Positions 1 through 64,000 of a DNA stretch of 64,000 nt are shown here, in pieces. Source of the DNA: Anaerococcus mediterraneensis (GTDB lineage Bacteria; Bacillota; Clostridia; Tissierellales; Peptoniphilaceae); NCBI RefSeq assembly GCF_900128415.1, contig NZ_LT635772.1:1-64000 (forward strand), given 5' to 3'. The notes under the pieces were generated by a model. The model did no database searches, was not told the DNA's origin, and saw only the letters and a list, made by a program, of their open reading frames with translations. Positions within the stretch are counted from its first letter, which is position 1, and each line of letters starts with the position of its first letter. The position numbers and the translations under genes are program-made.

Positions 1-1416
<1,416 letters not shown>

Positions 1417-1434
<18 letters not shown>

Positions 1435-1457
1435 AATTTGTATGAGAGTCTTTGATC
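1417..1457 (-). promoter_or_regulatory. Leader segment complementary to the 16S 5' end
   Basis: In the pre-rRNA the leader at 1457-1441 can pair with the first bases of mature 16S (1431-1417): a 15-bp helix broken only by a two-base GA bulge, with a 9-base loop. Pairing would put the 16S 5' end inside a hairpin before processing. It may be a processing or folding intermediate. The complementarity is seen directly; the role is inference. Confidence 0.6.
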
Positions 1458-1657
1458 AAGACTTCATTTCATTTACATCTGACTAAAATCAAATGCGTGA
1501 TTTAAAATTCTTTGTTCAAGAATCATTACATAAAGAAATTTAACTAGGTTATAGTTGTTATTCTTAATGATTTTTTTATTTCTATTTAATAGAAATGTAA
1601 AATTCATTGATATTTATTTTTATTGGTTCACTGTCGTGCACTTTTAACGTGCTGACT

Positions 1658-1691
1658 ATTATATAGTACCACAGATGTTTTTCTTTGTCAA
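1658..1691 (-). promoter_or_regulatory. rrn promoter P2
   Basis: On the minus strand TTGACA (1691-1686) is followed after 17 bases by TACTAT (1668-1663). A perfect TATAAT overlaps it at 1663-1658, but 22 bases from the -35. The spacer starts AAGAAAAACA, almost the same as in P1, which suggests P1 and P2 arose by duplication. Confidence 0.65.
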
Positions 1692-1758
1692 GTATTTTTA
1701 TCATTTTTTTATGATTTTTTTACTTTTCAAAGGTCAATCTCTCGTACCGACATTTAAT

Positions 1759-1787
1759 ACTATAACATCTGTTTTTCTTTTTGTCAA
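1759..1787 (-). promoter_or_regulatory. rrn promoter P1
   Basis: On the minus strand TTGACA (1787-1782), a 17-base spacer and TATAGT (1764-1759). This near-consensus promoter lies about 325 bases before mature 16S and just after the terminator of the upstream operon. The 1435-1758 stretch holds only the rRNA leader with P2 and a small hairpin with TTCTT/AAGAA arms (1510-1524). Confidence 0.8.
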
Positions 1788-1792
1788 ATTTT

Positions 1793-1822
1793 TTCATAAA
1801 AAAAAGCTCTCTACGAGCTTTT
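1793..1822 (-). terminator. Intrinsic terminator of the pheS-to-TPR operon
   Basis: Minus strand: AAAAGCTC, loop GTAGA, GAGCTTTT, then a T run. The stem overlaps the stop codon of the TPR gene and sits only a few bases before rrn P1, insulating the rRNA operon. Confidence 0.85.
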
Positions 1823-2924
1823 AGTTGATTTCATATTGTTTTTGAAGGATCAATAAGTTTTCTTTTATCTCTTCTGACAGGTCATCATAGGTCAGCAGCT
1901 CTTCTATGTCAGATTTTGCTTGACTTGTGTTACCTATGACTAAATTTATTTGTATTTTATTATAGGTCATCCTTGGATCTTGGGGATATTTCTTTAGCCC
2001 CTTATTTAAAATACTAATAGCTTCTAGCTCACTTTTGTCTAGATATAGGCTTATAGCATAATCGTTGTATATTTCCCTAAAGTCTGCACCCAAGTCCAGT
2101 GAGTTTTCAAAAGCCATTATAGAATTTTGATATTGAGCTAGATTTTGATAAGCTACACCCAAATAATAGTAGGCATCAGCCCTTTTTACTTGTCCAAGGA
2201 GCTTAGTAAGGATTGTAACTGCTTCTTGATAATTACTTTTTCCTATAAAATATAAAGCCTCTTCTATTTCAGCATTATCATTTATTACAGAAATATTATT
2301 TCTGATTTCTTCTTTAGCATAGTCATCATCGGTTTTTGCTAATGCATTTTTATAATATGACCTTGCTTTTATATATTCACCTAAGTTTGCGTAGATATTT
2401 CCTAGCTCATAGTAGGATATTGCAAAATTCTCATCATAAGATAGGGTTTTTTGCAAAATCTCTAGGGCACTTCTTACAAAGCTATCCCTAAAATCACTGT
2501 CCTCGTCATAGGCCATAGGCCATAGGAGCCTAGCGTAAATATATGAGTTATAATTATTTTTTTCATCTATTATATAGCCAGCCCTTGCTAAAAGTGTAGC
2601 CTTGATTTTATCTTCCGACTCAATTTTCATAGCCTTAGCACCCGTATAGTCTCCTATATTTTTGATGTAAGACTCTATTATCTTTATATAGTTATCTTTA
2701 AATTTAAAATCAGGATCTATAGCAATATTTATTAGCATCCCCTCAAGTAGGATCTCTATATTTATTTCATTGCCAAAATCCCCTGATTTTATCCCATCTT
2801 TCATATCATCAAGATATATTGGAAGGGGTAGACCCTTAAGTTTCGAATAATTTTTATCATCCTTTAGATCAATATAGGCGAGTTTGTCTGTATATCTTAT
2901 AAAATAAGAATCTAATTTTGTCAT
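1821..2924 (-). CDS. TPR-repeat protein of unknown function
   Basis: 367 residues, cytoplasmic, no signal peptide. The N-terminal ~120 residues match nothing I recognise. From about residue 130 to the end it is helical tetratricopeptide repeat: ISYYELGNIYANLGEYIKA near 165-185, then AYYYLGVAYQNLAQYQNSI near 250, each with the typical W/Y-LG-Y-A spacing. TPRs are protein-docking scaffolds, so a partner is expected, possibly the membrane protein just upstream, whose stop codon overlaps this start (TAATG). It is the last gene of the pheS operon and is followed at once by the terminator. No specific function can be given. Confidence 0.85.
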   Translation of the reverse strand: MTKLDSYFIRYTDKLAYIDLKDDKNYSKLKGLPLPIYLDDMKDGIKSGDFGNEINIEILLEGMLINIAIDPDFKFKDNYIKIIESYIKNIGDYTGAKAMKIESEDKIKATLLARAGYIIDEKNNYNSYIYARLLWPMAYDEDSDFRDSFVRSALEILQKTLSYDENFAISYYELGNIYANLGEYIKARSYYKNALAKTDDDYAKEEIRNNISVINDNAEIEEALYFIGKSNYQEAVTILTKLLGQVKRADAYYYLGVAYQNLAQYQNSIMAFENSLDLGADFREIYNDYAISLYLDKSELEAISILNKGLKKYPQDPRMTYNKIQINLVIGNTSQAKSDIEELLTYDDLSEEIKENLLILQKQYEIN

Positions 2925-3625
2925 TAATATCCTCTCATGAACTTTCTTTGTCTAAATGAATGTTGGTTGAGATATTTAAACAAGTGACCTCTAAACAACA
3001 TAAACAAGGTATGGACTAAGGCATAAATCACATGGTATATGATAGTATTCTTGCTAATGCCCAAACCTATACCCAATTTTACCTGCATAAAAATTTCCAA
3101 AAGTATAAAAATTGCTGCATAAAGTCCATAGTGAAGACAATTATTTTTGACAAAGATTGCAGATTGTCTTATAGCATCAATACCAGACCTGCCATTTAGG
3201 TATATCTCTTCATAAATAGCTGATAAGATCAGCTGGATTATAAAATAAAATACTAATTTAAATTTAAATGGAAAATTGACCAACAAAAGATCAGAAAACA
3301 TATCTATCAAATACACATAAAACATTGTTTCTAGGAGCGATGGCAGGAAATTGCCAATTGAGTTTTCTAATGATTTTTTGCCGGTATTGCCATATTTTAC
3401 AACTGAGGATAGACTTTGTAGGACAAAGGAAGTAATCACTATGCCTATGAAATAATTGATTATTCCACCGAGTACGCCACCCACAAGGCCTAGGTTGAAA
3501 TGGTTGTTTTCAAATATGGTATTTATAAAAATAAATATAAATACCATATAAGATTTGCTTATCTTGGACAAAGTCTCTGTAAAAGCAGTCTTTGACACAT
3601 GCAAAAAGTCTTTGACCCTGTACAT
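2924..3625 (-). CDS. Integral membrane protein, unknown family
   Basis: 233 residues with about six hydrophobic segments (near 27-38, 45-72, 95-118, 122-143, 165-190, 195-211) separated by short basic loops. I see no transporter signature or enzyme motif. Its start overlaps the argS stop by one base (TAATG) and its own stop overlaps the TPR gene start the same way, so the three are translationally coupled. Coupling to a soluble TPR protein suggests a two-part membrane-associated unit. That is inference. Confidence 0.8.
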   Translation of the reverse strand: MYRVKDFLHVSKTAFTETLSKISKSYMVFIFIFINTIFENNHFNLGLVGGVLGGIINYFIGIVITSFVLQSLSSVVKYGNTGKKSLENSIGNFLPSLLETMFYVYLIDMFSDLLLVNFPFKFKLVFYFIIQLILSAIYEEIYLNGRSGIDAIRQSAIFVKNNCLHYGLYAAIFILLEIFMQVKLGIGLGISKNTIIYHVIYALVHTLFMLFRGHLFKYLNQHSFRQRKFMRGY

Positions 3626-5322
3626 TACATTTTCTCCACAGTTTTAATTCCCAAAAGTCCTAGGCCTGTTTTTATAACTATGGATGTGGCATAGGCTAGG
3701 GCAAGTCTTTCTTCTTGTAGTTTCTCATCTTCTCCCATTATTTTTGAGGAATTGTAAAACTTGTTAAAATTCTTGCAGATTTCAGTTAACTGCCTGCTTA
3801 TAATTGATGGTTCGTATTTTTCTTTGGCCTTGACTACAGCATCTTCGAAACCTTGTAGGCTTTTAACTAAGGCAAACTCATCATCGCTAGTTATTTTTTC
3901 TATATTTATTTGATCAATTGTGTCAAATTCTGCCTTTCTGAGGACAGATTTTGCCCTAGCATAGGTGTATTGGACATATGGCCCAGTTTCTCCGTCGAAG
4001 TTTAGGACCTCATCCCAATCAAAAACATAGTCTTTTATCCTGTTATTATAAAGTTCTTGGAATTTAACAGCACCAATTCCTACTATTTTTGATACTTCTT
4101 CGATATTTTCTACTGTAGTATCACGATTTTCCATGATTTCACGAGTCTTATCTATTGCTTTGTTTAGAACATCTTCAAGAAAAACAACTTGGCCTTTTCT
4201 TGTCGATAGGGTCTGATCTTTAAGACTTACCATGCCGAATGGTATATGCTTACATCCCTTGTATAGGTCGTAACCCATTAATTCTAGGATTTTCCACAAT
4301 TGTTTAAAGTGTAGGTTTTGTTGAGTGGCTACCACATATAAGTTTTCGTCAAAGTCGTATTCTTTTTTCCTATTGATGGCTGTTGCTATATCACGGGTAA
4401 TATAAGCTGATGAACCATTTGATTTTATAATTATTGATGGTGGCATGTCATAGGCTGATAGGTCTATAATTTGTGCCCCATCTGATTCTACTAGGAGATT
4501 TTTTTCCTTTAATTCCTTGATTACTTCTGGAATAAATTCTGAATGGTAGGATTCTCCATTGTAATTATCAAAGTCTATATCAAGGAGTTTATACACCCTA
4601 TCAAATTCTTTGAATGAGATTTCCTTAAACCAAGACCAAAGTCTGGTCGCTTCTTCTTCACCCTCTTCAAGTTTTTTAAATTCTTTTCTAGCAGCATCCA
4701 TCATTTCTTCGTTTTCGCTAGCTTCTGTATTATACCTTACATATAGATTTAGTAGTTCTTGGATAGGGTTTTGGTTGATCTTATCATCATCTCCCCAAAG
4801 CTTATAGGCTGCAATCATTGTTCCAAATTGTGTACCATAGTCGCCAATATAATTTGAAGCAATAGTGTTATAGCCTAGAAATTTGTGGATATTTCTAAGA
4901 GCATCACCTATTACAGTTGATCTAATATGGCCTATATGAAATGGCTTGGCAATATTTACTGAAGAAAAATCTATGACTACTGTCTTGCCTTTGCCCATGT
5001 CAGACCTGGCAAAGTTTTCTTTTTTTTCTATAATTGAATTTATAACTTCATTTTCGAATTTTTTCCTATCCAAATAAAAGTTTATATAAGGACCCATATT
5101 TTTTATCTGGTCAAAATCATCAAGATTTAAATTTTCAGAAATTTCTGTTGCAATAAGTGCAGGATTTTTTTTGAGAGTTTTTGCTAGTTGAAAGCAAGGA
5201 AAGGAATAATCACCCATGTTTGCTTGTGGTGGGATTTCTATTAATTGGTAGATTGTATCATAATCCAGGCCAATATCTTGTTCTTGTATTTTTTTTGCTA
5301 TAATTTCTTTATAATCTTTCAT
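3625..5322 (-). CDS. argS: Arginyl-tRNA synthetase
   Basis: Class I aminoacyl-tRNA synthetase that charges tRNA-Arg, 565 residues, normal for the family. Order: N-terminal Add-1 domain (1-100), Rossmann catalytic core with the HIGH signature FHIGHIRST (HIGH at 129-132), a KMSKS-equivalent LSTRKGQ near 375, and a C-terminal helical DALR anticodon-binding domain ending in a hydrophobic tail. The start ATG has an upstream AGGAGG and lies 9 bases after mutS2. It sits inside the operon started by the Phe T-box, so its expression may partly follow Phe-tRNA charging. Confidence 0.97.
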   Translation of the reverse strand: MKDYKEIIAKKIQEQDIGLDYDTIYQLIEIPPQANMGDYSFPCFQLAKTLKKNPALIATEISENLNLDDFDQIKNMGPYINFYLDRKKFENEVINSIIEKKENFARSDMGKGKTVVIDFSSVNIAKPFHIGHIRSTVIGDALRNIHKFLGYNTIASNYIGDYGTQFGTMIAAYKLWGDDDKINQNPIQELLNLYVRYNTEASENEEMMDAARKEFKKLEEGEEEATRLWSWFKEISFKEFDRVYKLLDIDFDNYNGESYHSEFIPEVIKELKEKNLLVESDGAQIIDLSAYDMPPSIIIKSNGSSAYITRDIATAINRKKEYDFDENLYVVATQQNLHFKQLWKILELMGYDLYKGCKHIPFGMVSLKDQTLSTRKGQVVFLEDVLNKAIDKTREIMENRDTTVENIEEVSKIVGIGAVKFQELYNNRIKDYVFDWDEVLNFDGETGPYVQYTYARAKSVLRKAEFDTIDQINIEKITSDDEFALVKSLQGFEDAVVKAKEKYEPSIISRQLTEICKNFNKFYNSSKIMGEDEKLQEERLALAYATSIVIKTGLGLLGIKTVEKM

Positions 5323-5331
5323 TAATCCTCC

Positions 5332-7677
5332 TTAGACGAACATAACAATTGTGACTCCGTAGCCACCTTCCTTGTCATCGCCAAACCTATAAGATTTGAT
5401 TCTCTTGTCTGTTTTCAAATTTTCACTAACGCCCTTTATCAGTGCCCCTGTCCCCTTACCGTGGATAATTTTAGCTTGGGAAAGGCCTGCAAGCATTGCA
5501 TCATCCAAATACTTGTCTAGATTTCTCATGGCCTGATCATATCTTTGACCCCTCAGGTCTAAGGTTGCTGATATATTCATGGCTTTTTTTACACTATACA
5601 CTTTATTGATGTTTTTCTCAGTTTGCTTGTCAGATTGGATCTTTCTAACATTTTTTATATTAGAATCCATCTTCAAAATTCCCATCTGGAGTTTTATATC
5701 ACCTTTTTCATCAGGCTCTTCTATGACTTCTGCTTTTTCATTTAGGCCTTCTATTATAACCATGTCCCCAACTTTGAGTTTGTCAGGTATATTTTTTGAT
5801 TTTTTAGTTTGGAGAAAATCCCCTTGTCTTTCTATATAGGAGTCCTTGTACCTATTTCTAATCTTGTTTAAGGACCTATCTATATCAGAAGTATTGGCGT
5901 TTTTACTTTTTTTGGCTTCTTTGAGCATCTTTTGACTTTGGTCATTGGCCCTATCCAAAATCTCATTGGCCTTTTCCTCAGCTTTTTTGATAATCTCTTC
6001 TTTTTTCTTGTCAATCTCTTTGGATTTTTCTTCTAGCTCTTTTTTTATAGCTTGAATCTGTCTCTTGTAGGACTCTATCTCTTTGTTTTTAGCCTCCATC
6101 TCAGACTTATCATCCTCGATTTGAGATAATATTTTATTTATATTCTTTGTATCATCTCCAATTAGGCTCTGAGCCTTGGCTAATATTTTTTCATCTAGTC
6201 CCAGCCTCCTTGATATCTCAAAGGCGTTTGATTTACCAGGCCTACCTATTTCTAATTTGTAGGTTGGTGATAGGGTTTCTACATCAAACTCTACAGAGGC
6301 ATTCATAACCTTGTCATTTTCCATAGCAAAATATTTAAGTTCACTATAGTGAGTTGTAGAAAAAGTCATGACTTCATTTTCTGTCAAATATGACAAAATA
6401 GAAATGGCAAGGGCAGCTCCCTCTATAGGGTCAGTACCAGATCCGATTTCATCTAGTAAAACCAAGGAGTTTTTATTCACATTTTCTAAAATATAAACAA
6501 TATTTGTAAGTGATGCAGAAAATGTTGATAAACTCATTTCTATGGACTGCTTATCGCCAATATCTAAGAATATATCATCAAACACATTGATTTGTGATCC
6601 TTCTTCGGCTGGTATAAATAAAGCCGTTTGGGCCATCATTGTAATAAGCCCTACAGTTTTTAAACTAACAGTCTTGCCGCCGGTATTTGGTCCGGTGATT
6701 ATCAAGGTCGTATAGTCACCACCGATTGCCACATCGATAGGAACAACATTTCCTGGCAAAAGTGGATGTATAGCACCTTTTATATTTATTATTTTATCTG
6801 TATTTAATTTTGGTAGACTATAATCATTTTCAAGACCAAACTTGGCCTTGGCTTGGAGAAAATCAATCCTGGCAATGAGTTTTTGGTTTTCTAAAATCTC
6901 AAGGTCAAATTTGCCGACAAATCTAGAAAGCCTATCAAGGATCCTCCTGATCTCAGCATCTTCTTTTAGCTCCAAGTCTTTGTACTGGTTATTAAGCTCC
7001 ACTATAGCCTGAGGTTCTATAAAAAGAGTATTGCCCGATGCACTTTTATCATGGACAATACCGTTTAAGATCGATCTTTTATTTGTTTTTATAGGCACAA
7101 CATATCGACCATCCCTGACAGAAACCACTTTTTCTTGGAGGGCATCATCATACCTGGAACTTGTTATATAGGAGTTTAATTTGTTTTTGATCTCTTCTTC
7201 CTTGCGTGATAATTGTCTTCTTATATATAAAAGCTCCCTAGATGCATTATCTGCGATCTCATCTTCATTTATTATAGACCTATCAATCTCATCTTTTAGG
7301 AAATCATCAGTAGAAATCCTATCAAACAAATCTCCTATATAAGGATCTTCTACATTTTTGCCATAATCTTTTAGGTAAGTACAAACCCTGAGAAGACTTA
7401 AAACCTTTAATAAATCAGCAGGGTCTAAAATCCCATTTTTCCTAACATAGGCAATCATATCTGTAAAATCATAAAGTCCAAAAATATCTATATTACCATT
7501 TCTACCTATGACCTGGGCCATGGCAGCAGTTTTTTCTAACTCATCTTTTAGGTAGTCATAGTCATTTGTAGGCCTAAGTTCTAATATTTGATTTTTAACA
7601 AGTTGTGAACGAGCATTTTTTGCAAGTTTGACTAAGATTTTTTCATATTCTAAAACTTCTAAGCTTTTATTTTGCAT
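5332..7677 (-). CDS. mutS2: MutS2 endonuclease / ribosome-rescue ATPase
   Basis: 781 residues, the usual MutS2 length. Order: MutS core and clamp helices (1-310), ABC-type ATPase with Walker A GPNTGGKT at about 329-336 and the signature/Walker B region (SLSTFSASL, VLLDEIGSGTDP), a long Lys/Glu-rich coiled coil (about 515-620), a KOW-like segment, and a C-terminal Smr domain with LDLRGQRYDQA and HGKGTGAL. It lacks the mismatch-reading N-terminal domains of MutS. The family suppresses recombination and, in Bacillus, splits collided ribosomes. Its start overlaps the U32 gene stop by one base. Confidence 0.95.
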   Translation of the reverse strand: MQNKSLEVLEYEKILVKLAKNARSQLVKNQILELRPTNDYDYLKDELEKTAAMAQVIGRNGNIDIFGLYDFTDMIAYVRKNGILDPADLLKVLSLLRVCTYLKDYGKNVEDPYIGDLFDRISTDDFLKDEIDRSIINEDEIADNASRELLYIRRQLSRKEEEIKNKLNSYITSSRYDDALQEKVVSVRDGRYVVPIKTNKRSILNGIVHDKSASGNTLFIEPQAIVELNNQYKDLELKEDAEIRRILDRLSRFVGKFDLEILENQKLIARIDFLQAKAKFGLENDYSLPKLNTDKIINIKGAIHPLLPGNVVPIDVAIGGDYTTLIITGPNTGGKTVSLKTVGLITMMAQTALFIPAEEGSQINVFDDIFLDIGDKQSIEMSLSTFSASLTNIVYILENVNKNSLVLLDEIGSGTDPIEGAALAISILSYLTENEVMTFSTTHYSELKYFAMENDKVMNASVEFDVETLSPTYKLEIGRPGKSNAFEISRRLGLDEKILAKAQSLIGDDTKNINKILSQIEDDKSEMEAKNKEIESYKRQIQAIKKELEEKSKEIDKKKEEIIKKAEEKANEILDRANDQSQKMLKEAKKSKNANTSDIDRSLNKIRNRYKDSYIERQGDFLQTKKSKNIPDKLKVGDMVIIEGLNEKAEVIEEPDEKGDIKLQMGILKMDSNIKNVRKIQSDKQTEKNINKVYSVKKAMNISATLDLRGQRYDQAMRNLDKYLDDAMLAGLSQAKIIHGKGTGALIKGVSENLKTDKRIKSYRFGDDKEGGYGVTIVMFV

Positions 7678-9887
7678 TAAATAACTCCTCTTTTATAATT
7701 AAATTCTAGATTTGTATACTTAGATAAATATTTTTTAATATCTTCATCAGAAAAAACTGAAACCAAGCTAGATACTCCATCTCCTAGGATATTTTCATCA
7801 AAAATTGATGGATCTTGTGGATAAATCCTGCTTATATTATTTTTTCTAATAATTTTCATTTGTGACCCATCTTTTGCCACCAAGTTTCCTTGGGCAAATT
7901 TACAAGATGGACATCCCTTTAGGTCACATTTTTTTATAGTAGAAAATGGGCAATGGACCATATTCATAAGTTCAATCCTGCCAAAAACCATAGTTTCTAC
8001 TGGATAAGAGTCAGCATTTGCTTTTATAGTTCCAAGGTCAATTTCTACTGAGGCTGAGATTTTTTCAGCAAAAGAAGAATAAAAATCAAAGGCATAAGAA
8101 TTTATGACATTTAGGTGTCTGCCAATCCTGATTTTTATGTCATTGTTTTTAAAATCCTCTATAAAATCTAAATCTCTGTAGTTATTGAAAACTACACCCT
8201 CGATCTTATTTTCCTTTAAATATTTTATAAGGTCATCTATCTCATAATCAATATGGCCATCAAGGTTTAAGTATAAGGACAAGCCCCTATATTTTTCATC
8301 AAAAGATTTTATATAAACTTTGTCAAAACCACCAAGTAGGGCTGGATCTATATCATTTGTCATTAGCTCTATATTTTTTTCAGCCTTATAATTTTTATCC
8401 TTGGCTAGGTCTTTTTTTATGATTTTTATAGGATCTCTCTTATATTTTTCAGCTATTTTCTTTTCTAAAAGATTTATAGCATCTCTTCTCAGCTTGTTTA
8501 TATCTTTTTTTCTCATAAAGATATTTTGATCTATTTCTATATTTATCTTGTTGGCCTTAAAAATCTCATCCTTGAACCTATCTAGGTTTTCTCTAATAGA
8601 CTCTTCATCAAGGCTAACTTTCTGAGATTTTTCTACAAGATTTATTGTTTCGGCTTCTACACTTACATCCTTATAGCTCATAATTAGCCTTGCCTTTTGT
8701 CCAATTCTCGCCACAAAATCAAGGTCGACCCCTAAATTTTTATAAGTATCAAGACCCTTTTCTAAATCATCTCTGATAGTTTTTGAATTTAGGATTAGTA
8801 TATCAGATCCAATCTTGGCATCCCTATATTTGTCTAGAAATAATCTCTGGCCTTTTTTGAGATCCCTAGTCAAAGTTAGCGGGAGTTTTTTGCCCCTATC
8901 AGTTGTGACTTCGAGATTGTCCCCGGTTTTTAGGTCGGTTTTTGCTATAAATGATTTCTTATTATTATATAAATCAACCTGGCCAACAGATCTATGCTTA
9001 GGATCAGATTCTTTTAGGATATAGTCAGACTTTTGTCCAAAGATAAAACCCTTTGTGTATCCCCTGTTGGAAATATCTCTAAGTTTTTCCTTATCATAAT
9101 AATTTTTTTCTATTTTATCTTTGTAGGCTCTTACACTTGTGTAGACGTATTCAGGCGATTTCATCCTGCCTTCAATTTTTAGGCAATCTATACCCAGATC
9201 AAGTAGCTGGTCAATATCATCTATGACATTTAGGTCCTTCATATTTAGAAAATAATCATTGGCCAAAACCCTACCGTCACTTACTAGGTCGTATTTTTGC
9301 CTACAAGGCCCAGCACACCTGCCCCTATTTGCAGATCTTTCGCCAAAATAAGAGCTCATGAGACATTCTCCAGAGAAGCTCACGCAAAGAGACCCGTGAA
9401 CAAAAACTTCCTTTTCACAAGGAAGTTTGGAAATTTTTCTAATTTCTTCTATAGGTGTTTCACGAGCTATGACTATTCTTTTAAAACCCAAGTCCATAAG
9501 GGCCTTGGCTCCGTGATAATCTCTAACAGCCATTTGGGTCGATGCATGGAAATCAAGTCCTGGCATTTGGTCCTTTATGATATTATAAAAACCTATATCC
9601 TGGATCAAAAGCCCATCAAGTCCATATTGGTAAAGTTTTTCTGCATAAAGAAGGGCCTTATCCATCTCAGAATCTTTTATAAGGGTATTCATTGTGACAA
9701 AAACTTTTTTGCCAAAGTAGTGAATATAATCGATTACAGGTTCTATATTTTCTAGGGTGAAATTTTCTGCATAAGCCCTTGCCCCAAAATCATCAAGGCC
9801 TAGATAAAAACTGTCCGCACCAACTGCAAGACCAGCATCAAGCATATCCATATTTCCAACTGGTGCTAGTATTTCAGTTTTGACCAT
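7677..9887 (-). CDS. U32 family peptidase, large RlhA-like form
   Basis: About 736 residues. The N-terminal half is a U32 TIM-barrel domain with the family pattern HGSLCVSFSGECLMSSYFG followed by NRGRCAGPCRQ. The rest matches the long two-domain layout with a DUF3656-like insert and a late Cys cluster (CPFSTIKKCDLKGCPSC) that could bind Fe-S. E. coli RlhA of this type hydroxylates 23S rRNA C2501; that role here is inferred from layout. ATG at 9887 is chosen over TTG at 9890: it overlaps the zapA stop as TGATG and sits 8 bases from AAGGA inside the zapA end. Confidence 0.88.
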   Translation of the reverse strand: MVKTEILAPVGNMDMLDAGLAVGADSFYLGLDDFGARAYAENFTLENIEPVIDYIHYFGKKVFVTMNTLIKDSEMDKALLYAEKLYQYGLDGLLIQDIGFYNIIKDQMPGLDFHASTQMAVRDYHGAKALMDLGFKRIVIARETPIEEIRKISKLPCEKEVFVHGSLCVSFSGECLMSSYFGERSANRGRCAGPCRQKYDLVSDGRVLANDYFLNMKDLNVIDDIDQLLDLGIDCLKIEGRMKSPEYVYTSVRAYKDKIEKNYYDKEKLRDISNRGYTKGFIFGQKSDYILKESDPKHRSVGQVDLYNNKKSFIAKTDLKTGDNLEVTTDRGKKLPLTLTRDLKKGQRLFLDKYRDAKIGSDILILNSKTIRDDLEKGLDTYKNLGVDLDFVARIGQKARLIMSYKDVSVEAETINLVEKSQKVSLDEESIRENLDRFKDEIFKANKINIEIDQNIFMRKKDINKLRRDAINLLEKKIAEKYKRDPIKIIKKDLAKDKNYKAEKNIELMTNDIDPALLGGFDKVYIKSFDEKYRGLSLYLNLDGHIDYEIDDLIKYLKENKIEGVVFNNYRDLDFIEDFKNNDIKIRIGRHLNVINSYAFDFYSSFAEKISASVEIDLGTIKANADSYPVETMVFGRIELMNMVHCPFSTIKKCDLKGCPSCKFAQGNLVAKDGSQMKIIRKNNISRIYPQDPSIFDENILGDGVSSLVSVFSDEDIKKYLSKYTNLEFNYKRGVI

Positions 9888-10378
9888 CAAAGTTTTCCTT
9901 TCAATGTTTCATTTTCTTTTGCTAAGTCCATGGCTTGTTTCTGAAGTTTTTTTATTGTTTCCCTTAGTTGGCTTGCATCATTTTCAGCCTTTTGAAGCTG
10001 TATTAGCTCTTGGTCCTTGTCTTGTAAAATTGACCTTAGCTTCTTATTTTCTTCGTCTAAGGAGGTGAATTTCTCCTTATAAGGCTGGTATTCTTCTTTG
10101 AAATCCTCAAAGTCTTTTGCTATAGTAGGATATTTTTCTATAGCCTCTTTGTTTTCTTCTTTAAAATTTTCCGCTTCATTTTTATATTTCTGATATTCAT
10201 CCGCTATATTTAGACAGGCCAGGATAAGCTGCCTATCAAAAGTGAGCTTATCAGATTTTACTTCTTTGATTTTCCTATCTACATATTTTGCAATTTCTTC
10301 AAGGCTTTCTTTTGGTTCCTTGCTAACAAGTGGATATGTTATCCCATCAATTTTGACTTCTAATCTAATTTCGCTCAC
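9887..10378 (-). CDS. zapA: Cell division protein ZapA, extended
   Basis: 163 residues. The first ~75 residues carry the ZapA globular domain (IRLEVKIDGITYPLVS, then YVDRKIKEV and LACLNIADEYQK). ZapA binds FtsZ and bundles protofilaments at the division ring. The remainder is a long Glu/Lys-rich coiled coil, longer than in E. coli (about 109 residues), as is common in Clostridia. It sits between pheT and the U32 gene; the pheT-zapA-U32-mutS2 order is frequent in Firmicutes, which supports the call. Confidence 0.9.
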   Translation of the reverse strand: MSEIRLEVKIDGITYPLVSKEPKESLEEIAKYVDRKIKEVKSDKLTFDRQLILACLNIADEYQKYKNEAENFKEENKEAIEKYPTIAKDFEDFKEEYQPYKEKFTSLDEENKKLRSILQDKDQELIQLQKAENDASQLRETIKKLQKQAMDLAKENETLKGKL

Positions 10379-10387
10379 ATTTCTCTC

Positions 10388-12772
10388 CTATGCACGTAAA
10401 ATAATATCTTTAGCTTTCAAATCATTTAAAATATTTTCTTCTATGCCTTTGATGTCTTTTTCTTCTAGAGTTTTTTCATATGACCTGTACCAAACCCTAT
10501 AGGATATAGATTTTTTAGAATCTTCTATACCTTGGCCAGTATAAATATCAAAAAGCTCAATTTTATCAACCAAATCCATAGAATTTTCTTTGATAATATC
10601 TTCAATGATCTTTGATTCTACATCTTTATCAGCTACAAAAGAATAGTCTCTTTCTATAGCAGGGAACCTTCCTATAGCTTTATACTTCTTGTCAACTATC
10701 CTCTTTTCTTCTATTTCTGATAGGTTGAGCTCTAGGATTAGGGCTGGCTTTCTTATATTATACTCATCCCTAACTTCATAAGAAATCTCGCCTATAACCC
10801 CGATTCTTTGACCATCAAAAAGTATATCTGCACACCTACCTGGATGGAAGGTTTTAAGATTTTCATTTGCCACATATTCAAATCCAGCAAAGCCTGTTTT
10901 TCTCATAGCTTCTGTGAAGAAATCTTTTAGGTCATAGAAGGTATAGTCTCCATAAAGACCCATAGTCAAGGTCAAGTTTTCATTTGGAAGTTTTTGGCCT
11001 GACTTCACAAAGGTCCTATCTAGCTCAAAAAATCTCAAATCTTTTTGCCCATATTTTATATTTTTTGAGATTACATCTAGCATAGAACCTATTTGAGTTG
11101 TCCTCATAACTGAGAAGTCCTCACCAAGAGGATTTATAAGACTAATATAGTCCCTAAGTTTTGAATCTTCGCTTATTTCTAGCCTATCATAATCTCTTGG
11201 AGATATAAATGAATAGGTAGCTATTTCAGAAAACTTTTGACCAACAAGGTTAAGTTTTAGGTCATCTTTTAAAAGTCTACTAGCAGATCTCTCCCCTTTT
11301 TTAAGAGAAGATACAAGTGGCTTTGACTCGATATTTCCCATACCGTATAGCCTAACAACTTCTTCTATGAGGTCTGCTTCTATATCTATATCAAGTCTAA
11401 AGAAAGGTACTTTTGCAAGGATTGTATCCTCATCTAGTTTTTCAACTTCAAACTCTAGAAGCTCTAGGTTATGGATAGCTTCTTTCATTGTAAAATCAAC
11501 ACCTGTGAGAGCTTTTAATCTTGAGAGGCGAAGTTTGACAGATTTTTCATCACTTTCTGCTCTTCCTACTTGGTATAAGTCATCATAAATTTCACCGTAG
11601 CCTAACTTATCAACCAAATGTAAGGCACGTCTTGAAGCGAAATCTGCCATTTCTATTGGGACTCCCTTTTCAAACCTGGTTGACGCTTCTGAACGAAGAC
11701 CAAGTTTTTTAGAAGTTTCACGAACAGAATCAGCACTAAAATGGGCTGTTTCTAGAATAATATTTTTTGTCTCAGCTGATACTTCTGTATCATAACCACC
11801 CATTACACCAGCAATACCAATTGCTCCGCTCTTATCAGCTATGACAAGCATAGAATCATCTAGCTTTCTATCTGTGCCGTCAATTGTTTTTACAATCTCC
11901 CCATCTTTTGCCTCTCTAATTGTAATCCCGCCATTTAATTTATCTAAGTCATAGGCGTGGAGAGGTTGGCCAGTTTCAAGCATGACAAAGTTTGTGATAT
12001 CTACAATATTATTTATCGGTCTCATACCTGCAAGCATCAAATAGTTTTGTAGCCATTGTGGTGATGGTTCGATTTTTACATTTGTTATTGCACGAGTGAT
12101 AAATTGATCGCAATTTTCTGTATCTAAAACTAGGCCATCAAAGACTTCTCTGATGTCTTTGTTATTTGTTTTATAGTCAATTTCTGGTAATTTTATTTTC
12201 TCACCAAAGCTTGCCGCACTTTCCCTTGCCATACCGATAATTGATAGGCAGTCTGGCCTATTTGGTGTGATTTCATATTCTATAACTGGAGTGTTTGAAG
12301 ATAAAACCTCAGCTGCAGGAGTTCCTGGCTCATATTCTCCTTCTAAAACTATAACCCCTTCTCTTAAATCTTTTGGAATTACAGAATCATCATAGCCAAG
12401 CTCAGAGTAGGCTGTAAGCATACCTTGGGATACAATTCCAAAAAAGTCGTGGTCTTCGATAAGAGTTCCATTATCCATCTTTGTCCCAGATGTGATTACA
12501 GGGAGATAGTCTCCTTCTTTTGTGTTTTTTGCATTTGTAATTATAGTAATAGGTTCATCTCTTCCTACATCAATTGTCAAAACCTGTAGCCTATCAGCAT
12601 CTGGGTGTTTTTCTTGCTTTAAAACATGGCCTAAAACTATGCCATCAAGGTCAGAAGTGTGAATTGTAACTTCTTCTACATGGGATCCAGTTTCAGAAAG
12701 TCTGTCTGTAATTGTCTTTAAATCTTTTTCTATTTTTATATAATCTTTTTGCCAAATTAAAGGTACTAACAT
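10388..12772 (-). CDS. pheT: Phenylalanyl-tRNA synthetase beta subunit
   Basis: 794 residues. Order: N-terminal EMAP/tRNA-binding fold (about 40-150, VLGHVLKQEKHPDADRLQV), B3/B4 editing region (about 210-400, including ITPNRPDCLS upstream), B5 domain, catalytic-like core, and the C-terminal ferredoxin-fold anticodon domain (last ~95 residues, FPAIERDYSFV). It pairs with PheS as an alpha2-beta2 enzyme. It starts 8 bases after pheS and is controlled by the shared T-box leader. Confidence 0.97.
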   Translation of the reverse strand: MLVPLIWQKDYIKIEKDLKTITDRLSETGSHVEEVTIHTSDLDGIVLGHVLKQEKHPDADRLQVLTIDVGRDEPITIITNAKNTKEGDYLPVITSGTKMDNGTLIEDHDFFGIVSQGMLTAYSELGYDDSVIPKDLREGVIVLEGEYEPGTPAAEVLSSNTPVIEYEITPNRPDCLSIIGMARESAASFGEKIKLPEIDYKTNNKDIREVFDGLVLDTENCDQFITRAITNVKIEPSPQWLQNYLMLAGMRPINNIVDITNFVMLETGQPLHAYDLDKLNGGITIREAKDGEIVKTIDGTDRKLDDSMLVIADKSGAIGIAGVMGGYDTEVSAETKNIILETAHFSADSVRETSKKLGLRSEASTRFEKGVPIEMADFASRRALHLVDKLGYGEIYDDLYQVGRAESDEKSVKLRLSRLKALTGVDFTMKEAIHNLELLEFEVEKLDEDTILAKVPFFRLDIDIEADLIEEVVRLYGMGNIESKPLVSSLKKGERSASRLLKDDLKLNLVGQKFSEIATYSFISPRDYDRLEISEDSKLRDYISLINPLGEDFSVMRTTQIGSMLDVISKNIKYGQKDLRFFELDRTFVKSGQKLPNENLTLTMGLYGDYTFYDLKDFFTEAMRKTGFAGFEYVANENLKTFHPGRCADILFDGQRIGVIGEISYEVRDEYNIRKPALILELNLSEIEEKRIVDKKYKAIGRFPAIERDYSFVADKDVESKIIEDIIKENSMDLVDKIELFDIYTGQGIEDSKKSISYRVWYRSYEKTLEEKDIKGIEENILNDLKAKDIILRA

Positions 12773-12780
12773 AAATCCTC

Positions 12781-13803
12781 CTAAAACTGTTCTATAAATC
12801 TCTTGTCATTGTCATAAAGAAGTCTGATATCATCAAGGCCGTATTTGACCATAGCAATCCTGTCTACTCCAAGACCAAAGGCAAAACCTGTATATTTTTC
12901 GCTATCAATCCCACAAGCTTCAAGGACATTTGGGTGAACCATGCCCCCACCTAAAAGCTCCATTGACCAACCAGTATTTCCGCAAGCAGGGCAACCTTCT
13001 CCCATACAAGCTGGACAAGTCACGTCTACTTCTAGGGATGGTTCTGTAAATGGAAAATGGTGAGGTCTGTACCTTAGGTTCATCTTATCGCCAAACATTT
13101 CTTTTATAAATGTCTCAAGAGTTGCCTTGAGGTTGGCCATAGATACATTTTCATCTACAACTAGGCACTCTAATTGATGAAACATTGGTGAGTGGGTTGC
13201 ATCAACTTCGTCATTTCTAAAAACCCTACCAGCAGAAACCATTTTTATAGGGAGCTTGCCTTCATTCATTACCCTGATTTGCATAGAAGAGGTATGAGGT
13301 CTAAGCAAAACTTCATCATTGATATAAAATGTGTCTGATGTAGACCTAGCTGGATGGTTTTTTGGACTGTTTAAATCATCAAAAACGTACTTGACAGTAT
13401 CAAGTTCTGGGCCTGATACAACATCAAAACCCATATTTTGAAAAATGCTTTCAAGCTCTTCCATAGTTTGGTTGATGACAGCAAGGTGTCCTGACTCATA
13501 TTTGTCAAAGTGAGCTGTCACATCTATTTTTTCTTCTTTTATTTTCTCTTTTAAAAGCTCAGCCTTTATCTCCTCATTTTTATAAGCTAGGATTTCTTCT
13601 ATCTCCTTACTTGTTTGGTTGATGAGTTTGCCTGCTTGTGGTTTTTCCTCATTAGGAAGCTTTGCTATAGATTTTTTAAGATCAGTAATCGATCCTTTCT
13701 TGCCCAAATATTTTACTCTGATGTCTTCAAGGTCTTTTAAGTCTCCGGCTTTTTCTATTTCAGCCTTGGCCCTTGCTAAAACTTGTTTTAAATTTTCTTC
13801 CAT
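12781..13803 (-). CDS. pheS: Phenylalanyl-tRNA synthetase alpha subunit
   Basis: 340 residues. N-terminal coiled-coil arm (1-90) for tRNA binding, then a class II synthetase core: motif 2 around FRNDEVDATHSPMFHQLE and motif 3 around GLGVDRIAMVKYG. The CPACMGEGCPACGN stretch near 255 is usual in bacterial PheS. The ATG follows AGGAGGAAAA directly after the T-box terminator. First gene of the long operon. Confidence 0.97.
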   Translation of the reverse strand: MEENLKQVLARAKAEIEKAGDLKDLEDIRVKYLGKKGSITDLKKSIAKLPNEEKPQAGKLINQTSKEIEEILAYKNEEIKAELLKEKIKEEKIDVTAHFDKYESGHLAVINQTMEELESIFQNMGFDVVSGPELDTVKYVFDDLNSPKNHPARSTSDTFYINDEVLLRPHTSSMQIRVMNEGKLPIKMVSAGRVFRNDEVDATHSPMFHQLECLVVDENVSMANLKATLETFIKEMFGDKMNLRYRPHHFPFTEPSLEVDVTCPACMGEGCPACGNTGWSMELLGGGMVHPNVLEACGIDSEKYTGFAFGLGVDRIAMVKYGLDDIRLLYDNDKRFIEQF

Positions 13804-13813
13804 TTTTCCTCCA

Positions 13814-13845
13814 AATAAAAAAATCTGCCCATAAAAAGGACAGAT
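13814..13845 (-). terminator. T-box regulated terminator before pheS
   Basis: Minus strand: ATCTGTCC (13845-13838), loop TTTTTAT, GGGCAGAT (13830-13823), then a T run. It directly follows the T-box bulge, the standard place for the competing terminator. Confidence 0.88.
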
Positions 13846-14042
13846 GTATTCTGCGGTACCACCTTAATTGATTTAAAATTAAATCCGCTCATAAATTTAA
13901 CGCATATATTACGTATCGACTACTTTAGTTCATCTCAAAGTTCATCGGTGAATACCCCTACCGTGACTTAAAAAGGCTCTCAACATCCCTTTTTTGCTGG
14001 ATAAGAATAGTAAAGGTCTTTCCGAATCATTACATAAGTATA
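13814..14042 (-). promoter_or_regulatory. T-box leader, phenylalanine specific
   Basis: The minus-strand leader contains the T-box AAGGTGGTACCGCAG (13865-13851), the bulge that pairs with the NCCA end of uncharged tRNA. A candidate UUC specifier (Phe) followed by A lies at 13952-13950, in the part where stem I returns. Uncharged tRNA-Phe would favour the antiterminator and switch on pheST and the genes behind it. The T-box sequence is direct evidence. The specifier position is inferred from the downstream genes and was not folded. Confidence 0.92.
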
Positions 14043-14749
14043 TTCATTATTATACTGCTTGCAATGGCTGCATTCAAAGATTCAATGGAACCTAGCATTG
14101 AGATTTTTACAAAATCGTCAGTCAGATCCCTTATAGGAGCGCTTAATCCGTTTGCTTCATTGCCTATAGCAAGTATTATTGGTCCTTGGACCTGGTATGT
14201 TTTGATGTCTATCCCATCCATGTCTGCCGATAAAAACCTGTAAGTTTTTTTAAGCTTTTTTATTTCTTCTAAACTCATAGATAGAATATTTAGCCTAAAA
14301 GCAGACCCCATAGATGCCCTAAGGCTTTTTTCGTTATAGAGGTCTACACAATTATCAGCTAGGATTATATCATCAAAGCCAAAGGCCTCTGCTGACCTTA
14401 CCATAGTGCCTAGATTACCCGGATCATTTATCCCATCTAACAAGAGGACTTTCCTACTTGTGATAGGTTTTGGATCTGGCTTTTTTATAACCGCACCTAT
14501 ACCATCCGGACTTTTCAGTAAAGAAATCTTGTCAAAAAGTGGTTCATCAAAAATAAGAGTCTCATAAGAAGACTCAAATTCCACACCTTTTTTTATAAAA
14601 ATAAAATCTATATTAGCAGATGAATTTATAGCTTCACCTACTAATTTTCTAGATTCTATTACAAAAGATTTTTCTTTATCTCGATATTTTTTTAATCTAA
14701 GCTTATTTATAAACTTATAATTTTTATTAGATACCGATTCTATTAGCAT
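14030..14749 (-). CDS. TrmH/SpoU family RNA 2'-O-ribose methyltransferase
   Basis: 239 residues. An N-terminal substrate-binding domain (1-90) is followed by the SPOUT knot: motif 1 LLLDGINDPGNLGTMVRSAEAFG, motif 2 ILAIGNEANGLS, motif 3 SLNAAIASSIIM. The family uses SAM to methylate ribose in rRNA or tRNA; the exact nucleotide cannot be told from sequence. Its start overlaps the rplT stop (TAATG). Its 3' end houses the pheST promoter, and no separate terminator is seen between it and the T-box. Confidence 0.9.
   Translation of the reverse strand: MLIESVSNKNYKFINKLRLKKYRDKEKSFVIESRKLVGEAINSSANIDFIFIKKGVEFESSYETLIFDEPLFDKISLLKSPDGIGAVIKKPDPKPITSRKVLLLDGINDPGNLGTMVRSAEAFGFDDIILADNCVDLYNEKSLRASMGSAFRLNILSMSLEEIKKLKKTYRFLSADMDGIDIKTYQVQGPIILAIGNEANGLSAPIRDLTDDFVKISMLGSIESLNAAIASSIIMNILM
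14049..14077 (-). promoter_or_regulatory. Promoter of the pheST operon, inside trmH
   Basis: Minus strand TTGAAT (14077-14072), 17-base spacer, perfect TATAAT (14054-14049). It lies within the last codons of the upstream methyltransferase gene, so the leader would begin near 14042, right at the start of the T-box. Confidence 0.7.
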
Positions 14750-15102
14750 TAAGCTTCTTTGTTAGCAAGCTCAACAATTTTTGTAAACTCTTCTGGAGCG
14801 TTTACTGCCATTTCAGCTAGCATTTTTCTGTTGATGTTGATGTTGGCTTTCTTTAGGCCACCCATAAGTTTTGAATAGCTTGTACCGTTAAGTCTTGCTG
14901 CTGCATTGATTCTTGCGATCCAAAGTTTTCTGAAGTCTCTTTTTCTATGTTTTCTACCAATATAAGCATATGATAGAGATTTCATTACAGCTTGGTTGGC
15001 TGTCCTATATAGGAGGCTTTTAGAACCGTAATAACCCTTAGCTTGTTTTAATACTTTTTTATGTCTTTTTTTTGCGTTGATTGCTCTTTTTACTCTTGCC
15101 AT
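14749..15102 (-). CDS. rplT: 50S ribosomal protein L20
   Basis: 117 residues, the usual length, very basic N-terminal helix ([26 protein letters not shown]) and globular C-terminus ending around [13 protein letters not shown]. It binds 23S rRNA early in 50S assembly and in many bacteria represses its own operon through the infC leader. A candidate leader of that kind is present at 15853-15952. AGGAGG precedes the ATG; 10 bases after rpmI. Confidence 0.98.
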
Positions 15103-15112
15103 CTATACCCTC

Positions 15113-15310
15113 CTATGCGCCTATAATTTCTCTGATGTTTCTAGCTTCTGATTTTGAAACTAATGTGCCTTTTCTTAGTCTTCTTTTTCTGTTTGGAGAT
15201 TTTTTAGCTGTCAAGTGTCCCTTGTAAGCTTTTCTTCTCATAATCTTACCGCTGCCTGTAACTTTAAATCTTTTAACAGCTGCTCTTCTTGTTTTGTTTT
15301 TATTTGCCAT
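15113..15310 (-). CDS. rpmI: 50S ribosomal protein L35
   Basis: 65 residues: [19 protein letters not shown] onwards, strongly basic. The start at 15310 is preferred over an upstream ATG at 15328 because AAGGAGA lies 6 bases before it, the protein then begins with the family's normal MAxxKTRR, and the length is right. The infC stop lies one base upstream, so the genes are coupled. Confidence 0.97.
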
Positions 15311-15311
15311 T

Positions 15312-15830
15312 TTATTCTCCTTTTTCATTATTTGGTTCTAGGAACATTACAAGTGATCTACCTTCCATTTTAGGCTTTTTGTCGATCTTGCCATATCCAT
15401 CTAGCATACCATTGAATTTTTCCATCAAATCATAGCCTGGTTCTTTCCTGCCAAGCTCTCTACCACGAAATCTAATAGAAACTTTTACTTTATCCCCGTT
15501 GTTTAAGAACTTTTTGGTTTGATTTGCTTTGGTTTGTAAATCATTATCCTCGATATTTAAAGAAAATCTTGTCTCTTTTAATTGAGCATTTTTTTGTTTC
15601 TTTCTATTTTCTTTATCTTTTTTCTCTTGATCGTATTTGAACTTGCCGTAGTCCATGATCCTAGTTACTGGTGGTTTTGCCTTTGGGCTCATAAGTACCA
15701 AGTCAAGTCTTTTCTCATCTGCCATGTCTTGGGCATCTTTTAGAGATGTTATACCTATTTGGTTACCATTTTCATCGATCAGTCTTACCTGGCTTGCTCT
15801 AATTTCATCATTTATTCTTAAATCTTTTAT
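15312..15830 (-). CDS. infC: Translation initiation factor IF-3, ATA start
   Basis: 172 residues when begun at ATA (15830-15828). The frame upstream of the first ATG (15725) reads [19 protein letters not shown], the conserved IF-3 N-terminus, so the ATG form (137 aa) would lack most of the N-terminal domain. GGAGG lies 7 bases before the ATA, and no ATG, GTG or TTG fits. IF-3 rejects non-AUG/GUG/UUG starts, and rare start codons (AUU in E. coli) allow infC autoregulation. An ATA start fits that logic. Linker and C-terminal domain ([18 protein letters not shown]) are intact. Confidence 0.93.
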
Positions 15831-15851
15831 AGTTATACCTCCAATTAATGT

Positions 15852-15880
15852 ATAAAAATAGCGGGCACAAAGTACCCGCT
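15852..15880 (-). terminator. Attenuator hairpin upstream of infC
   Basis: Minus strand AGCGGGT, loop ACTTTGT, GCCCGCT, then ATTTTTAT. Seven-pair GC-rich stem followed by U-rich sequence, 22 bases upstream of the infC SD. Confidence 0.8.
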
Positions 15881-15952
15881 CTAATAATTTAATCTTATTA
15901 ACCTACAAACTTGTGTCAGCAGGTGAGTTTGGGTACTTCTTTATTGTTTACG
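15853..15952 (-). promoter_or_regulatory. infC-rpmI-rplT leader with attenuator (L20-leader type)
   Basis: About 120 bases of structured leader between promoter and infC. It holds a terminator hairpin (15880-15860) whose 5' strand includes GGGTACTT (15877-15870). An upstream AAGTACCC (15938-15931) is its perfect 8-base complement, so terminator and antiterminator pairings exclude each other. Further helices are possible (CAAACT/AGTTTG and ACCT/AGGT). This is the layout of Firmicute L20 leaders; L20 as the ligand is inferred. Confidence 0.72.
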
Positions 15953-15958
15953 TAGTAT

Positions 15959-15987
15959 ATAATACTATAGGTTTTCTAATTTGTCAA
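15959..15987 (-). promoter_or_regulatory. Promoter of infC-rpmI-rplT-trmH
   Basis: Minus strand TTGACA (15987-15982), 17 bases, TATTAT (15964-15959). It starts two bases from the stop codon of the upstream DegV gene. Confidence 0.8.
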
Positions 15988-15988
15988 A

Positions 15989-16843
15989 TTAATCTGCTTT
16001 TAAATAAAATACAGCAAATGATCTTTTGCCTGCGTGAGTCCTTACAACGCATCCAAAAGGATTTCCATTATAAAAAACAGAATTTTCTATAAGATCACTC
16101 GCTTTATCCTGAACTCTCTCAAACAAATCAAAATCACCACCATGACCTATACCAAGATAATATTTTTTGCTATCTCCTATATCTTTTCTGACTTTGTTTA
16201 GGAGTTGGTCTATAGCTTTCTCTTCTTTAACTTTTAGTTTTACAATTTCTAGTTTTCCTTCACTGCTTACTTTTATGATTGGCTTGATATTTAAAAATGA
16301 AACTGCCTTGCCAACTGGTGCAGGTAGCCTACCACCATTTACTAGGTTATCTAAAGTGTCAACCCAGGCATAGAACATCTTTTTGCCTTCTAAGCTTTCA
16401 AGCTTGTCACATATTGTTCCAAAGTCTAGGCCTTCTTTTATTAGATCATCCGCATATGCCACATAGAGACTGCCCATTAGAGCTACACTCTTCGTATCGA
16501 CCACATGGATATTAGGATCATCTTCTGTCAAATTTTTGAAAGTGTTGTAGGTTGCAGACATTTTTGAACTTATTGTTATAACAATAATCTTTTCATATCC
16601 ATCATTTCTGATTTGACCTATAATCTCCTTCATATCTCCAGGAGATGGAGCAGATGTTTTTGCATAGTCACCTGGATGATTATCATTATAGACCAAAACT
16701 TCTTCTGGACTTATATCTATTTGATCTTTTAGGTATTTGCCATCAATATTTACATATAAAGGGATGATGTAGACATTATCCCTATTTCTTAAATTATCAT
16801 TTACATCCGACGTAGAGTCAGCTAATATTGCAATTTTTTCCAT
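15989..16843 (-). CDS. DegV family protein (FakB-like fatty-acid binding), copy 1
   Basis: 284 residues. Two-lobed DegV fold: N-terminal IAILADSTSDV loop, TSAPSPGDM with the Thr-Ser that contacts the carboxylate, VNGGRLPAPVGKAVSFLNIKPI, and a late IGHGGD. DegV/FakB proteins hold a fatty acid and present it to the kinase FakA for phosphorylation. No fakA lies in this window. The gene starts one base after the marR-like gene, so they form an operon, which suggests lipid-responsive control. The specific acyl chain is unknown. Confidence 0.9.
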   Translation of the reverse strand: MEKIAILADSTSDVNDNLRNRDNVYIIPLYVNIDGKYLKDQIDISPEEVLVYNDNHPGDYAKTSAPSPGDMKEIIGQIRNDGYEKIIVITISSKMSATYNTFKNLTEDDPNIHVVDTKSVALMGSLYVAYADDLIKEGLDFGTICDKLESLEGKKMFYAWVDTLDNLVNGGRLPAPVGKAVSFLNIKPIIKVSSEGKLEIVKLKVKEEKAIDQLLNKVRKDIGDSKKYYLGIGHGGDFDLFERVQDKASDLIENSVFYNGNPFGCVVRTHAGKRSFAVFYLKAD

Positions 16844-16844
16844 T

Positions 16845-17309
16845 TTAACCTTCCAATTTTTGTGGGTAAGAGTACTGGCAATCTAATGACTGCATTTCTT
16901 CTTTTATTAGAGCTAAAAATTTATACATATCCTTTATCTGTTCATCATCTAATTTTTTTTCTAGATTTTTCAAAACTTGACTTACAAAGCTAAATGACAT
17001 TTTTTTATAGTCTAAAAATTTATTTGTTAGCTTTAATATAAACTCCCTACCGTCTTCCTTTGATTGAACTTTTTTTACATATCCCTTGCTTACCAGTGTG
17101 TTTATCTTATAGGATATGTTTGGCTGGGAAACATTTAGTATCCTAACAAGTTCATTGACAGTTGGTTTTTCTAGTGAATCAATTATATTTACTATCATGG
17201 ATTCTGTATAGGTTAATTTTTCTTGATTTTTAGATTCGTTTGAAAAAATCCTAGTATAAAAATTTATATTTGATAAGGTTATTATGTCTTCTAATGTGAT
17301 GTTTTTCAT
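16845..17309 (-). CDS. MarR family transcriptional regulator
   Basis: 154 residues. A winged helix-turn-helix at about 45-110 (TVNELVRILNVSQPNISYKINTLVSKGYVKKVQSKEDGR) with the conserved basic wing, flanked by dimerisation helices. It is co-transcribed with a FakB-like DegV gene, and a second DegV gene lies just upstream. Streptococcal FabT, a MarR protein, controls fatty-acid genes, so a similar role is possible here but is inference only. The upstream AT-rich stretch (17310-17425) contains TTATGTTTT and AAAACATAA about 45 bases apart, a weak operator candidate. Confidence 0.85.
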   Translation of the reverse strand: MKNITLEDIITLSNINFYTRIFSNESKNQEKLTYTESMIVNIIDSLEKPTVNELVRILNVSQPNISYKINTLVSKGYVKKVQSKEDGREFILKLTNKFLDYKKMSFSFVSQVLKNLEKKLDDEQIKDMYKFLALIKEEMQSLDCQYSYPQKLEG

Positions 17310-17425
17310 ATCGGCCTCTTACTTATGTTTTATAACAATTACTTTATCTTTCATATTTAATAATATAACAAAAACATAAAAAAGGCAAATAAATATAAAA
17401 TTTCTCAATCTTGATTTGAAGCTTT

Positions 17426-18280
17426 CTAGTCTAAAATAAAAAATCCAAAACCAAATAAACCTGGGCCTGTATTAGCACCTAGGGTTGGGCTTATTTGTTC
17501 TTCTATATATATGTTGGCTTTGTCGATAAAATCTGACAATGTATCCTTTAGCTTATCAATAACCTCATAGCAGCCTCCATGACCTATATAGAAATAATAA
17601 TCTTTTACACCATCCAGATAATTGTTGGCTAATTTTAAAAAATGCCTAAAGACTTTTTTTTCTCCTCTGACAATTTTTTCTATTTTAAAACCACCATTTG
17701 GTTGGACTGTCTTAACTATTGGCTTTACAGACAAAGCATCTCCAATTTTACCAAAGGATCTTGGCACCCTGCCGCCTTCTACTATATACTCAAAAGATTC
17801 TATAGTAAAAAACACCTTGGAATCATATATTTTTTCTGTGAGTTTTTCTTTTATCTGGTCAAAGCTATAGCCTTCATTTACAAGCTTTTTAGCATAGATT
17901 GCAAAAAAACCTTGGGCCATAGTTAGGTTGCCCGTATCAAAAGCAAATACTTCTAGCCCCTCAACTTCTGCAAGATTGCAGGCATTATATGTACCAGAAA
18001 ATTTGCTACCAATATTTATACTTATGAGCTTATCATAACCATCATCTCTGATTTTTTCCATCAAACTTATAATATCACCTGGTGATGGCATCGATGTTTT
18101 CGGAAGAGCATGATTATCCTCAACCCATTTATAAAACTCATCTGGCCCTATATCCACCCTATCTTTTAGAAACTGTCCATCAAGATTTACATACAAGGGT
18201 AGGAAATAAAATCCTTCTTTTTTTACATACTCTAAATTTAGGTCGCTAGCTGAGTCGACCATTATTGCAATTTTTTCCAT
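17426..18280 (-). CDS. DegV family protein (FakB-like), copy 2
   Basis: 284 residues, same length and fold as the copy at 15989 but clearly diverged: IAIMVDSASDLNLEY, TSMPSPGDII, VEGGRVPRSFGKIGDALSVKPI, YIGHGG. The Ser in SMPSPG and the buried-tail pocket region are kept, so it should bind a lipid. Two FakB paralogs with different acyl preference are common in Firmicutes. The ATG has AAGGAG upstream. It stands alone under an extended -10 promoter (18382-18390); no clear terminator follows before the marR gene. Confidence 0.9.
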   Translation of the reverse strand: MEKIAIMVDSASDLNLEYVKKEGFYFLPLYVNLDGQFLKDRVDIGPDEFYKWVEDNHALPKTSMPSPGDIISLMEKIRDDGYDKLISINIGSKFSGTYNACNLAEVEGLEVFAFDTGNLTMAQGFFAIYAKKLVNEGYSFDQIKEKLTEKIYDSKVFFTIESFEYIVEGGRVPRSFGKIGDALSVKPIVKTVQPNGGFKIEKIVRGEKKVFRHFLKLANNYLDGVKDYYFYIGHGGCYEVIDKLKDTLSDFIDKANIYIEEQISPTLGANTGPGLFGFGFFILD

Positions 18281-18381
18281 CTAAACTCCTTAAGGTTGTA
18301 GATACATATTCAAAATAAGATCAATAAAAATTTCGATTTATTTTAAAGATAAATTTGTATCTTTTACCTAGATTTCTTAAA

Positions 18382-18390
18382 ATTATACCA
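18382..18390 (-). promoter_or_regulatory. Extended -10 promoter of degV copy 2
   Basis: Minus strand TGGTATAAT (18390-18382), an extended -10 with a perfect TATAAT. No good -35 is seen. Leader of about 95 bases. Confidence 0.55.
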
Positions 18391-18410
18391 GATCTAGTAG
18401 CGATTACTAG

Positions 18411-19151
18411 CTAGTAGTCCAGGTCTAATTCTATCCTCTCATTTGCTTTTATAATTTTTCTTATATCTATATCATATACCGAATATTTCTTGGAAAAGTC
18501 AATAGATTCTTTTTCTACCCCCCCGATCCTGCATGGAAAGAATATTTGGCTATCAATCTCTCCAAAAATCCTATCATAGTACCTGCTAGATTTTTTAGAC
18601 TCCTGATCTATAGGTAGAAATATAATATCAGCCTCCTCCTCCCTTAGTTCATAGATGAGATTTTCAAAGGCATATCCTTCTACTTTGTCAAAATCCAAGG
18701 CCCCTCCGTAAAATATACGAAGTGGACCTATGTCGATAAGGTATCCCAAGGATTTTTTGTCAAACCCAATTGTCCTAATACCTAAATGATCTTCATTGAT
18801 TTCTACATTTATATCTTCTCCAGGACCAAGAATGGTAACTTGATTTGACCTATAAATTTTTTTAAGGTCTCTCATACTCAGTTGGTCTTTGTTCAAATAT
18901 ATTATATTATTATCTTTTTTAAGGCTCATTAAGTCTGAGTTTATGATGTATTTGACAGATTTCAGCTCTGGAATATTAAAAATTTCTGATGTAAAATGAT
19001 CTGAATTTTTGCTAGATACAAAAAATATTATATTCTTAGACTCAGATAAATCTAAGATACCTTTTGCATAGTCAAAAACTAAAAGATAATCTCCAAATTC
19101 TATAGAATAAGAAGAATCATATATATAGTTTACAAAAACTTTTCTATCCAT
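18411..19151 (-). CDS. Metallo-beta-lactamase-fold-like protein, degenerate site
   Basis: About 246 residues from ATG 19151, chosen because AAAGGAG lies 5 bases upstream; a longer start at 19199 would run into the divergent promoter. The beta-alpha pattern resembles MBL-fold hydrolases of the UlaG/YtnP kind: FFVSSKNSDHFTSEIF sits where HxHxDH is expected, and GPLRIFYGGALDF where the later DxG...GD region occurs. The first two metal histidines appear replaced (Ser-Lys-Asn), leaving only DH, so catalysis may be lost or altered. The relationship is by pattern only; function unknown. Confidence 0.7.
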   Translation of the reverse strand: MDRKVFVNYIYDSSYSIEFGDYLLVFDYAKGILDLSESKNIIFFVSSKNSDHFTSEIFNIPELKSVKYIINSDLMSLKKDNNIIYLNKDQLSMRDLKKIYRSNQVTILGPGEDINVEINEDHLGIRTIGFDKKSLGYLIDIGPLRIFYGGALDFDKVEGYAFENLIYELREEEADIIFLPIDQESKKSSRYYDRIFGEIDSQIFFPCRIGGVEKESIDFSKKYSVYDIDIRKIIKANERIELDLDY

Positions 19152-19229
19152 AGTAGCTCCTTTACTTATATTTTTATACCCATTATGAAAGCAAATCATT
19201 TATCGTATAATTATTTGGAGGTGATAATA

Positions 19230-19715
19230 ATGAAAAAAGAAATTAAGACAAATGCTATGAGGATATTAGATAATTTGGATATAGAATATGACCATGTAGA
19301 CTACGGTTTGGACCATGAATTTGTATCTGCTGCTGACCTGGCCGAGGAAAACGGCGATGATCTTGCCATAATTTATAAAACCCTAGCCTGCAAATCTAAA
19401 GAAGGTGACATTTATATTTTTGTCATAGATTCTGCTAGTGAAATTGACTTTAAAAAAGCAGCTAAGGCTGTAGGTGTCAAATCATTGTCCATGCTAGAGC
19501 TTAAAAAACTAAAAAACACCGTCGGCTATGAGAGAGGTGCAACTACATCTTTGGCTATGAAAAAGGATTTTCCTGTAATAGTTGATATAAGAGCAAAAGA
19601 TAAGGGCTACATAAAGGTTTCTGCAGGCAAAATCGGACACGGCCTAAAGCTTAGGGCAGATGATTTGATAAAGGCCACAAAGGGCAAGTACGAAGATGTG
19701 GTAAGATGCGAGTAG
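19230..19715 (+). CDS. ybaK: YbaK/EbsC family aminoacyl-tRNA deacylase
   Basis: 161 residues. Start at 19230, preceded by a near-perfect SD GGAGGTGAT (19217-19225); an upstream ATG at 19185 lies in the promoter. The fold motifs of Cys-tRNA(Pro) deacylase are present: DHEFVSAADLAEE near the start, IYKTLACKS with the conserved catalytic Lys region, and IRAKDKGYIKVSAGKIGHGL with the terminal GG-type loop. It clears mischarged Cys-tRNA(Pro). It overlaps the next gene by 10 bases. Candidate promoter: TTATGA (19183-19188), 17 bases, TATAAT (19206-19211). Confidence 0.92.
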   Translation: MKKEIKTNAMRILDNLDIEYDHVDYGLDHEFVSAADLAEENGDDLAIIYKTLACKSKEGDIYIFVIDSASEIDFKKAAKAVGVKSLSMLELKKLKNTVGYERGATTSLAMKKDFPVIVDIRAKDKGYIKVSAGKIGHGLKLRADDLIKATKGKYEDVVRCE

Positions 19716-20407
19716 AAAAATTTGTAGCTAATAAGGTATATAGTTTCGATATAGGAGAAAACTATGAATTGGTGGAAGTTTTCATAAGAGAAGATAAAAA
19801 AGAAAATGATTCTTTTTATAAAATAATATTTGAAAATGACAAGGAAAATGAAATAGCCTATATCCTTGCCATCCTTTCTCCTATCTTTATAGCTTGTTTT
19901 GACAATGGATATGAAGAGCTTAGCTTTTTAAAAGATTCTATTAAAAAATCTAGATTTCCTTATGGATTAAATCCATTTTTTTCAAAAATATATAAGCAAG
20001 CTTTTGATTTTGAAAAAAAATCTATAGACCAAAGCCCTAATGATAACATTTGCCTAGATCCTAATAATATAGTGAATCTCACTATAAATCCTATGGAGGA
20101 TATCTATTTGAAATCTCTACTTTGCCTGATTGACAAGCTGGTTTTAGATGATAGCAACAGAAAAAAACTCTTGGAATATTTTGATGGTGTGGACTATAAT
20201 ATTTTAATAAATGGTAGGAGATCTATACTTTCCAACGGAATCCAGGCCTTTTATCTGAGAAAATATGTGGCAGTATGGATGATAGACCTTATTAATCTCG
20301 TCCTAGAAAATAATCCCGAATATAAAATTATCCTAAAACCTATATATGATTTAACTAGCAATCTAAAAACTCCAAGAATTGCCAAAAAAATCTATAAGAA
20401 AAAATAA
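19706..20407 (+). CDS. Hypothetical protein downstream of ybaK
   Basis: 233 residues, soluble, acidic and Lys/Asn rich, no signal peptide or recognisable motif. Secondary structure looks mixed: beta-rich start (FVANKVYSFDIGENYELVEVFI) and helical end (YLRKYVAVWMIDLINLVLE). It begins inside the ybaK 3' end (10-base overlap), so it is translated with the deacylase. A strong bidirectional terminator follows. I do not recognise the family. Confidence 0.75.
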   Translation: MRVEKFVANKVYSFDIGENYELVEVFIREDKKENDSFYKIIFENDKENEIAYILAILSPIFIACFDNGYEELSFLKDSIKKSRFPYGLNPFFSKIYKQAFDFEKKSIDQSPNDNICLDPNNIVNLTINPMEDIYLKSLLCLIDKLVLDDSNRKKLLEYFDGVDYNILINGRRSILSNGIQAFYLRKYVAVWMIDLINLVLENNPEYKIILKPIYDLTSNLKTPRIAKKIYKKK

Positions 20408-20411
20408 ATTA

Positions 20412-20446
20412 AAAAGCGGATTACAGTCGATAATCCGCTTTTTTCT
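20412..20446. terminator. Bidirectional terminator between the ybaK operon and but
   Basis: AAAAGCGGATTA (20412-20423), loop CAGTCGA, TAATCCGCTTTT (20431-20442): a 12-bp perfect stem with a T run on both strands. It serves the converging plus-strand ybaK operon and minus-strand CoA-transferase gene. Confidence 0.95.
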
Positions 20447-20456
20447 ATTCTTTTTA

Positions 20457-21806
20457 TTAGATTCTCTTGTTAGTATTTCTCCAAATTCCTAAGTCTTCTG
20501 CTGCTTTGATCAGATCTTCCCTACATTCTGGGTGAGCTAGGCTTACAAGAGCTTCTGCTGCTTGCCAAGTTGTTAGGCCCTTGAAATTGACTATACCTTG
20601 TTCTGTTGCAAGATAGTGTGTGTTAGACCTAACGGCAGTTGCTTGGGTACCGGCTTTGAAAGTTGGTACTATGTTTGATACCCTCTTGCCATCTTTGCCA
20701 ACCCTAGATGAATTAAGTGCAATTATTGATCTACCACCCTTTGATCTATAAGCTCCAAGTACAAAGTCTAATGCTCCACCTGCTCCAGATATATGTCTAG
20801 TACCTGCAGACTCTGCTGAAACTTGTCCCCAAAGGTCAACCTCTAGAACTGTATTTATAGATACGAAATTATCCAAGGAAGCCACTACATCAATATCATT
20901 TATATAAGAAACTGGAGCTGCCATAAGCTCCTCATTGTCATCTATATAATCATATAATTCTTGACTACCTGCCGCAAAGGCATATGCTTGACGCCCCTTG
21001 TCTATGGTCTTTTTCATACCTGTAATCTTACCAGCAAGGGCCATTTCCCTAAAGGCATCAACATACATCTCTGAGTGAACACCTAGATCTTTTAGGTCAG
21101 ATTTTGCAATCTCTGAACCTATAGCACCTGGCAAGGCGCCTATACCGATTTGGATAGTATCGCCATCACGCAATTTATCTACAACAAAGGCTGCAGCTTT
21201 TAATTCTTCCTCACCATATTTTGCTTGTGGTAGGGTTAACATATCATAATTACTTGATTCATAAACATAGTCAACATCTTTGATATTTATGTGAGTCAAA
21301 AATCCACCCAAAGCTCTTGGTACATTTTTATTTACTTCTAGTATAACTTTATCAGAATTTCTAAATGAATCTATAGTATGTGAACAAGATAGTCCAAAGT
21401 TGAAATTTCCATGCTTATCCATTGGTGTAACTTGGATAACACTTACAGCTGCTTTTGGCATATTTTCAGATATATACCTTCCTATTTCACTATATTTTAT
21501 AGGTATAAAGAAGGCTCCGTTTTTATTATTATTTATTAGTTTTCTTTCTGGTCCAGATGTGTGCCAAGAATGATAAATAAAATGTTCACCAGTCGAATCA
21601 GCTGCACCTACATGTGGCATATAAGGAACAACGCCAGCTCTAATTTTAACATCTTTAAGCTCGTCAACTCTAGCAGCTAAAGCCTTGTCAAAATCAACTG
21701 GAGTTAGAGCTGCCCAGCCCATTTCAACCCAATCACCATCTTTGACCATCGCAGCAGCTTTTTCTGCGGTTATCAATTTTTCTTCATACATTTTTTTATA
21801 ATCCAT
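20457..21806 (-). CDS. but: Butyryl-CoA:acetate (or 4-hydroxybutyrate) CoA-transferase
   Basis: 449 residues, Cat1/AbfT family. It moves CoA from butyryl-CoA to acetate, the last step of butyrate formation. Visible: N-terminal substrate domain, GIGALPGAIGSEIA glycine loop, and HSEMYVDAF carrying the catalytic Glu that forms the glutamyl-CoA intermediate; GAGGALDF near the end. But and 4-hydroxybutyrate CoA-transferase are too alike to separate by eye. Location next to thl-hbd-crt favours But, while the AbfD-like gene 11 kb away keeps 4-hydroxybutyrate possible. Own promoter and a GAAAACG motif in the leader. Confidence 0.9.
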   Translation of the reverse strand: MDYKKMYEEKLITAEKAAAMVKDGDWVEMGWAALTPVDFDKALAARVDELKDVKIRAGVVPYMPHVGAADSTGEHFIYHSWHTSGPERKLINNNKNGAFFIPIKYSEIGRYISENMPKAAVSVIQVTPMDKHGNFNFGLSCSHTIDSFRNSDKVILEVNKNVPRALGGFLTHINIKDVDYVYESSNYDMLTLPQAKYGEEELKAAAFVVDKLRDGDTIQIGIGALPGAIGSEIAKSDLKDLGVHSEMYVDAFREMALAGKITGMKKTIDKGRQAYAFAAGSQELYDYIDDNEELMAAPVSYINDIDVVASLDNFVSINTVLEVDLWGQVSAESAGTRHISGAGGALDFVLGAYRSKGGRSIIALNSSRVGKDGKRVSNIVPTFKAGTQATAVRSNTHYLATEQGIVNFKGLTTWQAAEALVSLAHPECREDLIKAAEDLGIWRNTNKRI

Positions 21807-21820
21807 AAATACCTCTCATA

Positions 21821-21845
21821 ATATCGTTTTCTTAGATCTATTATA
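21821..21845 (-). promoter_or_regulatory. -10 box and GAAAACG motif before but
   Basis: Minus strand TATAAT at 21845-21840 with only a weak -35. Directly after it comes AAGAAAACGATAT (21833-21821), covering the likely start of transcription. The motif is shared with crt, the hydroxyacid dehydrogenase, the BKACE gene and the bcd/glcD spacer. Confidence 0.5.
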
Positions 21846-21897
21846 CCCTAATTCATAGAAAAAAATCACAATTAAAAATTAATCTTTTATAGAAAAA

Positions 21898-21930
21898 GAA
21901 AAAGTACGCAAGTTATAACTTGCGTACTTT
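21898..21930 (-). terminator. Terminator of crt-hbd-thl
   Basis: AAAGTACGCAAGTT (21901-21914) and AACTTGCGTACTTT (21917-21930) form a perfect 14-bp inverted repeat; on the minus strand it is followed by TTTCTTTTTCT. Confidence 0.9.
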
Positions 21931-21940
21931 ATTAAAAATC

Positions 21941-23122
21941 CTATCTTTCAACAACTAGTGCTGTACCCATACCGCCACCTATACATAGGGTTGCGATACC
22001 TTTTTTAGAATCTCTTTTTTGCATTTCATATAGAAGTGTTACAAGGATTCTTGCACCACTTGCTCCTATTGGGTGACCAATAGCTATAGCTCCACCATTA
22101 ACGTTAACTATATCAGTATCAAGTCCTAATTCTTTGATAACTGATAGAGCTTGAGCTGCAAATGCTTCGTTAGCTTCTATTAAGTCAATATCATCTAGGC
22201 TTAGGTTGCCTTTTTCTAAAGCTTTTCTAACTGTAGGAATTGGACCTGTACCCATTATAGATGGGTCAACACCTTCAGATGCATAGGATACTATTGTAGC
22301 AAGAGGTTTTACGCCAAGTTCTTTGGCTTTTTCTTCGCTCATTACTATAATAGCTGCAGCACCATCGTTGATACCTGATGCGTTAGCTGCTGTAACTGTA
22401 CCATCTTTTATAAATGCTGGTTTTAGTTTACTAATTCCTTCAGCTGTTACACCTTCTTTGATATATTCATCTTCTTCTACGAGTGTAACTTGTCCTTTTC
22501 TGCCCTTGACTTCAACTGGAACGATTTCGTCTTTGAATCTTCCTTCAGCTCTTGCTTTTTCAGCTCTTTGTTGGCTTGTTGCAGCAAGTTCATCTTGCAT
22601 TTGTCTTGTAAGACCATATTTTTCAGCTACGTTTTCAGCTGTAACTCCCATGTGGTAGTTATTAAATGCATCCCAAAGTCCGTCTTTAATCATTTCATCG
22701 ACAACTTTTGCATCGCCCATCCTTGCTCCCCATCTTTCTTTTGGAAGAAGGTAAGGTGCATTTGACATTGATTCTGTACCACCTGCAAGAACAACATCAG
22801 CATCGCCTGCTAGAATCATTTGTGCAGCTAATGATACTGTTCTAAGACCAGAACCACAAACCATATTTAATGTCATTGCTGGTTTTTCTTTTGGAATACC
22901 AGCTCCTAATGAAACTTGTCTAGCAACGTTTTGTCCAAGACCTGCTTGTAAAACATTACCTAAAACTGTTTCGTCTATATCGCTTGCTTCTATTCCTGCT
23001 CTTTTGATTGCTTCTTTTGCTGCTATTACACCTAACTCAACAGCTGACACTGACTTAAATGAGCCGCCATAAGCTCCTACTGGTGTTCTTGCTGCACTTG
23101 CTATAACTACTTTTCTAACCAT
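21941..23122 (-). CDS. thlA: Acetyl-CoA acetyltransferase (thiolase)
   Basis: 393 residues, normal for biosynthetic thiolase. It condenses two acetyl-CoA to acetoacetyl-CoA. Active-site features: nucleophilic Cys in [12 protein letters not shown] (near 88), His in [10 protein letters not shown] (near 350), and the second Cys in LCIGGGMG (near 380). Last gene of crt-hbd-thl, 21 bases after hbd, followed by a strong terminator. It may also split acetoacetyl-CoA coming from the keto-acid feeders to the right. Confidence 0.97.
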
Positions 23123-23143
23123 TCAATCTCCTTAATTTTTTTC

Positions 23144-23986
23144 TTATTTACTATAATCGTAGAAGCCCTTACCGGTCTTTCTACCTAGGTCTCCAGCTCT
23201 TACCATTTGTCTTAGTAGTGGTGCTGGTCTATACTTGCTATCACCGAACTCGGTATATAAAACTTCCATGATTGCTAGACATGTATCTAGTCCAATTAAA
23301 TCACCTAAAGCAAGAGGTCCCATTGGGTGGTTTGCACCAAGTTGCATACCTTTGTCTATATCTTCAACAGTAGCTATACCATCAGCAAGTGTACCGATTG
23401 CTTCATTTATCATTGGGATAAGAAGTCTATTTACAACAAATCCTGGACCTTCATTAACTTTTATTGGTTGTTTGCCTAATTCTTCAGCTAATTTGAAAAT
23501 TGTATCATTAGTCTCATCAGATGTGTGAAGTCCTCTGATAACTTCTACAAGTTTCATAACTGGAACTGGGTTAAAGAAGTGCATACCTATAATTTTGTCA
23601 GCTCTATTAGTAGCTGCAGCTATATCTGTTATAGATAGAGAAGATGTGTTTGATGCTAGGATAGCTTCTTTTTTAACAACTTCGTCTAGTTCTTTGAAGA
23701 TTTCTTTTTTAAGTTTTGGATTTTCAGTAGCTGCTTCTATAACTATATCGCAGTCTGCTAAATTTTTAACTTCTATTGTATAGCTGATATTTGCAATAGC
23801 TTTATTTTTATCATCTTCTGTCATTCTCTCTTTAGATACTTGTTTAGAATATGATTTTTCGATTCTAGCTTTTGCATTATCCAAGAATTCTTCTTTTATA
23901 TCTCTAACTATAACTTCGTGGTATTTTGCAGCAACTTCTACAATACCGCTGCCCATTATACCAGAACCAATTACTCCAATTTTCAT
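23144..23986 (-). CDS. hbd: 3-hydroxybutyryl-CoA dehydrogenase
   Basis: 280 residues. N-terminal Rossmann fold with [14 protein letters not shown] (residues 7-20) and an Asp at the end of beta-2 (RDIKE), favouring NADH. Catalytic region [15 protein letters not shown] contains the family His. C-terminal helical dimer domain ([13 protein letters not shown] type: [15 protein letters not shown]). Reduces acetoacetyl-CoA to (S)-3-hydroxybutyryl-CoA. Contrast with the longer dehydrogenase at 40455, which has HFWNPSHLLPLVEIV. 17 bases after crt. Confidence 0.97.
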
Positions 23987-24003
23987 TATTTGCTCCTTAA
24001 CTA

Positions 24004-24783
24004 TTACTTGTTTTCGAATACAGCTTTTTCTTTATTTATAAAAGCTTGCATACCTGTTTTTTGGTCTTCTGTTGAGAATGTTAAACCAAATAGATTTTCC
24101 TCGATCTTGATAGCACTGTCTATGTCTACTTGACCACCTGTGTTTATAGCTTCTTTACCAAGTCTAACTGCTATAGGTGCGTTAGAAGCTATTTTCTCAG
24201 CAATTTCTTTAACTCTAGCATCTAGGTTTTCTGGCTCAACTACTTCTTGAACAAGGCCAATTTCTAAAGCTTTTTCAGCTTTGATATTATTAGCTGTATA
24301 AATTAAATATTTTGCATAACCAGGACCTACTAGTCTTTGAAGTCTTTGTGTACCAGCAAAACCTGGTATAATACCTAGACCAACTTCTGGTTGACCGAAT
24401 AAAGCTTTTGAGCTTGCAATTCTAATGTCACAGCTCATAGCAATTTCACATCCGCCACCAAGAGCAAATCCGTTTACTGCAGCTATTACTGGAATTGGAA
24501 GTTTTTCTAGTTTTCTGAAAACTGAAAGACCTTTGTTACCAAATTCCTTGCCTTCTATAGCTGATAGTGTAGACATTTCTTTTATGTCAGCACCTGCTAC
24601 AAAAGATCTGCCTTCACCAGTAAGAATAGCTACTCTAAGATCTTTATTAGATGCAACTTCATCTAATAATAGATTTAATTCGTCTAATACTTCTGAATTA
24701 AGTGCATTTAGTGCATCTGGTCTGTTGATTGTAATCTTTGCTATTGTACCTTCAACTTCATATTTTAGTGTCTTGTAAGTCAT
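24004..24783 (-). CDS. crt: Crotonase (3-hydroxybutyryl-CoA dehydratase)
   Basis: 259 residues, enoyl-CoA hydratase fold. Oxyanion-hole segments [13 protein letters not shown] (near 65) and [16 protein letters not shown] (near 105); the two catalytic Glu positions fall at CEIAMS and QPEVGLGI(I)PG. Dehydrates (S)-3-hydroxybutyryl-CoA to crotonyl-CoA. First gene of its operon; SD AAAGGGGG before the ATG. A GAAAACG motif lies in the leader (24801-24811). Confidence 0.97.
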
Positions 24784-24875
24784 AAAATCCCCCTTTTATA
24801 AATCGTTTTCTTTTGCTTATAAAGATATAGTATTAAGCATTAATTATATACCCACTATTTACTAAATCTAACATT

Positions 24876-24903
24876 ATTATAACACTTGATATATTTTTGT
24901 CAA
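24876..24903 (-). promoter_or_regulatory. Promoter of crt-hbd-thl
   Basis: Minus strand TTGACA (24903-24898), 16 bases, TATAAT (24881-24876). It gives a leader of about 85 bases that includes AAGAAAACGATTT. Confidence 0.85.
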
Positions 24904-24929
24904 TGTTTATTTGTAGTTTTTTTAACATT

Positions 24930-24954
24930 GTATTTCAAAATTCTTTTGAAATAC
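24930..24954. repeat. Perfect 11-bp inverted repeat upstream of the crt promoter
   Basis: GTATTTCAAAA (24930-24940), three bases, TTTTGAAATAC (24944-24954). It sits 27 bases upstream of the -35 box, a usual place for an activator or repressor. No T run follows on either strand, so it is not an ordinary terminator. Confidence 0.6.
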
Positions 24955-24981
24955 AAATATACCAACAATTAGAGCCTGATT

Positions 24982-25099
24982 GAACTGTAAAAAAAGTTAT
25001 TGTCCTTATAGTTTAGCTTTGTTTATATAAAAATCATAGATTATTTTAAGACTAATTTCTTTATTAATTGTGAATATTTATTCCTAGTTTTTACAGTTC
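24982..25099. repeat. Spaced 12-bp inverted repeat in the etfA-crt gap
   Basis: GAACTGTAAAAA (24982-24993) and TTTTTACAGTTC (25088-25099) are exact inverted copies bounding about 118 bases of AT-rich, non-coding DNA. They could be ends of a small decayed element or arms of a regulatory fold. Nothing else was recognised in the 24904-25114 gap. Confidence 0.4.
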
Positions 25100-25114
25100 T
25101 ATAATTTTTATTTT

Positions 25115-25149
25115 AAAAAAACCACTATTTGATCAAATAGTGGTTTTTT
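25115..25149 (-). terminator. Terminator of bcd-etfB-etfA
   Basis: AACCACTATTTGATC and its exact complement (25120-25144) form a palindrome with flanking A and T runs. It follows the etfA stop within ten bases. Confidence 0.93.
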
Positions 25150-25155
25150 ATAGTG

Positions 25156-26157
25156 TTAAGCTTTTCTAGAGTTAACTTTCTCGATTATTTGTGGAACTAC
25201 CACGAAAAGGTCTCCAACTATACCATAGTCAGCAATATCAAATATTGGTGCATCTGGATCTTTGTTTATTGCGATGATTGTATCACTAGCGCCTATACCA
25301 GCCAAGTGTTGGATGGCTCCAGAAATACCAACTGCTATATAAACTTTTGGTCCAACTGTTTTACCAGATTGTCCAACTTGGTGAGAGTGAGAAATCCATC
25401 CAGCATCTACTGCTGCACGTGAAGATCCTACTGTACCATCGAAAGCTGCTGCTAGATCTTCAATAAGTTTGAAGTTTTCAGCATCACCTAGTCCACGGCC
25501 ACCAGATACTATAAATTCTGCACCTTGTAGGTCTACTACATCACCTTCATCTCTTGGGATAAAGTCAAGAACTTTTGTTCTGATTGGTCCTGTGTATTCG
25601 ATATTTTCAGAAATTTCTTCGATTTCGTCTTTTCTACCTATAGCTTCTTTAGAGAATACGCCTGGTCTAACAGTACCCATTTGTGGTCTTGAATCTGGGC
25701 AAAGGATTTGAGCCATTAGGTTTCCACCAAATGCTGGTCTAGTCCATTTTACGTTTCCTGATTCTTCATCTACGTCAAGTTCTGTACAGTCTGCTGTAAG
25801 ACCTGTGTGTAGTCTAGATGATACTCTTGGACCTAGGTCTCTACCTCTGTTGGTAGCACCTATCAATATTGTGTCTGGATGATATTTTTCTACTAATGTA
25901 CATAGAGCATGAGCGTAAACATCTGTGCTGTATTGTTCGTAGATATCACCTTCAACTGTGATTATTTTATCAACACCGTGATCTTTTACTTCTTCTTTTG
26001 CTTTAGATACATCTTTACCTATAATAACTGCAACAAGTTTTTCTTTTAATGTGTCAGCCATTTTTCTACCAGGATTTAATAATTCCAATCCTACATTAAC
26101 AGCTGATCCGTCTTCTTTAGTTTCTACTAAAACCCATAGATTTTTTACTTCTGACAT
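25156..26157 (-). CDS. etfA: Electron transfer flavoprotein alpha subunit
   Basis: 333 residues. The N-terminal adenine-nucleotide-hydrolase-like fold (1-190) is followed by the FAD domain with SGGRGLG (near 215), SRAAVDAGW, HQVGQSGKTVGPKVYIAVGISGAIQH and NKDPDAPIFDIADYGIVGD. Together with EtfB and Bcd it carries electrons from NADH, in clostridia bifurcating to crotonyl-CoA and ferredoxin. It has no N-terminal ferredoxin extension. Eight bases after etfB, and followed by a strong terminator. Confidence 0.96.
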   Translation of the reverse strand: MSEVKNLWVLVETKEDGSAVNVGLELLNPGRKMADTLKEKLVAVIIGKDVSKAKEEVKDHGVDKIITVEGDIYEQYSTDVYAHALCTLVEKYHPDTILIGATNRGRDLGPRVSSRLHTGLTADCTELDVDEESGNVKWTRPAFGGNLMAQILCPDSRPQMGTVRPGVFSKEAIGRKDEIEEISENIEYTGPIRTKVLDFIPRDEGDVVDLQGAEFIVSGGRGLGDAENFKLIEDLAAAFDGTVGSSRAAVDAGWISHSHQVGQSGKTVGPKVYIAVGISGAIQHLAGIGASDTIIAINKDPDAPIFDIADYGIVGDLFVVVPQIIEKVNSRKA

Positions 26158-26165
26158 ATTACCCC

Positions 26166-26975
26166 CTAAATAAGCTTCTTATCATAAAGCTCTTCAAGTA
26201 GCTGTTGAGCAGCTTCGGAAGCTTCAAGATTTTCAAATATTTTACCTTCTTTTTTAACTTCTGGAGTATAAGATTTTTTAACTCTAGTAGGTGATCCATT
26301 TAGACCAATCTTACTTTCGTCTATACTTCCAGCAAGTTCTTCAAGAGTGATTTGCTTAATCTCAGCTTTTTTAGCTTTTAGTTTATCTTTGATTTTTGGA
26401 TATCTAAGCTCTTCATCTCCATATTTTGTAAAGGTAACTAGGGCTGGTAATGTACATTGAATATTTTGTGCTCCACCTTCTACCTCTTGTAGAACCTTGA
26501 TTCCTTCGTCGTTTAGTTCTGTTGTGTAAGCATATGTTACTTGTGGTAGGTCAAGGTGCTCAGCTATTTCTGGTCCTACTTGTGCAGTATCACCATCTAT
26601 AGCTTGAAGTCCACAGAATACCAAGTCAGGTTGACCTTCTGTTTCTGCAACTTTTTTAATAGCTTCAGATATAATGTAGCTTGTTGCTAGTGTGTCTGAT
26701 CCACCAAATTTTCTATCAGTTACTAAATATGCATTGTTTGCACCAACTGCTAAACAATCTCTAAGCATAGACTCTGCTTGAGGAGGTCCCATTGAAATAA
26801 CTGTTATTTTAATTTCAGGATTTTTATCTTTTAATTTTAAGGCTTGCTCTAGAGCAAAAGCATCATAAGTATTTAAGATACTTGGAACACCTTTTCTTAT
26901 AAGAGTGTTAGTAACTGGATCTATCTTGATCTCATTAGTGTCTGGAACTTGTTTAGCACATACGAAAATATTCAT
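26166..26975 (-). CDS. etfB: Electron transfer flavoprotein beta subunit
   Basis: 269 residues. Begins MNIFVCAKQVPDTNEIKIDP, the usual EtfB start. The segment FCGLQAIDGDTAQVGPEIAEHL (about 120-142) is the flavin-binding stretch that in bifurcating EtfB holds the bifurcating FAD. Together with Bcd and EtfA it should couple butyryl-CoA formation to ferredoxin reduction; the bifurcating character is inferred from family and context. 13 bases after bcd. Confidence 0.95.
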   Translation of the reverse strand: MNIFVCAKQVPDTNEIKIDPVTNTLIRKGVPSILNTYDAFALEQALKLKDKNPEIKITVISMGPPQAESMLRDCLAVGANNAYLVTDRKFGGSDTLATSYIISEAIKKVAETEGQPDLVFCGLQAIDGDTAQVGPEIAEHLDLPQVTYAYTTELNDEGIKVLQEVEGGAQNIQCTLPALVTFTKYGDEELRYPKIKDKLKAKKAEIKQITLEELAGSIDESKIGLNGSPTRVKKSYTPEVKKEGKIFENLEASEAAQQLLEELYDKKLI

Positions 26976-26988
26976 ATATCCTCTCTCC

Positions 26989-28125
26989 TTATCTTAAAAG
27001 TGCGCCAGATACAACCATTAACATAACCTCTGAAGTACCTTCATAGATTTCTGTAATTTTTGCATCTCTCATCATTCTTTCTACTTCATATTCTTTAATA
27101 TAGCCGTATCCACCAAATAATTGAACTGCTTTTGTTGTAACATCCATAGCAACTCTTGCTGCTTTTAGTTTAGCTTCTGCTGCTGCAATTGAGTAGCTTT
27201 CACCAGCATCTTTTAAGCAAGCTGCTTTATATACTAAGTGACGAGCACTTTCTATATCTATAGCCATTTCAGCAAGTTTAAATTGTGTATTTTGGAATTT
27301 AGCTATTGGTCTACCAAATTGTTGACGTTCTTTAACATATTTGATTGCTTTGTTTAGTGCGCCTTCAGCTATACCAAGAGCTTGAGCTGCTATACCAATT
27401 CTACCACCATCAAGTGTTTGCATAGCATATTTAAAGCCTTTTCCTTCTTCGCCAAGTAAGTTTGCAGCTGGGATTCTACAATCTCTGAATACTAATTCCA
27501 TTGTTGAAGAACCTTTGATACCCATTTTGTCTTCGATTGCACCAAAGTCAAATCCTGGTGTACCTTTTTCTACTATAAATGCTGAGATACCTTTTGTACC
27601 TTGAGATTTATCTGTCATAGCAAATACTACATAAATATCAGCATAACCAGCATTTGTAATAAAGACTTTTGAACCGTTAAGAACGTATTCATCACCATCT
27701 TTAACAGCTACAGTTTTTTGACCTGAGGCATCTGTACCAGCATCTGGTTCTGTAAGTGCAAATGCACCTAGTTTTTCACCTGAAGCAAGTGGAACTAAGT
27801 ATTTTTCTTTTTGTTCTTCATTACCGAATTTGTTAATACAATCTGTACCTAGTGATGTGTGAGCTGAAACGATAACACCTGTTGTAGCACAAGCTTTTGA
27901 TAATTCTTCAACGCAAAGTACGTATGTAAGAGTATCTAGACCAATACCACCTACTTCTTCTGGGAAAGGTATTCCAAAGAAGCCAAGTTCTTGCATTTTT
28001 TTAACGTTTTCTTCTGGGAATCTGTGATTCTCGTCAACGTCTATAGCTTTTGGAGCTACTTCTTTTTCTGCGAAGTCTCTAAACATTTTCTGCATTTCTA
28101 ATTGTTCTTCTGATAATTTATACAT
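26989..28125 (-). CDS. bcd: Butyryl-CoA dehydrogenase
   Basis: 378 residues, acyl-CoA dehydrogenase fold. FAD/substrate stretch [14 protein letters not shown] (about 120-133), [10 protein letters not shown], and the catalytic Glu in [12 protein letters not shown] near 363, the position typical of short-chain enzymes. It reduces crotonyl-CoA to butyryl-CoA with EtfAB. First gene of bcd-etfB-etfA, SD AAGGAGG. The promoter is at 28173-28201. Confidence 0.96.
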
Positions 28126-28172
28126 TGATTCCTCCTTAGATTTTCAAATCCATTTCTAATTATCCTGATATT

Positions 28173-28201
28173 ATCCTAACAATTATTTCGGGATTTGTCA
28201 A
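28173..28201 (-). promoter_or_regulatory. Promoter of bcd-etfBA
   Basis: Minus strand TTGACA (28201-28196), 17 bases, TAGGAT (28178-28173). The remaining spacer up to 28523 is very AT rich; it holds AAACGTTTTCT at 28345-28355, the GAAAACG motif on the minus strand, between the bcd and glcD promoters. No small gene was seen there. Confidence 0.65.
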
Positions 28202-28523
28202 ATAAAAATCAAAGTTTATTTTTAATCATCAGATAGAATAATGTTCTATAGAAGCATTTATAGAAATCAGCCTATATCTGACGTATAAAAATAAAATTCT
28301 TCAACATCCCTTTATTAATTATACTACATATAGGAATTCTATTCAAACGTTTTCTCTACTATATTTTATTTCTATATATGAATATGATTTACTAGCTAAT
28401 TTATATTCCAATAAATTTATATTTCTGTATTATAATTCTTATCTTGTAAATTTTTATATATTTTTTAATTTTTTATTTTTTAAAAAAACAATTTCATATT
28501 TTTTTATTTTTGTATTTAGTGTC

Positions 28524-28552
28524 TTGTCATTTGATTATTTTTTTGATATACT
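28524..28552 (+). promoter_or_regulatory. Promoter of glcD-lrgAB
   Basis: TTGTCA (28524-28529), 17 bases, TATACT (28547-28552). Transcription would begin near 28559, which rules out an upstream ATG at 28524. Confidence 0.75.
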
Positions 28553-28595
28553 TAAAAAGACAGACAAAAAAGATAGTTATGTCAAGGAGGTATTT

Positions 28596-30020
28596 ATGAC
28601 TAATTACAACAAAGTAAATGAAGAAATCGTATCCAAACTAAAAGATTCTGTTTCTGGAAAAGTTTTTTTTGGAGATGAAATCAACGAGGATTATTTCCAT
28701 GATGAGATGCCTATTTATGGTTCTTATAAACCAGAAGTTTTAATCGAGGCTGAATCAACACAAGATGTTTCAAATATTCTAAAAATTTGTAACGAAAACA
28801 AGATCCCTGTTTTAGCTCGTGGTGCTGGTTCTGGTCTAGTTGGTTCTGGTGTTGCTGTATCTGGTGGTGTTATGATTGACATGCAAGGCATGAATGAGAT
28901 TATCGAATACGACCTAGATAACATGGTAGTTAGAGTTCAACCAGGTGTTTTATTAAATGACTTAGCTGAAGACTGCTTATCTCAAGGATATCTATACCCA
29001 CCTGATCCAGGTGAAAAATTTGCTACACTTGGTGGTAACGTATCAACAAATGCTGGTGGTATGAGAGCTGTTAAATATGGTACAACCAGAGACTATGTTA
29101 GAGCTATGGAAGTTGTTTTGCCAACTGGTGAAATTACACACTTTGGTGCAGTTGTATCTAAAACATCAACTGGTTATTCACTAAAAGACCTTATGATTGG
29201 TTCTGAAGGTACTCTAGGTATAATCACAGAGCTTACACTAAAGATAGTTCCAAAAGCTGATTACACAGTAAGTCTTATCGTTCCTTTCGAATCTCTAGAA
29301 GCTTGTATATCTACAGTTCCAGTTCTATTTAGATCTCACTTAAAACCACAAGCTATCGAGTTTATGGAAAGAAAGATCATTCTTGCATCAGAAAAATATA
29401 TAGGTAAAGAAACATTTGCTAAAAATATAGATGGTACAGATGTCAATGCTTACCTACTTATCACTTTCGACGGAGATAACGAAGACGAAATCGATACTCT
29501 AATGGAAAAAGCTGCAGAAGTTCTAGTAGAAAATGGTGCTATAGACGTATTTGTAGCCGACACACCTGCTGCAATCAAAGACGCTTGGGCAGCAAGAAGC
29601 TCTTTCCTAGAAGCTATCGAGTCACAATACAAATTAGTTGACGAATGTGACGTTGTTGTTCCAATCAATAGAATTGCAGACTATATGACATACGTTAATG
29701 AAGTTGGTGAAAACTACGACTTTGATGTTCAATCATTTGGTCACGCAGGAGACGGCAACCTTCATATCTACACTGTATCAAACGATGAGGAAAATATCGA
29801 AGAATTTAGAAACCAAGTCGATAGTTTCTTAACCGAAATTTATGAAAAAGCTTACGAATTTGGCGGACAATTATCTGGTGAACACGGAATTGGTCACGGT
29901 AAACTTTCTTATCTAAAACAATTCGAAGGAGATCTCAATACAGACCTAATGAGAGGTATCAAGAAAGTATTTGATCCAAATATGATCTTAAACCCAGGCA
30001 AAGTAGTTTCTGCCGAATAA
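28596..30020 (+). CDS. FAD-linked 2-hydroxyacid dehydrogenase (GlcD/lactate type)
   Basis: 474 residues from ATG 28596, which has AAGGAGG five bases upstream. N-terminal PCMH-type FAD domain: LARGAGSGLVGSGVAVSGG (near 75), PPDPGEKFATLGGNVSTNAGG (near 137), IGSEGTLGIITE. C-terminal substrate domain with HAGDGNLHIY and SGEHGIGHGKL, the usual metal/flavin-site loops. Family members oxidise D-lactate, glycolate or 2-hydroxyglutarate to the keto acid. Clostridial LctD relatives pass electrons to EtfAB; bcd-etfBA lies divergently next door, so that partner is plausible. Substrate unproven. Confidence 0.9.
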   Translation: MTNYNKVNEEIVSKLKDSVSGKVFFGDEINEDYFHDEMPIYGSYKPEVLIEAESTQDVSNILKICNENKIPVLARGAGSGLVGSGVAVSGGVMIDMQGMNEIIEYDLDNMVVRVQPGVLLNDLAEDCLSQGYLYPPDPGEKFATLGGNVSTNAGGMRAVKYGTTRDYVRAMEVVLPTGEITHFGAVVSKTSTGYSLKDLMIGSEGTLGIITELTLKIVPKADYTVSLIVPFESLEACISTVPVLFRSHLKPQAIEFMERKIILASEKYIGKETFAKNIDGTDVNAYLLITFDGDNEDEIDTLMEKAAEVLVENGAIDVFVADTPAAIKDAWAARSSFLEAIESQYKLVDECDVVVPINRIADYMTYVNEVGENYDFDVQSFGHAGDGNLHIYTVSNDEENIEEFRNQVDSFLTEIYEKAYEFGGQLSGEHGIGHGKLSYLKQFEGDLNTDLMRGIKKVFDPNMILNPGKVVSAE

Positions 30021-30026
30021 TAAAAA

Positions 30027-30371
30027 ATGAAATATCTAAAAGAATTTGTCATCTTGTGTTTATGCCTATTTTTAGGCGTAATCACAAGAAGGATAATTAA
30101 CTTCCCTGTGCCAGAAGCAGTTTATGGAATGCTTTATTTATTCCTAGCACTTAAATTTAACATTTTAAAAACAGAAGATGTTAAAACTACAAGTGATGGA
30201 ATTTTATCTAACCTAGCATTTCTCTTTGTACCTGTTGGTGTAGGCATCCTTGGTAACTACGATGTTATAAAAGGAAAAGTTCTTATTATAGTTCTACTTG
30301 TTGTTATAGGTACAGCTATTACTATGGGACTTACAGGCACTATAGTACAACTATTACAAAGGAGGAAATAA
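30027..30371 (+). CDS. lrgA: LrgA/CidA family membrane protein
   Basis: 114 residues with four hydrophobic helices (about 5-22, 32-50, 60-78, 84-108) and the family PVPEAVYGMLYLFL motif. LrgAB was first seen as a holin-like lysis modulator; later work shows Bacillus and Streptococcus LrgAB-type pairs import pyruvate, and the plant LrgAB fusion PLGG1 moves glycolate/glycerate. No clear SD precedes the ATG, six bases after glcD, so it likely depends on coupling. Confidence 0.9.
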   Translation: MKYLKEFVILCLCLFLGVITRRIINFPVPEAVYGMLYLFLALKFNILKTEDVKTTSDGILSNLAFLFVPVGVGILGNYDVIKGKVLIIVLLVVIGTAITMGLTGTIVQLLQRRK

Positions 30372-31076
30372 ATGTTTGAAGCTATTTTAGACAACCAATA
30401 CTTTGGTATAATTCTATCCTTCGCTGCTTATGAAATTGGAAAATGGATCAATTCTAAAGTAAAAAGTCCTATAGCTAACCCTCTCCTACTTGCTATACTT
30501 ATCATAATTGGATTTTTAGCCGCAACAGGTATCCCTTATGAGTATTATAAAAAAGGTGGAGACTTTATAGCTTTCTTTATAGGACCAGCTACAGTAGCCA
30601 TGGTTATAGACTTATATCTAAACCTAGATACTTTAAAGAAAAATCTCCTTCCAGTTTTAGTCGGAGTAATTTGTGGATCAATCATTTCAATGATTCTTGC
30701 TGCTATACTTGCAAAAGTATTTGGCATTGGCGCAGATTTAGTTCCATCTCTAGTTCCTCAATCAATAACAACAGCTATAGCTATTTCCTTATCAGGTGAA
30801 TACAATGGTCTTGTTGGACTAACTGCCATAGCAGTAGTTATTAGAGGAGTAACAGGCGCAGTAATCGCTCCATTTATTGTAAAATTATTTAGAATCAAAG
30901 ACCCAGTTGCCCAAGGTGTTGCCATAGGTACAGCAAGCCACGCTGTTGGTACATCAGAAGCTAGAAAAATGGGTGAGGTTCAAGGTGCACTTTCTGGACT
31001 TTCTATAGCTATAGCAGGTCTTGTTACAGTACTCCTAATGCCTCTTGCCATCATGTTTGTAAATATGATATTCTAA
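30372..31076 (+). CDS. lrgB: LrgB/CidB family membrane protein
   Basis: 234 residues, about six to seven membrane helices, with the conserved VPQSITTAIAISLSGE and GTASHAVGTSEARKMGE motifs near 127 and 195. The ATG follows the lrgA stop codon with no gap; SD AAGGAGG lies inside the last lrgA codons. Together with LrgA and the upstream dehydrogenase this looks like a 2-hydroxy/2-keto acid transport and oxidation unit rather than an autolysis control locus. Confidence 0.93.
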   Translation: MFEAILDNQYFGIILSFAAYEIGKWINSKVKSPIANPLLLAILIIIGFLAATGIPYEYYKKGGDFIAFFIGPATVAMVIDLYLNLDTLKKNLLPVLVGVICGSIISMILAAILAKVFGIGADLVPSLVPQSITTAIAISLSGEYNGLVGLTAIAVVIRGVTGAVIAPFIVKLFRIKDPVAQGVAIGTASHAVGTSEARKMGEVQGALSGLSIAIAGLVTVLLMPLAIMFVNMIF

Positions 31077-31080
31077 TAAT

Positions 31081-31123
31081 AAAAACCACCAAAAGAGATT
31101 CTCCTCTTTGGTGGTTTTATTTT
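31081..31123 (+). terminator. Terminator of glcD-lrgAB
   Basis: AAAACCACCAAAAGAG (31082-31097), loop ATTCTC, CTCTTTGGTGGTTTT (31104-31118), one bulged A, then TATTTTATT. Confidence 0.92.
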
Positions 31124-31238
31124 ATTAGATTAAGAAACTTTTTATCGAATATTTCTTATATGATTGCAAAGCCAATAAACCTGCTTATAAATCGTTTTAT
31201 TTTTTCTTTATATCTTTTCTTTTGTAATTAGTTTTCAC

Positions 31239-31262
31239 AAAAAGCCCCTCATAATAGGGACT
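31239..31262 (-). terminator. Terminator for the CGGC-protein operon, duplicated stem
   Basis: Minus strand AGTCCCT (31262-31256), loop ATTATG, AGGGGCT (31249-31243), then TTTTGTG. The same 18 bases recur at 31463-31480, nearer the gene end, but without the T run. The duplication brackets the palindromic element. Confidence 0.6.
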
Positions 31263-31480
31263 CAGGCTGTTGACAAAGTTACAAAATCCAAAAGTAAGCG
31301 TTCCGTTCGTAAGAAATTGTAAGAAATTCAAATTGAAATAATCCGCCCGTAAATCGCACTGTTCGAGTGATAACGAGTTTGCGATTTACAGGATTATGAA
31401 ATTTAGAATTTCACAATTTCTGTAGTCGGATAAGCGTTTTTGGATTTTGTCTACGTTCTGAACCCCTCATAATAGGGACT
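31245..31480. repeat. Palindromic element between 18-bp direct repeats
   Basis: Direct repeats CCCCTCATAATAGGGACT at 31245-31262 and 31463-31480 flank about 200 bases that fold on themselves. Paired blocks include ACAAAATCCAAAA (31281-31293) with TTTTGGATTTTGT (31438-31450), GAAATTGT with ACAATTTC, GAAATTC with GAATTTC, ATAATCC (31338-31344) with GGATTAT (31391-31397), and GTAAATCGCA (31349-31358) with TGCGATTTAC (31380-31389). The ends read TCAG...CTGA. There is no open frame. It looks like a MITE-type or structured-RNA element inserted in a terminator. The rest of 31124-31512 is AT-rich spacer. Confidence 0.75.
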
Positions 31481-31512
31481 TATTTTTTAATTCTTTTGAA
31501 ATAATAATATTA

Positions 31513-31785
31513 TCAATTAATCAAACTATCTAGGATCTCTTTATATTTTCCATAGTTATTATTATCAAAATGTATAAAAGAATTTTTAACCTTCAAATCT
31601 TTTATATGGGCACACTTACTTTCGCAGCCTGAGATAACTATGATATAGTCATAAACTTTACCTTTTTCTACATATTCAAACTTTATATGTGGGTAGGTCT
31701 TTACTATATTTTTATATAAACTTGACCTATCGTATTTGCTCATACACCCGCCACAGTATTTGATACCTACGATTTTATCAGTCAT
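31513..31785 (-). CDS. Small CGGC-motif protein, unknown function
   Basis: 90 residues with four early-to-middle cysteines: IKYCGGCMSKYDR at 8-20 and ISGCESKCAH near 52-61, a pattern suited to binding an Fe-S cluster or zinc. I recall similar short CGGC...YDR proteins beside clostridial catabolic enzymes but know no function. It overlaps the Nfu-like gene by 8 bases and ends the permease-AbfD-Nfu operon, so a role in metal-centre assembly or electron supply for the dehydratase is plausible. Inference only. Confidence 0.8.
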   Translation of the reverse strand: MTDKIVGIKYCGGCMSKYDRSSLYKNIVKTYPHIKFEYVEKGKVYDYIIVISGCESKCAHIKDLKVKNSFIHFDNNNYGKYKEILDSLIN

Positions 31786-32104
31786 CTTTTCTTAAGATTT
31801 TCTTTGCAAAATCCCACATATCCTCATCTACATCATTATAAATCCTGACATCTTTTATTTTTTCTGGGAATTTTTCTATCAAAGTATTTTTTATAAGATC
31901 TTCTGATGTAAACTGGGCTGATAGGCAGTTTTTACAGGCACCCAGTAGGCTTATTGTCAATATACCATCCTCAAAAGATTTTATTGACAAGTCTCCCCCA
32001 TGTGAATTTAGCACAGGTTTTATATATTGACCTATTGACTTAATTATTTCATGGTCTATATTTAGATTTTCCTTATTTATTTTCATCATCATTGATATGG
32101 GCAA
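31778..32104 (-). CDS. Nfu/NifU C-terminal domain Fe-S scaffold
   Basis: Up to 108 residues. The Nfu signature is clear: VLNSHGGDLSIKSFEDGILTISLLGACKNCLSAQ, where the CxxC bridges a cluster in the dimer. Nfu proteins deliver Fe-S clusters to apoenzymes. It overlaps the end of the AbfD-like gene by 32 bases. AbfD enzymes need a [4Fe-4S] cluster, so a dedicated carrier is sensible. The start is uncertain: ATG at 32104 or a run of ATGs at 32092-32086, none with a good SD. Confidence 0.88.
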   Translation of the reverse strand: MPISMMMKINKENLNIDHEIIKSIGQYIKPVLNSHGGDLSIKSFEDGILTISLLGACKNCLSAQFTSEDLIKNTLIEKFPEKIKDVRIYNDVDEDMWDFAKKILRKDD

Positions 32105-33536
32105 TCTTTTTAGCCATTTCTTTCTTAAGTGGTAGGTTGCCTTGTCTAGCTATCATTATTCTCTGAGCTTGTGGAGAGCCTGCTCCGTGCATTGACTCTG
32201 TCCTGTAACCTACAGCCGCTGTTCCAAGAGTTATATTTTCTATAAGCCTCATCAGTCTCATCCTATTTTCTGTTGACACTCCTGAAGCTCCTTTGAGGAA
32301 TTTTTCTACCCATGGACCGGTGATCTCTCCCCTAAAATCAGCTTCTGATGGCATGGTTACCATTAAGCCTCCAGCTATATCTTCTGCAAGTCTAGAGATC
32401 TCATAAGGGAACCTTGTTACGTTTTGCTTACAAACATTGGCTAAAAGTAGGTCTATCAGATAAGCTCCTGATTCTGTCTTACTACCCTCGTATGAACAAG
32501 CTAATGAACAAGCCCACATTGTTTCATTTAGGTGTTGCATTTCGATTAGTTTATCTTTTATGTGACTTGCTTTAGGTACTCCATTATAATCAGCAGCTAG
32601 TGCAGCCGCACCGATTAAAACATCACCCACACCTGTTTTACAAGCATAGGATTGTCTATGGAATCCTGCAAATCTTTCTACAAGCATGCCAGAGTATTTC
32701 CACTCTTTACACATGAAGACTCTCTCATTTGGTACAAAAACATCATCAAAGATTACAAGAGCTTCTTGACCTCCAAAGGTATTGTTGCCTAGGTCCATAT
32801 CTGCCCCATCTTCTAGTTTTCTAGTATCACAAGATTGTCTACCATAGATCATAAATACTCCTTCTGCATCGGATGGAACGGCAAAAGAAACTGCGTAGTC
32901 TTTGTCCTCTTCTCTCATTGCGATTGTAGGCATAACTAAGTGCTCGTGTGAGTTTATAGATCCAGTTTGGTGGGCTTTTGCTCCCCTAACTATGATCCCA
33001 TCTTCCCTAACTTCTTTTATCCTTAGATACATATCAGGGTCTTCTTGCTGGGATGGACTAAGTCCCCTGTCACCTTTTGGATCTGTCATTGCCCCGTCTA
33101 TAGTTAGGTCTTCTTTTTGGACTTTTATCATATATTTTTTAAATCTTTCATGATAATCAGTTCCATATTCCTTGTCCATCTCATATGTAGTAGAATAAAT
33201 TGCATTGAAGGCATCCATTCCAACACATCTTTGAAAACAGCTAGCAGTCTTTTGACCCAATAATCTCTGCATCTTTATTTTTTTGACAAGGTCATCTGTA
33301 CTATGGTGGATATGGGTAAATCTATTTATTTTTTCTCCAGTCAAATGACTTGTAGTTGTAAGCAGGTCTTCAAACTCTGGATCGAAAGCTAAATCATAGG
33401 TCATAGCCACAGAATTCATCGAAGGTCTTATGATCGGATGGTCTACCGGATTTTCTACAAGCTCACCAAACATATAAACCTTTAAATCTAATTTTCTCAA
33501 ACTTTCTAAATACTGTTCACCTGTCATTAATGTCAT
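32073..33536 (-). CDS. abfD: 4-hydroxybutyryl-CoA dehydratase / vinylacetyl-CoA isomerase-like
   Basis: 487 residues, same length as AbfD, HpaB-type flavoprotein fold. The reference enzyme holds its [4Fe-4S] by Cys99, Cys103, His292 and Cys299 plus FAD. Here C100 and C104 lie in TASCFQRCVG and H293 in GFHRQSYACKTG with C299: His-Cys spacing is one residue shorter than I recall for the reference (HRQSYGGC). All four ligands are kept, so dehydration of a 4-hydroxyacyl-CoA to crotonyl-CoA is likely, but this may be a side branch with another substrate. SD AAAGGAG; 19 bases after the permease. Confidence 0.85.
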   Translation of the reverse strand: MTLMTGEQYLESLRKLDLKVYMFGELVENPVDHPIIRPSMNSVAMTYDLAFDPEFEDLLTTTSHLTGEKINRFTHIHHSTDDLVKKIKMQRLLGQKTASCFQRCVGMDAFNAIYSTTYEMDKEYGTDYHERFKKYMIKVQKEDLTIDGAMTDPKGDRGLSPSQQEDPDMYLRIKEVREDGIIVRGAKAHQTGSINSHEHLVMPTIAMREEDKDYAVSFAVPSDAEGVFMIYGRQSCDTRKLEDGADMDLGNNTFGGQEALVIFDDVFVPNERVFMCKEWKYSGMLVERFAGFHRQSYACKTGVGDVLIGAAALAADYNGVPKASHIKDKLIEMQHLNETMWACSLACSYEGSKTESGAYLIDLLLANVCKQNVTRFPYEISRLAEDIAGGLMVTMPSEADFRGEITGPWVEKFLKGASGVSTENRMRLMRLIENITLGTAAVGYRTESMHGAGSPQAQRIMIARQGNLPLKKEMAKKIAHINDDENK

Positions 33537-33555
33537 TTTATTTCTCCTTTATTCT

Positions 33556-34863
33556 TTACACAATACCAAAAACAATATAAATAACCGCTGCCAATATCGA
33601 AACTAAAATCGGTATCAAACCAGAAGTTATAAACATATCAAAAAAACCGCTCTTGTGGTTTATGCCACAATAGTCTAGATAGGTAACAACTGCACCATCA
33701 TGTGGCATAGTGTTTAAACCTCCACATGATAAAGTTGCTACCCTGTGGAAAACTGCAATATTTAGCCCCTGAGCCTGGGCAATCTGTACATAATGAGCAC
33801 CCAAAGCATCTAAGGCAATAGCAAGACCACCTGAAGCAGATCCTGTGGCTGCAGCAAGGATATTAACAGCAATCATCAAACCAAATATTGGATGACCACC
33901 TATATTTATAACTATATCTACTAAGTGCTGAAAACCTGGTGAAGTCTTGACAACGGTACCAAAGCCAACAGCTGCAGAAGTGTTTATAATAGCTGATATA
34001 GCACTTCTAGAACCTATGTTAAATACATTAAATACTGTATCATTTTGTTTTATTATGTAAGTATAATTAAAAATCATAGCTACAACGACACCAACCAACA
34101 AAGCGATTTCTATCGGCTTTTTCAATACATTGAGTGTTATAAGTATCAAAATAAATGGCAACAAAGTAGATGTGATTGGGTTTGGTAGGTCAGCTTCTGG
34201 TATTTCAGAAACCTTTCTTTCTGGTTCTGTAAAATGCTCACCGTTAGCCCTTAATTTTTTTACCCTATACTCTAACCATATATATGCTAAAACAAACATC
34301 AAAGCAACAGAAATAAATCCTAAAATTGGTGCTGCCATTGCTGTTGTCCCAAAATACTCCATTGGGATTAAGTTTTGAATAGTTGGTGCTCCCGGTGCGG
34401 ACATAGCAAATTGAAATGCTCCTACCATTATTGTCGCTGGTATAAGTCTATTTGGTATATTTCCTGACTTAAATAAATTTATAACCACTGGATACATAGT
34501 AAAAATTATTACAAATCCTGATATACCACCATAAGCCAAAATTCCACCTGATACCATAGATATTAAAATAGCCTTATCAGCTCCCAATTTTTTTACAATC
34601 CATTGGGTTAAAGACTGGGCACCACCTGATACCTCCAGAATCCTACCAAAAATTGCACTGATCATAAATGTTGGAAACCAAGATTTTGTAAATCCAATAA
34701 AGCCCTGCATATATGTATCTGTATATGCCTGATATAGGTCCAGCCCGCCTGATAATGCTACTATTAATGCACAAATTGGTGCTGCCCATACCAGACTTGC
34801 ACCTCTGAATGCAAAAAACACCAGTAGTACTAGACCTACAAATATTCCAAGTACGCTTAACAT
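33556..34863 (-). CDS. GntP family organic acid permease, copy 1
   Basis: 435 residues, about 12 membrane helices. GntP-type features: ILAYGGISGFVIIFTMYPV and the C-terminal ATGSASGGLAIALDALG loop. GntP members carry gluconate, and close relatives carry D-3-hydroxybutyrate. Genetic link to the AbfD-like gene suggests 4-hydroxybutyrate or a similar hydroxy acid as cargo (inference). Paralog at 35574. First gene of its operon; SD AGGAGG. Confidence 0.88.
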   Translation of the reverse strand: MLSVLGIFVGLVLLVFFAFRGASLVWAAPICALIVALSGGLDLYQAYTDTYMQGFIGFTKSWFPTFMISAIFGRILEVSGGAQSLTQWIVKKLGADKAILISMVSGGILAYGGISGFVIIFTMYPVVINLFKSGNIPNRLIPATIMVGAFQFAMSAPGAPTIQNLIPMEYFGTTAMAAPILGFISVALMFVLAYIWLEYRVKKLRANGEHFTEPERKVSEIPEADLPNPITSTLLPFILILITLNVLKKPIEIALLVGVVVAMIFNYTYIIKQNDTVFNVFNIGSRSAISAIINTSAAVGFGTVVKTSPGFQHLVDIVINIGGHPIFGLMIAVNILAAATGSASGGLAIALDALGAHYVQIAQAQGLNIAVFHRVATLSCGGLNTMPHDGAVVTYLDYCGINHKSGFFDMFITSGLIPILVSILAAVIYIVFGIV

Positions 34864-34945
34864 CTTTCCTCCTATATATTATATTATGACAATACATACT
34901 ACAAACAATTTTCTATGTTTAGCAAAATAAAGTCACTTACGATAT

Positions 34946-34988
34946 ATTATAAATAATAAATAGTTTTTTGTCAATATATAAACTATTT
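34946..34988 (-). promoter_or_regulatory. Promoter of the permease-abfD operon with overlapping palindrome
   Basis: Minus strand TTGACA (34974-34969), 17 bases, TATAAT (34951-34946). AAATAGTTT (34958-34966) and AAACTATTT (34980-34988) are perfect 9-bp arms centred on the -35, well placed for a repressor. The rest of the 34864-35081 spacer is AT rich with no gene seen. Confidence 0.75.
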
Positions 34989-35081
34989 ATATCTTTCAAA
35001 AAATTCTATTGGAAATTTATTTAACAAATTTATATTATAATCAATTTTTTAAAAATTTTACAAGATTTAGATTAAGAATAT

Positions 35082-35107
35082 AAAAAATAGGCCCATAGGG
35101 CCTATTT
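35082..35107 (-). terminator. Terminator of the CoA-transferase-permease-maoC operon
   Basis: Minus strand AAATAGGCCC (35107-35098), loop TAT, GGGCCTATTT (35094-35085), then TTTATATTC. Confidence 0.93.
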
Positions 35108-35121
35108 CTACTTGAAAATTT

Positions 35122-35523
35122 TTATTTTTTTGGAGGCATTAATAAAGCTTCACCTGTTATAACTTCTTTGCCATCTTGGTTTGTAACTATTGTTTCAAAC
35201 TTTAAGAATCTATCTTTGAAATATTCTTTAACTTCGATTCTTGCTGTTACAGTATCACCAAAGAATACTGGTGCTGTGAAGTTAAGTTGTTGGCTAACAT
35301 AAATTGATCCTGGGATCATTGATGCTAGAGCATTTGAGATCAGACCTGATGTCAAAATACCATGTACAACTCTTTGTCCAAACACACCCTCTTCAGCTTT
35401 TACTTTATTTACGTGAGCTGGGTTTAAATCTCCAGTTATACCTGCAAATAAATATACATCTGATTCAGATATTGTTTTAGAAACTTCATATGAATCACCT
35501 ATTTTATAATCTTGTAAACTCAT
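35122..35523 (-). CDS. MaoC-like (R)-specific enoyl-CoA hydratase
   Basis: 133 residues, single hot-dog fold. FAGITGDLNPAHVN (about 26-39) is the hydratase 2 motif with catalytic Asp and His; GQRVVHGILTSGLI forms the adjacent helix. The family interconverts (R)-3-hydroxyacyl-CoA and trans-2-enoyl-CoA, here probably (R)-3-hydroxybutyryl-CoA and crotonyl-CoA. It ends an operon with a CoA-transferase and a GntP permease. Note that crt handles the opposite (S) form. Confidence 0.92.
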   Translation of the reverse strand: MSLQDYKIGDSYEVSKTISESDVYLFAGITGDLNPAHVNKVKAEEGVFGQRVVHGILTSGLISNALASMIPGSIYVSQQLNFTAPVFFGDTVTARIEVKEYFKDRFLKFETIVTNQDGKEVITGEALLMPPKK

Positions 35524-35573
35524 TTTTTCTCCTTTTATTTACTTTAACTATTCAAAAAAACTTTTTTGAATTT

Positions 35574-36917
35574 CTAGAATATTACGTCTCCTAAAAGACC
35601 TAATACTAGGGAAACTACTACTGGGATTATAGCGGTTGTTACAGCTATATCCTTGTATGATTCTTTGTGTGTACAGTTAGAAACTGCTAGTAATGTAAGA
35701 ACTGCACCGTTTTGTGGAAGTGTATCTAGACCACCACAAGAGATAGATGCGATCCTGTGCATTGCTGCAACTGGTATATTATTAGCTGCTGCTAGTTCTA
35801 TATATTTTGGTGCAAGAGCTTCTAGAGATATAGATAGACCACCTGATGCAGAACCTGTAGCACCTGCTAGTAAGTTAACTGCTAGGGCTAGTGAGAATAA
35901 TGGTGATCCAGGAAGTTTTAATATTGCATCTGTCAATGTAGCAAATCCTGGCACTACTTTAACTACAGAACCAAATCCTACTGCACAAGCAGTATTCATT
36001 ATAGCTAGTATTGAACCATTAGCTCCATCGTTGATAGCTTGCATAACTGTTTTTAGTTGGTTAGCATTCATCAAGGTACAAATTAAAATACCGCTGATAA
36101 GAGCTACAACTATTGGTTGGTTACCTTCCCATGCTATACCAAAGCTTGATTTAAGTATTTTTGGGAATATGTTTAGCATAAATATAACAACTAAGATTGG
36201 AATCAATCCAGATAGCCAGTGCCATGATGGGATTTTTGACTCATCAAATTCAACTTGAACAAACTTAGGGTCTTCTACAAAGCCCTCTCCACTAGCTTTA
36301 ACTTTCTTTATCCTACGGCTTAGGTAGATATATCCAGGTACTGCCATCAACAATGCTGCCACTATAGAGAACAATGGTGCAGCTGCTGCTGTTGTACCAA
36401 AGAATTTAGTTGGGATTAAGTTTTGGATTTGTGGTGTACCTGGTAGAGCTGTCATTGAGATACCAAATGCACCAAATGCTATTGCACCTGGCAATAATGT
36501 TCTAGGTATATTTGCTTCTCTGTAGATAGCGTATCCCATTGGGTAAACAACGAATACTACTACAAATAGTGATATACCACCATATGTCATTAGTAAGCAT
36601 GGAATGACTACAGATGCTAGGGCCCATTCTTGACCTAAAAATGAGATTATTTTGTTAGCAAGTGATCTTGCTGCACCTGTTGCATCCATTATCTTACCAT
36701 AAACAGCACCTAAGAAGAAGGCTGGGAACCAGGTAATTACATAATTACCAGCACCTGTCATGTAATCTGTTAGGTAGGCATCAAATAGGTTATAACCACT
36801 CATTAGGGCTACAACCATGGCAGCTACTGGAGCTACCCAGATTATTGAATGACCCCTAAAGGCTAGAAACATTAGTAGGAAAAGACCTACCAAGATTCCG
36901 ATTAACGATAAATTCAT
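35574..36917 (-). CDS. GntP family organic acid permease, copy 2
   Basis: 447 residues, about 12 membrane helices, with LLMTYGGISLFVVVFVVYPMG and LLAGATGSASGGLSISLEALAPKYIELA. Like copy 1 it belongs to the branch that includes D-3-hydroxybutyrate permeases. Sitting between a broad CoA-transferase and an (R)-specific hydratase, it most likely imports (R)-3-hydroxybutyrate or a homolog (inference). SD AGAGGTGAATT before ATG; 16 bases after the transferase gene. Confidence 0.88.
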   Translation of the reverse strand: MNLSLIGILVGLFLLMFLAFRGHSIIWVAPVAAMVVALMSGYNLFDAYLTDYMTGAGNYVITWFPAFFLGAVYGKIMDATGAARSLANKIISFLGQEWALASVVIPCLLMTYGGISLFVVVFVVYPMGYAIYREANIPRTLLPGAIAFGAFGISMTALPGTPQIQNLIPTKFFGTTAAAAPLFSIVAALLMAVPGYIYLSRRIKKVKASGEGFVEDPKFVQVEFDESKIPSWHWLSGLIPILVVIFMLNIFPKILKSSFGIAWEGNQPIVVALISGILICTLMNANQLKTVMQAINDGANGSILAIMNTACAVGFGSVVKVVPGFATLTDAILKLPGSPLFSLALAVNLLAGATGSASGGLSISLEALAPKYIELAAANNIPVAAMHRIASISCGGLDTLPQNGAVLTLLAVSNCTHKESYKDIAVTTAIIPVVVSLVLGLLGDVIF

Positions 36918-36933
36918 AATTCACCTCTAAACG

Positions 36934-38493
36934 TTAAATTTTATCTTTTAGTCCCATTAATCCATCATTAAAGATATCTTTATCCATTTCTTTTACATCT
37001 TTTACGATTGGTTTAAAGTCCATATGTGCTAGTATATCTTTTTCTACATCGATGCCAGGAGCTACTTCTGTAAGCTCAACGCCTTCTGATGTTAGTTTGA
37101 ATACTGCTCTTTCTGTGATGTAGGTTACATCTTGTCCTGTAGATAGAGCGTAGTCGCCTGAGAATGTTACTTGTTCTACTTCATCAAGAAGTTTTACAAC
37201 TTTACCTTCATTGTCTATAACAAGCTTTCCATCTTCTACGTGAGATTTAAATCCACCTGCTGTGAATGTACCACAGTAAACAACTTTCTTAGTGTTTTGT
37301 GAGATATTGATAAATCCACCACAACCAGCTATTTTTGGACCAAATTTAGAAACATTGATATTACCTTTTTTATCCATTTGAGCAAGGCCTAGGAATGTAA
37401 CATCAAGTCCACCACCATCATAGAAGTCAAATTGGTTTGGTTGGTCTAGGATACAATCTGGGTTTGTTGTTGCACCAAAGTCGTTACCACCAGCTGGTAC
37501 TCCACCAATTGTTCCTGCTTCTGTTGTAAGGATTAGTCCTTCAACTCCTTCTTCTGCTGCTACTAGGGCAACACCTTCTGGCATACCTATACCAAGGTTT
37601 GTAACAGAGTTTGGAACTAATTCAAGAGCTGCTCTTCTAGCGATGATCTTTCTAGCGTCAAGATCTAAGAATTCTAGACTATCAACTGGAACTTTGATCT
37701 CACCACTGTATGCTGGGTTATATTGAGAACCCCATGTTTGTCTGTGATCTTCAGGATCAGCAACAACTATAGCATCTACATTGATTCCAGGAATCTTAAC
37801 TTTTCTAGAATCAAGAGAACCATATTCAACAACTTTTTCAACTTGAAGAATAACTTTACCACCTGAGTTTTTAGCAGCTTGGGCTAAAACTAGTACATCT
37901 GAGTAACCTGATTCTTTTTCTACAGTTGCGTTACCTTCTGTATCACAATATGTAGCTCTGATAAGTGCCACATCTATTTTTCTAGATGGGTAAAATAGTC
38001 TTTCTTGTCCATCGATTTCTATAAGTTTAACTACATCTTCGTCTTGGCGAGCTAGGTCGTTTAGTTTACCACCCTCTAGTCTTGGGTCAACAAATGTGTT
38101 TAGACCAACAGTTGTAACTAGACCTAGAGAACCAGATCCTATTTCTCTAAATAGTTTAGATATAGAACCTTGTGGTAGGTTGTATGCTGCAACCTTGTTA
38201 TCCATAGCTAGTTTTTGAATTCTTGGTGCTAAGTTCCAGTGACCACCGATGATTTTAGAAAGTATGCCTTCTTCACCTAGGTGGTTAAGACCACGTTCTT
38301 TTCCATCACCTTGTCCTGCTGCATACATTAGTGTTAGATCTTTAGGTGCTTGTTTTTCCAAAAATTCTTCTTTGATTGCCTTAACCAAAGCTTCTGGATG
38401 GTTAGCTCCTACGAATCCACTTGTTGCAATGGTAGCACCATTTTTAACATACTTAGCAATAGCTTCTCTAGCTGTAAGTACTTCTTTTCTCAA
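36934..38493 (-). CDS. Propionate/acetate CoA-transferase type (PCT family), TTG start
   Basis: 519 residues, alpha and beta halves fused as in Pct/YdiF. N-terminal GATIATSGFVGANHPEAL loop; in the beta half NLGIGMPEGVA and LTTEAGTIGGVPAGG, where the Glu of TTEAG is the catalytic nucleophile; GCGGFINIS late. Family members load short-chain and hydroxy acids using acetyl-CoA or butyryl-CoA. The only start fitting SD AAAGGAGG is TTG at 38493. It leads permease and MaoC genes, so it probably activates the imported hydroxy acid. Confidence 0.92.
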   Translation of the reverse strand: MRKEVLTAREAIAKYVKNGATIATSGFVGANHPEALVKAIKEEFLEKQAPKDLTLMYAAGQGDGKERGLNHLGEEGILSKIIGGHWNLAPRIQKLAMDNKVAAYNLPQGSISKLFREIGSGSLGLVTTVGLNTFVDPRLEGGKLNDLARQDEDVVKLIEIDGQERLFYPSRKIDVALIRATYCDTEGNATVEKESGYSDVLVLAQAAKNSGGKVILQVEKVVEYGSLDSRKVKIPGINVDAIVVADPEDHRQTWGSQYNPAYSGEIKVPVDSLEFLDLDARKIIARRAALELVPNSVTNLGIGMPEGVALVAAEEGVEGLILTTEAGTIGGVPAGGNDFGATTNPDCILDQPNQFDFYDGGGLDVTFLGLAQMDKKGNINVSKFGPKIAGCGGFINISQNTKKVVYCGTFTAGGFKSHVEDGKLVIDNEGKVVKLLDEVEQVTFSGDYALSTGQDVTYITERAVFKLTSEGVELTEVAPGIDVEKDILAHMDFKPIVKDVKEMDKDIFNDGLMGLKDKI

Positions 38494-38552
38494 AATGTCC
38501 TCCTTTTATTATAATAAATATTAATACCCCATAAGAAATCATTTGATAAATA

Positions 38553-38635
38553 TGTCTAGACAAAGATGAATATTTAATAATTCACATACTTTTTATTAAA
38601 TTAGTCTAGAATATTCATATATACTCACTTATCAA
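38553..38635 (-). promoter_or_regulatory. Promoter and TCTAGA repeats before the CoA-transferase
   Basis: Minus strand TTGATA (38635-38630), 16 bases, TATTCT (38613-38608). The palindrome TGTCTAGACA (38553-38562) lies in the leader, and a second GTCTAGA (38604-38610) overlaps the -10; they are exactly 50 bases apart, on the same helix face. The remaining gap to 38992 is AT rich and empty as far as I can see. Confidence 0.5.
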
Positions 38636-38992
38636 GTCCTGAAATGGAGTGGTATCAGAAAACAATTTCCTATATAATAAGTTTAACATATATTTAAAAT
38701 CTAATCAATACTTTATTTGTAAATTTTAATTTATTTATATACTCCAAATTTTAAAAAATTCCTTTAATCCTGATATTTGAACAATCAATCCCATCTTTAT
38801 CAAATAAAACAAAAAATAAATGTGCATATTTATTAGTTATTTTTTAATATTTTATATATTTTGAAATTTTTCATAATATTAATTGCTTATATATTAATAG
38901 TGTTTTCATATTTTTACTTTTTATAAATTATTATGCAAAATTACAATAATTTACTTCAATATTTGAAAAAACATTCATATTTTTTAATTATA

Positions 38993-39030
38993 AAAACACC
39001 CCTTATCAAAGTTGACAAGAGGTGTTTTAT
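38993..39030 (-). terminator. Terminator of had-atoE
   Basis: AAAACACC (38993-39000) with GGTGTTTT (39021-39028), extended by CTT/AAG after a one-base mismatch; minus-strand T run follows. Confidence 0.85.
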
Positions 39031-39033
39031 TTA

Positions 39034-40428
39034 TTAGATAAATGAGAATATTGCGGTTATACCGAACATCATCACTGTACCAGCTAACATGACTGTCATA
39101 GAATAACCCATCATGTCTTTAGCTTTTAACTCTGTTATACCTAGTACTGATAGGGCCCAGAACGGTTGAGCAAGGTTTGTTAGAGAGTTACCAAAGGCAA
39201 CTGTAATTGATGTCATGAGTTTGTCAGCATTCATAAGTCCTGCTGCAGTCATTGAAATTGGACCTTGAACAGCCCATTGTCCACCACCAGATGGGACGAA
39301 CATATTGATAATACTAGCTACAAGTAGGTTCATTATATAGAATGTTCCTGGAGTACTTACTGATACAAGACCATTGGCCAAAACATCTACCATGCCTGAG
39401 TATTGGATTATACCCATGATACCAGCATAGAATGGGAATTGGAATATAATTCCTGATGCGTTAGATGTTGAGTTTGCAAAGGCCTTTACATAGTTGGCAA
39501 TTGTACCTTGTAGGATTAGACCTAGGAATAAGAATATACCGTTTAGTGAGTTTAGGTTGAATGCACCAAATCCATCTCTAACTAATAGGTAGATAACATA
39601 TACAAGTCCTACTATACCAAGGCCGGTACCTATAACTCTAGAATTATTTAGTTTTTCACCAACAGAATTAGATTCTTTAACATCTTCTTTATTATCAGAT
39701 TGAGAAAGAATTTTTGATTCTCTTTCAAACATGTCTATTGCGTATTGTGGGATGCTTATTTGTTTACCTTCAGCTGGATGGATTAGGTAAACAAATAAAG
39801 GTGTTAATACCAACATTACTATAGCCATAGTCACATTTAGTGGGTGGAAGATAAATTGTGTAAATGGAATAACTCCCATTGATTCTTCCAAGAAGTGGCC
39901 AGGTGTTGCTATTGATAGACCTACTGATGTAGATAGACCACAGCACCAAGTCATCATACCTGTATAGGCAGCTGCACCAAATAAACCATATGAGAATTGT
40001 TTTTTCTCTCTATAGAATTTTAGACCAATTCTTTTAGCAAGTATAGCACCGATTGTAGTACTTAGTCCGTAGTGAACATAAGATAATAAAATAGCCACAA
40101 ATGAAATTAGGGCTGCTGCTTGTTTAGCATTTTTTGGTTTTTCTGATATTTTTTCTATTATTCTACTAACAGCCTTTGTTTGAGCTACAGCACCACCTGT
40201 TATAACTACAAGGGCCATTTGCATTGCAAAGGTTAGTAGGGTCCAGAATCCTTGCCACCAGTTGTCTAATAGACTTATAGGTGTAGAGTCTGTAAATATT
40301 AATGAGATTATATAGGCTAATACAGTAAGTAGGACCGCAAAAATAGTTGGGTCTGGCATGTATTTTTGTGACCATCTTGTTAGGCTATTACCTATGCCTA
40401 CAATTCCTCTTTCTTTCTTGTTTTCCAT
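39034..40428 (-). CDS. atoE: AtoE family short-chain fatty acid / acetoacetate transporter
   Basis: 464 residues, about 11-13 membrane helices. Typical AtoE stretches: WWQGFWTLLTFAMQMALVVITGGAVA, YVHYGLSTTIGAILAK, FQFPFYAGIMGIIQYSGM and FVPSGGGQWAVQGPI. E. coli AtoE takes up acetoacetate and short-chain acids. It follows a 3-hydroxyacid dehydrogenase, so it probably imports the hydroxy or keto acid used there, or acetoacetate itself. SD AAGGAG; 26 bases after the dehydrogenase gene. Confidence 0.93.
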   Translation of the reverse strand: MENKKERGIVGIGNSLTRWSQKYMPDPTIFAVLLTVLAYIISLIFTDSTPISLLDNWWQGFWTLLTFAMQMALVVITGGAVAQTKAVSRIIEKISEKPKNAKQAAALISFVAILLSYVHYGLSTTIGAILAKRIGLKFYREKKQFSYGLFGAAAYTGMMTWCCGLSTSVGLSIATPGHFLEESMGVIPFTQFIFHPLNVTMAIVMLVLTPLFVYLIHPAEGKQISIPQYAIDMFERESKILSQSDNKEDVKESNSVGEKLNNSRVIGTGLGIVGLVYVIYLLVRDGFGAFNLNSLNGIFLFLGLILQGTIANYVKAFANSTSNASGIIFQFPFYAGIMGIIQYSGMVDVLANGLVSVSTPGTFYIMNLLVASIINMFVPSGGGQWAVQGPISMTAAGLMNADKLMTSITVAFGNSLTNLAQPFWALSVLGITELKAKDMMGYSMTVMLAGTVMMFGITAIFSFI

Positions 40429-40454
40429 AAATTTCTCCTTGAAATCAAGTTATA

Positions 40455-41408
40455 TTATTTATTTTTGTTTTTTTCTATTTCGTCTTTATAAACTGTTTTT
40501 ATTAGATAATCATTGAGGGCTTGGACAGATTCTTCTGTTTGTTCTTTTGTCCATTTTTGATAGCCTTCTAATGTTTTAAATCCAAGTTTATTTTCTTCTT
40601 TAAGTTTGCTTAGAGAATCATTTGGTTCAGGTCTGTTGTACAAGTATTCAACAACGTTCTTTTGAATATTGTATTCTAGATCTACACCTATAAGGTCGAT
40701 ATTTTCCATTGGTCCTATTTGTGGATAACGAAGACCAAAACCATTTCTTACAGCTATATCAACCATCTCTGGGCTAGCTATACCTTGTTCTACTATGTAA
40801 ACTGCTTCTCTCCATACAGCTGTCTGTAGTCTGTTGCCTATAAAGCCAGGAGCATCTTTTTCACAGATAACTGGTTTTTTGCCAAGTTCTGTAAGGATAT
40901 CAAATACTTGTTTTGCAACTTCATCATCAGTATATTCTGATTTTACAATCTCTACTAATGGAAGTAAGTGTGATGGGTTCCAGAAGTGGATATTAACAAA
41001 ACGATTTTTATTTTTTAGGTCCCTACTTAAAATTGTTGGTCCTATAACAGATGAGTTTGATCCAAGAATTGTATCTTCAGCAACTCTAGCCTCAAGATCT
41101 GCAAAAACTTTTCTCTTGATATCTGGATCTTCATAAACTGATTCAATAATCAAATCAGCATTTTTGATCATATCGCTATCGATATCAAGGGTGAATTCGA
41201 TCCTGTTGATTCTGTCTTCTTGTTCTTCTTCACTTATAACGCCATTTTCAACAAGTTTTCTTGTGTTGGTTTTTAGGATAGATTTAATGTCTTTTTCACT
41301 TTTACTACAGATTCCTACATTGTATTTAGGATCCTTGGTAAAAACAAAAGCCATATTAATACCCATGAGTCCGGCACCATAGATTACTACGTTTTTAATA
41401 TCTTTCAT
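40455..41408 (-). CDS. 3-hydroxyacid dehydrogenase of the hydroxyacyl-CoA DH superfamily
   Basis: 317 residues, longer than hbd. Rossmann start VVIYGAGLMGINMAFVF, catalytic His in HFWNPSHLLPLVEIV, and GFGLRYPQIGPMENIDLIG in the C-terminal domain. That last pair resembles L-carnitine and L-gulonate dehydrogenases more than Hbd ([14 protein letters not shown]), so it probably oxidises a free 3-hydroxy acid to a beta-keto acid. A BKACE gene, which cleaves beta-keto acids, diverges from it. It starts with SD AGGAGG under a strong promoter with a GAAAACG motif at the transcription start. Confidence 0.87.
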   Translation of the reverse strand: MKDIKNVVIYGAGLMGINMAFVFTKDPKYNVGICSKSEKDIKSILKTNTRKLVENGVISEEEQEDRINRIEFTLDIDSDMIKNADLIIESVYEDPDIKRKVFADLEARVAEDTILGSNSSVIGPTILSRDLKNKNRFVNIHFWNPSHLLPLVEIVKSEYTDDEVAKQVFDILTELGKKPVICEKDAPGFIGNRLQTAVWREAVYIVEQGIASPEMVDIAVRNGFGLRYPQIGPMENIDLIGVDLEYNIQKNVVEYLYNRPEPNDSLSKLKEENKLGFKTLEGYQKWTKEQTEESVQALNDYLIKTVYKDEIEKNKNK

Positions 41409-41427
41409 AATTCCTCCTAATAATAAA

Positions 41428-41479
41428 TTGAAAACGTTGTTCCTTAATTAATTCTATCATTATGCGAAAATTTTGTCAA
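41428..41479 (-). promoter_or_regulatory. Promoter of the hydroxyacid dehydrogenase-atoE operon
   Basis: Minus strand TTGACA (41479-41474), 17 bases, TAGAAT (41456-41451). TTGAAAACGTTGTT (41428-41441, plus orientation) covers the expected start. TTTTGTCAA (41471-41479) and TTGACAAAA (41494-41502) make a further inverted pair around the -35. Confidence 0.78.
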
Positions 41480-41704
41480 TAATATATCTAGTTTTGACAA
41501 AAATAGATAATTAAAATGCAAGTTTATAAAATTGATTGTAATATTATTAAATGATTTATTTATTACAATAATTTTCTTTCTCCTATAGTACTTATATTCT
41601 GCAATCCAGACTATTTTAATAAAATATTATGATGAATAAAAAAGTATAATTTTTTTTAATGATTTTAATAATAAAAATATATATTTATCCTAAAATACAA
41701 TTTA

Positions 41705-41772
41705 TTGACAAAATCCTATATCTATGCTATTCTAAAACCGAAATATATTTTGTATACCAAGAAAACGTTTTT
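41705..41772 (+). promoter_or_regulatory. Promoter of the BKACE gene with GAAAACG motif
   Basis: TTGACA (41705-41710), 17 bases, TATTCT (41728-41733). AAGAAAACGTTTTT (41759-41772) follows in the leader and resembles a CcpA cre half-palindrome. The 41503-41704 stretch between the two divergent promoters is AT rich with nothing else recognised. Confidence 0.72.
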
Positions 41773-41801
41773 ACATTTATTAAATTAGAAAGGCTAGGAA
41801 G

Positions 41802-42647
41802 ATGAAAAAGACAATTATAACTGTTGCTACAACTGGTGGTTTTACAAAAAGATCTAACAACCCAAATGTACCAATAACTCCAGAGGAAATAGCTAGAGAT
41901 GTCTATGACTGCTGGCAAGCAGGGGCTGCTATTGCCCATTTACATATGAGGGATGAAAATGAAGAAGGAACTATGTCAAAAGAAAAGTTTGAAGAGACTT
42001 TAAATATCCTAAAAAACGACTATCCAGACTGTGACATAGTACTAAACCTCACTACTTCTGGTGATCTTCATGCAACTGACATTACTAGACAGGAGCACCT
42101 AGAACTACTAAGACCAGAAATGTGTTCTTATGATGCTGGTACAATGAACTGGCAGCATTCGAGTCTCTTTGTGAATCACCCTGATTTTCTCAGAGAACTT
42201 GGAAAAAATACAATAAAATGGGATATAAAACCTGAGATAGAAGCTTTTGATCCTGGCATGATTGGCAATGCTGCTTATTACCTAAAAAATGGATTTTTGA
42301 AGGGTCCTCTTTACTTCCAATTTGTAATGGGAGCTGCTGGCGGAATTGAAGGTACTACTAAAAACCTAGTTTTTATGAAAGAAACTATGGATAGGCTTTG
42401 CCCAGGATCAGAATGGTCATGTTTTGGTATAGGAAAGAGCTCTATGGAAATCCTTTATGCAGGTATAGCTCTTGGTGGCCATGTCCGTGTTGGCATGGAA
42501 GATAATGTTAGGTATTCAAAAGATGAGCTAGCAAAAAGTAACCGTCAACTTGTAGAAAGAGCTGTTAGGGTTGTAAAAGAATTTGGAAATAAAGTTGCTA
42601 CTCCTGATGAAGCTAGAGAAATCTTGGGACTTAGGGGTAGGAAATAG
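41802..42647 (+). CDS. BKACE family beta-keto acid cleavage enzyme
   Basis: 281 residues, TIM barrel, formerly DUF849. Zinc ligands H46 and H48 in IAHLHMRD and a Glu in VGMEDN (E233), matching the layout of 3-keto-5-aminohexanoate cleavage enzyme (Kce). These enzymes condense a beta-keto acid with acetyl-CoA and split it into acetoacetate and a new acyl-CoA. The substrate differs widely in the family: 3-keto-5-aminohexanoate, dehydrocarnitine, ketoglutarate-like acids. No lysine-fermentation genes lie nearby; the neighbour is a 3-hydroxyacid dehydrogenase, so the substrate is its product. Acetoacetate can then enter the butyrate pathway. Confidence 0.93.
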   Translation: MKKTIITVATTGGFTKRSNNPNVPITPEEIARDVYDCWQAGAAIAHLHMRDENEEGTMSKEKFEETLNILKNDYPDCDIVLNLTTSGDLHATDITRQEHLELLRPEMCSYDAGTMNWQHSSLFVNHPDFLRELGKNTIKWDIKPEIEAFDPGMIGNAAYYLKNGFLKGPLYFQFVMGAAGGIEGTTKNLVFMKETMDRLCPGSEWSCFGIGKSSMEILYAGIALGGHVRVGMEDNVRYSKDELAKSNRQLVERAVRVVKEFGNKVATPDEAREILGLRGRK

Positions 42648-42690
42648 TTAAATTTCATCCTAAAAATGACCAAAAAATAATATTATATAA

Positions 42691-42735
42691 AAAAGACTCC
42701 TGATTGGTAAAGTCCTAATCAGGAGTCTTTTGTTT
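42691..42735. terminator. Bidirectional terminator between the BKACE and YkvI-like genes
   Basis: AAAAGACTCCTGATT (42691-42705) and AATCAGGAGTCTTTT (42717-42731) pair perfectly over 15 bp with A/T runs on both sides. Confidence 0.95.
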
Positions 42736-42760
42736 TTAATAAAATACAAATTTTAACATT

Positions 42761-44011
42761 TTATACTAAGGGTTCTTCCCCATTGTCTATAGCTTCTTGG
42801 ACAATTTCTTCTACCTTTTCTTCTATGTCGTCATTGTCTATGTGGGATCGATCGATTAGGGTTTCAAGCCTCTTTTCATCTTCTTTGGTAAACTCTATAT
42901 CATCATCAAGTTTTTTTCTCATATAATGTCTGATACCAAGTCTTTTCATCGATTCTCTCCTGATGGCTTTTCTTTCTTTTAGATAGGCTGAAATCAATAT
43001 TCCCATCATAAGGATACCAACATAGCCTATTATAGGATAGAAAATAGAAACTAACTCTTTAAATCCGAGGAAAGATAGACCAAAGCCTACTAGGGTTATT
43101 CCTACAAGGATTATCCTGAATTTTTTCTCATCACCAGCAGAAAATCTTCTTGCAAGTGCATAAAATAGTGAAATCCCAGTATTAAATATCATTCCAAATA
43201 TTATCAAAGCCATGACTAGGCCCAAAATACTGTTTATATCTTGGATAACATAAAGCATAGGTATATCTAGATTGTAGATATCCTCTACCCTCAAAAACAA
43301 GGTTAATGATATCATCAAACCCATCAATCCTACAATAGCTCCACCAAAAAGTCCACCCTTGCCGGCATCTTCTGTATTAAGTTCGTCCCCGCCTAATACA
43401 AAACCCATAGATACTGCTGTCATGAGGTTCATTCCAAAATAATTAAGAATAGCAAATACAGGATTTTTAAAATTCGCTGGGAGTGTCTTAGCAAAATTAT
43501 CAAGCTGGGCCCAATTAAAATCAGATTTTTCTAGTGTAAAAACAAAACCAATCAAGGCAAATACCAGTATAAATGGTGTAAATGATCCTATTATTTGGCT
43601 AACCTTAGAAAAATCCATCATACCAACTACTATTATCAAAAGAGCACAGACTACCCTACCTATATTTTGATTTATACCAAAAGCTTGGTTAAGGTTAGAC
43701 CCAGCTCCTGCTATCATTACAAATCCAATTACAAAACAAGTAAAAATAAGTGAATAATCCATAAATTTAGAAATAAATTTATTAGTTATTTCATCAAATA
43801 CTTCCGAATGATCAGTTGCCAGGTAATGACTTCCAAGTATAAGTAGGACACCACCTATAATTATATGGAGTATAGCAACAACTATCATACTTACCATGCC
43901 GGATATACCAAGGCTAACAAAGTATTGCAAGAGCTCCTGGCCAGATGCAAGGCCCGCCCCAGTCAGCACTCCTACATAGGCAAGCATAAGCGTAAAAACT
44001 TTTTTGTTCAT
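42761..44011 (-). CDS. YkvI-like membrane transporter homolog
   Basis: 416 residues, about ten membrane helices (residues 1-345) in an APC/LeuT-like pattern, beginning with MLAYVGVLTGAGLASGQELLQYF, where the unwound first helix GAGLASGQE is typical of this group. The last ~70 residues are a charged cytoplasmic tail (DDDIEFTKEDEKRLETLIDR). Substrate unknown. It lies 30 bases after the CmpB-like gene and likely shares its transcript. Confidence 0.8.
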   Translation of the reverse strand: MNKKVFTLMLAYVGVLTGAGLASGQELLQYFVSLGISGMVSMIVVAILHIIIGGVLLILGSHYLATDHSEVFDEITNKFISKFMDYSLIFTCFVIGFVMIAGAGSNLNQAFGINQNIGRVVCALLIIVVGMMDFSKVSQIIGSFTPFILVFALIGFVFTLEKSDFNWAQLDNFAKTLPANFKNPVFAILNYFGMNLMTAVSMGFVLGGDELNTEDAGKGGLFGGAIVGLMGLMISLTLFLRVEDIYNLDIPMLYVIQDINSILGLVMALIIFGMIFNTGISLFYALARRFSAGDEKKFRIILVGITLVGFGLSFLGFKELVSIFYPIIGYVGILMMGILISAYLKERKAIRRESMKRLGIRHYMRKKLDDDIEFTKEDEKRLETLIDRSHIDNDDIEEKVEEIVQEAIDNGEEPLV

Positions 44012-44041
44012 AATTCCTCCAATAAGAGCTTATCTAAGATA

Positions 44042-44827
44042 TTATTTTTCATTATTCTCCTCAATTCTATTTAGCTTTTTGTTCAATTCTTTTATCAAGT
44101 TAGGAAAGGCTTTTATTATCCTCTTCTCACCTGCTTTATCAAATCTAGATAAAATTTCCATCCTACTAGCTTCTAGCTCTTTTATCTTAGGACTATTTTC
44201 TAGGCTTTCTTTTTTAGTTTTAATTTTTATGGTTCTATCATAGACAACCTTTCCAATATCATCAGATACCGCTCTGATATCCTTGCCTGCTTCTTGGAGT
44301 TTTTTGAACTTTTTGTTTAGGCCTATCAATGTAAGGACAGTCACAATTAGGTCAACGATAAAAATTATTAAGAATAAGATATTAATATAGATCAAGACCT
44401 TAGGATTTATAAGTCCAAATGACTTTTTGATCAGAGGATGGATTGCTTCATACAAAATAAAACAAGCCATGCCCCATAGAACTGAAAATTCTATGCAGAT
44501 ATAACCACCAAGGTTAAAGAGTCTATCGGAATAATCCCACCATTTTTGATGGAAAATTTTTTCAAGCAAAAATCCACCCACAAGTTCTATGAGGCTTGCT
44601 ATAAATATAGATCCTATAAAAAGGGTAAGTTTGCTTGTTTTTGCAATATCTGATAAGAAATAAAGAACAGCCAGGGCTCCAAAACCATAGATCGGACAGT
44701 AAGGGCCATTTAAAAATCCCCTATTGACAAATTTACCCATGCTTACGGCGTGGAAAGCCACTTCTATTATCCAGCCAATGATTGCATAAACGAAAAAATA
44801 AGAAAGATATCTTTCTATAAAAATCAT
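44042..44827 (-). CDS. CmpB-like putative ABC transporter permease (PF06541 type)
   Basis: 261 residues. Five to six helices in the first 175 residues with the family pattern IIGWIIEVAFHAV, NRGFLNGPYCPIYGFGA, ELVGGFLLEKIFHQKWWDYS and GYICIEFSVLWG. The rest is a charged, partly coiled-coil tail. Function unproven in any species I know. Start is odd: AAAGGAG abuts the ATG at 44827 with no spacing; an in-frame ATA nine bases on would be better spaced. No other start is good. Confidence 0.82.
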   Translation of the reverse strand: MIFIERYLSYFFVYAIIGWIIEVAFHAVSMGKFVNRGFLNGPYCPIYGFGALAVLYFLSDIAKTSKLTLFIGSIFIASLIELVGGFLLEKIFHQKWWDYSDRLFNLGGYICIEFSVLWGMACFILYEAIHPLIKKSFGLINPKVLIYINILFLIIFIVDLIVTVLTLIGLNKKFKKLQEAGKDIRAVSDDIGKVVYDRTIKIKTKKESLENSPKIKELEASRMEILSRFDKAGEKRIIKAFPNLIKELNKKLNRIEENNEK

Positions 44828-44909
44828 CTCCTTTATTATATTTTATATATTTTATTATTATACTTCTTTTAAAAAATATGAAAAATATAATACTTAGAAG
44901 AATATAGGA

Positions 44910-45089
44910 TCAGTCTTTCTTTTCCTTTTTAATCTTCCTATCTAAAAACAACATTATAATCGCATACGCAAAAAATCCGAAAAAGAAGTACTTATTGTAT
45001 ATGTCAGGATTTGCTGCGTATTTTCTGATCAAGCCATATCCACCTATAAAAGCGAAAAATATTATTATTTGGATTTTTTTATAATTCAT
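44910..45089 (-). CDS. Small two-helix membrane protein, 59 residues
   Basis: Begins MNYKKIQIIIFFAFIGGYGL and ends in a basic tail rich in Lys/Glu (RKIKKEKKD). Two hydrophobic segments (about 6-21 and 34-49) are joined by a short polar loop RKYAANPDIYNKY. AAAAGGAG lies 6 bases before the ATG, which supports translation. Family unknown. It stands alone between the CmpB-like and crp/fnr genes; the rest of the 44828-45211 gap shows nothing else. Confidence 0.6.
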   Translation of the reverse strand: MNYKKIQIIIFFAFIGGYGLIRKYAANPDIYNKYFFFGFFAYAIIMLFLDRKIKKEKKD

Positions 45090-45211
45090 GTTAGCTCCTT
45101 TTGCTTAAAATCACTATAAATCTTACTTGACCATAAAAAAAAGACAAGCAAAATATATTTTTTAAAATATTTACTTATATAAATATGTAAGTATATATGG
45201 TTTTTGGGCCC

Positions 45212-45249
45212 AAAAAACTCCTTATTATCATGATAATAAGGAGTTTTTT
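45212..45249 (-). terminator. Terminator of pflB-pflA-crp
   Basis: AACTCCTTATTATCA and its exact complement form a 19-bp-arm palindrome including the A and T runs (45212-45230 / 45231-45249). It abuts a second palindrome, TTTTTGGGCCCAAAAA (45201-45216). Confidence 0.92.
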
Positions 45250-45257
45250 CTGAACTT

Positions 45258-45938
45258 TTATGAAGTCATCTTTTTTAGGGCACTTATATTTTTTATTAAA
45301 ATATTATCCCTGTCTATTATTTTTATCAGGTCCATACTTTCAAAACGTGATAATTTTCTAGAAATAGTTTCCCTAACCATTCCTGAATAGGATCCCAATT
45401 CTTCTCTTGTTAGATGACTTTTTATCAAGATCCCGTCTTCTTGTTCTATACCAATATCATTGGCCAAATCTAATAAAAGCTTGGCAACCTTGAAGTCCGC
45501 ATTAATCCCAACAAGTCTATCTATAAGGTCCTCACTCCTCCTTATCCTTCTAAATGATTGGTCCAATATCTTTAATAAGATCTGATTATTATCTTTTAGT
45601 ATATTGTCAAAATCTATTTTGGATATGAGTAGGACTTTTGTTTTTGTTAGGGATCTTGCCTCGTAGATATACTTCTCATTTGTCAATATATTATGAGCTC
45701 CAACAAAGTCGTCTTGCTTATAGATATATAGGATTTGCTCCCTGCCATCTGTTAAAAACCTAGATATCTTTATAAAGCCTTCTATAATTATATACATAAA
45801 ATCAGGCTCATCCCCATAAGAAAATACCAGGTCTGATTTATCATAATGGACAATCTGTGGACTTATACGGAATTTTCGTAACTGGTCATCTGATATATAT
45901 GCTAATAAACTAAACTCATCTTTGAAAAAGTCATTCAT
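45258..45938 (-). CDS. Crp/Fnr family transcriptional regulator
   Basis: 226 residues. N-terminal cyclic-nucleotide-like beta barrel (about 15-120), long dimer helix (about 120-145) and C-terminal winged HTH with LTREELGSYSGMVRETISRKLSRFE. The recognition helix RETISR keeps the Arg-Glu...Arg contacts of E. coli CRP (RETVGR), which read TGTGA. There are no cysteines, so it is not an Fe-S oxygen sensor like Fnr. Last gene of pflB-pflA-crp, nine bases after pflA; a perfect TGTGA-N6-TCACA site precedes pflB, so autoregulation is likely. Effector unknown. Confidence 0.92.
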   Translation of the reverse strand: MNDFFKDEFSLLAYISDDQLRKFRISPQIVHYDKSDLVFSYGDEPDFMYIIIEGFIKISRFLTDGREQILYIYKQDDFVGAHNILTNEKYIYEARSLTKTKVLLISKIDFDNILKDNNQILLKILDQSFRRIRRSEDLIDRLVGINADFKVAKLLLDLANDIGIEQEDGILIKSHLTREELGSYSGMVRETISRKLSRFESMDLIKIIDRDNILIKNISALKKMTS

Positions 45939-45947
45939 ATCTTACTC

Positions 45948-46667
45948 CTATAAAGATTTTAACATAAAATTAGCATATTTTTCAAAATCTTTAGCTTTTT
46001 TTATATCCATAGCCTCCATATTTTTAATTTTATAATCTTTGCCCAATTCTTTATATTTATCTATTCCCATTTTATGGTAGGGTAAAATTTCTATCTTTTC
46101 TATATTTTTCTTTATAGGTTTAATAAATTCTACGAGTTTGTCCATATCTTCTTTTCTATCTGTTACAAAGGGCATCATAACATGTCTAATCCATACTTTA
46201 GTATCAGATTTTTCTATTTGATCCATAAATTTTTTTAATTTATCAATCTTTGCTTTTGTTATTGCCTCAAAGAAAAAAGGATCATAATGTTTTATATCTA
46301 AGAGGATAAGGTCAACTTCATTTATTATATCTTTATAATAGTTTTCATTGCCTATGCCTGATGTATCTATAGCCACATGGATATTTTCTTTTTTTAGAGC
46401 CTTAATTGTTTCTAGGACAAAAGGAGCCGACCCTAGTGGCTCCCCTCCTGAGATTGTAACACCTCCACCATTTTTAAAGTAGGGTTTCATTCTCTTTGCT
46501 CTGCTTACAATTTCATCAGTAGTGATGTCTCTACCAAACTCCCCTTTCTGGGTGTCAGGATTATGACAAAATACACATCTAAGAGGACATCCAGATAAGA
46601 AAAATACAGTTCTTATCCCCGGCCCATCTAAAAGACCCATCGTTTCTATCGAATGTAGTTTTGTCAT
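45948..46667 (-). CDS. pflA: Pyruvate formate-lyase activating enzyme
   Basis: 239 residues, radical SAM. The cluster motif CPLRCVFC (CX3CX2C) sits near residue 28-36, followed by HNPDTQKG; GGGVTISGGEPL binds SAM. It makes the glycyl radical on PflB and is inactivated by oxygen. 23 bases after pflB, as in most anaerobes. Confidence 0.96.
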   Translation of the reverse strand: MTKLHSIETMGLLDGPGIRTVFFLSGCPLRCVFCHNPDTQKGEFGRDITTDEIVSRAKRMKPYFKNGGGVTISGGEPLGSAPFVLETIKALKKENIHVAIDTSGIGNENYYKDIINEVDLILLDIKHYDPFFFEAITKAKIDKLKKFMDQIEKSDTKVWIRHVMMPFVTDRKEDMDKLVEFIKPIKKNIEKIEILPYHKMGIDKYKELGKDYKIKNMEAMDIKKAKDFEKYANFMLKSL

Positions 46668-46690
46668 AAGCGCTCCTTTTTTATCTCAAA

Positions 46691-48937
46691 TTATTGTCTA
46701 CTATGGAAAGTCCTTTCCAGAACTTCTCTTTTTTGTTCATCGCTTAGCCTATTAAAGTGAACTGCATATCCTGATACTCTTATAGTAAGGTTTGGATATT
46801 TATCAGGATTCTTGTAGGCATCTAGCAATTTTTCTCTTTGCAAAACATTGACATTTAGGTGGAAGGCATCTTGTCCAAAATAACCATCCATTATATTTAC
46901 CAAATTATCTATCCTCACATTCTCTTCCTTGCCAAGGGCCCCTGGAACTATAGAAAAAGTATTTGATATACCATCCTCACAAACACAATCATATGGGAGT
47001 TTTGCAACAGAGTTTAAGCTAGCAAGGGCTCCTGATTCGTCCCTACCATGCATTGGATTTGCTCCTGGAGCAAAGGCTTCGCCAGCCTTACGGCCATCTG
47101 GAGTTGTACCTGTTTTTTTACCATACATAACATTTGATGTTATTGTTAATACAGATAGGGTTAATTTTGCATTTTTATAGGTTGCGTGCTTCTTTAGTTC
47201 ATTGGAGAAATAGGTCAAAACTTCTACTGCTATATCATCAACCCTATCGTCATCATTTCCAAATTTTGGAAAATCCCCGATAGTTTCAAAGTCAATAGCT
47301 ATACCATTTTCATCTCTGATAGGTCTTACTTTTGCATATTTTATAGCTGCCAAACTATCAGCAACTATTGAAATACCCGCAACACCTGTTGCCAAATTTC
47401 TTTTGACATAGGTATCATGCAAGGCCATTTGCCCTGCCTCATAGGCATATTTATCATGCATATAATGGATTACATTTAGGGTATTGACATATAGGCCTGA
47501 AAGTTTTGAAATCACCTTTTTATAATTAGCCATAACCTTATCATAATCTAGATACTCATCTTCTATTTTATCTATCCCATCAAATACTTTTATGAGTGAG
47601 CCGTCTTTAGCACGTTTTTTCTCATCTATTCCACCATTGATAGCATATAGTAGTGTCTTGGCCATATTTGCTCTTGCACCAAAAAACTGCATCTCCTTGC
47701 CTACTTCCATAGCAGACACGCAACAAGCTATAGCATAGTCATCACCATATGTTTTTCTCATGAGATCATCATTCTCATACTGGATAGAGTCTGTTAGAAT
47801 CGAAACTTTAGAACAGAATTTTTTCCAATTTTCAGGCAATTTTTCTGCCCACAGTACAGTCATATTTGGCTCTGGTGCAGATCCTAAATTGATAAGTGTA
47901 TGGAGGAATCTAAATGCAGTTTTTGTAACAAGCGTCCTGCCATCAAGACCCATCCCACCTATTGATTCAGTAACCCAGGTTGGATCTCCTCCAAATACCT
48001 CATCATATTCTGGAGTTCTTAGATGTCTTACAAGCCTTAGTTTGATTACTAGTTGGTCAATTAATTCTTGGGCTCCCATTTCATCAAGTTTGCCTTCGTC
48101 CATATCCCTTTTTATATATATGTCCAAAAAGCTTGTATTTCTACCAAAGGACATAGCTGCTCCATTATTTTCTTTTACAGCTGCTAAATAGCCTAAATAT
48201 AAAAATTGTACTGCTTCTTTGGCATCCTTGGCTGGCTTTGAAATATCTATACCATACTTACCAGCCATGGATTTTATCTTAGCCAAAGCTCTGATCTGCT
48301 CACTTATTTCTTCTCTAAGTCTAATGGTAGATTCTAAGTGATTTTCATCTATTTCAACCCTGGATAGGTCTTTTTTCTTTTCTTCTACAAGTCTATCGAT
48401 ACCATATAGGGCTACTCTCCTATAATCACCAATGATCCTACCACGACCATAAGCATCTGGTAATCCTGTCAGCAAGCCAACTGTCCTAGCTGTTTTCATT
48501 TCATCAGTATAGGCGTCAAAAACTCCTTCATTGTGAGTTTTCCTAAATTCTTTGAAATTTTTAGCCAAAATAGGATCCATCTCTTGGCCATAGGCATCCA
48601 AAGACTGCTCGACCATCCTATATCCACCATATGGGTTTACAATTCTTTTGAGAACTTCATCAGTTTGTAGACCGACTATAACTTCATTATCTCTGTCAAT
48701 ATAGCCAGCATCAAACCCATCTATAGAAGAAAACCTGCTGGTATCTGCATTCCTATAATTTTGACTAATCTCATTATTAATGAGGTCTTCAACTTGCGAA
48801 AACAATTTCTCTGTTTTCTCACTAATTCCAACTAGAAAATCATCACTACCTTCATAAGGACTATAATTTTCTTGGATAAAATCACGAACATTGATCTCAT
48901 CTTTCCACTTTTGACCCTTAAATCCTCTGTATTCCAT
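46691..48937 (-). CDS. pflB: Formate C-acetyltransferase (pyruvate formate-lyase)
   Basis: 748 residues, normal length. Active-site Cys pair in [13 protein letters not shown] (near 405) and the radical Gly in [10 protein letters not shown] (G723). It converts pyruvate and CoA to acetyl-CoA and formate, feeding the butyrate pathway without NADH formation. Start ATG with SD AGAGGAGG. First gene of pflB-pflA-crp; the upstream region carries a CRP-type site 80-90 bases before the ATG. Confidence 0.97.
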
Positions 48938-48985
48938 AAATCCTCCTCTGAAAATTCAATTTTGTCTTATTATTTATCTACATAT

Positions 48986-49028
48986 AGTTTAACCTAGAAC
49001 AAACTCCGTGTCTGTGACTTGTATCACA
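48986..49028 (-). promoter_or_regulatory. CRP-type operator and promoter of pflB-pflA-crp
   Basis: TGTGA (49013-49017), CTTGTA, TCACA (49024-49028): a perfect CRP-type palindrome. On the minus strand TAAACT (48991-48986) could be the -10; transcription near 48979 would put the operator centre at about -41.5, the class II activator position. The remaining gap to 49180 is AT rich with no gene seen. Confidence 0.8.
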
Positions 49029-49178
49029 TAGGTGTATTTTTACAATAATTTATATAAATCACAAAATTATAAGGAAATCAACTTATGAAAAATCCAAAAC
49101 TATATATCATATTTATTATAAAAATTAATCCGATCAAAGGATGTAAAGATAGGGTCCTACAAATTTGTTAAAATTGTA

Positions 49179-49212
49179 CAAAAAAAGACAAGCTCTTTAG
49201 CTTGTCTTTTAA
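49179..49212 (-). terminator. Terminator of the str operon
   Basis: AAAAGACAAGCT (49183-49194), loop CTTT, AGCTTGTCTTTT (49199-49210): 12-bp perfect stem with minus-strand T run, 55 bases after tuf. Confidence 0.95.
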
Positions 49213-49268
49213 AATTTTATAATTTAACCTGACCATCTTTTAAATATCAGAGTTTAAAAATCATAAAA

Positions 49269-50465
49269 CTATTTTACTATTTTTGTAACAACTCCTGATG
49301 CAACTGTTCTACCACCTTCACGTACAGCGAATCTTAGTCCTTCTTCTAGGGCGATTGGCTTTTGAAGTGTGATTTTGAATGTTGCGTTGTCTCCTGGCAT
49401 TACCATTTCAACTCCGTCTTCTAGTTGGATGTCACCTGTAACGTCTGTTGTTCTGAAGAAGAATTGTGGTCTGTAGCCTGAGAAGAATGGGGTGTGTCTT
49501 CCACCTTCTTCTTTGGTTAGTACGTATACTTGACCTTCGAATTCTGTGTGTGGGTGTACGCTACCTGGTTTTGCTAGTACTTGTCCTCTTGAGATTTCGT
49601 TTCTTTGTACTCCTCTTAGTAGTACTCCTACGTTGTCGCCTGATTCTGCTTGGTCTAGTGATTTGTGGAACATTTCTACACCTGTTACTACGGCTTGAGA
49701 TGTTTTTTCTGTTAGACCTACGATTTCTACTGTTTCGCCAACTTTTAGGGTTCCTCTTTCTACTCTACCTGTTGCTACTGTACCACGTCCTGAGATTGTC
49801 ATTACGTCTTCTACTGGCATTAGGAATGGTTGGTCGTTGTCTCTTTCTGGGATGTCGAAGTATTCATCTACTTCGTCCATTAGTTGTAGAATTTTATCTG
49901 ACCATGGACCTTCTCCGCCTTCTTCTAGTGATTTTAGAGCTGATCCTACTACTACTGGGCAGTTGTCGCCATCGAATTCGTATTCGTTTAGTAGATCTCT
50001 TACTTCCATTTCTACTAGTTCGATTAGTTCGGCATCGTCTACTTGGTCTTCTTTGTTTAGGAATACTGCTATTTTTGGTACTCCTACCTGTCTAGCTAGT
50101 AGGATGTGTTCTCTTGTTTGTGGCATTGGACCGTCTGCTGCAGATACTACGATGATTGCACCGTCCATTTGTGCTGCACCTGTGATCATGTTTTTAACGT
50201 AGTCAGCGTGGCCTGGAGCATCTATGTGGGCATAGTGTCTTTTTTGTGTTTCGTATTCTACTACAGATGTGTTGATTGTGATTCCACGTTCTCTTTCTTC
50301 TGGAGCTTTATCGATGTGTTCGTAGTCGATGTATTCACCTGTACCGTATTTTTTGTTTAGGGCTTGGGTGATTGCTGCTGTTGTTGTTGTTTTACCGTGG
50401 TCTACGTGGCCGATGGTACCAATATTAATATGTGGTTTGCTTCTTTCAAATGTTTGTTTGCTCAT
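49269..50465 (-). CDS. tuf: Elongation factor Tu
   Basis: 398 residues. GTPase domain with [10 protein letters not shown] (P-loop), RGITINTS switch 1, [12 protein letters not shown] and NKEDQ; then two beta-barrel domains ending [11 protein letters not shown]. Brings aminoacyl-tRNA to the ribosome. Last gene of rpsL-rpsG-fusA-tuf, 19 bases after fusA. Codon use is strongly biased, as expected for an abundant protein, which is why long empty frames appear on the opposite strand. Confidence 0.99.
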
Positions 50466-50484
50466 TTTTTCTCTCCTATATTAA

Positions 50485-52557
50485 TTATTTGTTAATTACT
50501 TCATCTCTTATAGATGTTGGAACTTCTGCGTAGTGGTCAAAGCTCATTGAATATGTTGCTCTACCTTGGGTCTTACTTCTTAGGTCAGTTGCATATCCGA
50601 ACATTTCTGATAGCGGAATGAAAGCATCAAGTACGTGGATACCGTCTTTTGGATTCATACCATCTATCTTTCCTCTTCTAGATGAAACGTCTCCCATTAC
50701 ATCTCCAAGATACTCGTCTGGAGTTGTGATTTCAACTTTTTCTATTGGTTCTAGTAGGACTGGGCCTGCTTTTTCAACAGCGTTTTTAAATCCTATAGAT
50801 CCTGCTACGTGGAAGGCAACTTCTGATGAGTCGACTTCGTGGTAAGAACCATCAAATAGTGTTACATGAAGGTCCACCATTGGGTAACCACCAAGAACAC
50901 CTGCTGATGCAGCTTCTCTAACACCTTCTTCAACTGGTCTGATGTATTCTTTTGGAATTGCACCACCAACTATTTTAGATTCAAATGTAATACCTGAACC
51001 TTCTTCACCTGGCTCAACCTTAAGCATAACATCACCATATTGTCCAGAACCACCTGATTGTCTAACGAACTTACCTTGTGCTTCTGCTTCTTTAGTGATT
51101 GATTCTCTGTAAGCTACTTGTGGGTTACCTATATTTGCCTCAACTTTGAACTCTCTTAGAAGTCTATCTACGATTACCTCTAGGTGAAGCTCACCCATTC
51201 CAGAGATAATTGTTTGACCAGTTTCTTCGTCTGACTTGGTTTGGAAGGTTGGATCTTCTTCTGCAAGTTTTTGAAGTCCGATGATCATCTTATCTTGAGA
51301 AGCTCTTGTTTTTGGCTCTATAGCAACTGAGATAACTGGATCTGGGAATTCCATTTGTTCAAGGATAATTTGATTATCTTGGTCACATAGGGAGTCCCCT
51401 GTTGTTGTATCTTTTAGACCTAAAAGTGCGACTATATCACCTGAATAAGCTGCTTTAATTTCTTCTTGCTTATTAGAGTGCATTTGCATGATACGTCCGA
51501 CTCTTTCTCTCTTACCTTTTGAGGCATTGTAGATATAAGAACCAGATTCTATTGTGCCTGAGTATAGTCTAACATAGATCAATTTACCTACATATGGGTC
51601 TGTTACTACTTTAAATGCTAGTGCTGCTGTTGGTTCATCATCTCCCGGATGTCTTTCTAGCTTAACTTCTGGGTCTTTTGGATCAACACCGTCAATAGCT
51701 GGAACATCTACTGGAGATGGCATGTAATCAACTATAGCATCTAGTAATGGTTGTACACCCTTGTTCTTGTAGGCAGAGCCTAATAAACATGGGAATATTT
51801 TTTGAGAGATTGTAGCTTTTCTGATAGCATTTTTCATCTCTTCTTCTGTAACGTCTTCACCTTCTAGATATTTCATCATAATAGTATCATCTACTTCAGA
51901 TAATTCTTCTAGAAGATTGTTTCTATATTCTTCTGCTTGAGCTTTTAATTCATCTGGGATCTCAGAGTATTTTGGATGAGCTCCAAGGTCTTCTGATGAG
52001 TATGTTACTGCTTGCATAGTTATTAGGTCTACAGCACCCTCAAATGTTTGCTCGCTTCCTATAGGAATCTCAAGTGGTACTGCATTAGCTTTTAATTTAT
52101 CTTTAATTGTATCAACTGCCATGAAGAAGTCTGCACCTGTAGCATCCATTTTGTTTATGAAACAAATTCTTGGGATGTTATATTTGTCAGCTTGTCTCCA
52201 AACAGTTTCAGATTGTGGTTCTACACCACTTTTAGCATCGAATAGGGCTACAGCTGAGTCTAATACTCTTAGAGATCTTTCAACCTCTACTGTAAAGTCA
52301 ACGTGGCCTGGAGTATCGATGATATTTATTCTATGGTTTTTCCAAAATGCTGTTGTTGCAGCAGATCCTATTGTGATACCACGCTCTTTTTCTTGCTCCA
52401 TGGAGTCCATTACAGCAGTTCCATCGTGAGTATCTCCGATTTTATAAATTTTACCAGTATAGTATAGGATTCTTTCTGTACAGGTAGTCTTACCTGCGTC
52501 TATGTGGGCCATAATTCCTATATTTCTGGTATCTTTAAGTGCAACCTGTCTAGGCAT
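50485..52557 (-). CDS. fusA: Elongation factor G
   Basis: 690 residues. GTPase domain with [44 protein letters not shown] and NKMDATGAD, then domains II-V including the GQYGDV loop of domain IV. Drives translocation and, with RRF, recycling. 13 bases after rpsG; SD AGGGGG. Confidence 0.99.
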
Positions 52558-52570
52558 CTATCCCCCTAAC

Positions 52571-53041
52571 TTAATATCTGAAGTGCGCGAAAGCCTTGTT
52601 GGCTTCTGCTGCCCTATGCATCTCTTCTTTTCTCTTAACTGCGGCACCCGCATTGTTTGATGCATCGATTATTTCTTTAGAAAGTCTTTCAACCATAGTT
52701 CTTTCGCCTCTAGCTCTAGCAAAGTTTACTAACCATCTTAGGGCTAAAGTTTGTCTTCTTTCTGGTCTAACTTCCATAGGTACTTGGTAGTTTGCACCAC
52801 CGATTCTTCTTGCCTTTACCTCAAGGGTTGGCATAATATTTTCCATAGCTTGTTGGAAAACTTCTAAAGCATTATTTCCTGTAGTTTCTTCTACTTTATC
52901 GAAAGCATCATAAACTATTTTTGTAGCAAGGCCTTTTTTGCCATCTAGCATAACATTATTTATAAGTTTTGTTACAATTCTATCGTTATACTTGGCATCA
53001 GGCATTACCTCTCTTTTTGGTATATGTCCTTTTCTTGACAC
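52571..53041 (-). CDS. rpsG: 30S ribosomal protein S7, GTG start
   Basis: 156 residues from GTG 53041: (M)[19 protein letters not shown], the family start. GGAGGG lies 7 bases upstream; an ATG at 53110 would add 23 unrelated residues. Nucleates the 30S head domain by binding the 16S 3' major domain. In E. coli S7 represses its own translation from the rpsL-rpsG spacer. Here that spacer is unusually long (116 bases). Confidence 0.98.
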
Positions 53042-53157
53042 TTCGCTTCCCTCCTTTACCAATAATGTGTAATATCTTGAGTACTCGATTTTAATCGTGA
53101 GTGTGCACATATACCTTTATATAAATAGGTACATTATGCACTTATCCTAACTAATTA
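53042..53157 (-). promoter_or_regulatory. Structured rpsL-rpsG intercistronic region
   Basis: 116 bases with a CGATT/AATCG hairpin (loop AA, near 53087-53098) and ACCTATTTATATAAAGGT pairing at its ends. By analogy with the E. coli str operon this could be an S7 translational control site. No fold was computed. Confidence 0.4.
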
Positions 53158-53565
53158 CTAGCCTCTTTTTGCTCCGTATTTAGATCTACCTTGTTTTCTA
53201 CCTTCAACACCAGCTGTATCTAGTGTACCTCTGATGATATGGTATCTAACACCTGGAAGGTCCTTTACCCTACCACCTCTAATTAGTACAACACTGTGCT
53301 CTTGAAGGTTGTGTCCAATTCCTGGAATGTAAGAAAGTACCTCAGCTCCATTTGTAAGACGTACTCTGGCAATCTTTCTAAGCGCTGAGTTTGGCTTTTT
53401 AGGTGTTACAGTTCTTACTGATGTACAAACCCCACGTTTTTGTGGTGATTGGTTTTTAGTAATTCTACTTTTTAGTGTGTTGTAGTTGTAACCTAGAGCT
53501 GGAGTATCTGTTTTAGATTTTTCACTCTTTCTTCCTTTTCTAACAAGTTGATTAATTGTTGGCAT
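53158..53565 (-). CDS. rpsL: 30S ribosomal protein S12
   Basis: 135 residues. Decoding-centre protein with [11 protein letters not shown] (streptomycin-site Lys present) and [13 protein letters not shown], both wild-type. The Firmicute insert after residue 15 is present. First gene of the operon; SD AGGAGG. Promoter 53625-53653. Confidence 0.98.
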
Positions 53566-53597
53566 AATGCACCTCCTATTCTTTTAAAATTTAATAA

Positions 53598-53653
53598 ATT
53601 GGCAATCCATGCCAATCCTAAACTATTATATGGTCTAAATTCCATATTGTCAA
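53598..53653 (-). promoter_or_regulatory. Promoter and leader hairpin of the str operon
   Basis: Minus strand TTGACA (53653-53648), 17 bases, TATAAT (53630-53625). The leader starts with a hairpin: ATTGGCA, loop TGGAT, TGCCAAT (53616-53598), with no T run of terminator quality. Confidence 0.85.
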
Positions 53654-53812
53654 GTTAAATACATAATAAGACGGCAAAATAAGCTTTTTAAAAAAATCTC
53701 AAAAAAACTATAAATTTTTATAAATTCTACTAATTTTTATTTTATCTTAAATAATTTTGGGTATATACTAATGGTAGAGTAAATTTAAATTATAAAATAA
53801 AAGGAGAATAAA

Positions 53813-54313
53813 ATGAAAATAACATTCGGTGGAAACCCAGTAAATTTAATTGGCCAAGAGGTAAAAGTAGGAGATAAAGCACCAGAATTTGTTGCTGTGA
53901 AAGAAGATTTGTCAGAATTTAACCTAAAAGATTGTCTTGGCAAAGTTATTGTGATTTCAGCTGCACCATCACTAGATACATCAGTTTGTGCCTTCCAAGC
54001 TAAAAGATTTAACGAAGAAGCTAGCAAACTTTCTGCAGATGTTCAAATCATAAACATCACAGTAGACTTGCCATTTGCACAAAAAAGATTCTGCGAAGCA
54101 AACAATATAGGCAATACCCTAACAGTATCTGACTATAAGGATAGGGATTTTGGTGAAAAATACGGATTTATGATCGACGAATTCAAACTTCTAGCTAGGG
54201 GTATCGTTGTAATAGACAAAGAAGGAATCATCCAACACGTAGAGTACGTCCCAGAAGTAACAAACGAAGTAAACTTCGATGCTGCTTTAGAAAAAGTCAA
54301 AGAATTAATCTAA
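53813..54313 (+). CDS. tpx: Thiol peroxidase (Tpx)
   Basis: 166 residues, peroxiredoxin fold. Peroxidatic Cys in PSLDTSVCAFQ (about residue 60) and resolving Cys in KRFCEANNIG (about 94), the typical two-Cys Tpx spacing. Reduces hydroperoxides with thioredoxin, useful for an anaerobe meeting oxygen. SD AAAAGGAG 7 bases before ATG. A TATACT box at 53764-53769 could be the -10; the -35 is weak. Single-gene unit closed by a strong terminator. Confidence 0.96.
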   Translation: MKITFGGNPVNLIGQEVKVGDKAPEFVAVKEDLSEFNLKDCLGKVIVISAAPSLDTSVCAFQAKRFNEEASKLSADVQIINITVDLPFAQKRFCEANNIGNTLTVSDYKDRDFGEKYGFMIDEFKLLARGIVVIDKEGIIQHVEYVPEVTNEVNFDAALEKVKELI

Positions 54314-54320
54314 ATATAAG

Positions 54321-54368
54321 AAAAGCTGCTAGCAAGAGTTTCTGTTCTAAGCTAGCAGCTTTTTAATT
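54321..54368 (+). terminator. Terminator of tpx
   Basis: AAAAGCTGCTAGC (54321-54333) and GCTAGCAGCTTTT (54351-54363) pair perfectly; T-rich tail follows. On the other strand a weaker TTTTCTTATATTT tail could also serve the MATE gene. Confidence 0.93.
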
Positions 54369-54402
54369 TAGGTATTTTTTTAATTAATTTTTTTCTATAA
54401 AT

Positions 54403-55734
54403 CTATAATTTGTAAGCTCTATTTTTCACTAGGAAATAGTATCCAGCAGATATAATAAGGTTAGCTAGCCAACCTAGGGGTACTGAATACCAAACTATAC
54501 CTATACCGATTTTATGGGCAAGAGCCATAGAAAGGCTCACTCTGATAAATAAATTTACAATATTGGCAGTGGTAAATACTCTCACATCTCCAAGACCTCT
54601 TAAAATCCCATCTACACAGTGCTTTGATCCTACAAGTACAAAGAAAAATCCAATGAAATTAAGATAGGCCATGCCAGTTTCTATGGCGAGGCTTGAAGAA
54701 TTCTCGTTCATAAAAAAGGCAATTATCGATGCTGAATTTACTTTTAATAAGGCCAAAACAAACACGGCATAAAGGCCAACCATAAAAATGCAAGACCTAA
54801 GACCCTGACCAATCCTGTCAAGTTTCTTTGCTCCCACGTTTTGGCCAGTATAGGAAGAAAGGGCATTGCCAAGACTTATAATTGGAACAATAATTAAGTT
54901 TTCTACTCTAAAGGCTGCTGAAAAACCTGCTAGAATTTCTACCCCAAAGGAATTTACAACCGACTGGACTAGAAGCTGGCCAATGGTAACGGTTGATTGC
55001 TGGATAATTGATGGGATAGCAAGCTTTGAAACAAGACCTAATTCTTTTTTATCAAAAATTTTGCTATCTTCTGTTTTAATGGTCTTTAGTTTTCTAATAA
55101 AAACAAAAAATGAAAGGACAGCCGAAAGTCCTTGGGCAAGGAGGGTAGCGTAGGCTGCTCCTTTAAGGCCAAAGCCTAATTCTCTTACAAAGTAAAGGTC
55201 CAAAATGACATTCAAAACTGAAGAAAATATCAAAAAGTAAAGGGGAATCTTTGATTCTCCAAGGGACTGGTAGAGGGCCGATATGATGTTGTACATAAAT
55301 AAAAATGGTAGACCGTAAAAATAAATATTAAGGTACAAAACAGCCATATCAAGAATTTCTTCTGGAGTTTGAAGAAGACTCATTAAATTTTTTGAAAAAA
55401 ACAAACCAAAGGCCGAAAGAGCCAAGGCTAAGGCCAAAAACCCTATAATCGATGTAAAAATCGCCGTTTTCATCCTCTTGTAGTCACGAGACCCAAAGTA
55501 TCTTGCAATTAAAACTGAAGCCCCAGCCCCTCCTCCAACTCCAATACAAATAAAAATCGTAGTCAAGGCAAAACTTGCCCCAATAGAGGCAAGGGCGGCT
55601 TCGCCCACGTATTTACCAACCACAGCCGAATCGACCAGGGTATAAACTTGTTGAAATAAAGACCCCACCACCATAGGTAAGGCGAACCTAGAAATAGCCT
55701 TGGATGGCGACTCGTTCGTTAAATAATGATCCAT
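54403..55734 (-). CDS. MATE family multidrug/cation efflux protein
   Basis: 443 residues, 12 predicted helices in two halves of six. Starts MDHYLTNESPSKAISRFALPMVVGSLFQQVYTLVDSAVVGKYVG, the usual NorM/DinF opening with the D of VDSAVVG; the second half repeats it (ALSSYTGQNVGAKKLDRIGQGL). Drives drug or metabolite export with Na+ or H+. Candidate promoter: TTGAAT, 16 bases, TATATT in the 55735-55800 spacer. Confidence 0.93.
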   Translation of the reverse strand: MDHYLTNESPSKAISRFALPMVVGSLFQQVYTLVDSAVVGKYVGEAALASIGASFALTTIFICIGVGGGAGASVLIARYFGSRDYKRMKTAIFTSIIGFLALALALSAFGLFFSKNLMSLLQTPEEILDMAVLYLNIYFYGLPFLFMYNIISALYQSLGESKIPLYFLIFSSVLNVILDLYFVRELGFGLKGAAYATLLAQGLSAVLSFFVFIRKLKTIKTEDSKIFDKKELGLVSKLAIPSIIQQSTVTIGQLLVQSVVNSFGVEILAGFSAAFRVENLIIVPIISLGNALSSYTGQNVGAKKLDRIGQGLRSCIFMVGLYAVFVLALLKVNSASIIAFFMNENSSSLAIETGMAYLNFIGFFFVLVGSKHCVDGILRGLGDVRVFTTANIVNLFIRVSLSMALAHKIGIGIVWYSVPLGWLANLIISAGYYFLVKNRAYKL

Positions 55735-55802
55735 AATCCTTCCTTATACTTTAAATTCTAAACCAATATATGATAAGATTAATAAAATTCAATTAATTTA
55801 GT

Positions 55803-55838
55803 CAAAAAAATCTTCCTGAATTTTAGGAAGATTTTTTC
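55803..55838 (-). terminator. Terminator of the sortase gene
   Basis: AAAAAATCTTCCT (55805-55817), loop GAATTTT, AGGAAGATTTTTT (55825-55837). The stem arms match those of the ClC terminator at 56891. Confidence 0.92.
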
Positions 55839-55857
55839 ATCTTTTTAATTTCTTATT

Positions 55858-56751
55858 CTAATATACAAAATACTCTATATATCCTCTTTTTTGCACCAAT
55901 AACTGATTTTTTTGTTTTTCAAAATCATTTTTCTTTGCATACTTATCTTTTTTCTCAATAGCCACTATGGCAAACCTATCATTGATATCTGAACAGGTAG
56001 ATAGGGTTATGATCTTATCATCTAGTTTTGGTAGGGGTTTGTCCTCTAGGATATTATTTTCTCTTATAAGGTCAAGATATTTTTCATATTCCAAGCCCTC
56101 ATAGGAATAGGCCCTATAGTTTGCATCGACATTTACATCCATGGCACAGACTACATCAAAAACTCTTCTTTCTATAGGTGTATCTATAATTATCTCTGAA
56201 TATTTTTTGATAAAGTCCTTGTCCCTAAACTTGTTTAGGTCATTGAAAATAAAACCACTTCTCACATTGTGGCCATAAATGACTGTATTATCATCAGAAA
56301 AATCCCCATTATGGACATAGTCTATAAAGACTCCACCATTGATATAATATGAATTATCAAAATCATGGTCAAGATAAAAGTCATTGTTATCTGTCTGGAC
56401 TACGGGAAAATCTATCTTTGTACCCTCAATTATAATCCTGCCCTTGACTTGCGGGTAGGTTTTTCTAAGCTCATTTACATGGTCAACACCAGCCTTAGCT
56501 TCTTGGTCAAATTTTTCTTTTATTTCTCTTTCAAGGATAGAAACTCGTCTCTTTTCTTCTAACTTTTTTGCTATACCTTGTATTTCTTTTTCTCTTTTCT
56601 TGGATATCCTAGTCTTAGAAAACTCTTCTCTTAAAAGCTCAGCCCTCAATAATTCAATCCTAGCTTTAGTGAATTGGTCAGTTTTGTACATGGCAAAGAA
56701 GGATATAAAAAAGATAAAAATCCATAAAATATAAGTGTAATTCTTTTTCAT
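55858..56751 (-). CDS. srtB: Class B sortase
   Basis: 297 residues. An N-terminal membrane anchor (about 5-20) and a long charged helix (25-90) precede the sortase barrel. Catalytic His in VIYGHNVRSG, Cys in ITLSTCSD and Arg in INDRFAIVAIE; the helix after LNKFRDKDFIKKY marks class B. It joins sorted proteins to peptidoglycan or pili. No NPQTN- or LPXTG-type substrate gene is seen nearby, so it is probably a housekeeping enzyme. Confidence 0.93.
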   Translation of the reverse strand: MKKNYTYILWIFIFFISFFAMYKTDQFTKARIELLRAELLREEFSKTRISKKREKEIQGIAKKLEEKRRVSILEREIKEKFDQEAKAGVDHVNELRKTYPQVKGRIIIEGTKIDFPVVQTDNNDFYLDHDFDNSYYINGGVFIDYVHNGDFSDDNTVIYGHNVRSGFIFNDLNKFRDKDFIKKYSEIIIDTPIERRVFDVVCAMDVNVDANYRAYSYEGLEYEKYLDLIRENNILEDKPLPKLDDKIITLSTCSDINDRFAIVAIEKKDKYAKKNDFEKQKNQLLVQKRGYIEYFVY

Positions 56752-56888
56752 AAAGTCTCCTGGCTTATATTCTACACTTTTTATATGATTTGACTAGGAA
56801 ATCACTAAATATTCACAAAGTATTTATAAAAGATACAAAAACTGATAAATTATAAAAACCATGATTAAAAAAAATCATAAAATAACCA

Positions 56889-56922
56889 TAAAAAATCTTC
56901 CTAAAAACTAGGAAGATTTTTC
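56889..56922 (-). terminator. Terminator of the ClC gene
   Basis: AAAAATCTTCCT (56891-56902), loop AAAAACT, AGGAAGATTTTT (56910-56921). The stem includes the last codons of the gene. Confidence 0.9.
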
Positions 56923-58176
56923 TGTACTTACAAGCCTTTCATAAAGGTCTTCATAAAATGGTTTCGATTTTAAAATTTCTGCGACTATGTATGCCACAAA
57001 GGAAACTAAGCCTAAGGCTAGGATGTTTGAGAAAGCTCCTCCTGTCATTTCCAAAATCAGGATCATAGCTGTGATAGGTGTCCTAACTATAGCTGAGAAA
57101 TGCCCTGCCATAGCTATTAGGGATATTGCAAAAATCATCTCAACTGGGATTAGACCAAGGTCAGCTAAAATTGTCCCGTAGAGATTTCCTAATATAGCCC
57201 CAATTGCCAAAAGTGGTACCAAAGATCCACCGGATAAGCCCATACCAAAAGCTAGGGATAAGAGCAATATCTTTGCTATATAGAAATAAAAAAGTGTTGA
57301 TATTTCTGTCAAGCCCTCGGCAGGTAGGTATATCAATTCCTCTCCTGAGGCGAAAAGTCTAGGATCTAAAATAAGGGCAAGGCCTGTTAAGATAAAGGGT
57401 CCTAGGTATTTTATTATTTCTGGCAAGGCTATTTTTTTATAAACAGATTTTGAACCTATAACCACCTTGTTAAATAAAACCCCAGATAAGCCTGTAATTA
57501 TTCCTAAAATCAATATTAACCATAGGGAGCTTTGACTGATATTTGCAAAACTAGGTATGTCTTCAAGGCTAGGAAAATCTCCGAAAACAAGGCCTGATGT
57601 TATTGTTGCAGAAATTATTGTAGGGGCAGATGCTAGGAATGTTGAAAAATTGTGGGTCCTAAAAATTTCCTCTACTGCAAAAACTAGCGATGCGACAGGT
57701 GCATTGAAGGCAACAGCAAAGGCTGATGATGCAGCCGATCCTATAAATAGGTTCCTATCAGTATTTGGAAAAAATCCAGAAACTATATCTCCAGCAAGTC
57801 CTCCTAGTTGGACTGATGGCCCCTCCCTACCTACTGTCAGACCAAATCCGATTGTAAGAACTGATGCAATAAATTTACCAACTATTGTTTTTTTACTATC
57901 AACATCTATAGTTTTCTCCATCATCCCAGTCATAACTGGGATACCTGATCCCTTGGTATTTTTGTCATTTTTTAAAATAAAATAAGTTATAAATCCAATA
58001 ATCACCATTAAAAGTAAAAACAAAAACTTGTCCCTGCTAGTACCAGCAGATAGAAAGCCATCCATAAAGCCAGAAACAAAACCTATGAGTTTTTTAAAGA
58101 TCCCTATCAAAAGGCCTGTGATTATTCCCAAAATGATAAATGCGGGTAATGATTTAAATGATATTTTTTCTTCCAT
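56908..58176 (-). CDS. ClC family chloride channel / H+ antiporter
   Basis: 422 residues from ATG 58176 (AAAGGAG 6 bases upstream; an ATG at 58248 adds an unlikely 24-residue leader). Anion-path motifs: GSGIPVMTG with the selectivity Ser, GREGPSVQLGG with the gating Glu, and GGSLVPLLAIGA. The inner proton Glu region FAVEEIF is present, favouring an antiporter. The Ser of GSGIP argues against the fluoride-specific branch. Single gene. Confidence 0.92.
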   Translation of the reverse strand: MEEKISFKSLPAFIILGIITGLLIGIFKKLIGFVSGFMDGFLSAGTSRDKFLFLLLMVIIGFITYFILKNDKNTKGSGIPVMTGMMEKTIDVDSKKTIVGKFIASVLTIGFGLTVGREGPSVQLGGLAGDIVSGFFPNTDRNLFIGSAASSAFAVAFNAPVASLVFAVEEIFRTHNFSTFLASAPTIISATITSGLVFGDFPSLEDIPSFANISQSSLWLILILGIITGLSGVLFNKVVIGSKSVYKKIALPEIIKYLGPFILTGLALILDPRLFASGEELIYLPAEGLTEISTLFYFYIAKILLLSLAFGMGLSGGSLVPLLAIGAILGNLYGTILADLGLIPVEMIFAISLIAMAGHFSAIVRTPITAMILILEMTGGAFSNILALGLVSFVAYIVAEILKSKPFYEDLYERLVSTEKSS

Positions 58177-58359
58177 AATTTCTCCTTTCCTATAACTATA
58201 CCGAATTTTGCTTGTCATTGTTAAAAAAAGAAAAATTTTATGAAACAAGATATAAAAGCGGGGTAGTATAATAAAATATTTTGTTTTAAATAATAAAAAA
58301 ATCTCTATAGCAAATAAGGTAGAATAGTACTTTTTTCATTTATACCCCCCATTTTTCTT

Positions 58360-58388
58360 TTTAAAAAAAGGGGCTTTCGCCCCTTTAT
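58360..58388 (-). terminator. Terminator of rpoBC
   Basis: AAAGGGGC (58367-58374), loop TTTC, GCCCCTTT (58379-58386); the minus strand follows with a run of seven T. Confidence 0.95.
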
Positions 58389-58389
58389 T

Positions 58390-61300
58390 TTATACTTCTT
58401 CAGTTTCTTCTTCTGCTTCTATTGATTCGATATTAGCCCTTATTTGTTCATCTTCTGCTTCCTTGGTTTCGTAGTCTATTTCTACATCGCTATATAGTTT
58501 CAGACCTGTACCTGCTGGGATTAGCTTACCGATGATTATATTTTCTTTTAGGCCTTTCAAGTAGTCAACCTTACCCTTGATTGATGCATCTGTTAGGACT
58601 CTGGTTGTTTCTTGGAAGGATGCTGCTGATAGCCATGAGTCTGTTGCAAGTGAGGCCTTGGTTATACCAAGTAGCTCTTGTTCAAAGATTGCTGGCTTTT
58701 TGCCTGCTTTTTCCATCTCTTCATTTGCTACTAGGACATCACGTCTTTCTTGCAAGCTTTCTGGCAAGAATTCTGTATCGCCTGATTCTAGTATTTTGAC
58801 TTTCTTTAGCATTTGACGAGCAATGACTTCAATATGTCTATCGTCTATTTCTACACCCTGTTGCCTATAAACTTTTTGGACTTCTTTGGTGATATAATCT
58901 TGTACACCGACCTTGCCCAAAACATCAAGGACATCATGTGGATCTAGGGAACCTTCTGTGAGTTGGTCACCGATTTTGACTTGGTCGCCATCTCTGACAA
59001 GGATTCTTGATCCAAATGGTATATTGTATTTTTTGGATTGTCCGTCTTCATCTGTTATCTCAACGTCAGTTTTCTTTTCATTTTGGATTAGAGAAACTGT
59101 ACCAGAGTTTGCGGCTATGAAAGCAAGTCCCTTTGGTTTACGAGCTTCAAAAAGCTCCTCAACCCTTGGAAGACCTTGGGTGATTCCAACACCAGCGATA
59201 CCACCTGAGTGGAAGGTCCTCATTGTTAGCTGAGTACCTGGCTCACCGATTGATTGGGCTGCAATTATTCCTACTGCCTCACCTATATTTACATGCTTGC
59301 CTGTAGCTAGGTTTCTACCGTAGCATTTAGCACAAACACCGTGTTTTGCCTTACATTCTAGGACTGAACGTAGCTTGACTTCGCTTATGCCTGCCATTAC
59401 AATTTTATCGGCAGCATCTTCGTCTATTACATCATTTTTGTGAACAATAATTGCTCCTGATTCATCTTGGATGTCTTCATAAGATGTACGTCCTACTATC
59501 CTTGTTCTTAGGTCTTCTATAAGCTCATTGCCATCTTTAAATTCGTGAGCTATTACATATCCATCTGAATGGCAATCATCTTCTGTGACTATGACGTCTT
59601 GAGAAATATCAACCATTCTTCTAGTTAGATAACCTGAGTCTGCTGTCCTAAGAGCAGTATCTGTTAGACCCTTACGAGAACCGTGGGTTGAGATAAAGTA
59701 CTCTTGTACAGAAAGTCCCTCTCTAAAGTTAGCCTTGATTGGGATCTCTATAATCTTACCATCAGCCTGACTCATAAGTCCACGCATACCGCCTAGCTGT
59801 CTGATCTGGTTTGTAGAACCACGGGCACCAGAGTCAGCAAAAATCTTGATATTGTTATCACTCTTTAGGTCTGTTAGTAGGGCATCTGTAACCTTATTTG
59901 TTGTTACCTGCCAGATTTCGATAACTTTTTCATATCTTTCCTGATCTGTTATTAGACCACGTCTATAGAGTTTTTCATATCTGTCGACAGCCTTGTCAGC
60001 TTCTTCTATAAGTCCCCATTTTTCTGCTGGGATTTTAACATCATCCATCGAAACAGTAAGTCCTGATAAGGTTGAATATTTATAACCTGTTTGTTTGATA
60101 TAGTCTAGAACTTCTGCTGTCTTGATATTGCCATGTTTTCTAAAGCACCTATCGATGATATCTTTTAAGGTACCAGAATCAGCAATAGTATCAATCTCTA
60201 GAGAATATGGATCTTCTTTCCTATTTACATAGCCAAGATCTTGTGGGATTCCCTCGTTGTAGATAAACCTACCAACAGATGATCTTACGATCTTACCTGG
60301 ATCCATAGGATCTTTTTTGATCCTAACACCAACTTTTGATTGGAATTCTACAATACCATTTGCTAAGGCCTTATTCATCTCATTTATAGACTCAAAAGTC
60401 ATTCCCTCGCCCTTGGCATTTTCTTTTATAGTTGTCAAGTAATAAGCACCAAGAACCATATCCTGTGATGGTGTTGTTATTGGCTTACCATCTTTTAGAC
60501 CAAGGATGTTATTAGTTGACATCATAAGTAGCCTTGCCTCTATTTGTGCCTCTGCTGATAGAGGAACATGGATAGGCATCTGGTCACCGTCAAAGTCGGC
60601 GTTAAAGGCGTTACATGATAATGGATGTAGTTTTATAGCCTTGCCCTCAACTAAGATTGGTTCAAAAGCTTGGATACCAAGTCTGTGCAATGTCGGAGCA
60701 CGGTTTAGTAAAACTGGATGGTCTTTTATAACCTCCTCTAGGACCTCAAAAACTCTTGGGTCTTTCTTCTCAACCATTTTTTTAGCTGTTTTTAGGTTGT
60801 GAGCCATTTCTTTTTCCACAACCTTATTCATGATAAATGGTTTAAAAAGCTCTAGGGCCATCTCTTGTGGCAAACCACATTGATTAAATTTAAGTTCTGG
60901 ACCAACTACTATTACAGAACGTCCTGAGTAGTCAACCCTCTTACCCAAAAGGTTTTGTCTAAACCTACCAGACTTACCCTTTAGGAGGTCTGATAGAGAT
61001 TTCATATTTCTATTTGATGCGCCTGTCACAGCCCTACCTCTACGACCGTTGTCTATTAGGGCATCGACTGCTTCTTGGAGCATTCTTTTTTCGTTTCTAA
61101 CGATGATTTCTGGAGCGCCTATATCAAGAAGTCTTTTTAGTCTGTTATTTCTATTTATAACTCTCCTGTATAGGTCGTTAAGGTCGCTTGTTGCAAATCT
61201 ACCACCCTCAAGCTGAACCATTGGTCTAAGCTCTGGTGGCATAACTGGAAGTACATCTAGGATCATCCATTCAGGTTTGTTGCCGCTTGTTAGAAAAGCA

Positions 61301-61947
61301 TCTACTACTTCAAGCCTTCTTGAAACCCTGACCTTTTTTTGGTTAGAAGATTCATCTAGCTCTTTTAATAGTGATTTGTATTCTTTTTCTAGGTCAATAT
61401 TTGCCAAAAGTTCTTTTATAGCTTCTGCACCCATTGCTGCCTTAAACTCTGTATCATCTGGGTAGTTTTCTAGGATATCTTGGTATTCTGTTTCTGATAT
61501 TTCATCTTTTGCAGCTAAGTCTGTAGAGCCAGGATTTATAACTACATAAGAAGCAAAATACAAGATTTTTTCTAGAACTCTTGGGCTCATGTCTAATAAG
61601 AGACCCATTTTTGAAGGTATGCCCTTGAAAAACCAGATATGAGAAACTGGGGCTGCAAGCTCTATGTGGCCCATTCTTTCACGTCTTACCTTAGACTTTG
61701 TGACTTCAACACCACATTTTTCGCAGACTACTCCCTTATATCTCATTCTCTTGTATTTTCCACAAGAACATTCATAATCCTTGGTTGGTCCAAAGATTTT
61801 TTCACAAAATAGACCGTCTTTTTCTGGTTTTAGGGTCCTATAGTTGATAGTTTCCGGTTTTTTAACTTCTCCGTGAGACCAGCTTCTTATTTTTTCTGGG
61901 GATGCTACACGCATCCTCATTCCATAAAATTGATTTAATTCGCTCAT
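58390..61947 (-). CDS. rpoC: RNA polymerase beta' subunit
   Basis: 1185 residues, usual for Firmicutes. N-terminal zinc site ([21 protein letters not shown]), catalytic NADFDGDQM with three Asp for Mg2+ near 455, bridge helix and trigger loop ([21 protein letters not shown]), second zinc site ([15 protein letters not shown] region). Acidic tail. 17 bases after rpoB. Confidence 0.99.
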
Positions 61948-61964
61948 ATATCTCCCTAACTTTT

Positions 61965-64000
61965 TTAAGCCAAATCTTTATCGTTAGCTTCTACCGTGTC
62001 GGACTCTTCTGCCTTTTGGTTGGCCTTGGATAAGATTTTGTCTTGATTTCTGATCTTTGACGCATCGATTTTTTCGACTTGTGAAAACCTATCTTGTTCA
62101 TCGATATTTTCTTTTAGTTCCATTACCTGACCATCTTCATCTAAAAGTTCTACATCTAGTGCAAGTGACTGCAATTCTTTAACTAGAACTTTAAATGATT
62201 CTGGTGTACCAGGTTCTGGTATGTTTTCACCCTTGACTATGGCCTCATAAGTTTTTACCCTACCTGTAACATCGTCACTTTTTACAGTCAAGATTTCCTG
62301 GAGGGTATGGCTTGCACCATAGGCTTCTAGGGCCCAAACTTCCATCTCCCCAAATCTTTGTCCACCAAATTGTGCCTTACCACCTAGTGGTTGTTGGGTT
62401 ACAAGTGAATATGGACCTATAGATCTAGCATGGATTTTTTCTTCTACCATATGGTGGAGTTTTAGCATATACATGACTCCGACAGTTACTGGATTTTCAA
62501 ACTCTTCACCTGTTCTACCATCACGAAGTCTTATTTTTCCTGTTTTGTTTACATATGGAGCTTCTTTTTTTGCATACTCTAGTATTTCTTCTATTTCTGT
62601 ATCCATAGCACCATCAAAAACAGGAGTTGCTATCTTCCAACCTAGAGTCCTAGCTGCAAGTCCCATATGAACTTCTAGTACCTGACCAAGGTTCATACGA
62701 GATGGGATACCAAGTGGGTTTAGACAGATCTGGATAGGTGTACCATCTGGCAAGAATGGCATGTCTTCACGAGGCAATATTCTTGAAATAACACCCTTGT
62801 TACCGTGACGACCGCACATCTTATCACCTACCATTATCTTTCTCTTGGTAGCTACATAGACTCTTATAACTTTATTTACACCTGGAGATAGTTCGTCTCC
62901 ATCTTTTTTGTTGTATTCTTTAACATCAACTACAATTCCCTTTTCACCATGAGGTACTTTTAGTGATGTATCTCTAACTTCTCTAGCTTTTTCGCCGAAG
63001 ATTGCACGTAATAGTCTTTCTTCTGGAGACAATTCTGTTTCTCCCTTTGGTGATACCTTACCAACAAGGATATCCCCGCTTGCGACTTCCGCACCGATCC
63101 TGATGACCCCATTTTCATCAAGGTCTTTTTTCATATCATCACCGACATTTGGTATATCTTTTGTGATCTCTTCTGCACCTAGCTTTGTTTCTCTGGCTTC
63201 ACACTCATGCTCTTCTATATGAACTGATGTCAAAACATCATCTATTACAAGCTGTTCATTTAGAAGCATAGCATCCTCGAAGTTGTATCCTTCCCATGTT
63301 GTGAAGGCTATTAGGATATTTTTACCAAGGGCAAGCTCACCATTATCTGTTGATGGACCATCTGCTAAAATTTGATTTTTTTCTACCATCTCATCTTTTG
63401 TAACAATCGGTCTTTGGTTTATGGTTGTACCTTGGTTGGCTCTTTCAAATTTTAATAATTTATAGGTTATAATTTCGCCGTCAGAATCACTTTTGACTTT
63501 TATCTTATCTGATGATACATATACAACTTTTCCAGCTTCTTTGGCAAGTACACAAACACCAGAGTCTTTTGCTGCTCTGTGTTCTATACCAGTAGCAACA
63601 ATTGGAGCTGATGATTTAAGTAGTGGCACTGCCTGACGCTGCATGTTGGCACCCATGAGGGCCCTTGTAGAGTCGTCGTTTTCTAGGAAAGGTATGAGGG
63701 ATGCACCGACTGATACTATCTGTTGTGGAGAAACGTCCATGTATTGGATAGAGTCTCTTGGATAAATATCATTTTCGCCCCTATAACCACGGCCTGATAC
63801 CCTCTCATTTATAAATCTATTATTCTCATCTAATGGTTCGTTAGCTTGGGCTATTATGAAATCATCTTCTATATCTGCTGTTAGGAAGTCAATCTCTTCT
63901 GTTACTATTCCGCCCTCTTTTACAACCCTGTATGGGGTTTCTATAAATCCATATTTATTAATCCTAGCATAGGTTGTAAGAGATGTGATAAGACCGATGT
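61965..64000 (-). CDS. rpoB: RNA polymerase beta subunit, 5' part outside window
   Basis: About 678 C-terminal residues; the frame is open to the right edge, beginning [20 protein letters not shown]. The rifampicin-resistance cluster should lie just beyond the edge. Visible: [71 protein letters not shown] 63740 is internal, not the start. Confidence 0.98.

Follow-up and report, generated by a model that had tools for sequence, protein, structure and literature searches.

The locus considered here, from Anaerococcus mediterraneensis, raises the question of whether an ∼11-kb block of transporter and acyl-CoA enzyme genes adjoining but-thl-hbd-crt-etfAB-bcd supplies substrates to butyrate formation or lies beside these genes by accident. 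The window analyzed is a 64,000-nucleotide stretch of contig NZ_LT635772.1.

Organization of the Block and of the Core Butyrate Locus

Every gene of the block (31,513–42,647) named in the original prediction is an intact open reading frame with a family match, and the genes are arranged in three runs, pct-gntP2-maoC (operon 1), gntP1-abfD-nfu-cggc (operon 2) and hcdh-atoE, together with a divergent bkace:

20457–28125, minus strand: core butyrate locus, bcd-etfB-etfA-crt-hbd-thl-but
28346–28354, no strand assigned: GAAAACGTT site between bcd and glcD
31513–31785, minus strand: cggc, 90-aa protein with CGGC..C...C
31778–32104, minus strand: nfu, NifU-domain protein adjoining abfD (PF01106, 59.1 bits)
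32073–33536, minus strand: abfD, 4-hydroxybutyryl-CoA dehydratase homologue, operon 2 (PDB 1u8v match)
33556–34863, minus strand: gntP1, GntP-family permease, first gene of operon 2 (PF02447)
34946–34974, minus strand: promoter TTGACA-17-TATAAT 5′ of gntP1, 12/12 positions
35083–35109, minus strand: terminator-like hairpin 3′ of maoC
35122–35523, minus strand: maoC, PhaJ-type (R)-specific enoyl-CoA hydratase, final gene of operon 1 (PF01575)
35574–36917, minus strand: gntP2, GntP-family permease, operon 1 (PF02447)
36934–38493, minus strand: pct, class I CoA-transferase (YdiF/FadX/propionate-CoA-transferase type), first gene of operon 1
39034–40428, minus strand: atoE, short-chain fatty acid transporter 3′ of hcdh (PF02667, 395.7 bits)
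40455–41408, minus strand: hcdh, 3HCDH-fold dehydrogenase (PF02737/PF00725)
41430–41438, no strand assigned: GAAAACGTT site in the hcdh leader
41761–41769, no strand assigned: GAAAACGTT site in the bkace leader
41802–42647, plus strand: bkace, beta-keto acid cleavage enzyme, divergent from hcdh (PF05853, 339 bits)

The terminator and promoter positions fit the three minus-strand operons and one divergent gene of the original prediction, whose enzyme identities are likewise backed by family matches (an AbfD/HpaB fold, two GntP permeases, MaoC, a CoA-transferase, AtoE and BKACE). Three more genes of the block, hcdh, nfu and cggc, had not been named there; the real nfu start probably lies slightly inside the annotated frame. 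The promoter of gntP1 is the only sigma-70-type promoter matching at 12/12 positions in a 12-kb scan, those 5′ of hcdh and bkace match at 11/12 and 10/12, and a hairpin is found 3′ of bkace. Because the scan counts are near expectation (62 promoter-like sites against 53.5 expected, and 9 terminator-like sites against 6.1), the weaker candidates carry no meaning.

The neighboring butyrate genes are real by their profile matches, and their set and order are identical in 7/10 genus regions. The But protein falls under the cut-off of TIGR03948, its nearest model by far (571.5 vs. 674.8), and is probably, but not surely, a butyryl-CoA:acetate CoA-transferase. For Bcd and EtfA the best models are those of acryloyl-CoA reductase, both below cut-off (539 vs. 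640 and 366 vs. 600, respectively), so that a crotonyl preference of Bcd-Etf is only putative.

The pct-gntP2-maoC Module and a Proposed Mechanism

The best-supported part of the block is pct-gntP2-maoC, read as a module for uptake, CoA loading and dehydration to crotonyl-CoA of an (R)-3-hydroxy acid that is probably (R)-3-hydroxybutyrate. The sequence of pct gives a TTG start codon with AGGAGG on its 5′ side, and its product aligns with PDB 2ahu (E = 1e-140), placing a Glu at YdiF position 333, which we take to be the catalytic residue; it scores below the Staph FadX cut-off (416.8 vs. 750), and no named equivalog was assigned. The MaoC protein matches PDB 5cpg (E = 4e-26) and 1iq6 (E = 8e-21), retains the GD-x-NP-x-H motif, and, with solved (R)-specific hydratases as its closest relatives, is taken as a probable (R)-hydratase. 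GntP2 scores 35.6 with PF02447 (cut-off 22.5). With the gluconate:H+ symporter model TIGR00791 it reaches 39.6 against a cut-off of 292.75, while GntP1 has no match; both permeases are remote from this NCBIfam model, a point that counts against the preferred reading.

Of the 130 family genomes, 19 encode a PCT at ≥42% identity, and a GntP lies within ∼2 kb of it in 14 of the 19 (own genome included in both counts), adjacent in 13 and with two genes between in G009; the remaining five (G018, G107, G090, G064, and G003) have no nearby GntP match. In G067 a single run reads pct-gntP-crt-bcd-etfB-etfA, its GntP being 70% identical to GntP2 and its Bcd 75% identical to that of the window, while crt-pct-gntP stands next to a divergent bcd in G041, G042, and G043, and G073 carries maoC-pct-gntP. 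Recurrence of PCT and GntP with Crt or MaoC, and sometimes with Bcd-Etf, is as predicted by a funnel into crotonyl-CoA. The G067 and G073 clusters contain the same kinds of gene as operon 1, in G067 in one run with Bcd-Etf, although G067 has Crt where operon 1 has MaoC and neither AbfD nor BKACE occurs in the stretches read.

Taken as a whole, the block may be a local assembly of catabolic entry modules through which small hydroxy acids reach the adjacent crotonyl-CoA and butyryl-CoA steps, a reading to which we assign a probability of about 0.5. We infer all of its substrates, transport directions and CoA donors, as well as the link to butyrate yield, from gene content. The substrate imported by GntP2 would be an (R)-3-hydroxy acid, in the likeliest case (R)-3-hydroxybutyrate, to which PCT would transfer CoA from acetyl- or butyryl-CoA, and MaoC would dehydrate the (R)-3-hydroxyacyl-CoA to crotonyl-CoA, an entry point beyond the (S)-specific Hbd/Crt core pair. 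Part of the crotonyl-CoA would be reduced to butyryl-CoA by Bcd-Etf and the remainder oxidized to acetyl-CoA by Crt, Hbd, and Thl. GntP1 would import the AbfD substrate, most likely 4-hydroxybutyrate, for which CoA would come from PCT or But, since AbfT is missing, and AbfD, perhaps with help from Nfu and CGGC for its iron-sulfur cluster, would then make crotonyl-CoA. In the third unit, hcdh would oxidize some free 3-hydroxy acid to a beta-keto acid, BKACE would convert this and acetyl-CoA to acetoacetate and an acyl-CoA, and AtoE would move acetoacetate or the substrate of the unit. The parallel funnels of the original prediction are in part favored, by the enzyme identities and by the company that PCT and GntP keep in relatives; they need amending for AbfD, which here has no AbfT, and for the BKACE unit, whose dehydrogenase looks to be of the free-acid type and whose BKACE is not of the lysine kind.

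Conservation and Origin of the Block

The block is not conserved; its parts are mostly known, and their exact assembly is unseen in the relatives examined. Among the 130 family genomes, 9 have a match to AbfD and 8 to BKACE, and at E up to 1e-30 a match to AtoE occurs in 7 and one to GntP1 in 17; AbfD and BKACE occur together only in the genome studied here. No such match to AbfD, BKACE or AtoE was found in the other 30 genus members, and the block genes are absent from the 10 genus But loci read. A conserved block was rejected on the scattered family counts and this single co-occurrence. At an eleventh But locus, that of G023 (L132), But is followed by a pair of thiolases, a CoA-transferase in two parts, a GntP (28%) and a dehydrogenase that shares 31% identity with hcdh; in kind, this resembles the arrangement here and favors the entry-module reading, but the genes differ, are distant from those of the block, and include no AbfD, BKACE or MaoC. 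Partly against the original prediction, relatives carry the parts at separate loci, and some of these, namely maoC-pct-gntP of G073, pct-gntP of G058 and the Anaerosphaera AbfD operon, lack butyrate genes within the stretches read. These observations argue against co-inheritance, not against the chemistry.

The block looks like a local assembly where two genus-conserved segments join: it lies between but...glcD-lrgAB and pflA-crp-ykvI, which are >60 kb apart in 12 relatives (those in which But and ykvI share one contig), a ∼200-nt repeat with 7 genome copies at ≥84% identity (own copy included) marks its left edge, and its parts differ in their best relatives. These features lend some weight to an explanation that we nevertheless regard as unlikely, namely that the substrates of the modules are unrelated and pass to butyrate only via ordinary acetyl-CoA pools, the proximity of the modules to the butyrate locus being an accident of rearrangement or gene gain at a permissive site, whereas the association of GntP and PCT with Crt, Bcd, and Etf in several relatives opposes it, as does the rare word GAAAACGTT common to the upstream regions of bcd, hcdh, and bkace. 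The 2.08-Mb genome contains 10 copies of this word, of which bcd and the leaders of hcdh and bkace account for 4; it was chosen after two copies had been noticed, operons 1 and 2 lack it, and the bcd-glcD gaps of relatives contain it exactly in 1/7, with one further near match. It looks like a general catabolite-control site, albeit a putative one, and the standard cre consensus at ≤2 mismatches shows no excess in the window (34 vs. 36.2 expected).

The entry-module reading can be extended, with considerable doubt, to a horizontally assembled “hydroxy-acid island” docked on the butyrate locus, in which (R)-3-hydroxybutyrate, a ketone body of the host, would serve alongside 4-hydroxybutyrate and the precursor of a beta-keto acid as parallel butyrate sources and electron sinks, the two GntP operons would share PCT as a substitute for AbfT, and Nfu and CGGC would be dedicated AbfD maturation factors.

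The hcdh-atoE-bkace Unit

Of the proposed modules, the BKACE unit is the one whose reading is least certain. The hcdh protein keeps the Ser/His/Asn of HBD and has lost the equivalents of the CoA-contacting Lys56 and Asn221, residues named in PMC10470551, and on these residues it is probably a dehydrogenase for a free 3-hydroxy acid. In BKACE, the Glu14 position of KCE is Phe. PMC10470551 presents TfD as a 3HCDH homologue without Lys56/Asn221 and TAL as a BKACE with Trp replacing Glu14, and the changes in hcdh and BKACE are of the kind it gives for free-acid TfD and TAL. The hcdh residue pattern is likely common to other free-acid dehydrogenases, and hence not TfD-specific. In favor of the entry-module reading, BKACE and AtoE genes also lie ≤∼1.2 kb apart in G071 and G077. 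A lysine-fermentation KCE was rejected for BKACE (284 vs. a cut-off of 382, and Glu14 replaced by Phe), and carnitine, listed with the original prediction among the acids to try, is not indicated by the carnitine dehydrogenase models (136.3 vs. 592 and 104.9 vs. 414).

The residue changes suggest an alternative, which we judge improbable, in which hcdh-atoE-bkace would supply the later steps of a route like that for phloroglucinol, with a triacetate-forming dehydrogenase and a triacetate acetoacetate-lyase, and would receive a 3-hydroxy-5-oxo acid or similar compound by import. The 73% BKACE ortholog of G077, with Trp at the aligned place, adjoins a sodium symporter and a PF04199 hydrolase (cyclase), of the ring-opening enzyme’s family, rather than hcdh or atoE. 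This alternative is countered by the triacetate acetoacetate-lyase model NF053538, with which BKACE scores 218.3 and the G077 ortholog 213.5 against a cut-off of 430, and by the family relatives of hcdh, which reach 39% identity at best. The genome moreover has 0 PF04199 matches, in a search that found the family in 8/14 control genomes, and a complete phloroglucinol pathway was rejected on this ground.

The gntP1-abfD-nfu-cggc Module

For operon 2, the entry-module reading is favored by AbfD, which aligns over its full length with PDB 1u8v (E = 9e-243) and retains the cluster residues CxxxC, His and Cys, which we take to be C99, C103, H292, and C299. The final Cys lies one residue closer, as in 12/44 other AbfD loci; since the loop deletion is common to these, it was rejected as the mark of a new enzyme. 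GntP1 barely passes PF02447 (23.5 vs. 22.5 bits) and is 42% identical to GntP2 and 45–46% to the GntPs that accompany pct in G058 and G073. Homologues of nfu occur at 11/44 AbfD loci and 0/38 other regions, as do those of cggc; the CGGC protein has no match in Pfam or NCBIfam, and its four Cys are invariant among 10 aligned proteins. AbfT was absent from a genome-wide search, in which the genome yields only But (37%) at E up to 1e-10, and the CoA donor for the AbfD route must therefore be PCT, But or another enzyme.

In Peptoniphilus senegalensis, P. lacydonensis, P. indolicus, Anaerosphaera multitolerans, and Criibacterium bergeronii, AbfD is 81–87% identical and abfD is accompanied by nfu and cggc, as here; these five operons have abfT and a 455-aa putative permease, in contrast to GntP1 here, and no BKACE or AtoE match occurs in the stretches examined around them. 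AbfD operons of named relatives join a CoA-transferase, a putative permease (no Pfam match), nfu and cggc, and the L145 run is abfD-abfT-nfu-cggc-gntP-pct. At least one crt/hbd/thl/bcd/etf match is present in the stretch examined at 18/44 named AbfD loci, so the pairing of AbfD with these genes is not new.

It is doubtful, though conceivable, that AbfD acts solely as a vinylacetyl-CoA isomerase, an activity named in PMC4591306, or takes part in a GABA/succinate route together with enzymes encoded at other places in the genome, and does not act on imported 4-hydroxybutyrate. The failure to find AbfT accords with such a role; operon 2, however, opens with a transporter and contains no reductase or aminotransferase, and the AbfD operons of relatives likewise couple a putative permease and a CoA-transferase.

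Very unlikely, finally, is an acrylate-type route from lactate or 3-hydroxypropionate to propionate by PCT and the acryloyl-CoA-reductase-like Bcd-Etf, with GntP and glcD-lrgAB moving lactate-type acids, for although PCT-type enzymes load lactate and the Bcd and EtfA scores lean this way, thl-hbd-crt stand in one run with bcd-etf, no lactoyl-CoA dehydratase is present among the genes scanned (17.4 to 46.7 kb), and a PhaJ-type MaoC fits crotonyl better than lactoyl chemistry.

Significance and Comparison With Known Systems

If the entry-module reading is true, GntP, PCT and a PhaJ-type MaoC would form a genetic signature for organisms that convert (R)-3-hydroxybutyrate to butyrate, which may escape surveys resting on but, buk, and abfD, and the small proteins Nfu and CGGC would become testable AbfD partners. 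That 3- and 4-hydroxybutyrate can be fermented to butyrate has itself long been known. Clostridium homopropionicum grows on 2-, 3-, and 4-hydroxybutyrate (PMC4591306, citing Dorner & Schink 1990), converting hydroxybutyrates to acetate and butyrate with abfD, abfT and several CoA-transferase genes; it differs in having abfT, and PMC4591306 describes no GntP/MaoC/BKACE block. TfD and TAL of Clostridium scatologenes, as given in PMC10470551, combine a free-acid 3HCDH dehydrogenase with a BKACE and end in acetoacetate and butyrate, whereas the present genome is without the ring-opening family PF04199 of that phloroglucinol route and its BKACE is sub-cut-off. Ilyobacter polytropus, of the Fusobacteriaceae, is alike in its fermentation: according to PMC3035301, it ferments 3-hydroxybutyrate to acetate and butyrate, as is proposed here.

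Gene content of the accessory block

The open reading frames and protein families named in the original prediction, which had read the block at 31,513-42,647 as a set of parallel funnels of hydroxy and beta-keto acids into butyrate formation, proved real by ORF reading and family matches, and three further genes (hcdh, nfu, and cggc) belong to it. The genome is a single contig of 2.08 Mb, in which the block and its left neighbourhood are arranged as follows:

20457..28125, minus strand: core butyrate run bcd-etfB-etfA-crt-hbd-thl-but, lying beyond glcD-lrgAB
28524-31076, plus strand: glcD-lrgAB, left of the block
from 34863, minus strand: operon 2 (gntP1, abfD, nfu, cggc), with a 12/12 promoter ahead at 34974-34946
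38493-36934, minus strand: pct, followed by gntP2 and maoC (operon 1), closed by a hairpin at 35109-35083
from 41408, minus strand: operon 3 (hcdh, atoE)
41802-42647, plus strand: bkace, with a promoter-like site ahead and a hairpin 3' of the gene

Position and origin of the block

Both flanks of the block are widespread in the genus: of 31 genus genomes, 29 encode But (E up to 1e-100) and 28 carry ykvI, the gene on the right flank (E up to 1e-60). The order but-thl-hbd-crt-etfA-etfB-bcd is kept in seven of ten But regions compared, and glcD follows bcd in seven, accompanied by lrgAB in three; the gene after glcD in three relatives is histidyl-tRNA-synthetase-like, as read from the protein start. 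The placement of glcD(-lrgAB) beside bcd suggests uptake and oxidation of a 2-hydroxy (lactate-like) acid coupled to Bcd-Etf. Across these ten But regions and eight ykvI regions, abfD, gntP, pct, maoC, atoE, and bkace gave no match in any of the 18 (E up to 1e-8). But and ykvI are separated by 21 kb here and by more than 60 kb in the 12 relatives that carry both on one contig, as measured along the contig and not around the circle. Because the flanks are conserved in the genus without the block genes and lie far apart in relatives, the block is located at the junction of two genus-conserved segments. A repeat of ~200 nt at its left edge (31262-31462), present in seven genome copies of at least 84% identity, this one counted, is flanked by two CCCCTCATAATAGGGACT copies and looks like a miniature mobile element. 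The idea of a conserved system was not borne out, as the block is a patchwork found only in A. mediterraneensis among the genomes searched.

In an eleventh But region of the genus (L132, from genome G023), chosen on other grounds and outside the ten-region sample, the genes after But are, in order, thl, one for a two-part CoA-transferase, a second thl, and those for a GntP (28%) and a 3HCDH protein (31%); an accessory set stands beside But there, but its genes are not close to the window's counterparts. As a separate observation, the family genome G107 (L124) has a glcD homologue followed by bcd-etfB-etfA-lrgA-lrgB, and a pct-bcd pair divergent from this run.

The PCT-GntP-MaoC operon

The proposed funnel into butyrate is plausible and well supported for operon 1, both by residues of its enzymes and by the recurrence of PCT-GntP pairs with crt, bcd, and etf. 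The class I CoA-transferase PCT aligns end to end with YdiF and retains the glutamate at YdiF position 333, which is catalytic in YdiF, while the solved structures closest to MaoC are those of (R)-specific enoyl-CoA hydratases, and the motif GD-x-NP-x-H is intact in MaoC. A PCT at least 42% identical to the window's is present in 19 of the 130 family genomes, its own included, and 14 of these have a GntP (E up to 1e-30) no more than ~2 kb away, directly adjacent in 13 and two genes away in G009. No GntP at that threshold was found within ~2 kb of the PCT in G018, G107, G090, G064, or G003, the last three judged from search coordinates only. The partners of the pair vary: crt-bcd-etfB-etfA in G067 (identity to the window's proteins: 70% for GntP, 75% for Bcd); crt, a divergent bcd, and the Etf pair in G042 and G043; crt and a divergent bcd in G041, where only the EtfA part of the Etf pair matched; maoC in G073; crt and maoC in G004; and a short-chain dehydrogenase and thiolase in G009. 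Such variety fits a scheme in which a 3-hydroxy acid enters by way of GntP and PCT and the additional enzyme decides its route. The Hbd-Crt type of pair in the core run acts on (S)-3-hydroxyacyl-CoA, so a PhaJ-type MaoC would be a natural adapter of (R)-3-hydroxybutyrate, the presumed substrate, to the core pathway. A second crt-gntP-maoC group is located elsewhere in the genome (L198:9149-11868, about 1.849-1.852 Mb), beside a zinc-type ABC transporter.

The AbfD operon

AbfD, a homologue of 4-hydroxybutyryl-CoA dehydratase, aligns along its length with the solved dehydratase 1u8v, presumably that of Clostridium aminobutyricum, and retains the cluster residues. Its loop before the last cysteine is one residue shorter, a trait common to 12 of 44 named AbfD loci, the nearest ones included, although these loci derive from a pattern scan finding mainly close relatives and several are short, so that fractions of them are no census. 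AbfD occurs in nine of the 130 family genomes and was not found in any other genus member. In five named relatives (L135, L136, L138, L139, and L154) the operon consists of abfD, nfu, abfT, a 455-aa putative permease with no Pfam match, and cggc; gntP1 occupies the transporter's place in the A. mediterraneensis operon. A tree of 14 rows places GntP1 closest to pct-linked GntPs (45-46%) and to GntP2 (42%), with group support of 92/95, under the 95 mark. For operon 2 the funnel claim retains fair support from the full-length, residue-conserving AbfD, while abfT, encoding its usual CoA-transferase, was not found in the genome, where But, 37% identical, is the sole protein matching the AbfT of a relative (E up to 1e-10).

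The window is not alone in having AbfD next to GntP and PCT, yet the arrangement is seen in one of the 44 loci (L145, abfD-abfT-nfu-cggc-gntP-pct). Proximity of AbfD to core butyrate genes is common, with at least one crt, hbd, thl, bcd, or etf match in 18 of 44 loci (that in L178 only 26% identical); in G107, bcd-etfB-etfA lies ~16 kb from abfD. Nfu and CGGC proteins are each encoded on the same strand in 11 of the 44 loci and in 0 of 38 other regions compared, a control that is lenient to them in that the iterated profiles were built on the same AbfD loci. Four cysteines are invariant in ten aligned CGGC proteins (the window's and nine of the 11 matches). Since AbfD holds a [4Fe-4S] cluster, it is a fair guess that Nfu and CGGC (31513-32104) are candidate maturation partners of AbfD. 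In open-licence literature searched for the dehydratase joined with NifU, Nfu, or GntP, the dehydratase was unmentioned among the matches listed.

The HCDH-AtoE operon and BKACE

In 3-hydroxybutyryl-CoA dehydrogenase, the CoA part is held by Lys56 and Asn221, and catalysis and recognition involve Ser117, His138, and Asn188 (PMC10470551, available part). When mapped through the solved structure 4kug and alignment, the first two positions are Arg/Asn in the core Hbd of the window and Val/Gly in hcdh, and equivalents of the other three are retained in hcdh. Because the CoA-holding positions are replaced and the other three kept, hcdh more likely encodes a free 3-hydroxy-acid dehydrogenase.

The beta-keto acid cleavage enzyme BKACE retains the His-x-His and Glu-Asp positions that we take to form its metal site, and has Phe at the position of Glu14 in the lysine-route enzyme. 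The triacetate lyase of C. scatologenes has Trp there (PMC10470551, available part), as does the closest family BKACE at the aligned place (G077, 73% identical). This ortholog clusters with a PF04199 cyclase and a sodium symporter (L117:6328-9983), resembling part of a phloroglucinol-type pathway; PF04199 was not found in the A. mediterraneensis genome, and both BKACE proteins fall well below the triacetate model cut-off. Other BKACE genes lie within ~1.2 kb of atoE in G071 and G077, so the pairing recurs. Acetoacetate as the BKACE product fits the neighbouring pathway, and no finding points to carnitine, which had also been put forward as a substrate. A funnel into butyrate is a possible role of operon 3 with bkace. 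For the block as a whole, the accessory genes at the G023 But locus, the genomes whose PCT lacks a GntP neighbour, and the pairing of BKACE with atoE pull both ways and leave the odds of the funnel idea unchanged.

A DNA word shared with bcd

The word GAAAACGTT is present in the leaders of hcdh (41430) and bkace (41761), and twice more at bcd, in the bcd-glcD gap (28346, 221 nt before bcd) and inside bcd (28003), giving four copies in the window against 0.38 expected. The whole genome contains ten copies (and 96 of the reversed word), so these sites make up four of the ten. Eight of ten are intergenic by ORF reading, and several stand a short way ahead of catabolic genes, one of which encodes a further acyl-CoA dehydrogenase (products read from protein starts). 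Once the two defining copies are set aside, six of eight fall between genes (p 7e-5 to 1.2e-3 if the intergenic fraction is taken as 0.12 to 0.20) and two of eight lie in the window (p 0.02), for a word chosen after the fact. Of seven bcd-glcD gaps inspected in relatives, one contains the exact word (L180) and one more a near match (L185), and the word is absent at operons 1 and 2. GAAAACGTT resembles a catabolite-control site.

Comparison with known hydroxybutyrate fermentations

No account of such a block was found in the available parts of open-licence literature on 3-hydroxybutyrate, GntP, propionate CoA-transferase, Peptoniphilus, and Anaerococcus, a silence that gives weak evidence that none exists. 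Anaerococcus and several Peptoniphilus groups are recorded as having a complete but branch in a survey covering the butyrate genes of gut clostridia, and the term 4-hydroxybutyrate is absent from the available part of that survey (PMC13106387). I. polytropus ferments 3-hydroxybutyrate to acetate and butyrate (PMC3035301, available part), and C. homopropionicum ferments 2-, 3-, and 4-hydroxybutyrate (PMC4591306). Because such fermentations have long been known, the conversion of hydroxybutyrates to butyrate is not new chemistry.
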